A DNA stretch of 25,853 nt from a virus: IMG/VR virus record IMGVR_UViG_3300049846_000451, positions 1 to 25,853 of that record, one strand, 5' to 3'. The notes beneath the pieces are model-generated. The model did not search any database. It was not told the origin of the DNA and saw only the letters and a program-made list of their open reading frames with translations. The translations under genes and the position numbers were made by a program. Every line of letters starts with the position of its first letter. Position 1 is the first letter of the stretch. This document shows positions 1 to 25,853 of this stretch, piece by piece.

Positions 1-3000
1 CAATAATAACTGTCTCTGGGATGTATATCTTCTATCTCTTATAAAGGAAATATATTTTTGTGCTCTAGCGTCAGAAAGATAGAATCTATGAACTACTGAG
101 AAATTTGTTGATCTTGGATTACTATTGAAGAGTGGACTTATATCATCTATAGACAATACTCTGTTTCCAACAGACTCAAAGTAATCATTAAGAACTCTAC
201 TTGAAAAAGTTATTTCATCTGATAAAACTTTAGATTTAATAGATAGCGCGTTTTCTGATGCTAAATCAAAATCATAAAAACAATTCAAGTTAGCAAATCC
301 ATCAATGTCAGCTGTCACATCTATATTTGATATAGTGTTTGTGCTTATTCCGGTATAAGCAAATGATTCCAACTGATAGTCAGAAAACTTCTTAAAACCT
401 GCAGTATGATTTAAAGATCCAACAGCATCTTCCCAGGTATCATATGGAACTCTTGAACTGAGTGAATATGAGAAATTTTGATAATAGAAATTATCTTGAA
501 TTCTTTGTAAATTATTATTCAGAATTCCAGTTTCCTCTTTCCAACCACTTTCAGTTCTAGAATATGCATCGACATTAATGAATCCTTCAAATTTTATTGA
601 AGAGTTTATTCTGCCTTGGGTTTTGCTAGATAATCCTTCAAGAATTCTTCCTTCCTGAATAATCTCTCTTGAAGAAATCTTTACAAACTTGGACTGATCA
701 TCCCAACTTTCCACATACCCAATTATACTAGAAGAACCAGCATATCCTACGTTTTCTTTATTGACAAATTGATTCTGCTTTATTTTAACATTAAATTGTG
801 GGAAATATTTTTCGGGGATTATTCTACCAGTCGAATTTATCTCATCAAAAGCTCCAGGAAATTCTCCATTAGATAGATAATTTCCTAAATTATAAGTCAC
901 TGTTCCAATGCCACCAATATTGGGATCGACATTGGTTATTGTAAACAGTTGATAATTATAATCTTCAGAATTAAATCCTTTACCAGTGGAATTAATTCCA
1001 ACACTAATATTCTCAATTAAAACTCTATCATTAACCGCAAATGGGAAGGAATCTGCTGTACTAAATCCAACCGCTAGAGATACTGTCACATCATTATTCG
1101 ATTGGTTGTATGAAATAGAACCTATTCCGACACCGTTAGAATTTTGTGTTGGTATAATTGTTGGATTTACGTCATTGAGTCTATATGTATTTTTTAGTAT
1201 AGTGACATATTCATCCCCTAGAGAATATTTTAAGTCAATCTCTGACAAAACTTCATTTGTTTTCCCGTCTAAAATGATAAGTTTTGGTGCGGTTAAATAA
1301 CCTCTTCCATTTGAAGAAATTCCAATATAATCTATAGAATTTAATGGTTCTATCTTTAAAACTTGGGGTAGAATTACATTTGGTCTTACTGTTTTGTCGT
1401 AAGAGAAGTCAAATCCAATATCATTTAACTTTGTTTTCTTGACTTTTCCTATTGTTGTACTTGATGCTTCTAAAATGGCACCATTACCTAAAGTAGAATT
1501 TACTTTTGAGAATTTTGGTATTTTATTGTAATTTTGACCCTTGGACAGAACATCGATCTTAGAAATAGCACCAAAAGCACTCAAAGAATTTGTTTCATAA
1601 GTGATGTTTGAAGAAGTATTATAGTATAAAGATTCTGGATTTTTTTCTAGGTTATATGTAAATGAAGAGGAAGAGGTTGATACAATCTTATGTTTTCCAT
1701 TATACTCACTAAAGAGAACTTGTATCTCATTATTGGAAATAACAGAAGAATCTACATTAACTTCTGCTTTTGTTGCTGGCAACGAAGCACTATAGATTGG
1801 ATCTAACTTATAATATAACTTTTGTGGAGTGTTATTGTTAATAGATAAAGAAACTTTGGATGTACTATCAATACCAACTCTTCCAACCCTACTTACTTCA
1901 ATACTTTCGCTATTTTGAGATTTATCGAAAATTTGTGTATAATTTGAATCGGTATAGAAATTTAATTCAAAAGCAGAATAGGATAAAGAACCTGCTGAAT
2001 ATGAGAGGGATGAATCCGATAGATCAAAATTGACGGTTGAATTTCTATAAACTTTAATTGGAGGATTTACTGGAGATAAAGTACCAGAAGATGCTGAGGT
2101 TATTCCAACTATGTTGGGAGTTAATCCCGTAGCACTGTAGTAAGAAGTAGATAATCTTACAGTATCTTTATCGAAAACAACTATGTAATAGATTTGGTTA
2201 TTAGATAACCCAATTGATGGAACATTGGAAGTATGAATAACTTTCTGACCATTTTCAAAACCATGATTAATGATTGTTATTGAATCTGTGCTGGTATTTA
2301 CTCCAGCAGAAACAAAAGTTCTTGGGTTTATCAATAACTTTCTATTATAGTCATCATACTTAACGATAATAGAAGTTGATACTCCGGGATTTATGCCCAC
2401 AAAAACAAAATCATTGTTTATTAAACCATGAGTTTGAGCAGTAGAAACTGTGACTGTATTTTTTGATGCTTGACCAGTTAATTTTGAATAATTTGTTTCA
2501 AAACTGTGGTGGGTTCCAGTACCAAATCCAACCAAATATAGTGTACTTGTGGAGTTTGTAGTAGTTGCTATTCCAACAAATGTACCAGTGCTTCCCAATC
2601 CAACTTTTACTGTTGATATTCCAATTAGGTCATTGGTAATTTTAGCAACATAAATCGAAGATTGGTCCGCTAAAGTAAAGGTATCGGAACCAGTATTTGA
2701 AACGGAAATTGGATCTCCCGAATTGGTTGAATATGTAAGTTTATCTCCGGTCTGTAAATTGTGATTGGGGATATAGATTGTTCTTGTTGGAATGAAAATT
2801 TGAGTATCTCCAACTCCAGGATTTGAGAATGTAATTGTTTTTCCTATTCCCGCTCCAGAAATAGTTCCAATACCAAGAGAATCTTTAGGATCAAAGTAAA
2901 TTTCTCTATTTGGTTTATATGAATATGAAGTTGTTGGACCTACATTAATTGAGAACCTTCTTGGAATTTCATATAAAACTTCAGTAAAACTATGAGCAAC

Positions 3001-6000
3001 TCCTATTGTTCCATCAATCGCTCTTACAATTCTAATTCTAGAAGATGGAACATCTACGTTTAGTACTTTTACTTTTTCGCTACCAAGTAAGAAAATATCA
3101 TTTTCTCTAATATCAGAATTTCTGAGATTTCCTGAAACTGATATGTAAGTAGATATACCAGTCACTCCAACCGATCCAATTCCAGATGGACTTGAAATTG
3201 AAAGTGTGTTTGTTGTGGAAACTCCGATAATATATGAACGATTTAACAAAGATGTTGTTGTACTTAAACCAGATAGAGAAACAATATCTGTATTTGAAAA
3301 TCCATGTGGATTTTCTGATTGAACTATTAGATAATTTTTATTTCCTTCTGACGGATAAATTTCGGCATTATATATCGTGGTACTTGAGGTACTAACATAA
3401 TTTACATTTTTACCTTTAACTCTAGAAACTTTGGAAGCAAATCCAAAACCAGAAGTTCCTCCTTCATCAAATACGACTTTATCATTTACCTTATAATTTG
3501 TTCCTCCAGTCAATATGCCGACATTTTCTATTGAACCGTGGGATGAATATTTGATATCTACAGTTTGGTTTAATAAGTTTGGTAGATTCAAATATGAATA
3601 TGATGAGTCATCTTTAAGTAAATTATATGGAGATGTATTTCTGGACCAAGTAGTTTCATTTAAATCAAAATCATCTTGATTAGAATTTCTACTAAAATTA
3701 AATTCATTTGGTACAGACTTGAATCTATTTCCAATTAAATATGGGAAGACTGGTAATCTGTAACCATTAAAGTTATTTGAAACAACATCACTTATAGTCG
3801 CAAAATAAGCATAAGTTCCATTTGGAAAATCTGGAGTAATACAGAATCTTCCATTGTATTCGTCTAAAATAGTATCCTCGTCTTCATTCCTATACTCATA
3901 ATCTTCAACGAAAAATCCTACTGGGAACGGTGGTCTATTGGAAAGAGGATTCAATACATATCCAGATCTCATCCTACTAATAGTTCCACCAGTCTTTTCG
4001 GAGAATCCATATGGACCATAAATTGGATTTCCATCATATGCCCATCCAATTATTGGCGAATGGTTTGTTGAAGAGACTTCTTGATTGTTTGATTTTTTTA
4101 AGTCAAAGCTTCCATAAAGAATTTTTCCACTAATATCTTTAGAGTATACATTCTCTCTCAGCTTTCTTGGGGCATATAAATGAGTAAACTGAAGCCCATA
4201 TTTCGAATTTAAATTATTGAAAATAAATCCATCATCTTCAGTAATACTATTGAAGTATCTTTCAAATAGATTTATCGTCCAAGTTCTTAATTTTGGATCT
4301 AGCTCTGCTCCAGATCCAGCAGAAGAAACCGTAATAAATGTGTTATTTGGATCGTATCCACCACCACTTTCAATTACTTTTACGGATTTGATCTGACCAT
4401 TTTCGACAATTGGTGTTAGTATTGCCCCAATACCACTTCCACTTGTAGTTATAGTTAGATTAGGTGGACAGTTATAATCTTTTCCTGGATTATTAATCAA
4501 CACCTGCTCAATTTTTCCATTATTAATTACTGGAATGAGTTGGGATTCAGATCCACTATTCAATAATACATTTGGAACTCTATTGAAATTAATAATTTCG
4601 GAAGATCCATATCCAACACCATTATTTTCTAAGTATATTGAAGAAATTGATCCCCTAAAAATAGGTTGAACAACTGCTTTAAACAAGATATCACTCGTAG
4701 ATGCTATACCAACAGTACCAACAACTTCTACTGTAATGTCTGGATAGTTAAAAATATGAGTTCCAGAACCACCTGAAGTTAATTGTAGGTATTGGTTTGT
4801 TTTATAATAGAAATCTTGATTATCCGTTCCAATTCCAACGGATGAAAGTTTAAAATTATCACCATCTACTTTTGTAATATAATAGTTTGTATTATTGGAT
4901 AAACCTCCTATTACTGACCCATCTGTAGAATATTTTACAACTTCTCCAGAACTGAATCCATGATTAATGATATTAACATATCCTAGAGAAGTGCTAATTC
5001 CAGATGAAGTTATAGTTCTCTTTTTATTTTCATAATTAGATCCACCATCCTCAACAATTATTGAGGATAGTACCGACTTTTTATCATAAGATTCTAAGAA
5101 ATGATTTCCTATTCCAAATGAGGTTAAAGATATCGTATTGATTCCCACTAGGGCATCGTTGAAGGTTCTATGTAATTTAACTGTACGTAAATCCGGAGTG
5201 GAAACATAGTAAATTGAGTTTGTAGATATTCCACCTACAGCATGTTGAGCATTAGTTTTATATATTACTTTCTCGGATTTTCTAAATTTGTGATATGTAG
5301 AAAATCCTATGGTAGAATTTGTCAGATTAACAAAAGCAGATTTCGATTCTGAATTAAAACTTACTTGATGATCAATTAATTTCATCGAAGCAGTTGCCTT
5401 GGCACCAGTGCCATTTCCACCAGTGATATTGATTTTTGGCGTGTCTAGATAATCAAATCCTGGATCAACTATCCTGATTTCTTGTAAAGATCCCCTAACA
5501 GCGCAATATCCAGTTGCTCCAGTACCAACCGAGTCTTGTATAATCAGTACGGGTGGATTGATAATGTCATAACCAGATCCGGGATTTACAATATCAATAT
5601 TTTGAATACTATCGTAATAAACGGAGTCTTTTGATTTATAATTCAGTATCTCAACCCCATTAATTAAGATTCCTGTAGTTCCTGGTGTTGTCTCATAAAC
5701 ATTCCCATCTTGAATTGTAGGGGAAATTTCTCTTAATAATTTTTGCGAACTTAATTTTTTGGAATAAACATCATAATGTTCTATCTTATTATTAACTACA
5801 CTTGTGGGATTTTCTACAGAAACAAATATTGAATTGTAAAGATTAGCTCTGCTTTTAGATAATTTTACTATAGTTTGATCTACTCTCTTTACAAAGTAAA
5901 CTCCTTCTTCGAATAATTTAGTTGTTCCTGCGGTATAATAAACAGAATCTCCGGTGTAAAGATTATGATTACCAATATTAAAAGTATCTCCTACAAAAGT

Positions 6001-7728
6001 TCCACTAAAAGTAATAGATCTTTCAAAGGCATTTAATGGTTGATTGTTATAATTTGGTAGTGATGGCGAAGAAATTAATGTCTTGTCTTCAATTTTGTAA
6101 ATGTTTTGAACATCAGTAATTTCATTAGATAAGTAAGAGTATTTTGTAGAATTTACTTTTAAAAGATTTCTTTGAAGTGAATATGTTTTGCTTACATCTA
6201 AAGACCCTTGCCCACCAATATCTAAGATACTGGAAGAAATTACACGAATAACTGTGGAAGATTTTCTGGTTCCATCATTTGCTATAATTTCTATCTTATC
6301 ACCAATCTTAAAGTTGTGTTCAATTTTGGTATTTAATCTGTATGTCTGATTGTTAGAATCTTCAATCACTATAGAAGATACTTCAATTCCATTTGAAATA
6401 TTGAAAAACCAATTATTTGATTTAACGTCTGTTGGATTAACTCCTAGAGTTTTTATGATAGCGCGATCACCTGTATTACAATAATATGTGTCATCTACAA
6501 TATCAACGCTCTTAAGAACTGAAGTTATTCTTACTTTAATTGTTCTGTCTGAGTTTGTATTTGATTCTCCGTATGCATAAACATTTAACCAGATATCAGA
6601 ACCATCTACAATAGTTTTTGTGATATTTTGGCATCCGAAAAACTGATTTAGATTTTTTGAAGTATATGATATTACTCCTTCCGAACCATCATTGTAAATT
6701 AAAGATAGTTCTCCGGAAGAAGGAAATCCCACTGTAGAATCTACATCCAGAGTGCTTGCACCAGAAGAAACATTTCCAATAAGTTTTGTTTTAGGGTGTA
6801 CTGAGAAATTTCCATATAATGATCCATCAACACCAATATCTCTATTATATCCAGCATCAAAACTTAATCTATAGTATACTTTGCCCGTATTTGAAAATAT
6901 TTTCTCAACTCTAGAGATTGACGCATAACCCTTTGTAATATCACCATACTCATCTTGATTTAATGTAGATCTTTCAAGTTCATATGGATCTCCAGAAATA
7001 CTTTCTACTACTAAATCGTTAGTTATTTCGTAGTTAGCATTGGATGGTTTGATTAAATAGTCTTGTGGCTTTATAATTCTAACTTCTTCGCCATATAAGA
7101 CATTAAATAAAATTTTAAACGAAAGATCTGTCCCTCTAGTTGAGTAAAAATCTTTTGACTGCTTGAGGAAAAGATACTTATCTAAAGTACTATAGAATTC
7201 TCTATTTTCAAATCCCGGAGTAATTTGATACTTAATTTTATTGAAAAATTCTTTTAAGAAAAGAGAACTTAAGTTAATTACACTAGAACCGGAAGTATGA
7301 TCTGCTGATTCCGATTCAGTAAATAATAGTTGATCCGGTTTATTTGGATTTTCGTATGAAGAGGTGCCAGAAAAACCTCTTACGCATCCAGTAAAGGAAG
7401 TTGAAGTTTTTCCTGTATAAGTGATAATTTCATCATCTATTTGGATCAATCCATAAGAATTGGGAAATCCAATGGTCGATGAAACTGTAATCGTATCATC
7501 AAGAAATGAAACATTTTGAGTTAATTTTGTTGACTCAGAATTTCCCTTAATAGTATCTAACTTCAAGTATTGGTCGATATTTTGAATTATATCGGTAGAA
7601 GCACCTTGAAACTCTTGAGAAATATAATATTGCTTCAAAAATTCAGCAACTAAAGGAAACTCCTCTCTAACATATTGAGGGAGTTGATTTTGGATAATGT
7701 TATTAAACTGAATTCTTTTTTCTGACAT
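1..7728 (-). CDS. Giant virion structural protein with YHYH-type domain, baseplate/tail associated (3' end outside window)
   Basis: The frame is open from the ATG at 7728 to the left edge, giving 2,576 codons with no stop that I found by eye; the C-terminus lies outside the window. The N-terminus (MSEKRIQFNNIIQNQLPQY) matches the style of the very large virion proteins encoded just downstream of gene 6 in T4-like cyanophages. Near residues 1,220-1,240 is a YHYH-like segment, IIGWAYDGNPIYGPYG. The rest is rich in Ser, Thr, Asn and Gly, with repeated beta-type units of the form GxGYxxPPxVxI (about residues 710-760 and 1,030-1,140) and many GIGT or GVST turns, suggesting a fibrous beta-rich protein. 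Its start lies one base after the gp6 stop (TAAAATG), so it is co-transcribed with gp6 and gp25. The exact role is not proven by sequence; a baseplate or tail-fibre part is the likely reading. Confidence 0.85.
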   Translation of the reverse strand, partial: MSEKRIQFNNIIQNQLPQYVREEFPLVAEFLKQYYISQEFQGASTDIIQNIDQYLKLDTIKGNSESTKLTQNVSFLDDTITVSSTIGFPNSYGLIQIDDEIITYTGKTSTSFTGCVRGFSGTSSYENPNKPDQLLFTESESADHTSGSSVINLSSLFLKEFFNKIKYQITPGFENREFYSTLDKYLFLKQSKDFYSTRGTDLSFKILFNVLYGEEVRIIKPQDYLIKPSNANYEITNDLVVESISGDPYELERSTLNQDEYGDITKGYASISRVEKIFSNTGKVYYRLSFDAGYNRDIGVDGSLYGNFSVHPKTKLIGNVSSGASTLDVDSTVGFPSSGELSLIYNDGSEGVISYTSKNLNQFFGCQNITKTIVDGSDIWLNVYAYGESNTNSDRTIKVRITSVLKSVDIVDDTYYCNTGDRAIIKTLGVNPTDVKSNNWFFNISNGIEVSSIVIEDSNNQTYRLNTKIEHNFKIGDKIEIIANDGTRKSSTVIRVISSSILDIGGQGSLDVSKTYSLQRNLLKVNSTKYSYLSNEITDVQNIYKIEDKTLISSPSLPNYNNQPLNAFERSITFSGTFVGDTFNIGNHNLYTGDSVYYTAGTTKLFEEGVYFVKRVDQTIVKLSKSRANLYNSIFVSVENPTSVVNNKIEHYDVYSKKLSSQKLLREISPTIQDGNVYETTPGTTGILINGVEILNYKSKDSVYYDSIQNIDIVNPGSGYDIINPPVLIIQDSVGTGATGYCAVRGSLQEIRIVDPGFDYLDTPKINITGGNGTGAKATASMKLIDHQVSFNSESKSAFVNLTNSTIGFSTYHKFRKSEKVIYKTNAQHAVGGISTNSIYYVSTPDLRTVKLHRTFNDALVGINTISLTSFGIGNHFLESYDKKSVLSSIIVEDGGSNYENKKRTITSSGISTSLGYVNIINHGFSSGEVVKYSTDGSVIGGLSNNTNYYITKVDGDNFKLSSVGIGTDNQDFYYKTNQYLQLTSGGSGTHIFNYPDITVEVVGTVGIASTSDILFKAVVQPIFRGSISSIYLENNGVGYGSSEIINFNRVPNVLLNSGSESQLIPVINNGKIEQVLINNPGKDYNCPPNLTITTSGSGIGAILTPIVENGQIKSVKVIESGGGYDPNNTFITVSSAGSGAELDPKLRTWTINLFERYFNSITEDDGFIFNNLNSKYGLQFTHLYAPRKLRENVYSKDISGKILYGSFDLKKSNNQEVSSTNHSPIIGWAYDGNPIYGPYGFSEKTGGTISRMRSGYVLNPLSNRPPFPVGFFVEDYEYRNEDEDTILDEYNGRFCITPDFPNGTYAYFATISDVVSNNFNGYRLPVFPYLIGNRFKSVPNEFNFSRNSNQDDFDLNETTWSRNTSPYNLLKDDSSYSYLNLPNLLNQTVDIKYSSHGSIENVGILTGGTNYKVNDKVVFDEGGTSGFGFASKVSRVKGKNVNYVSTSSTTIYNAEIYPSEGNKNYLIVQSENPHGFSNTDIVSLSGLSTTTSLLNRSYIIGVSTTNTLSISSPSGIGSVGVTGISTYISVSGNLRNSDIRENDIFLLGSEKVKVLNVDVPSSRIRIVRAIDGTIGVAHSFTEVLYEIPRRFSINVGPTTSYSYKPNREIYFDPKDSLGIGTISGAGIGKTITFSNPGVGDTQIFIPTRTIYIPNHNLQTGDKLTYSTNSGDPISVSNTGSDTFTLADQSSIYVAKITNDLIGISTVKVGLGSTGTFVGIATTTNSTSTLYLVGFGTGTHHSFETNYSKLTGQASKNTVTVSTAQTHGLINNDFVFVGINPGVSTSIIVKYDDYNRKLLINPRTFVSAGVNTSTDSITIINHGFENGQKVIHTSNVPSIGLSNNQIYYIVVFDKDTVRLSTSYYSATGLTPNIVGITSASSGTLSPVNPPIKVYRNSTVNFDLSDSSLSYSAGSLSYSAFELNFYTDSNYTQIFDKSQNSESIEVSRVGRVGIDSTSKVSLSINNNTPQKLYYKLDPIYSASLPATKAEVNVDSSVISNNEIQVLFSEYNGKHKIVSTSSSSFTYNLEKNPESLYYNTSSNITYETNSLSAFGAISKIDVLSKGQNYNKIPKFSKVNSTLGNGAILEASSTTIGKVKKTKLNDIGFDFSYDKTVRPNVILPQVLKIEPLNSIDYIGISSNGRGYLTAPKLIILDGKTNEVLSEIDLKYSLGDEYVTILKNTYRLNDVNPTIIPTQNSNGVGIGSISYNQSNNDVTVSLAVGFSTADSFPFAVNDRVLIENISVGINSTGKGFNSEDYNYQLFTITNVDPNIGGIGTVTYNLGNYLSNGEFPGAFDEINSTGRIIPEKYFPQFNVKIKQNQFVNKENVGYAGSSSIIGYVESWDDQSKFVKISSREIIQEGRILEGLSSKTQGRINSSIKFEGFINVDAYSRTESGWKEETGILNNNLQRIQDNFYYQNFSYSLSSRVPYDTWEDAVGSLNHTAGFKKFSDYQLESFAYTGISTNTISNIDVTADIDGFANLNCFYDFDLASENALSIKSKVLSDEITFSSRVLNDYFESVGNRVLSIDDISPLFNSNPRSTNFSVVHRFYLSDARAQKYISFIRDRRYTSQRQLLL

Positions 7729-7729
7729 T

Positions 7730-9658
7730 TTATGATCTTACTAGGTTCCCGTTGCTGTAGCTTGATGATACAATATAGTTAGATGCTGAAGGATCAAGTC
7801 CCGAAGAAATTTGGTCGGGGATCATTTCAAAAACACTCTTATTAATATCTAGTTGAAGATATAAATCCTGTAATCCAATTACGTCGTTGGACTTTGGAGT
7901 TGCTGATATTTCGATGATTGGTTGTCCATCTTTTGTTTTTCCTGACAAAACATTTATTGGATTTAATGTAATTATTCCATTTTCATAATCTATTTTCCCG
8001 ACATTTCTCTTTACCACTGTGGCACTAGTAGAATTGACGTTAGGGACGGTGAATAAGAAAATCGATCCAGTTATTCTATTGCTATCAGGGATATCTGAAA
8101 GGTAGACATTATCTTGAAATTCTGAGATTTTAAACGCAGATGATTTTATATTATATCCATCCATACTACTAATATGGAAGGCATTACCAAATCCAATTTG
8201 ATATTCCGCAAAAGTATTTAAAGTAACTCTCAAGTCTCTTCTAATTTGAATAGTAGTTATATTGGATGTCACAGACTCATGACTATCATCAATAATTTTT
8301 AGAAATTTACTATATTTAAATCTTGCTCCATACTTATTTAATTCAGTTGATTCAGCATACTTATTAGCATTTGTTTGGATAATTGTAGAAACATATGATG
8401 AACTTGGAGTCAGATTTGTGTTATAATAAACTTTAGAATTTGCCTCAATATAAAGATATTTTAAATCTAGTATTTCTGGGACTATTCCTGCGACAGAATA
8501 TTTCTTAAGATCTCTCTTGATATTTTCTTTAATCAAATTGGGGAGAAAGTCTCCAGTTCTTGGTTTTATACTAATAAAAACTTTTCCATATTGTGGTGGG
8601 ATTAACTCTTCACCGCCAAAAACTGATATTGATTCTGTTTCTGGATATATTTTACTAGGAATTAATGCCTCATAGTCATTAGCAGATAAAGCCCTATTCT
8701 GAGAAGAGTATATTCTTGGTGCGTACTTCTTAATAGAATCTATTGTCTCAATATTTTCTCCACCTTGAGATGTAATACCAGTTGTCAGTAGTGATATGCC
8801 AGATGTGACATTATATTCTGTGGAATTTCTTGTATATGAAATTCTACCAGAAAATGTGAATTGACTTATTCCATTACCACTATCACCATTAGAAACAATA
8901 TAATCAACTTCAATATAATTATTATTTTCTAATTTTTTCCCAAAAAGAATTCCATCACCAAAAATCAATTCATATCTCTCATTTTCAATTTCTTGAATAT
9001 AGTAAACTTTAGAATCCTTATTTACATCAAAAACACTATCCTGAAGGGTGTACTTAGTTGATGATGTTGATGTTTGAGATTGTTTAACTCTTACAGAAAT
9101 TAATTGAGTATCGATTCCTGAGTTTGGTAAGATAAATCTTTGATTTAAATTATTTGAATTATATGTAAAATTATTCGATAAGAGAATGCCTTCATAAAGT
9201 GTAATATCATTGAATGATGCTATATTATCTACAACTGGAACAGTGATATCATCTAAAATAGAGAATATGAATGACTGATTACCAAAAGATCCGGAAGTAC
9301 TTGCTACAGGACCTTTTTTTAGCGTTAGAGATGCTGGTGCTGGAGTGATATTTGTTGTATCTACAAAAAAACTTATTGATGCTACTGCTGCTTTTCTTGA
9401 TCTAGGTACGTATCCAATGTTTCTTGCGAGTGCTACAACGTTTTCTCTTAGAGTGGCACTGTCAATAAACACTTCATTTGCCACCATGTTGGCATTGTAT
9501 GAAGTGATGTAGGTATTATATGCCAAGACATCGATTATCGTTGAAAGATTAGATCCTTCAAAATCATAATCAGTAAAATTTGAGTTTGACCTCAAATAAT
9601 CTTTTAAACTTGTTTTAATCTGGTCAAAGTCCAGATTTGAAAAATTTACTAACGGCAT
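7730..9658 (-). CDS. gp6: Baseplate wedge subunit gp6
   Basis: The protein has 642 residues, close to the T4 gp6 length. It opens with MPLVNFSNLDFDQIKTSLKD and continues through a region about finding no fixed topology (YNTYITSYNANMVANEVF, residues about 48-65) that is typical of the gp6/J-like baseplate family. In T4, gp6 forms the inner ring dimer of the baseplate wedge and holds neighbouring wedges together. The gene lies directly between gp25 upstream, whose stop abuts this ATG (TAAATG), and the giant structural protein downstream. That gp25-gp6 order is the T4 order. Transcription probably comes from the late promoter before gp25. Confidence 0.92.
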   Translation of the reverse strand: MPLVNFSNLDFDQIKTSLKDYLRSNSNFTDYDFEGSNLSTIIDVLAYNTYITSYNANMVANEVFIDSATLRENVVALARNIGYVPRSRKAAVASISFFVDTTNITPAPASLTLKKGPVASTSGSFGNQSFIFSILDDITVPVVDNIASFNDITLYEGILLSNNFTYNSNNLNQRFILPNSGIDTQLISVRVKQSQTSTSSTKYTLQDSVFDVNKDSKVYYIQEIENERYELIFGDGILFGKKLENNNYIEVDYIVSNGDSGNGISQFTFSGRISYTRNSTEYNVTSGISLLTTGITSQGGENIETIDSIKKYAPRIYSSQNRALSANDYEALIPSKIYPETESISVFGGEELIPPQYGKVFISIKPRTGDFLPNLIKENIKRDLKKYSVAGIVPEILDLKYLYIEANSKVYYNTNLTPSSSYVSTIIQTNANKYAESTELNKYGARFKYSKFLKIIDDSHESVTSNITTIQIRRDLRVTLNTFAEYQIGFGNAFHISSMDGYNIKSSAFKISEFQDNVYLSDIPDSNRITGSIFLFTVPNVNSTSATVVKRNVGKIDYENGIITLNPINVLSGKTKDGQPIIEISATPKSNDVIGLQDLYLQLDINKSVFEMIPDQISSGLDPSASNYIVSSSYSNGNLVRS

Positions 9659-10060
9659 TTACCTAGTAGATTGCAAAACGAACTGTAGCTTTTGTGATGG
9701 TACATCGATACCAATAATCCTATAAACTATCACAACATCGAAACCACCATTATCATAGTCTGGATTCACTTGAACATCGATCAAATTGACTCTTGGCTCA
9801 TAATTATTGATAGAATTTCTAATTTCATCATTAATGATTGAAGCAGAAATTTGATCTACATTCTCAAATAGAGATTTACTTACCTTTGAACCAAAATTTT
9901 CATTGAAAAATTTTTCGCCAGGTAATGTAAACACTATATTACGAACTGAGCGTGCAATAGCAGACTCATTTTTAAGGGCAATCAAGTCATTCGACAGAGG
10001 GTTGCTCTGAAATGTCATACTGATATCTTTAAATCCTTGACTTACCCTTTCTAAAGGCAT
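9659..10060 (-). CDS. gp25: Baseplate wedge subunit gp25 (GPW/gp25 family)
   Basis: The protein has 133 residues, the usual size of the family. It shows the family pattern of an N-terminal DISMTF strand, the stretch SVRNIVFTLPGEKFFNENFG (residues about 39-58) and a C-terminal VVIVYRIIG strand. In T4, gp25 sits in the baseplate wedge core and forms part of the nucleus from which the sheath polymerises. The stop codon abuts the gp6 start, so the two are translationally coupled. A late promoter core (AATAAATA) lies 21-28 bases upstream of the ATG. Confidence 0.93.
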   Translation of the reverse strand: MPLERVSQGFKDISMTFQSNPLSNDLIALKNESAIARSVRNIVFTLPGEKFFNENFGSKVSKSLFENVDQISASIINDEIRNSINNYEPRVNLIDVQVNPDYDNGGFDVVIVYRIIGIDVPSQKLQFVLQSTR

Positions 10061-10080
10061 TGATTATTATAATTCTATCT

Positions 10081-10088
10081 TATTTATT
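10081..10088 (-). promoter_or_regulatory. T4-type late promoter before gp25
   Basis: On the minus strand the sequence reads AATAAATA, containing the ATAAATA core used for late transcription in T4-like cyanophages. It overlaps the stop codon of the upstream 84-residue gene. A start site about 10 bases downstream would give a short leader before the gp25 ATG at 10060. Confidence 0.7.
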
Positions 10089-10341
10089 ACGGATTTTTTG
10101 ATTCGTAGAGTGGTTCAGTGCCATATTCCCAGTCATCATAGTCTTCATCATTGCGAATTTTAGAATGAATTTCATTTTGATGATAAAAATCATGCTTTTT
10201 GGGAGTTAGATCATCGTTTGCGATCTCACGAAGCATCTTTTGCTTCTCTATCTGTGCTTCCCAACCATATTCTGAGGATAAAAATTGAGTCCCCCACTCA
10301 TTTTTCATGAAATTTTGGTCTTTATCAACGTGTTTGGTCAT
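10087..10341 (-). CDS. Conserved small cyanophage-type protein, unknown function
   Basis: This 84-residue acidic and aromatic protein has no recognised domain. It is charged throughout (EWGTQFLSSEYGWEAQIEKQ near the start, DEDYDDWEYG near the end), with no membrane segment or signal peptide. It overlaps the end of the 222-residue gene upstream by 17 bases, and its stop overlaps the late promoter of gp25. Its place among structural genes suggests a late or assembly role, but that is inference from position only. Confidence 0.75.
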   Translation of the reverse strand: MTKHVDKDQNFMKNEWGTQFLSSEYGWEAQIEKQKMLREIANDDLTPKKHDFYHQNEIHSKIRNDEDYDDWEYGTEPLYESKNP

Positions 10342-10993
10342 TTTTTTGCTCCTGATCTGTTAAATCAGAACTTTTTACGGGGTTGCTATCCCGTGTATCA
10401 ATATAGAACCCTTCTCTTAGGTAATCTTCGTCGATTATAAACTCTAAATTATCAATTTTTTTAGATTCTTCTCCTTTCCAAATAGGAACAGCAACTGAAT
10501 TTCCGAATCTAAAGTCTGGATTCTGTCTAAAATGTACTTCTATCAGTCTTCCGCCAATAAATTCGCAGTTAATCCACTCATAATTACCTTTTAAACTATT
10601 TAATATAGATGGAAAATCAATATCAAGATCAATCTTAGACCATTTTTTCCATTTATATAATGGGTCTTGAGAATCCCTCTCTCCAATAACAACTAGTTTT
10701 GAATTTTTTTGAAAGAAGTCTACGCTTAAATGCTCTCCAGTAAAAATCTCACACCAAAATTCTGATGGGTGAAGATGATCCGTATACTTATCGATCCATT
10801 CTATACGAGAAAATCTTCCCATACCAAGTAAATTAATACTCGGTCTGACTATATAATGACCTGGATATGGAACAGGGCACCCTGTAGGTCCACAGAGATG
10901 ACCCAAACGACGATTTAGAAATAGCTTATTATAAACCCATAAATCGTTCTCATGTATTGAATTCCATTCGTCTACTGGGTCTGAGTAGTACAT
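10325..10993 (-). CDS. Conserved hypothetical protein next to the baseplate genes
   Basis: The protein has 222 residues and I do not recognise a domain with certainty. The central part has GPTGCPVPYPGHYIVRPSIN (about residues 35-54) followed by LLGMGRFSRIEWI, and many Trp and charged residues. The VRP-x-N-x-x-GMG stretch faintly recalls ATP-grasp nucleotide-binding strands, but the rest of that fold is not evident, so I do not call it one. The C-terminal 25 residues are polar and probably disordered. The gene overlaps its neighbours on both sides, which fits the late operon. Confidence 0.75.
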   Translation of the reverse strand: MYYSDPVDEWNSIHENDLWVYNKLFLNRRLGHLCGPTGCPVPYPGHYIVRPSINLLGMGRFSRIEWIDKYTDHLHPSEFWCEIFTGEHLSVDFFQKNSKLVVIGERDSQDPLYKWKKWSKIDLDIDFPSILNSLKGNYEWINCEFIGGRLIEVHFRQNPDFRFGNSVAVPIWKGEESKKIDNLEFIIDEDYLREGFYIDTRDSNPVKSSDLTDQEQKNDQTR

Positions 10994-11136
10994 GAGTCGA
11001 ATCCCGATGAATTATTTCGGTGTAGGGTATAATTCTTTTGAATACGAATATCAGAGTTTTTAAACGTCCAACATTCCCCATTACTATCTAGAAAGACAAC
11101 CCATTCAAGATCATGTTCTTGAGATCGATCAATCAT
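10972..11136 (-). CDS. Small conserved protein with a disrupted or unusual start
   Basis: The clear coding frame ends in TAG at 10972 and contains WVVFLDSNGECWTFKNSDIR. The only ATG in frame (11136) gives 54 residues, but coding-like sequence continues upstream of it (NPQISVLTPKGKGWAFF), which I associate with small cyanophage proteins that begin two to four residues before NPQ. There the frame reads GTG ATT TAA TTA AAT CCT, so a stop follows a possible GTG start by two codons. Either translation begins at the internal ATG, or a noncanonical start is used, or the gene is decaying. The 3' end overlaps the start of the 222-residue gene by 22 bases. Confidence 0.55.
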   Translation of the reverse strand: MIDRSQEHDLEWVVFLDSNGECWTFKNSDIRIQKNYTLHRNNSSGFDSCTTQTQ

Positions 11137-11195
11137 AAAAAAAGCCCAACCCTTACCTTTTGGAGTAAGGACTGAGATTTGAGGATTTAATTAAA

Positions 11196-11336
11196 TCACC
11201 TACCTTGACCGCGATACCTTTTTTTACGTCCATTACGAGAGGTTGCACTTAGCAATGTACGCGGAGAACGTCCTTGACGAGTCTTCTTTGGTGCTCCTGG
11301 TTGAAACAGGACTTTATTACTTCCACCTTTAGCCAT
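11196..11336 (-). CDS. Very small basic protein (46 residues) ending KKRYRGQGR
   Basis: The protein starts MAKGGSNKVLFQPGAPKK and ends RNGRKKRYRGQGR. It is strongly basic (about a quarter Lys plus Arg) and lacks hydrophobic segments, so nucleic-acid binding is plausible. Short proteins with a C-terminal KKYRGQGR-like tail recur in T4-like phages next to structural genes, and the function is unknown to me. The start overlaps the last 8 bases of the 53-residue gene upstream. A GGAGG-type site (AUGGAGGAAAUUUUAA before the ATG) gives a good ribosome binding site. Confidence 0.75.
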   Translation of the reverse strand: MAKGGSNKVLFQPGAPKKTRQGRSPRTLLSATSRNGRKKRYRGQGR

Positions 11337-11490
11337 TTAAAATTTCCTCCATTTCAATTAAAGTTGGATCAATGTCTTCTCCCGAGAAATAACGCTCTGA
11401 GAAGTCTTGAAGAATCTCAGTACAGTCTTCCATACTGAGATTTGTATAAATTTTACGCCCTTTATATAAAAGATTGTAGAGTTTATTCAT
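11329..11490 (-). CDS. Small conserved acidic protein (53 residues)
   Basis: The product starts MNKLYNLLYKGRKIYTNLSM and continues with an acidic helical half (EDCTEILQDFSERYFSGEDI). It resembles short conserved proteins common in T4-like cyanophages, with no known function. Its ATG overlaps the stop of the glycosyltransferase by one base (TGATG), so it is translationally coupled, and its own 3' end carries the ribosome binding site of the next small gene. Confidence 0.75.
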   Translation of the reverse strand: MNKLYNLLYKGRKIYTNLSMEDCTEILQDFSERYFSGEDIDPTLIEMEEILNG

Positions 11491-12257
11491 CAGATAATAC
11501 GAGTTTTTTCATGCCCCACACGAATACGAGGATCGCACCAGATCTTAAAGCCTTTCTCAATGGCATCAAGACAGAAAGAAACATCCTCTCCACACATATC
11601 CTGAACTGCACCGGACTCAAAGACTTGCATCTTTGGAGCAAACCAAGGATACTCAAGTTGCTCAAAAACTCCATTCTTAATCAGAACCCAACCAAATCCA
11701 GTGTAATCAACTGTGAATGGTTTACGACGCTTTGAGATGCTCTCCACAGTTTCGTGATTCATTACACCACCATTCTTACGGAAATCATCCTCTTCTAACC
11801 AGTGTGCGACAGATGTTGTGTGCCCATCTTCGGTAGCGTACCAACCAGCAGAAATTTCCCGCTCCTCTCCTTCAGCAGGAAGAGCCATATCACAGAGTTG
11901 CCAGAATTTGTTAGAATCAAAAACAATATCATTATCAATCCAGAGTTGATAATCATACTGAAGTTTTCCATCCCAAGGAATTTGCTTAGGTCCACGAAGT
12001 ACATTTGCTCCGAGTACTTTACATCTCGCAAAGTTTACCATTGAAGAGTAATCTTGTGAGATCTGAATACTCATTCCATTTTGAACAAGATCAAAACAAA
12101 GTTGTACAAATGCCTTTAGAAAAATATAAGAGCATCCTCTACCAGGAAGACAGAAAACAATACTCTTTCCTTTCATTCTTTCCTTAATCGCATCATAGTC
12201 CCAATCTTCTGATGTTTTACTTGGAACTGCTGCTTTAACTGTAAATCCTTTTGCCAT
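11490..12257 (-). CDS. Glycosyltransferase-like protein, GT-A fold
   Basis: With the ATG at 12257 the protein has 255 residues (MAKGFTVKAAVPSK). A TTG four codons upstream is possible but less likely. Features of a GT-A glycosyltransferase are an N-terminal beta strand (KSIVFCLPGRG), the NFARCKVLGA helix, the DxD-like metal and nucleotide-sugar site in YQLWIDNDIVFD, and a C-terminal GEDVSFCLDAIEKGFKIWCD, the acceptor-side acidic motif. Similar proteins are widespread in cyanomyoviruses next to structural genes and may modify virion or host sugars; the substrate cannot be read from sequence. A promoter region with both sigma70-type and late cores lies 25-53 bases upstream. Confidence 0.75.
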   Translation of the reverse strand: MAKGFTVKAAVPSKTSEDWDYDAIKERMKGKSIVFCLPGRGCSYIFLKAFVQLCFDLVQNGMSIQISQDYSSMVNFARCKVLGANVLRGPKQIPWDGKLQYDYQLWIDNDIVFDSNKFWQLCDMALPAEGEEREISAGWYATEDGHTTSVAHWLEEDDFRKNGGVMNHETVESISKRRKPFTVDYTGFGWVLIKNGVFEQLEYPWFAPKMQVFESGAVQDMCGEDVSFCLDAIEKGFKIWCDPRIRVGHEKTRII

Positions 12258-12281
12258 AAATCGAATCAACCTTCAATATCA

Positions 12282-12310
12282 ATTTTATCCGTCTATTTAG
12301 TATTTGTCAA
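12282..12310 (-). promoter_or_regulatory. Sigma70-type promoter overlapping a late core, before the glycosyltransferase operon
   Basis: On the minus strand TTGACA is followed after exactly 17 bases by TAAAAT. Inside the spacer lies ACTAAATA, which carries the cyanophage late core CTAAATA (12294-12300). The site starts just inside the stop of the upstream 78-residue gene and ends 25 bases before the glycosyltransferase ATG, so this operon could be read both early by host-type polymerase and late. Confidence 0.7.
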
Positions 12311-12543
12311 TATGAAGATTCTCCGACCACCTTCTTATTTACTACGAGTTCCTCATAGGTTAAATCATCACCAGCATATCTTGTATCAAGAATATCTACA
12401 AGATTCTGTAAGGTGTTCCAAGTTCTTTTAAACTCATCTTCCTTCAGCGAGTGAAATAAACACTTATCCTTTGCGTATATGTGATATATCTTTTCAGTTT
12501 CTGGCATAAAAAATATCTCCGGAAATTTTTTATAAGTTTTCAT
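12307..12543 (-). CDS. Conserved small cyanophage-type protein (78 residues)
   Basis: No known domain. The middle (KIYHIYAKDKCLFHSLKEDE) followed by a helical stretch with LVDILDTRY is the style of a small conserved protein found near structural genes in T4-like cyanophages. No membrane segment. The ATG overlaps the stop of the upstream membrane protein gene by four bases (ATGA). Function unknown. Confidence 0.75.
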   Translation of the reverse strand: MKTYKKFPEIFFMPETEKIYHIYAKDKCLFHSLKEDEFKRTWNTLQNLVDILDTRYAGDDLTYEELVVNKKVVGESSY

Positions 12544-12680
12544 TTAGTTAACGCATTATATATCACAACCACACAAAAGCCCAGTGCGATAAAAAATGGG
12601 CGCGGATAACGAATCATCCAGCCCGCTAATACAACTTTCCAAAATCCCCAATATGGGGTGTTTCTTTTTATTTTATCCAT
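12540..12680 (-). CDS. Small single-pass membrane protein (46 residues)
   Basis: The product is MDKIKRNTPYWGFWK followed by VVLAGWMIRYPRP and a hydrophobic segment FFIALGFCVVVIYNA at residues about 29-43, giving one clear membrane helix plus a shorter hydrophobic stretch. It overlaps the HNH endonuclease gene upstream by 13 bases and the 78-residue gene downstream by four. Function unknown; it looks like an inner-membrane peptide. Confidence 0.7.
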   Translation of the reverse strand: MDKIKRNTPYWGFWKVVLAGWMIRYPRPFFIALGFCVVVIYNALTK

Positions 12681-13213
12681 TTTCCGTCTGGTCCTTTCTT
12701 TGGACAAAACCAATTTTCCTTTCTATCAACCCAGCGTAAATTATTGATATTATTATCAGTTTTGTTTCTATTAATATGATCAACTTCTGCTAAATTTTTC
12801 GGATTTTCTATCAGTGTTTCAGCAATCAATCTATGAGAATAATATTTGATTTGTTTTACCGTCTTTCCATTTTCATCTTTTAATGAAATATTAACTGAAA
12901 GATATCTATCATTTTTGTAGCATCCTCCTCTGAATGATTGATTCATTTTCCGAGCATATCCTCTTCTTATGGGATTTGTATGCCATTCCGTCCAAATACT
13001 TCCATCCTCACAAACATAATATCCGTCGAATTTTGTTGAGTATAATTTAATATTCTCTGGGGGAGGGGGGATATACTCTGGGAGTGGGCATGAAGGATAT
13101 TTTACTTTTTTTTCTCTGGGATTTTTTATATAAACCCACTTCCCGTTCTCTTTAATCCACTTGGTTCCATTAGATTGGACTTTTATGGTTCCTTCTGGGG
13201 CAATTTTTTTCAT
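12668..13213 (-). CDS. HNH homing endonuclease, free-standing
   Basis: The protein has 181 residues. The C-terminal half carries an HNH nuclease core: His127 in YYSHRLIAETL, Asp145-His146 in EVDHINRNKTDNN and the Asn-rich NINNLRWVDRKEN that ends the beta-beta-alpha metal finger. The N-terminal part has a short repeat-like unit (ENGKWVYIK) echoed at the extreme C-terminus (PDGKWIK). This is a selfish mobile gene typical of T4-like phages, cutting alleles that lack it. It lies at the edge of the structural block, overlaps the small membrane protein gene by 13 bases, and follows a 204-base gap with an odd GC-rich patch, which fits recent insertion. No intron boundaries are evident. Confidence 0.85.
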   Translation of the reverse strand: MKKIAPEGTIKVQSNGTKWIKENGKWVYIKNPREKKVKYPSCPLPEYIPPPPENIKLYSTKFDGYYVCEDGSIWTEWHTNPIRRGYARKMNQSFRGGCYKNDRYLSVNISLKDENGKTVKQIKYYSHRLIAETLIENPKNLAEVDHINRNKTDNNINNLRWVDRKENWFCPKKGPDGKWIK

Positions 13214-13299
13214 ACCGGAAAAAATTTTTATATGAGAGTGATAGAGAGGTCGAAAAAGACATACAGTGTAGGTTATAAGGACCCAAAAAAATTATATAC

Positions 13300-13350
13300 G
13301 GGAATAACGCCGCCGCGACGCTATAACAACCGCCCGCAAAACGCTGCCGA
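13300..13350. other. GC-rich patch in the gap before the HNH gene
   Basis: The gap 13214-13417 has no convincing gene. Within it, a run of about 50 bases rich in CGCCGCCGCG and CGCCCGC stands out from surrounding DNA that is AT-rich. It may be a remnant of the DNA imported with the endonuclease gene or a structured leader. I see no clean terminator in it. Confidence 0.45.
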
Positions 13351-13366
13351 ACCACTATCATCACCA

Positions 13367-13395
13367 AGCATAACATAAGCGGCACTCAGTGTCAA
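13367..13395 (-). promoter_or_regulatory. Sigma70-type promoter before the HNH gene
   Basis: On the minus strand a perfect TTGACA is followed after 17 bases by TATGCT, matching the -10 consensus at four of six positions. It lies 22 bases after the stop of the 46-residue gene upstream and would give a leader of about 150 bases before the HNH start. Confidence 0.45.
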
Positions 13396-13417
13396 CTAGG
13401 AGGCACACAGTAGACTA

Positions 13418-13558
13418 TCAGAACTCGATCACATCTGCGGTTGGTTCGTTATAAGCAACCGACTGATGATTGTCATCACTGAGAGTATCCAGAATCTGGA
13501 GAAGTTCGTTGCCATTGTTAGCACGACCCAGCAGAGAGATGAGGACTTGCTTGGACAT
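13418..13558 (-). CDS. Small conserved cyanophage-type protein (46 residues)
   Basis: The product starts MSKQVLISLLGRANNGNELL and ends PTADVIEF. It is helical and mildly acidic and resembles the short MSKQVLISLL proteins common in T4-like cyanophages, where function is unknown. The gap to the upstream 53-residue gene is 79 bases and contains a CTATAAAGA stretch that could be a weak promoter. No domain recognised. Confidence 0.7.
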   Translation of the reverse strand: MSKQVLISLLGRANNGNELLQILDTLSDDNHQSVAYNEPTADVIEF

Positions 13559-13637
13559 AATGAAGAAGAAAAGTGTAGTGAACTGTGTGTTTGGTGAGTG
13601 TCTTTATAGAGGCGCATCTCATTCCTCTTGCTATACC

Positions 13638-13799
13638 TTACCGTGCGGCAAGGAGAGGATTAGTGTAGTGGTAGAACTTACGGACCTCAGTATAAAGATC
13701 TGTACGCTCTTGAGTATTAGGACGTGCTGCTAATACTGCCAGACGACATTGCTCAGCGATCTCATCAAGAGTATAACGACTGGAGGGAATGTAGCGCAT
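13638..13799 (-). CDS. Small protein of unknown function (53 residues)
   Basis: The product starts MRYIPSSRYTLDEIAEQCRL and continues AVLAARPNTQERTDLYTEVR. It is predicted helical, slightly basic and without membrane segments. The TLDEIAEQCRLAV stretch could be a helix-turn-helix fragment but is too short to call. It follows the 82-residue gene by 42 bases and belongs to the transcription unit that starts near 14,366. Confidence 0.6.
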   Translation of the reverse strand: MRYIPSSRYTLDEIAEQCRLAVLAARPNTQERTDLYTEVRKFYHYTNPLLAAR

Positions 13800-13841
13800 G
13801 ATGTTGTCAGTTAGTGTGTGATCAGTGAGTGATACTTAAGG

Positions 13842-14090
13842 TCAGAAATCGAACACGTCTGAGTTAATCTGAATCACGTTCACTTTCGGGTCGGTGAATG
13901 ATACTCCGTCAGGCGTCTTAGAGATAAGTCCTTCGACCGCATCTACGAAGTCCTGATAATCATCACAGCGACGGGCAATGTCATACAAACCGTCATCATT
14001 GTTGATCCAGAGAGCAACATTCCAGGTCTCATAATTCTCCCAACCGTTATAGGAAATGTCGAGAACATTGGACTGGTAAGTGGTAGTCAT
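13842..14090 (-). CDS. Small conserved protein with NYETWNVALW motif
   Basis: The 82-residue product carries GWENYETWNVALWINNDDGL (residues about 16-35), the signature of a small family seen in phages, plasmids and bacterial mobile elements, with no assigned function that I know. The rest is acidic. Element copy 1 lies upstream, with 31 bases between it and the ATG and no clear Shine-Dalgarno sequence in that leader. It is the leftmost gene served by the repeated element. Confidence 0.75.
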   Translation of the reverse strand: MTTTYQSNVLDISYNGWENYETWNVALWINNDDGLYDIARRCDDYQDFVDAVEGLISKTPDGVSFTDPKVNVIQINSDVFDF

Positions 14091-14121
14091 TCGGAGGGAA
14101 CTTTTGAAGTGTGGTCCTTAC

Positions 14122-14151
14122 ACTATAGGGACACTTTCAACGTCCCCCCTT
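14122..14151 (-). repeat. 30-base stem-loop element, copy 1 (divergent loop)
   Basis: Plus-strand ACTATAGGGACACTTT, then CAA, then CGTCCCCCCTT. On the transcribed strand it folds as a stem with a TGAAA loop. This copy has the most divergent variable triplet and lies 31 bases from the start codon at 14090 rather than abutting it. Confidence 0.9.
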
Positions 14152-14192
14152 CCTATTACTCAAGGGCTGAGAGTATAAACGAAGGGACGTAA

Positions 14193-14366
14193 TCACCAAC
14201 GATCAGGTGCATTTAGATCCTCAACGTAAGCATCACACTTCTCCGCAGGTTCCAACTCAAACAACTTCTCCCAGTCAATCTGATGCGGGTCGAAGTCACC
14301 GAACACTGATAGATCTAGAGTGATCCTATAACGCTGCTTCTGTGCTGACTGATAAGCAACTGACAT
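14193..14366 (-). CDS. Small protein of unknown function (57 residues)
   Basis: The product starts MSVAYQSAQKQRYRITLDLS and continues VFGDFDPHQIDWEKLFELEP. It is acidic in its C-terminal half and has no membrane segment. An AAGGAGC ribosome binding site lies 8 bases before the ATG, and the strongest promoter region of the window is just upstream. It is thus the first gene of the leftward unit that continues into element copy 1 and the 82-residue gene. Confidence 0.7.
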   Translation of the reverse strand: MSVAYQSAQKQRYRITLDLSVFGDFDPHQIDWEKLFELEPAEKCDAYVEDLNAPDRW

Positions 14367-14394
14367 AAGTACGCTCCTTGTGTGTTATGAGACT

Positions 14395-14423
14395 ATTGTA
14401 AATCTTCTGGGGATTTATGTCAA
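14395..14423 (-). promoter_or_regulatory. Leftward sigma70-type promoter
   Basis: On the minus strand TTGACA is followed after exactly 17 bases by TACAAT, a full -35 match and a -10 with one mismatch. It lies 29 bases before the ATG of the 57-residue gene, which also has an AAGGAGC site. This is probably an early promoter used by the host RNA polymerase. Confidence 0.8.
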
Positions 14424-14434
14424 GGTCTTGGGGG

Positions 14435-14442
14435 TATTTATT
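14435..14442 (-). promoter_or_regulatory. T4-type late promoter core
   Basis: The minus strand reads AATAAATA, containing ATAAATA. It lies just upstream of the leftward early promoter, so the small-gene unit at 13,418-14,366 may be transcribed both early and late. Several ATAAATCC-like sequences in the same 50 bases may be decayed copies. Confidence 0.5.
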
Positions 14443-14496
14443 TGGGGTCGGTGGATTTATGCGCGACATCTGTGGGGATTTGAAAACTCGGGAGTC

Positions 14497-14525
14497 TTGA
14501 CATTTTGGGAGAGTGCTGATACAAT
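14497..14525 (+). promoter_or_regulatory. Rightward sigma70-type promoter with no plus-strand gene behind it
   Basis: TTGACA, 17 bases, TACAAT on the plus strand: the same two hexamers and spacing as the leftward promoter at 14395-14423. No plus-strand protein gene follows, so the product would be an untranslated RNA or an antisense transcript into the minus-strand genes. Confidence 0.6.
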
Positions 14526-14564
14526 GCGGGCAAAGATCACAAGGTCTGGGCACATTTAAATGCC

Positions 14565-14646
14565 CATAAGTATCAGGTCTAGAAGGATTTAAAAGCACTA
14601 TAAACACAAGCACCAGAGACATTAAAAGGACATAAGTATCAGATCT
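14565..14646. repeat. Direct repeat of 16 bases, 66 bases apart
   Basis: CATAAGTATCAGGTCT at 14565-14580 and CATAAGTATCAGATCT at 14631-14646, one mismatch. The bases before each unit are also similar (ACATTTAAATG versus ACATTAAAAGG), so the similarity reaches nearly 30 bases. It lies downstream of the rightward promoter and may be a protein-binding site. Confidence 0.65.
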
Positions 14647-14679
14647 CAGATACACTTAGAGAGGCAATATATCAGTCTA

Positions 14680-14732
14680 ATTCTCAATAATACACCCTAT
14701 TGATTCTCAATAAACTAACACTTATTGAGAAT
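14680..14732. repeat. 11-base unit, two direct copies plus one inverted copy
   Basis: ATTCTCAATAA occurs at 14680-14690 and 14703-14713, and its exact reverse complement TTATTGAGAAT at 14722-14732. The last two form a perfect 11-base stem with an 8-base loop. It could be an operator array or an RNA hairpin made by the rightward promoter; no adjacent T-run makes it a clear terminator. Confidence 0.75.
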
Positions 14733-14816
14733 GAATTAAAACGCTCACATATATTTTTTAATACATTTTTAATTGATTTTTAACGTTTTTATGCTATAAA
14801 TCACTCAAATAAGCAT

Positions 14817-14841
14817 AAAAAAGGATGCTGATTAGGCATCC
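14817..14841 (-). terminator. Intrinsic terminator of the small-gene operon
   Basis: On the minus strand GGATGC, a 7-base loop and GCATCC are followed directly by six T residues. It lies 12 bases after the stop of the last gene in the unit that begins at element copy 2. A second inverted repeat (TTTTTATGCT at 14786-14795 and AGCATAAAAA at 14812-14821) overlaps its tail. Confidence 0.88.
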
Positions 14842-14852
14842 CTATACTATAC

Positions 14853-15074
14853 TCAATCAATCCCTAATCTGTACTGAGCATAACGTTTCGCATCCTTTCT
14901 TGACTTGAATCGGGCTAACTCACCATCGAATCTTAGCGGTTCAAACTTATACCTAACTTGATTCTTGTGTATAATCTTTCGACTGTAAAAGTACAGAGAG
15001 AATACACCTTCTGGAGAATGTTGCTTCTCTTTGTTGATAATGAACGGAAGATTAACTGTAGTGGGAGTGATCAT
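14853..15074 (-). CDS. Small protein of unknown function (73 residues), last in its operon
   Basis: The product starts MITPTTVNLPFIINKEKQHS and ends with a basic helix (RFKSRKDAKRYAQYRLGID). The middle is beta-like and aromatic. The basic C-terminus with KDAKRYAQYR resembles the end of small nucleic-acid-binding or integrase-arm-like folds, but this is too weak to name. The gap to the upstream gene is 18 bases and the terminator follows 12 bases after its stop. Confidence 0.7.
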   Translation of the reverse strand: MITPTTVNLPFIINKEKQHSPEGVFSLYFYSRKIIHKNQVRYKFEPLRFDGELARFKSRKDAKRYAQYRLGID

Positions 15075-15092
15075 GATTAGAGGTGATGAGTA

Positions 15093-15377
15093 TCAAATAG
15101 GGACTGAAGTTCCGACTCTTACTTGATTCAAACTATACTGAATGTATCCAAGTTCCTTGTTAGCATTAAAAGCATTTTTCCAATGAAAGTGTGCTTCAGG
15201 GCAGTTATGTATCCCATAATAGTAATACCTAACTGAACTCTTTCCAATACCTACTAGGTTTGAAATCTGTTCAGTATTGTATCCTTCCTTATACAGATTG
15301 TTGATCAGAGAGCATAAGTTTTGAGAATGTTGAGATGCTTTACAGAACGAAATTGGTGCTACAGTAGGATAGGTCAT
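15093..15377 (-). CDS. Putative helix-turn-helix DNA-binding protein (94 residues)
   Basis: Residues about 22-55 (LCSLINNLYKEGYNTEQISN followed by LVGIGKSSVRYYYYG) have the spacing of a homeodomain-like helix-turn-helix: a first helix, a second helix QISNLVG and a recognition helix KSSVRYYYYG. The N- and C-terminal parts lack known motifs. It may regulate phage or host genes. Its start overlaps the stop of the upstream gene by one base (TGATG), so translation is coupled. The call rests on pattern only. Confidence 0.65.
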   Translation of the reverse strand: MTYPTVAPISFCKASQHSQNLCSLINNLYKEGYNTEQISNLVGIGKSSVRYYYYGIHNCPEAHFHWKNAFNANKELGYIQYSLNQVRVGTSVPI

Positions 15378-15568
15378 CAGTTAGAAGGTGAGAGGTTGAT
15401 GAGAGTAATGATTTCAAGTTCGGTGATATTATTGTCGAAATGTTCTTCCCATTCCTTATACAAAGCATAAGACTCTTGAATGAGATCTTGTTCGACAAGA
15501 TGACAGATTTGAGATTGTACTTGCTCCAAGATAATTGCGAGCATTGAATCTTTTTGAGTGTTGGTCAT
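15377..15568 (-). CDS. Small acidic helical protein (63 residues)
   Basis: The product starts MTNTQKDSMLAIILEQVQSQ and continues as mostly amphipathic helix with many Glu, which suggests a protein-protein interaction module. It overlaps the next gene by one base and the previous by four (ATGA). Function unknown. Confidence 0.7.
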   Translation of the reverse strand: MTNTQKDSMLAIILEQVQSQICHLVEQDLIQESYALYKEWEEHFDNNITELEIITLINLSPSN

Positions 15569-15753
15569 TTTGCGTTGTCGATGAGATCTTGTTCAATCTG
15601 ATGAAGTGTGCTTACTGTCCAAACTTCTGGATTTGCATAACCTTTGTTCGAGTACAGTTGACTATATCGAAATCCATAAAGATCAGGATTTAGATCTTGC
15701 AACTTCTCAAGAGTTTCAGCAATCTGAACACTGATTTGGTGTTGGTAATTCAT
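15565..15753 (-). CDS. Small protein of unknown function (62 residues)
   Basis: The product starts MNYQHQISVQIAETLEKLQD and ends with a helix (TVSTLHQIEQDLIDNAK). The end shares the IEQDLI pattern with VEQDLI in the 63-residue neighbour, which hints that the two could be old duplicates, but the rest does not align well. Coupled on both sides by ATGA overlaps. Confidence 0.7.
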   Translation of the reverse strand: MNYQHQISVQIAETLEKLQDLNPDLYGFRYSQLYSNKGYANPEVWTVSTLHQIEQDLIDNAK

Positions 15754-15881
15754 TTAATCAATTCAGCAGGACTTCCACAAGAAATGTAGAATTGGATCAT
15801 GCGTTGTGCTTCATCAAGAGTAGAGAAACTTTGTGTCCTCCAGACTTGTTGATAAGGAGTGAAATAACGAATGGTGAACAT
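15750..15881 (-). CDS. Very small protein (43 residues), unknown function
   Basis: The product starts MFTIRYFTPYQQVWRTQSFS and continues TLDEAQRMIQFYISCGSPAE. The pattern of a beta hairpin then a helix resembles a small ferredoxin-like half-fold. It is coupled to both neighbours by a one-base (TGATG) and a four-base (ATGA) overlap, which supports it as a real gene despite its length. Confidence 0.65.
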   Translation of the reverse strand: MFTIRYFTPYQQVWRTQSFSTLDEAQRMIQFYISCGSPAELIK

Positions 15882-16024
15882 CACTTAAGAGGAACAGAAT
15901 GAGAGAACTTATGACCAGCAAGATTACCAAAGTTTTGTTTTCTTGCTTGGTATTCTGACCTTGCGAGGATAACCTTAATTTGGTCAGAGTTAGAGTCTTT
16001 CCAGATGAACTTTTTGAACGTCAT
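15881..16024 (-). CDS. Very small basic protein (47 residues)
   Basis: The product starts MTFKKFIWKDSNSDQIKVIL and continues ARSEYQARKQNFGNLAGHKF. It is basic and without membrane segments. Its ATG lies four bases after the stop of the upstream gene and its stop overlaps the next start (TGATG). The end of the upstream gene (GGAGGTTGA) provides a Shine-Dalgarno sequence. Function unknown. Confidence 0.65.
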   Translation of the reverse strand: MTFKKFIWKDSNSDQIKVILARSEYQARKQNFGNLAGHKFSHSVPLK

Positions 16025-16028
16025 TGAA

Positions 16029-16265
16029 TCAACCTCCACCATACACATGATCTACAACACCAGCAGCATAAAGATTCACACCTTCGATAACAGTGAACGT
16101 AGCATACTTGTCGAACTCTTCAGCGTGCCAATCGCTAAACTCTTTGATAAACAATTCGCGGCAGTGCTCTTTAGATTCAGCAGCGATAACGACCATTCCA
16201 GAGGTATAATCAGACAGGATGTTGTTGATGATGTAGAGATTCATTTGGGATTGCTTGTTGCTCAT
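16029..16265 (-). CDS. Small protein (78 residues), first gene after element copy 2
   Basis: The product starts MSNKQSQMNLYIINNILSDY and continues with VVIAAESKEHCRELFIKEFS, a strand-helix pattern. The element ends directly at the first ATG; a second in-frame Met at residue 8 (MNLYIINN) looks like an older start, so the first seven residues may have come with the element. It heads a chain of seven tightly coupled genes down to the terminator at 14,817. Function unknown. Confidence 0.75.
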   Translation of the reverse strand: MSNKQSQMNLYIINNILSDYTSGMVVIAAESKEHCRELFIKEFSDWHAEEFDKYATFTVIEGVNLYAAGVVDHVYGGG

Positions 16266-16295
16266 ACTATAGGGACACTTTGCGCGTCCCCCCTT
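16266..16295 (-). repeat. 30-base stem-loop element, copy 2
   Basis: Variable triplet GCG on the plus strand. Abuts the ATG at 16265 directly and begins nine bases after the stop codon of the 103-residue gene. Confidence 0.95.
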
Positions 16296-16303
16296 TGATT
16301 CAC

Positions 16304-16615
16304 TCAGTCAAGTTTGATGCCATTACCGAAAGGAACATTAACTTGATTAGTATAAACAATCCACTCAAAGTTTTTCTGGAAAATGTACTCTCCATTTCCA
16401 TGTGCTTGGAGAATAGCATTGAGGCGAGACTTGGTGGTGTTTGACTTATATCCACCATCAAACAATTCCAACCAAGTATCACCTACCATAGCGATCAGAT
16501 TGTTATACAGATAGACGAAAGATACACCTTCAATGTTGATGACTTGAGTGTTATCCTTTTTCCAATCAATCTCTTGAGAGATTGCTTGATTCATTTGACG
16601 TTCGATGACTCGCAT
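16304..16615 (-). CDS. Conserved phage protein with TKSRLNAIL motif (103 residues)
   Basis: The product starts MRVIERQMNQAISQEIDWKK and has a beta-rich core (VSFVYLYNNLIAMVGDTWLE) then NTTKSRLNAILQAHGNGEYI followed by FQKNFEWIVY. I recognise this arrangement from small hypothetical proteins in several phages and mobile elements; the function is not known to me. It stands alone between elements 3 and 2. The start lies 21 bases after element copy 3 with no Shine-Dalgarno sequence in the leader. A second Met at residue 8 is an alternative start. Confidence 0.75.
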   Translation of the reverse strand: MRVIERQMNQAISQEIDWKKDNTQVINIEGVSFVYLYNNLIAMVGDTWLELFDGGYKSNTTKSRLNAILQAHGNGEYIFQKNFEWIVYTNQVNVPFGNGIKLD

Positions 16616-16636
16616 TGTGGGAAGCGTTGTGGTTAT

Positions 16637-16666
16637 ACTATAGGGACACTTTGGGCGTCCCCCCTT
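16637..16666 (-). repeat. 30-base stem-loop element, copy 3
   Basis: Variable triplet GGG. Begins eight bases after the stop of the 51-residue gene and lies 21 bases from the start codon at 16615, so it is one of four copies that do not abut an ATG. Confidence 0.95.
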
Positions 16667-16674
16667 TGATTCAG

Positions 16675-16830
16675 TTAAGCAATTTGATTGAGCATTGATT
16701 CTAAAGTCTGACCTAGTTTCTTAACTTCATCAGGACTAATGTGTTCATGATATTCACTTAACTTATGTCCATACATATCAACCAACCAGAGAAGATCGGA
16801 GAGATTGTCTTCAGAAAGAATAGGTGTCAT
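16675..16830 (-). CDS. Very small acidic protein (51 residues)
   Basis: The product starts MTPILSEDNLSDLLWLVDMY and continues GHKLSEYHEHISPDEVKKLG, two amphipathic helices joined by a turn. It follows the 95-residue gene by 12 bases and precedes element copy 3. Function unknown. Confidence 0.65.
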   Translation of the reverse strand: MTPILSEDNLSDLLWLVDMYGHKLSEYHEHISPDEVKKLGQTLESMLNQIA

Positions 16831-16842
16831 TTGTGTTAGAAA

Positions 16843-17130
16843 TCAGTTGCGAAAAGCGCCGAGAAGGTTAAACTTGGTCCAGATCTCTTTGTATGCGATA
16901 CGCTTACCGTCGATCTGGAAAGTATAACGGAGCGAACCTTTTACAGTCTTGGAAACTTTACAGGTTAGGCAAATCTCACCAGTGCGAGTGCCATTCAAAT
17001 CATACTTTGCGAAGTAATGATGACAAACTCCATCGAGACGATAATCAACAACTCCATTGCGTTGCTGATAGTTTTCGAGAGCAAGTTGCTCAGAGAGTTT
17101 GATGGAATCGAGAAGGTCGTTGGTGTTCAT
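16843..17130 (-). CDS. Small protein with a CxxC pair (95 residues), first gene after element copy 4
   Basis: The product starts MNTNDLLDSIKLSEQLALEN, a helix, then a beta-rich part with CHHYFAKYDL and EICLTCKVSK. One CxxC plus the CHH group could bind a metal, but a full zinc-finger pattern is not present. The element abuts its ATG. Function unknown. Confidence 0.7.
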   Translation of the reverse strand: MNTNDLLDSIKLSEQLALENYQQRNGVVDYRLDGVCHHYFAKYDLNGTRTGEICLTCKVSKTVKGSLRYTFQIDGKRIAYKEIWTKFNLLGAFRN

Positions 17131-17160
17131 ACTATAGGGACACTTTGCGCGTCCCCCCTT
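17131..17160 (-). repeat. 30-base stem-loop element, copy 4
   Basis: Variable triplet GCG. It begins immediately after the stop codon at 17161 and ends at the ATG at 17130, so it fills the whole gap between the two genes. Confidence 0.95.
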
Positions 17161-17301
17161 TCATTCAACAACCATCCACTCTCCATCAACAACACAAAAC
17201 TCAGACAAATAATAATCAACACTTAACCCAAGTTTCTGTGCTTCAGGATAGACTTGATCGTATTGTTCTTGGGAAAGAATGAAGAAATTAGTCTCAATCA
17301 T
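17161..17301 (-). CDS. Very small acidic protein (46 residues)
   Basis: The product starts MIETNFFILSQEQYDQVYPE and continues AQKLGLSVDYYLSEFCVVDG. The LSQEQYDQVYPEA stretch recalls LTQDQYDKLLANY in the 72-residue protein encoded at 17704. The ATG overlaps the last eight bases of the upstream gene; the stop is followed at once by element copy 4. Confidence 0.65.
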   Translation of the reverse strand: MIETNFFILSQEQYDQVYPEAQKLGLSVDYYLSEFCVVDGEWMVVE

Positions 17302-17443
17302 TGGGTTGAATAATGTCTGCTACAGTGTGTAAAGTCTGGGCTGTGATGTCACGAACTCCAGGTGAAAGTATAAACGCGACAGTGAAAATGAGTAGAATTG
17401 TTTTCACTTGGAATGGACTCTTGAGTGTTAGTCTCCGTGCCAT
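17294..17443 (-). CDS. Small single-pass membrane or exported protein (49 residues)
   Basis: The product has a basic N-terminus (MARRLTLKSPFQVK), a hydrophobic stretch TILLIFTVAFILSPGV (residues about 15-30), then a polar tail. This could be a membrane anchor or a signal peptide. Its ATG overlaps the stop of the upstream gene (TGATG). Function unknown. Confidence 0.65.
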   Translation of the reverse strand: MARRLTLKSPFQVKTILLIFTVAFILSPGVRDITAQTLHTVADIIQPND

Positions 17444-17673
17444 CAATCATAGCGGGAAGAAATGTCAGGACCAGGATTCTCAAGATGTGCGACACTCGCA
17501 GCAACACCTTCAGCAGTTAGCGCAAACTGTACTTTCTGTCCTTCATAGTAAATGTCAAAGACAGATTGAACATAAGGTGTCAGATTGCCTTGAGAATCCC
17601 AGGCATTGCGTGTATGTGAAGTCTCAACGATTTGGTAGACTTTAGAGGTGAGAGGTGAAGTGTAGGTCATCAT
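17443..17673 (-). CDS. Small protein (76 residues), first gene after element copy 5
   Basis: The product starts MMTYTSPLTSKVYQIVETSH and is beta-rich with a helical C-terminal part (LTAEGVAASVAHLENPG). Two ATG codons follow the element directly; the second (17670) is the natural-looking start, and the first appears to be supplied by the element, as also seen at copy 10. Function unknown. Confidence 0.7.
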   Translation of the reverse strand: MMTYTSPLTSKVYQIVETSHTRNAWDSQGNLTPYVQSVFDIYYEGQKVQFALTAEGVAASVAHLENPGPDISSRYD

Positions 17674-17703
17674 ACTATAGGGACACTTTGGGCGTCCCCC
17701 CTT
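17674..17703 (-). repeat. 30-base stem-loop element, copy 5
   Basis: Variable triplet GGG. It fills the gap exactly between the stop at 17704 and the ATG at 17673. Confidence 0.95.
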
Positions 17704-17922
17704 TCATTCAACAACTGATTGAATCATGCCATTCACATCATCCTCATCATAGAATTGACTAATCTCTTCAATCAATTCATCAGGTGTAGAACAACTCTCA
17801 CGCAGGTTTTGTTCTAACATATCTGATGCGAATTGAATCAAACTATCGAGATCCATTCCATCTACAATCTGCTCGATGTAGTTGGCAAGGAGTTTATCGT
17901 ATTGGTCTTGAGTGAGGTCCAT
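17704..17922 (-). CDS. Small acidic helical protein (72 residues)
   Basis: I choose the ATG at 17922 (MDLTQDQYDKLLANYIEQIV), since the open frame further upstream is the out-of-frame shadow of the 44-residue gene. It is a strongly acidic helical protein (DLDSLIQFASDMLEQNL, then DELIEEISQFYDEDD). The DELIEEISQFY end closely matches DELIDEIADFF at the end of the 58-residue protein at 18675, so the two are probable paralogues. Function unknown; acidic mimicry or protein binding is possible. Confidence 0.7.
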   Translation of the reverse strand: MDLTQDQYDKLLANYIEQIVDGMDLDSLIQFASDMLEQNLRESCSTPDELIEEISQFYDEDDVNGMIQSVVE

Positions 17923-17923
17923 T

Positions 17924-18058
17924 TTACTTACAATAGTTGGGGTCAATTTGGCAGAACTTTTCTGCTTGCGATTCTTGATACTCATTCACTGTAGCGATTG
18001 CTTGAGTACCAACTGAAATACCAAAGAAAAGTGTAGTAATCAGAAAAGCAATTCTCAT
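17924..18058 (-). CDS. Very small exported protein with signal peptide and two cysteines (44 residues)
   Basis: The product starts MRIAFLITTLFFGISVGTQA, a typical signal peptide with a likely cleavage after TQA or AIA, leaving about 22 residues (TVNEYQESQAEKFCQIDPNY) ending CK. The two cysteines (residues 36 and 43) could form a disulfide in the periplasm or join a partner. It starts in the stop codon of the 66-residue gene (ATGA) and ends one base before the next ATG. Function unknown. Confidence 0.65.
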   Translation of the reverse strand: MRIAFLITTLFFGISVGTQAIATVNEYQESQAEKFCQIDPNYCK

Positions 18059-18255
18059 TTCAAAATGTGGCGATAATCAATGGATTTAATACACCAACCT
18101 GTTGCGGCAGTGATCTCTTCGATTAGATCTTCTTCATCATCTGCCTCCCAAATCATACCGATTGTTTCATCGGTAATATTACTAAACTGATGCTCTGGGA
18201 AATCATCATCAGCATCATCAAAATCAAATTCAATTTCAGTAACTTGGAACAGCAT
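18055..18255 (-). CDS. Small acidic conserved protein ending TGWCIKSIDYRHIL (66 residues)
   Basis: The product starts MLFQVTEIEFDFDDADDDFP, is very acidic, and ends with the strand ATGWCIKSIDYRHILK. Short proteins with a (T/A)TGW-x-(V/I)KSI(D/E) ending recur in T4-like cyanophages; none has a known role to me. The gap to the upstream gene is two bases. Confidence 0.7.
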   Translation of the reverse strand: MLFQVTEIEFDFDDADDDFPEHQFSNITDETIGMIWEADDEEDLIEEITAATGWCIKSIDYRHILK

Positions 18256-18257
18256 AA

Positions 18258-18428
18258 TCAGTCAACAACAGAATAACAAGCGACAGAGGAAGGAATACCG
18301 CTTAAAGATAACGAACCGTTGCGGGAATCGCAATAATCTTGGGCATCATCTTCAGAGTAGAAAGGTCCAATATACTCGGGAGAATTGAGTGCGTTGGAAT
18401 CGAATCGGACGGTGTAAGTGTTAGTCAT
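18258..18428 (-). CDS. Small protein (56 residues), first gene after element copy 6
   Basis: The start is the ATG at 18428 (MTNTYTVRFDSNALNSPEYI), which abuts the element; a longer open frame upstream is only the translated element. The pattern is a strand, then GPFYSEDDAQDYCDSRN, a strand-helix layout found in small proteins that relay a data-like sequence repeat. Function unknown. Confidence 0.75.
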   Translation of the reverse strand: MTNTYTVRFDSNALNSPEYIGPFYSEDDAQDYCDSRNGSLSLSGIPSSVACYSVVD

Positions 18429-18458
18429 ACTATAGGGACACTTTGAGCGTCCCCCCTT
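18429..18458 (-). repeat. 30-base stem-loop element, copy 6
   Basis: Variable triplet GAG. Abuts the ATG at 18428 and begins five bases after the stop of the 59-residue gene. Confidence 0.95.
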
Positions 18459-18462
18459 TGAA

Positions 18463-18642
18463 TCACATACCGTTGATGAAGTCAGCAAGTGCTTCCTTGT
18501 ATTCTGCTTCAGTCTGATAAATGCGACCGTGAATGTTAAGAGGAAACTGCTTTTTCACTCCAGCAACTGCTACAGTTTGGCAGTCTTTCTCATCATAACC
18601 CATTTCGATGAGGTTTTGAACGTAGGGATTGTAATGTGTCAT
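18463..18642 (-). CDS. Small protein of unknown function (59 residues)
   Basis: The product starts MTHYNPYVQNLIEMGYDEKD and continues CQTVAVAGVKKQFPLNIHGR. The middle (VAVAGVKKQFPLNIHG) looks like a beta strand pair. The gene follows the 58-residue gene by 32 bases without a visible strong ribosome binding site, and ends next to element copy 6. Confidence 0.65.
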   Translation of the reverse strand: MTHYNPYVQNLIEMGYDEKDCQTVAVAGVKKQFPLNIHGRIYQTEAEYKEALADFINGM

Positions 18643-18674
18643 TTTGTGGTAATTTAGTGGGAAATCAGTTTGTA

Positions 18675-18851
18675 TCAGTTAGCGAAGAAGAAATCAGCGA
18701 TTTCATCAATCAACTCATCAGTCGCAGAGATGTCGAACTTTTCACAGATAAAGTCTACACAATCGTTGAGATCTGCGTTTTCAAAATCATTCATGAAACC
18801 GATCAATTCGGCAGTCAGTTCGAGGTCAAGGGTCATTGGAGTTGTGCTCAT
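18675..18851 (-). CDS. Small acidic protein (58 residues), first gene after element copy 7
   Basis: The product starts MSTTPMTLDLELTAELIGFM and ends ISATDELIDEIADFFFAN. It is acidic and helical and resembles the 72-residue protein at 17704 in its last 15 residues. The first five codons (MSTTP) match those of the 155-residue gene at 20825 (MSTTE), and the similarity runs into the adjoining element, which suggests the extension was copied with the element. Met6 (MTLDLEL) is the likely older start. Confidence 0.7.
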   Translation of the reverse strand: MSTTPMTLDLELTAELIGFMNDFENADLNDCVDFICEKFDISATDELIDEIADFFFAN

Positions 18852-18881
18852 ACTATAGGGACACTTTAGGCGTCCCCCCTT
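18852..18881 (-). repeat. 30-base stem-loop element, copy 7
   Basis: Variable triplet AGG, shared only with copy 9. Abuts the ATG at 18851 and begins four bases after the stop of the 47-residue gene. Confidence 0.95.
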
Positions 18882-18885
18882 TCTA

Positions 18886-19029
18886 TCACTTAAAACTTAC
18901 GTCCACACCAACAACCTTTGCCTTAGGATTGCGGGATAGAGCAGTCTCTCGCGCATCTTTTGGGTTGGTTGCTTGTACTTCTTCGTTGAAGACTTTGCCA
19001 CCAACATATAATTGAACGATGTACTTCAT
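18886..19029 (-). CDS. Very small basic protein (47 residues)
   Basis: The product starts MKYIVQLYVGGKVFNEEVQA and continues TNPKDARETALSRNPKAKVV. This beta-hairpin, helix, strand layout is a common small phage fold (strand, GGK turn, strand, DARETAL helix). It overlaps the stop of the 53-residue gene by four bases (ATGA). Function unknown. Confidence 0.7.
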   Translation of the reverse strand: MKYIVQLYVGGKVFNEEVQATNPKDARETALSRNPKAKVVGVDVSFK

Positions 19030-19187
19030 ACAGAGGGATTAACAGAGATTTCTTTGATGTTTAGACCACAGAGTTGATTGTAGACGCGATTGAGTATCAG
19101 TTTGTCCGCAGTCTTTGCTTTGGATTTCTCATACCAAACCGTCACACATCCATCGTTAGTTTCAACCATCACGCGATAGTTTTTCAT
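19026..19187 (-). CDS. Small basic protein (53 residues)
   Basis: The product starts MKNYRVMVETNDGCVTVWYE and continues KSKAKTADKLILNRVYNQLC. It has the same strand, turn, strand, helix layout as its downstream neighbour and could be an old relative. It starts two bases after the stop of the 52-residue gene. Function unknown. Confidence 0.7.
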   Translation of the reverse strand: MKNYRVMVETNDGCVTVWYEKSKAKTADKLILNRVYNQLCGLNIKEISVNPSV

Positions 19188-19189
19188 AC

Positions 19190-19348
19190 TCAATCGTCTC
19201 CAAAGTTGTTAGCAAGAAAGTCCTCAAGTTCAGTGAGTTTGCTCTCACTTAGGTTCCAAACATACTCACTGATGATAGTATCGAAAAGGTCAACATCTTC
19301 ACGACACTTTTCTTTCAAAAACCACTCAAGTTCAGTTCGGTTAGTCAT
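19190..19348 (-). CDS. Small acidic protein (52 residues)
   Basis: The product starts MTNRTELEWFLKEKCREDVD and continues LFDTIISEYVWNLSESKLTE. It is acidic and helical, ending DFLANNFGDD. The ATG lies six bases after the stop of the 73-residue gene. Function unknown. Confidence 0.7.
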   Translation of the reverse strand: MTNRTELEWFLKEKCREDVDLFDTIISEYVWNLSESKLTELEDFLANNFGDD

Positions 19349-19354
19349 AATCAA

Positions 19355-19576
19355 TCAGTAAAGAGGGCAGAAAGTTCCACACCAACCGCGAACCCAATTT
19401 AGAGTTTCGGCGTAGGAAGTGCGGGGTTTCGACATAGGCATCGAAACATTCTTTTCGGGATTGTAAGCAATAGCGACAAACTTGTCTTCTACTTGCTGAA
19501 TCCACATTTGATTCACTTTACCTTCTTTCCAGTTTGTGTGATAGTGGTAGACTTGATCCATGATAGTGTCGTTCAT
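19355..19576 (-). CDS. Small protein (73 residues), first gene after element copy 8
   Basis: The product starts MNDTIMDQVYHYHTNWKEGK, with a beta-rich middle and an aromatic C-terminal part (SYAETLNWVRGWCGTFCPLY). The element abuts the first ATG; Met6 (MDQVYHYH) may be the older start. Two Cys lie near the C-terminus. Function unknown. Confidence 0.7.
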   Translation of the reverse strand: MNDTIMDQVYHYHTNWKEGKVNQMWIQQVEDKFVAIAYNPEKNVSMPMSKPRTSYAETLNWVRGWCGTFCPLY

Positions 19577-19606
19577 ACTATAGGGACACTTTGAGCGTCC
19601 CCCCTT
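19577..19606 (-). repeat. 30-base stem-loop element, copy 8
   Basis: Variable triplet GAG. Abuts the ATG at 19576 and begins five bases after the stop of the 164-residue gene. Confidence 0.95.
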
Positions 19607-19610
19607 CGCA

Positions 19611-20105
19611 TCACTTAACAGATTTCACTTGTTCTGGTGTTGCTGGAGCATCAAATCCCTTTTTGATTTCATCACCTTTCACAAACCCAATTCCGCCAGC
19701 AAGAATAGCAAGGGCAAGCACAATCGCTGCCTTTCCATGTCCACTATCATCATCCCTGTTAGTGTAATCATCTACGGATTGTCCTGTAATCTTTTCACCA
19801 ATCCAAGCACCAGCAGCGCCACCTAAACCCATCAAAATCCAGGGAGTAAATGACATAAATGCCCAACCAATAGCTACCAATCCGATTAAACCAACTGCGC
19901 CAGCACTATCACCCAAATCAACACCAGAAGAGTCAGAAGAATCGGAAGAACGATTACTTACTTGGCGAAGATTTGTGATCTGCTGAACATCACCATGCTT
20001 AGCATAGATTTGTTGCTTTGCTCCGCTAAAAGTTGCTGCTTCAACTTGTGTACTAATCCTCCCAACTTGAGAATTAACGAATACGTCTGCTTTCCAAGTT
20101 GCCAT
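19611..20105 (-). CDS. Membrane protein with glycine-rich helices (164 residues)
   Basis: The ATG at 20105 (MATWKADVFVNSQVGRISTQ) overlaps the stop of the upstream gene (TAATG); a TTG two codons upstream is less likely. The soluble N-terminal part of about 45 residues is followed by a Ser/Asp linker (SNRSSDSSDSSG) and three hydrophobic stretches: AVGLIGLVAIGWAFMSF, WILMGLGGAAGAWIG and AAIVLALAILAGGIGFV. The Gly/Ala-rich GGAAGAWIG pattern is typical of glycine-zipper membrane segments, which are found in holin-like and pore-forming proteins. A membrane role is clear; a lysis role is only possible. Confidence 0.75.
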   Translation of the reverse strand: MATWKADVFVNSQVGRISTQVEAATFSGAKQQIYAKHGDVQQITNLRQVSNRSSDSSDSSGVDLGDSAGAVGLIGLVAIGWAFMSFTPWILMGLGGAAGAWIGEKITGQSVDDYTNRDDDSGHGKAAIVLALAILAGGIGFVKGDEIKKGFDAPATPEQVKSVK

Positions 20106-20359
20106 TACCAAGTACCTCTTTGAATGTGGATTTTACGGATTTCAGAATAAATGAAGCGTTGAAGTTTAGGGTCGGTAGTGTTATCAAAAGCATAATAGAG
20201 CCGATTCAGATAATCATTCTGTGTTGCTCCTATGCTACCATCACCACCAAGATCATTGAGTGAAGAACCTGCCTTCGATTTGGGTTTTCCAAAGTTGCCA
20301 GTGATGTTGCCCTGTGTCCTCAGTTTAGGACGAATCTTTGAGAGATTTGAGTATGTCAT
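20105..20359 (-). CDS. Small basic protein (84 residues)
   Basis: The product starts MTYSNLSKIRPKLRTQGNIT, has a Gly/Ser-rich flexible middle (KAGSSLNDLGGDGSIGATQ) and a helical end (YLNRLYYAFDNTTDPKLQRF). It overlaps the upstream zinc-ribbon gene by four bases (ATGA) and the downstream membrane protein gene by one. Function unknown. Confidence 0.7.
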   Translation of the reverse strand: MTYSNLSKIRPKLRTQGNITGNFGKPKSKAGSSLNDLGGDGSIGATQNDYLNRLYYAFDNTTDPKLQRFIYSEIRKIHIQRGTW

Positions 20360-20562
20360 CGGGGAAACTTGTGCTTACAATCAGGACACAACCAGTGGTT
20401 GATTCGGTCTTCATGGAGCAACTCAACTCCTATCACACGACTATAGAAATAGGGAGGAGAATAGCGATCCCAGAGTTCTTCAGGGATGAGTTTATCAACC
20501 CAGTTAGCACCACATTCAGGACAGTTCTCAAGAGTTGCTATGTCAGTGTAAGAATATGTCAT
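20356..20562 (-). CDS. Zinc-ribbon protein (68 residues)
   Basis: Two CxxC knuckles, CPEC at residues about 14-17 and CPDC at residues about 59-62, frame a 40-residue insert with WVDKLIPEELWDRYSPPYF. Four cysteines at this spacing indicate a structural zinc site. Such small zinc ribbons often bind nucleic acid or host polymerase parts, but no partner can be read here. Coupled on both sides by ATGA overlaps. Confidence 0.75.
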   Translation of the reverse strand: MTYSYTDIATLENCPECGANWVDKLIPEELWDRYSPPYFYSRVIGVELLHEDRINHWLCPDCKHKFPR

Positions 20563-20825
20563 CTTGCGATAATGTCCAACGATTCCAACAGCATCAGTGC
20601 AAGTTCAAATTGATTATCATCATCAACCACAGGAATGTTATTATCAACAAACTCAGAAGCAAGATCATGCAAAAGAGAGGTCATTCGCTCATCAGCATAG
20701 GCAAAGGTCGCAAAATCACTCTTGAAACCATCACGCAGAAGACGCAGAGATCTTGTAGTTGTGAGATCTTTAATTTCTTGTTGGTAGTCAGTCATTTGAG
20801 GAAAGTGTTGGGTTTGAAGATACAT
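20559..20825 (-). CDS. Small acidic protein (88 residues, or 78 from an internal start)
   Basis: Two starts are plausible: the ATG at 20825, which overlaps the upstream stop (TGATG) like most pairs in this region, or the ATG at 20795 (MTDYQQEIKDLTTTRSLRLL), which reads more like a natural N-terminus. No Shine-Dalgarno sequence decides it. The protein is helical and acidic at the end (VVDDDNQFELALMLLESLDI). Function unknown. Confidence 0.65.
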   Translation of the reverse strand: MYLQTQHFPQMTDYQQEIKDLTTTRSLRLLRDGFKSDFATFAYADERMTSLLHDLASEFVDNNIPVVDDDNQFELALMLLESLDIIAR

Positions 20826-21292
20826 CAACGCTGATAAAGATAACCACCAGACCAGTCGGCATTTTCCAGCAACCATTCACGATCTTTAATCAATCGCAGA
20901 TCATAACGAACACCTTTTGCTGGTGCTTTCCAAGATGCAGACTTATACACTTCACCAGTCTTTTTATCTACAAAAGCATGAACAGAACGAGAACCATTTG
21001 CGTTCATAATGATTTTGTGATACTTTCTACCAGTCTCAGGGTAGAAATCATAATCACAAGTTCCCTGCTTTAGTTTAGCAATCGCTTCTTGATGATGCTT
21101 AACACCACCTTCATCACGATAGCAACCAAGAGAGCGTTCGTGTTGGCGAATCGAGTAATCAATAAAGTTCTGACGCAGTGCTTCACACAAAGCATAGGTA
21201 TGTGCTAGAACAGCATTAGCAATGTTTTGTTTTGCTTGAGCAGAAGCAGCGTATTCTGCGAAGGTAATGGTGGTCATTTCAGTTGTGCTCAT
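20825..21292 (-). CDS. Conserved phage protein with VYKSASWKAPAKGVRYDL motif (155 residues)
   Basis: The start is the ATG at 21292 next to element copy 9; a longer open frame upstream is the translated element. The N-terminal 70 residues are helical (AEYAASAQAKQNIANAVLAH). The C-terminal half has GSRSVHAFVDKKTGEVYK followed by SASWKAPAKGVRYDL, a pattern I know from conserved phage hypothetical proteins across many hosts, with function unknown. The first five codons (MSTTE) match the 58-residue gene after copy 7. Met6 (MTTITFAEY) is the likely older start. Confidence 0.75.
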   Translation of the reverse strand: MSTTEMTTITFAEYAASAQAKQNIANAVLAHTYALCEALRQNFIDYSIRQHERSLGCYRDEGGVKHHQEAIAKLKQGTCDYDFYPETGRKYHKIIMNANGSRSVHAFVDKKTGEVYKSASWKAPAKGVRYDLRLIKDREWLLENADWSGGYLYQR

Positions 21293-21322
21293 ACTATAGG
21301 GACACTTTAGGCGTCCCCCCTT
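21293..21322 (-). repeat. 30-base stem-loop element, copy 9
   Basis: Variable triplet AGG. Its first bases are part of the TAA stop of the nucleotidyltransferase gene (21321-21323), and it ends at the ATG at 21292, so there is no spare base between the two genes. Confidence 0.95.
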
Positions 21323-22241
21323 ACCAACTCTTTGCGATTGTAAAGTTGGCGTGAGAGAATACCTCACGATCAACTACCTTGAAAGTGCCAAACTGGTTGA
21401 CAATCACATAACCCTCGTGGAAGGATTGAACGTCCCAAAGATAACACTCAATTTCATCCTTCTCGTGAATGAACAGGAACAAATCATCCTTGATAGACTT
21501 AACCAACTTCCACAAACGGATCAGGTTCTTATCACAATCACATTTTTCTGCGATTTCATCTTCATCAATGATCCTTTGCTCCCTGACACAGGCATTGATC
21601 TCTTTTTTGATTTGTGATGCTTTCTTTTCACCAACAAACTCACATAGAGTGCTCATTTGCTTGGCAAACTTACAAACATCTTCCAAATCTTCACGATAAG
21701 GATTCAGTTCCACCTCAGGTTGGACAAACAGGCAATGCTTAGTGCTGATGAGTTTGCTAGTCAGAGGGCTAGCAATCATCTCACGAATGTCATCAGAACC
21801 GCTGTAGATTGTGTGCGGAGCAATGATAATGTCCTGGCGAACTGGCGCAGGGAACTTATAGGTAATCGTGTTGGGAGTGAAAGTATCCAAACCTCCACCA
21901 AAACCAATCCAATCACCTTGAAGAACTTGTTTAGTGCGAGGCAGGAAATCCAGGCAGAAGATGAGGATTTGAGTTACACGAGGTTGTCCACCGAAATGGG
22001 TGAAGATGTCATCCTCGTTATAGCAAAGGCGAATCTTTTTCTTATTAAATGCTGCTTTCGTACAAACAAAAAACTTACCATTCTGAGGATTTGTACCCCA
22101 GACAATAGCAGGAGCACCATCCATCTTGATGCTGATGGTAGAATCTACCTCAGAAAACCAATCAAGAACAGAGAGATCTCCAGTCAGGATAGAATCTTCG
22201 GGATGCTCTAAGTGTTTGTTTTGCATTTGCTTGGTCATCAT
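21321..22241 (-). CDS. KxDG nucleotidyltransferase, RNA/DNA ligase-like
   Basis: The protein has 306 residues and three motifs of covalent nucleotidyltransferases (ligases and capping enzymes) in order. Motif I is KMDG at 39-42 (SIKMDGAPAIVWG), whose Lys39 would carry the AMP or GMP. Motif III is in the region of QGDWIGFG (108-115). Motif IV is EGYVI at 276-280, and motif V is the Lys288 region TFKVVDR. The opening NKHLEHPEDSILTG resembles a conserved family of uncharacterised proteins in T4-like cyanophages (I believe DUF6267, not verified). A 100-residue helical insert (170-260) lies between III and IV. The substrate is unknown. It follows element copy 10 and stands alone as a unit. Confidence 0.75.
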   Translation of the reverse strand: MMTKQMQNKHLEHPEDSILTGDLSVLDWFSEVDSTISIKMDGAPAIVWGTNPQNGKFFVCTKAAFNKKKIRLCYNEDDIFTHFGGQPRVTQILIFCLDFLPRTKQVLQGDWIGFGGGLDTFTPNTITYKFPAPVRQDIIIAPHTIYSGSDDIREMIASPLTSKLISTKHCLFVQPEVELNPYREDLEDVCKFAKQMSTLCEFVGEKKASQIKKEINACVREQRIIDEDEIAEKCDCDKNLIRLWKLVKSIKDDLFLFIHEKDEIECYLWDVQSFHEGYVIVNQFGTFKVVDREVFSHANFTIAKSW

Positions 22242-22271
22242 ACTATAGGGACACTTTGGGCGTCCCCCCTT
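22242..22271 (-). repeat. 30-base stem-loop element, copy 10
   Basis: Variable triplet GGG. It abuts the double ATG at 22241 and lies nine bases downstream of the T-run of an intrinsic terminator. Confidence 0.95.
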
Positions 22272-22280
22272 TGAATCGAC

Positions 22281-22304
22281 AAAAAAAGGGACTCATCGAA
22301 TCCC
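22281..22304 (-). terminator. Intrinsic terminator just upstream of element copy 10
   Basis: On the minus strand GGGATTC, loop GAT, GAGTCCC form a seven-pair stem (one G-U pair), followed directly by seven T residues. It lies ten bases after the stop of the 81-residue gene. The next gene begins only 40 bases beyond, so that gene needs either read-through or a promoter inside the element. Confidence 0.85.
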
Positions 22305-22314
22305 CAAATCCACA

Positions 22315-22560
22315 TTAGTTAGTGGCATACTTAGCACTGACTTGCTGATACTTTTCAGTTAGAAAGTCAAGAGCATTTTTTACATAAGGAGCTACAGTTT
22401 GAGTGAAGTTCCTTACATCTTCCACCAGTTTGTTGACTTCATACTGATGGATTTGCCAGCGAACCTTAATGTCTTGGAAGTATTGATCCCGAGTAATCAG
22501 AACTTGGGGGACAGACACTTCAGCAACAACATTTGCGGTTTGCTTGCGAGCGCGAGGCAT
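22315..22560 (-). CDS. Small helical protein (81 residues)
   Basis: The product has a basic N-terminus (MPRARKQTANVVAEVSVPQV) and then one long amphipathic helix (YEVNKLVEDVRNFTQTVAPY and onward to the end), suggesting a coiled coil or protein-binding helix. It is flanked by element copy 11 upstream, with an 18-base leader and no Shine-Dalgarno sequence, and by a terminator downstream. It is therefore likely to end its transcript. Function unknown. Confidence 0.7.
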   Translation of the reverse strand: MPRARKQTANVVAEVSVPQVLITRDQYFQDIKVRWQIHQYEVNKLVEDVRNFTQTVAPYVKNALDFLTEKYQQVSAKYATN

Positions 22561-22578
22561 AGAGTGGATGCGTCTTAC

Positions 22579-22608
22579 ACTATAGGGACACTTTGCGCGT
22601 CCCCCCTT
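22579..22608 (-). repeat. 30-base stem-loop element, copy 11
   Basis: Variable triplet GCG. Its first base is the last base of the methyltransferase stop codon (TAA at 22608-22610); it lies 18 bases before the ATG at 22560 and does not abut it. Confidence 0.95.
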
Positions 22609-23489
22609 TACTTCATTGAGAGAATCAATGGATTATCTTCACTTTCCTGGGATACAGTTTCTTCACATCTTTTCGTAGCAATGTCAACATAGTGCTGAGA
22701 CAAATCAATACCGATAAACTCTCTTGACTGTTGAATTGCTGCGACTCCTGTACTCCCACTCCCACAAAAAGGATCGAGAACTGTACCGCCAGGAGGACAA
22801 TAGATCTTGATCAAATACTCCATCAAACTTACAGGTTTTACTGTAGGATGATCATTATCTGCCCCCTTTTCTTTCCTGGTTGCGCGTGGAGCATAGAAAT
22901 ACTTTTGATGCTCTGGTTCTACCTCACCGATGATGTTGGAAGGATAACGACCAGCAGGATTAGCGTCCACAGTGCCATACTCAGCACCGCTACCTTTAGT
23001 GTTTCCATCCTTACCAAATGTACGACGTTTAGCACCCTGAGCAACCCAACCTGTAGGAGGTTTCTTATCCCAAGGAACGCGGGTGTTTTCTGTATCAATC
23101 AACCCACATCCCCACTGCTCAAAGTTAGATTGTAAAGAACCTTTGTACGGTTTTTGTGCTACTACAATCGGTTCATGTGCTGGTTTCAAACGATTAAACT
23201 TTGGCATCTTTGTGGTGGTCATCCACATGATTTGGTCCTTGATTGTGAAACCAGCATCCTCTACATTACATGCCAGTCGATGATACAATTCAGGAGAACA
23301 AAAAGCTAAACAAAAGGCACCTGGGCGAAGTGTACGAAACACCTCACTCCAGATGCTAACATCAGGAACAGAATGATCCCAGTGATCCATACCCATACCG
23401 TAGGGAGGATCGGTGATACAAGAATGAAAAAAGTTCTCCCCATAACTGGAGAGAACATCCTGACAATTACCAGTCGAAATTGAGAACAT
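22608..23489 (-). CDS. DNA methyltransferase, N4/N6 type, beta class
   Basis: The ATG at 23489 gives 293 residues (MFSISTGNCQDVL); the open frame upstream of it is a shadow of the nuclease gene. Motif IV is DPPY at 27-30 (TDPPYGMGMDHWD), motif I is the C-terminal DPFCGSGSTG (239-248), followed by GIDLSQHY (260-267) for cofactor binding, and HPTVKP at 214-219 precedes it. Motif IV before motif I defines the beta class, which methylates adenine N6 or cytosine N4. LKPAHEPIVVAQKP (101-114) matches many phage enzymes. It starts inside the nuclease gene (23-base overlap), so the pair is one unit: the methyltransferase probably protects phage DNA from that nuclease or from host enzymes. Confidence 0.9.
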   Translation of the reverse strand: MFSISTGNCQDVLSSYGENFFHSCITDPPYGMGMDHWDHSVPDVSIWSEVFRTLRPGAFCLAFCSPELYHRLACNVEDAGFTIKDQIMWMTTTKMPKFNRLKPAHEPIVVAQKPYKGSLQSNFEQWGCGLIDTENTRVPWDKKPPTGWVAQGAKRRTFGKDGNTKGSGAEYGTVDANPAGRYPSNIIGEVEPEHQKYFYAPRATRKEKGADNDHPTVKPVSLMEYLIKIYCPPGGTVLDPFCGSGSTGVAAIQQSREFIGIDLSQHYVDIATKRCEETVSQESEDNPLILSMK

Positions 23490-23997
23490 TAGATTCACAT
23501 TGTTTGCGCTTAGAGTGCTTGAAATAGTCTTTCTTTCCAGCACCTGTTTGTGTGTACATGTTGCGAATGTAGAAGTCAAAACCCCTATCATCCTCTTGCC
23601 ATTCTTCCTCCAGTTGATACACTTTCAGAACAGAATTGAGTTCCTCTACAAGTTTAGAGTAGAGTTCCCTTTTCTTCTCAGAGACTACATCATCAGCGAA
23701 GAATACAGTAGTTTCATTATACCTCTTACTGCTGAAGATGTAAACAACACCTTCTTTAGGAAGTCCGCCATTGTAGGTGGGATAGGTATTTTTAGAAGAC
23801 TTACATTCAATGTCAACAACTCGACCGTTCGGGAGAGTTACACGGAAATCAGGAGATTGCTGAGGTCCGTTAGGTTGCCACACATAATTGAATCCATACT
23901 TGTCAAGAAGTTCACGGACTTGTTGTTCGTGAAGGGGATTATCTTGACTGTTAGACTTATAGGGAAGTTGGAGAACTTCCTGCCAAAAAGATTTCAT
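23467..23997 (-). CDS. PD-(D/E)XK nuclease, candidate restriction endonuclease
   Basis: The ATG at 23997 gives 176 residues (MKSFWQEVLQLPYKSNS). The catalytic motif is Pro49-Asp50, then Glu64-Cys65-Lys66 (SPDFRVTLPNGRVVDIECKS), a classical PD-x(13)-ExK, with a preceding helix carrying Glu24. The following GGLPKEGVVYIFSSKRYNET and DDVVSEKK fit a type II restriction-type fold. It partly overlaps a beta-class methyltransferase gene, the usual sign of a restriction-modification pair. No controller protein gene is present, and the nuclease precedes the methyltransferase, which is risky without control. A perfect hairpin lies seven bases before its start codon. A phage recombination or DNA-degradation nuclease is the alternative. 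Confidence 0.72.
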   Translation of the reverse strand: MKSFWQEVLQLPYKSNSQDNPLHEQQVRELLDKYGFNYVWQPNGPQQSPDFRVTLPNGRVVDIECKSSKNTYPTYNGGLPKEGVVYIFSSKRYNETTVFFADDVVSEKKRELYSKLVEELNSVLKVYQLEEEWQEDDRGFDFYIRNMYTQTGAGKKDYFKHSKRKQCESNVLNFDW

Positions 23998-24004
23998 AGT
24001 TTCT

Positions 24005-24021
24005 CTTACGCTTTGCGTAAG
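24005..24021 (-). promoter_or_regulatory. Hairpin next to the nuclease start codon
   Basis: CTTACGC, AAA, GCGTAAG: a perfect seven-base stem with a three-base loop ending seven bases before the ATG at 23997. There is no good Shine-Dalgarno sequence apart from GTAAGAG in and next to the stem, so the hairpin may limit ribosome access and keep nuclease output low. Confidence 0.6.
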
Positions 24022-24062
24022 TTGAAGTGATAGTGGAGTCTTTAAGGCGCTGCCGTTCCTAC

Positions 24063-24092
24063 ACTGTAGGGACACTTTGGGCGTCCCCCCTT
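24063..24092 (-). repeat. 30-base stem-loop element, copy 12 (variant)
   Basis: The only copy with ACTGTAGGG instead of ACTATAGGG; variable triplet GGG. The change makes a perfect CCTACA-C-TGTAGG inverted repeat (24058-24070) at its 3' edge. It starts two bases after the stop of the 57-residue gene and is 65 bases from the nuclease ATG. Confidence 0.9.
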
Positions 24093-24094
24093 TG

Positions 24095-24268
24095 CTACAG
24101 TGGAAGTTTTGCTTGTGATTTACCTTTCTTATGGTCATCAATGAACTTCCTGGCTGATGCTTCGGTCCTACACACTTTAAGTTGCTCTCCGTTGTGAATT
24201 ACCATGAGTTGATTACCAAACGGAATCGCTGCGTAGTTTCCTTTGCCGACAATAAATCCTTCTTTCAT
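24095..24268 (-). CDS. Small basic protein (57 residues)
   Basis: The product starts MKEGFIVGKGNYAAIPFGNQ, a small beta sheet, and ends in a basic helix (ASARKFIDDHKKGKSQAKLP). An open frame reading on from its 3' end into the nuclease gene is a different frame and not one protein. A weak GAAAG site precedes the ATG. It is the first small gene after the helicase. Function unknown. Confidence 0.7.
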   Translation of the reverse strand: MKEGFIVGKGNYAAIPFGNQLMVIHNGEQLKVCRTEASARKFIDDHKKGKSQAKLPL

Positions 24269-24288
24269 TACACTTTCAAAAAAATCGT

Positions 24289-24389
24289 TGTTTTTGTTGC
24301 GGAGGATGACCTATGACACCCTCCAGGTAGAATCGCAGAAAAATCAGGTTTTCGGTCCAGTCAGGGCCTTGAGTCTACTATGAGACTCA
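24289..24389 (-). other. Short gap with two inverted repeats after the helicase
   Basis: Two hairpins lie here: GGAGG/CCTCC with a 14-base loop (about 24300-24323), and TGAGTCT/AGACTCA with a six-base loop (24370-24389) that covers the helicase stop codon. Neither is followed by a good T-run on the minus strand, so I do not call a terminator; they may affect RNA stability. Confidence 0.5.
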
Positions 24390-25628
24390 CCGCCTCACCA
24401 CAGAGATGGCAGGTTCGCCCTTCTGAAAGATAGTGTCAACAACCGACTGAACACTGCGGGCAGTAGCAATACCAACCTTGGAGTACACTGGGATACACAC
24501 AAGACCGAAAGATTTGCTATACTGCTCCAGGTTGCCAGGTTCGATACGTCCATCGCGCATACCTTTGGCATCATCGTGATGAAGACGGATACAACGTCCG
24601 ATGGTCTGACTGATGCCAATGAAGTCCATATTACGCAGGAAGAGTACCGCTTCCAGACCGCTGACGTTGATACCTTCTGCGAGGATGGAGTGGTGAAGAA
24701 CCACAAACTTCTTAGAGTTATCCTTGCCCCAGGCACTTAGGGTATCGAAGAATACCTCACGGTTGACCTTCTGACCATCAATAACTGCGCCCGTCTTGGC
24801 AGTAATATACATCCAAGAATATCCGCGACATTCCAACTGGAAGCAGAAATCAGTTTCAGACACCAGAGAGACAATTTGCTTGGTTGCCTTAGCGCAAATC
24901 AGAATCTTGCCAACTTTGTTGTCGTCAATCGTTTCCAGCAGATTCTCCGAATCGCGGTCGAAGTTGGTCTGCTTCCCTTGAACCATTGCCAGTTGCTTGA
25001 CAATCACTTTGGGGGGCACAATGTATCCACCCTCAACTAGCTCAGGAGCAGGAACTTTACAGATGACCTGACCATAAACAGCGGCATCATTCATCCCTGG
25101 TTTGCCGACAGCAAGGGAATGTTTCGGGGTTGCGGTGAAGAAGTAGCAACGCTTTGCGTTAGCAGAAAAGTGCTCAGTAGCAGGGAAGAAATGACGCTGA
25201 ACGCTGTTATGTGCCTCATCAAAGTAAATAGTGTCCACATCAATCTCTGCCACTTGAAGACGCGACAGAGAGTTGTAGGTGGTTACAATCAGTTTGTGAT
25301 TGTCAGCATTGCCATCAACCCAGTTGCGAATCTCACGGGGGCGCGTGCTGCTTTCGTGATGAGTTTCTCCACTGTGAACGTGGAAAACTTTAGCATTGGT
25401 GATAAACTCCAGGAACTCGCTAGAGAGTTGCTCAGCAAGCAGAATACGCGGAGCAACTACAACAATGGTCTTGGGAGTTTGTGATTGAAACTGCCGCAGA
25501 GCATCGTAAATCATCTTCAGAGTCTTGCCGCCACCAGTAGGCACAATGATTTGACCTTTGTTGTGCTCTACCATAGCAGCAACACCACGTTCTTGATGGG
25601 GGCGAAGTTTGATCAGATCAGAGAACAT
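24387..25628 (-). CDS. SF2 DEAH-box helicase, ResIII type
   Basis: The 413-residue protein has the full SF2 set in order: LRPHQERGV (Q-tip, 8-16), Walker A PTGGGKT (30-36), Ia VVAPRILLAEQL, DEAH at 137-140 (YFDEAHNS), TATP at 165-168, the recA2 stretch LAEGINVSGLEAVLFLRN (about 317-334) and motif VI QTIGRCIRL (341-349). It belongs with ResIII/UvsW-like helicases that move on DNA or RNA; its length and motif VI resemble cyanophage helicases of unknown role rather than T4 UvsW. It has its own sigma70-type promoter. Helicase, nuclease and methyltransferase lie within 3 kb, but the helicase is a separate transcription unit and not evidently part of a type I or III enzyme. Confidence 0.88.
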   Translation of the reverse strand: MFSDLIKLRPHQERGVAAMVEHNKGQIIVPTGGGKTLKMIYDALRQFQSQTPKTIVVVAPRILLAEQLSSEFLEFITNAKVFHVHSGETHHESSTRPREIRNWVDGNADNHKLIVTTYNSLSRLQVAEIDVDTIYFDEAHNSVQRHFFPATEHFSANAKRCYFFTATPKHSLAVGKPGMNDAAVYGQVICKVPAPELVEGGYIVPPKVIVKQLAMVQGKQTNFDRDSENLLETIDDNKVGKILICAKATKQIVSLVSETDFCFQLECRGYSWMYITAKTGAVIDGQKVNREVFFDTLSAWGKDNSKKFVVLHHSILAEGINVSGLEAVLFLRNMDFIGISQTIGRCIRLHHDDAKGMRDGRIEPGNLEQYSKSFGLVCIPVYSKVGIATARSVQSVVDTIFQKGEPAISVVRR

Positions 25629-25669
25629 TACGAATTACAGAGTTTCAAGTGGTTTGGTATCTAAGCAGT

Positions 25670-25698
25670 ATTATAGCACCCTTCCAGGCGATTGTAGA
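25670..25698 (-). promoter_or_regulatory. Extended -10 promoter of the helicase gene
   Basis: On the minus strand TCTACA, 17 bases, TATAAT, with TG one base before the -10 (TGCTATAAT). The -35 matches at four of six positions and the -10 is perfect. A leader of about 35 bases would follow before the ATG at 25628, which lacks a clear Shine-Dalgarno sequence. Confidence 0.75.
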
Positions 25699-25706
25699 GG
25701 GGTGCT
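25675..25706. repeat. Inverted repeat enclosing the helicase promoter
   Basis: AGCACCC at 25675-25681 and GGGTGCT at 25700-25706 form a perfect seven-base inverted repeat. It contains the -35 region and touches the -10, so it may be an operator or, as RNA, a hairpin after the upstream small gene; no T-run follows on the minus strand. Confidence 0.6.
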
Positions 25707-25718
25707 AGTGGCAGTTAA

Positions 25719-25847
25719 TCAACCGCCGTAGACTTCTTCAGCGAGTGGAGTATCGCCAAACATTTCATTGAACAACCAGTTGGCATCTTTGCCCAGGTTG
25801 TCTTCACACTCTTTCAGGAAGGAGATTTCACGTTTCCAAAACTCCAT
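25719..25847 (-). CDS. Small acidic protein at the right edge (42 residues or longer)
   Basis: The product from the ATG at 25847 is MEFWKREISFLKECEDNLGK followed by DANWLFNEMFGDTPLAEE and VYGG. The frame stays open to the right edge, so this Met may be internal and the gene longer. It is helical and acidic. The stop lies 12 bases before the inverted repeat of the helicase promoter. Function unknown. Confidence 0.6.
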   Translation of the reverse strand: MEFWKREISFLKECEDNLGKDANWLFNEMFGDTPLAEEVYGG

Positions 25848-25853
25848 AGACTT

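Follow-up and report, generated by a model that had tools for sequence, protein, structure and literature searches.

A repeated intergenic element in the accessory region

The 25,853 nt stretch of viral DNA analyzed here (IMGVR_UViG_3300049846_000451, referred to as the window) contains a structural block below position 14122 and an accessory region in which every gene is carried on the minus strand. Twelve copies of a 30-base element had been reported in this accessory region in plus strand reading, and a scan of the whole record located all 12, in a single orientation, with no further copies in the record and none in the structural block (Table 1). Eleven copies are exact outside a variable triplet and the copy at 24063 has one change, whilst the number of copies expected by chance from 100 dinucleotide-preserving shuffles was 0. 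Since the genes of this region are all encoded on the minus strand, the functional reading of the element is the reverse complement, AAGGGGGGACG-NNN-AAAGTGTCCC-TATAGT followed by RTRASCAC, or in compact form AAGGGGGGACG-NNN-AAAGTGTCCCTATAGT. The copies were initially described as mostly filling the gap between stop and start codons. This holds for 10 of the 12, where the upstream stop codon ends -2 to +8 nt from the element, but not for those at 22242 and 14122, which have upstream gaps of 43 and 41 nt, the former containing an intrinsic terminator. An ATG directly abuts the element in eight of the 12 copies. The proposal that the copies delimit mini-operons is supported by relatives, which retain the element in front of the same two genes, DUF6267 and DUF7717; however, the interval from 16266 to 14122 is not one operon, since a terminator and a sigma70 promoter precede its last gene.

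Table 1. Copies of the element and neighboring features in the window
Feature	Position	Strand	Remarks
Element copy 1	24063..24092	-	Single variant, TACAGT; start codon 65 nt downstream
Element copy 2	22579..22608	-	Overlaps stop codon of DNA methylase (PF01555); 18 nt to next start
Element copy 3	22242..22271	-	Before DUF6267; intrinsic terminator directly upstream; ATG abuts
Element copy 4	21293..21322	-	Before DUF7717; overlaps DUF6267 stop codon; ATG abuts
Element copy 5	19577..19606	-	ATG abuts
Element copy 6	18852..18881	-	ATG abuts
Element copy 7	18429..18458	-	ATG abuts; downstream gene has no other start codon
Element copy 8	17674..17703	-	ATG abuts
Element copy 9	17131..17160	-	ATG abuts; downstream gene has no other start codon
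Element copy 10	16637..16666	-	Next start 21 nt downstream
Element copy 11	16266..16295	-	ATG abuts
Element copy 12	14122..14151	-	Next start 31 nt downstream
DUF6267 gene	21321..22241	-	Marker gene for comparison of upstream regions between phages
DUF7717 gene	20825..21292	-	Second marker gene
Intrinsic terminator	22287..22305	-	GGGGATTCGATGAGTCCCT then T-run; directly upstream of copy 3
Intrinsic terminator	14843-14821		Inside the 16266-14122 interval
Sigma70-like promoter	25670..25698	-	TCTACA-17-TATAAT; before helicase gene, upstream edge of the region
Canonical sigma70-type promoter	14395..14423	-	TTGACA-17-TACAAT; small gene 14193-14366; contrast, outside the element family

Related elements carry phage-specific modules

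Approximately 300 related copies were found in T4-like cyanophages (Kyanoviridae). The 3' part is nearly constant across these relatives. A 9 bp module upstream of it varies from phage to phage (GGGGGGACG, TTACTCACC, TTAGTWACC, ACTGAAGCC, ACTGGGCCC and others) but is the same throughout a given phage, and in every module type its end lies 13 bp ahead of TATAGT. Modules are 90% identical within loci compared with 49% in shuffles (shuffle maximum 54%). A tree of 77 DUF6267 genes shows 32 module changes, and ortholog pairs at 94%, 91% and 84% DNA identity have different modules, the other copies on each contig matching the module of their own genome. A few immigrant-looking copies carry a foreign module, apparently brought in with a gene (L043, L049, L118 and L106). 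In genome dialects the first two bases of the hexamer TATAGT are changed as well, giving AATAGT, AGTAGT and TGTAGT, and P-TIM68 has only ANTAAT at this position, so that adherence to a canonical -10 is not strict.

When whole genomes were searched with two patterns, the element was always upstream of genes, in gene sense and within one 10–15 kb region, the accessory region upstream of gp25, with an additional short block of copies beyond the main region in S-B05. Of 300 copies, 10 have an intrinsic terminator within approximately 45–80 nt on their upstream side. Relatives without the element have an ordinary sigma70-type promoter at the same gene and place: DUF6267 in Syn9, ACG-2014f, ACG-2014j and S-PM2 is preceded by a TGC-TATAAT-like or TACAAT-like -10. 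The constant part gave 0 matches in 84,980 prokaryote species genomes and, together with the single orientation, this led us to discard a dispersed host repeat, an explanation that the initial annotation had linked to scattered orientation.

Start codons, reading frame and folding

Among 200 copies taken without selection for a purine at position 17, immediately after TATAGT, all 200 have one there, and this base is strongly linked to position 19 as A..G or G..A (p = 5e-19). Start codons lie either at offset 0 or mostly 15–50 nt downstream of the element. An ATG directly following the element is in frame in 75 of 87 non-redundant ATG cases and clearly in another frame in three. Taken with the constant purine, this suggests that some mRNAs may be leaderless. 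However, copies without this ATG likewise have their start codons preferentially at multiples of three, and read-through mRNAs may therefore account for some of the frame signal. The reading GTG-TCC-CTA-TAG, a mini-ORF whose end falls immediately ahead of the gene start, was rejected, as S-SM2 has GCG there.

Folding z-scores were approximately 0 to +1.7 in six module types and -0.9 to -2.1 in G-run types only, base pairing conserved across relatives was not found over the module types and there was no Rfam match. As most module types do not fold, an RNA hairpin or terminator was rejected as the general function and is plausible for the G-run type alone.

Candidate polymerases and regulators

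The antisense strand contains ACTATAGGGACAC, which is close to the T7 promoter core. A search for T7-type RNA polymerase (PF00940) gave no match in 10 genomes or records, in which the control search was likewise without a match; with no polymerase gene found and the motif lacking in P-TIM68, a T7-type promoter was considered unlikely. A phylogenetic-profile search for a regulator identified none, the listed candidates being unlike DNA-binding proteins; since the element-bearing phages form a clade, too many genes qualify in such a search. The small gene at 14193-14366 occurs in 17 phage records, element-bearing ones included. As a regulator it predicted elements in Bellamy, yet this phage has host-type cassettes and an exclusive link of the gene to the element was therefore rejected.

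Discussion

We consider the element to be, on balance, a class of phage promoter in which a putative fast-diverging factor reads the module at approximately -35, in the manner of MotA in T4. The initial annotation saw no early promoter within the element; there is indeed no sigma70 -35, but the element itself is promoter-like when read on the minus strand. Each copy would start transcription of the unit of one to several genes behind it, with the 3' half (AAAGYGT...TATAGT, then R-T-R-A) as the DNA-opening and start region for host RNA polymerase and the 5' nine bases as recognition module for a lineage-specific trans-acting factor in place of the -35 contact. Drift in the specificity of this factor would be followed by change of every copy in a genome to match. 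Transcripts would begin either approximately 7 nt after TATAGT, as for an ordinary -10, or at the purine that follows TATAGT directly, giving a leaderless mRNA where that purine begins ATG. Promoter activity, the host enzyme as its agent and a protein reading the module are what we infer from this anatomy and distribution.

In 13 of 241 non-redundant cases, among which is DUF6267 in most such phages, the gene has no start codon other than the ATG next to TATAGT, and an ordinary -10 at TATAGT would leave this ATG untranscribed. The small accessory genes behind the element also differ from the T4 middle-promoter gene set, a point against the promoter proposal.

A broader formulation, which we advance tentatively as possible rather than probable, is a new transcription system in which marine T4-like cyanophages share a promoter backbone with an interchangeable 9 bp code word read by a hypothetical fast-diversifying phage-encoded specificity factor, such that all copies in a genome switch together, related phages are orthogonal to each other in gene activation and some transcripts are leaderless.

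An unusual promoter starting exactly at the purine after TATAGT, with leaderless or short-leader mRNAs and a non-standard polymerase or sigma factor, appears unlikely. The invariant purine and its strong linkage to position 19, start codons placed at offset 0 or, for the most part, at 15 and above, and ATG-only genes behind a terminator-preceded element (L066 and L089) are consistent with it. Bacterial RNA polymerase, however, requires approximately 6–8 nt from the -10 to the start, the frame signal may partly reflect read-through mRNAs, and there was no PF00940 match, a weak objection because the control search matched nowhere.

We think it improbable that the element acts at the RNA level, as a translational operator or a site of mRNA processing in long transcripts, where it would lie between cistrons. 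Stop and start codons directly adjoin it, the in-frame ATG retained after it (75 of 87 against three) places it in translated mRNA, and the G-run type can form a hairpin (-13 kcal/mol) and may resemble a Shine-Dalgarno sequence. Against this, most module types have no hairpin, Rfam gave no match and start codons at 0 or mostly 15–50 nt are not at ribosome-binding distance, whilst a transcription start is favored by the intrinsic terminators directly upstream and by the sigma70-type promoters that relatives have in its place. A mobile or selfish dispersed repeat of recent spread and no regulatory role, to which the high identity of copies and the few immigrant-looking ones might point, is very improbable given the fixed orientation and position before genes, retention at orthologous genes of diverged phages, modules changing in concert, and absence of copies elsewhere in whole genomes and from prokaryote genomes.

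Cyanomyoviruses are reported to be without motA and asiA homologues and their early and middle control is described as unknown (PMC2984593). For one large group of them, a phage promoter class of the kind proposed would offer an answer that is concrete and can be tested. Rapid genome-wide module switching suggests a regulator coevolving with a dozen or more sites, and comparable coevolution is known for promoter specificity among T7-like phages. It would become possible to annotate promoters across hundreds of cyanophage contigs from the environment, and the modules, being specific to a genome, could aid in placing contigs in phage groups and in recognizing genes of recent transfer.

Halovirus HF2 likewise has intergenic sequences that recur between its groups of genes, and reporters showed them to be promoters (PMC8707807); those are archaeal TATA/BRE promoters of unrelated sequence, with no phage-specific interchangeable module described there. 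The comparison with promoter-stem-loop cassettes (PeSLs) made at the outset stands for the layout, as both are regulatory units set between genes, at numerous boundaries within a hyperplastic region (PMC4503421), and genes may travel with the element, as the immigrant-looking copies suggest. It does not extend to the anatomy: a terminator lies upstream in few copies, most module types lack the hairpin, there is no complete sigma70 early promoter (no -35, and only TATAGT, a 5/6 match to TATAAT) and the 5' module is genome-specific. Host-type early promoter cassettes in Syn9, S-RIM2, ACG-2014b, ACG-2014f and Bellamy occupy the same genome region and partly the same genes. Many hold CAGTTG...AAGTGTCCACTAT, resembling the AAA(G)TGTCC(A)CTAT core, but have a TATAAG/TATTCT-type -10 further downstream and leaders with AAAGGAA, whereas the element is a compact 30 bp unit.

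T4 middle promoters combine a MotA box with a sigma70 -10, and are used through sigma appropriation by AsiA and MotA. The element differs from them in that the MotA box consensus wwwTGCTTtA is not matched by GGGGGGACG, TTACTCACC, ACTGAAGCC or other modules, its box changes between close relatives, its -10 is less strict in some genomes and it precedes small accessory genes rather than those of replication and nucleotide metabolism; a MotA-like role in replication genes is not supported by the location of the copies. The arrangement is nevertheless alike: a phage-specific box takes the place of the -35, with 13 bp separating it from a TATA-like hexamer, compared with 12 +/- 1 bp between the MotA box and the -10 in T4 (PMC2988021).

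Occurrence and two-part structure of the element

The initial annotation described 12 plus-strand copies of a 30-base element in the window, and a recount confirmed each position, with 11 copies exact outside the variable triplet. The chance expectation is none, and no further copies were found in the 25.9-kb virus record. All genes surrounding the copies lie on the minus strand, and in gene sense the element reads AAGGGGGGACG-NNN-AAAGTGTCCC-TATAGT, usually followed by RTRASCAC. It starts at -2 to +8 nt from the upstream stop codon in 10 of 12 copies and its 3' end exactly abuts an ATG in eight. Along the window, in gene sense, a helicase gene is followed by a hypervariable block and then by gp25 and gp6, and the source of the window is judged to be a T4-like cyanophage from gp25 similarity, DNA matches to Synechococcus phages and the gene order of S-SM2. 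The gene preceding gp25 (positions 1-165 of compared locus L165) is annotated as PurM in many cyanophages and as 'transcriptional regulator' in Sf-CH8.

Features of the window
Feature	Position	Strand	Remark
gp6	7730-9658		
gp25	9659-10060		
Gene before gp25	10325-10993	-	No Pfam match in window copy
HNH endonuclease gene	12668-13213	-	PF13392; near element region
Element copies	14122-24092	+	12 copies
Small gene	14193-14366	-	57 aa; adjoins copy 12
Promoter of small gene	14423-14395		Textbook sigma70 type
Repeat stretch	14556-14646		AT-rich, non-coding; two imperfect 25-bp direct repeats (TTAAA...CATAAGTATCAGRTCT) spaced 66 bp; between a terminator and the small gene's promoter
DUF6267 gene	21321-22241	-	Marker gene behind copy 3
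Copy 3 of element	22242-22271	+	
Antisense-strand sequence, one example	22242-22254	+	ACTATAGGGACAC

An exact IMG/VR scan with the window version identified 50 stretches, with the element in gene sense in all those inspected. The best isolate match, S-SM2, has GGGGGGTCG where the window has GGGGGGACG. In SynMITS9220M01 the upstream half (GTTACTCACC) is unrelated to that of the window whilst the downstream half is the same, indicating that the element has two parts. A second scan with the downstream half, excluding the G-run, gave 97 stretches with a small set of upstream 9-mers, here termed modules (TTACTCACC, TTAGTTACC, TTAGTAACC, ACTGAAGCC, ACTGAGGCT, ACTGAGCCA, ACTGGGCCC, ACTGTCTCG and others). 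The distance from the module end to TATAGT, which includes the free triplet, is always 13 bp. More distant forms are present in S-B05 (ATTACTCACC...AAATGTCCACTATAGT) and Prochlorococcus phage P-TIM68 (GTTAGTWACCTCTAAATTGA...TANTAAT-R). Across whole genomes the matches share one orientation and cluster in a single region of 10-15 kb, to which S-B05 adds a second short block; the short pattern also gave scattered weak matches, at control level. A dispersed host repeat is ruled out, as the constant part had no match in 84,980 prokaryote species genomes.

Modules follow the genome rather than the gene

Module identity between copies within loci is 90%, compared with 49% (maximum 54%) when copies are shuffled among loci. 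DUF6267 is present in nearly all element-bearing phages, and in a tree of 77 genes the module upstream of it switches at least 32 times. The window DUF6267 gene (GGGGGGACG) has 84% DNA identity to those of compared contigs L118 (TAGCTCACC) and L106 (ACTGGGCCC); the L038 and L082 genes are 94% identical with modules GGGGGGACG and TTACTCACC, and those of L010 and L102 91% identical with GGGGGGACG and ACTGAGGCT. Most other copies in each contig have its local module. Modules thus follow the genome, not the gene. Foreign modules occur as single copies within genomes of another type (L043, L049, L118 and L106), and a gene starting MNTPNWKHNS has GGGGGGACG in L043, L049 and L118, where residents have TTACTCACC or TAGCTCACC. 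These are apparently immigrants, recently transferred together with their own element. The stretch between module and gene also varies by genome (CCTAGTAGT in L043, ACCAGTAGT in L106). As modules change in concert whilst flanks stay with the gene, we infer a trans-acting reader, which would enforce such change at a dozen sites.

Gene-presence profiles across isolates singled out no reader, candidates being too many because element-bearing isolates are related. The small 57-aa gene is conserved, occurring in 17 phage records and in many contigs with the element. Most occurrences show an upstream ATAAATA motif together with TTGACA, a -10 resembling TATAAT, and GGAG, and the gene product is probably an immediate-early protein. 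The distribution of the gene matches that of the element; an exclusive link between them was rejected, since the gene is present also in Bellamy, where host-type cassettes replace the element.

The element as a candidate promoter

Sequence comparisons are best explained by the element being a promoter, since relatives lacking it have a sigma70-type -10 at the same place before DUF6267, usually with a TGC extension (TGCTATAAT in Syn9, TGCTATACT in ACG-2014f, TGCTAAAAT in S-PM2 and TACAAT in ACG-2014j). Of 300 copies, 10 are immediately preceded by an intrinsic terminator, including the window copy before DUF6267, so that transcription of the following gene has to begin within the element or beside it. 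The geometry of TATAGT, which matches TATAAT at five of six bases, and the module also favours a promoter, the module occupying the place relative to the -10 of the T4 MotA (middle-promoter activator) box, 12 +/- 1 bp before it (PMC2988021). So does the reported lack of the T4 middle system in cyanomyoviruses, where its replacement is unknown (PMC2984593). An RNA hairpin fails as the alternative, as folding is limited to the G-run versions and was not seen in six further module types tested; an Rfam search with the element gave no match.

The base after TATAGT is a purine in 200 of 200 copies not selected for that base, and its identity is correlated with that of the third base, such that ATG or GTA is favoured over ATA and GTG (p = 5e-19). 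An ATG following TATAGT is in the gene frame in 75 of 87 non-redundant cases (clearly another frame in three) and is the sole start codon in 13; non-abutting start codons are mostly at least 15 nt downstream. With TATAGT as an ordinary -10, RNA would start approximately 7 nt downstream and miss the abutting ATG. This is hard to accept for DUF6267 in phages such as L066, in which the element follows a terminator and the gene has no start codon other than the abutting ATG. Either transcription would start at the purine, giving leaderless mRNA, or such genes would be read via terminator read-through. Several early-type promoters of ACG-2014j and S-CAM3 (L163, L177) have an ATG exactly 6 nt past the -10 (TATTGT-ATACAC-ATG), suggesting leaderless mRNAs also in cyanophages that lack the element. 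Read on the antisense strand, the element gives ACTATAGGGACAC, which we take to be close to the T7 promoter core; the likeness is probably coincidence. A search of 10 genomes or records for single-subunit RNA polymerase (PF00940) gave no match, as did its control.

Comparison with known systems

No description of the element was found in open papers, a search that did not extend to the main transcriptome and PeSL papers. The similarity to promoter-early stem-loop cassettes (PeSLs) of T4-type phages, proposed initially, holds for layout and behaviour but not for membership, which fails on defining features that were tested. Likewise, the element resembles T4 middle promoters in geometry but lacks other defining features of that class that were tested. 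In ACG-2014f, S-RIM2, ACG-2014b, Syn9, Bellamy and others (L172-L178, L258) a different repeated cassette punctuates the same genome region, comprising an inverted repeat (GTGNCAGTT...AACTGNCAC), in many cases a terminator, and then GTGTATTNTATAAGAGTCAAAGGAA before the ATG. This cassette and the core of the window element have AAGTGTCCACTAT in common.
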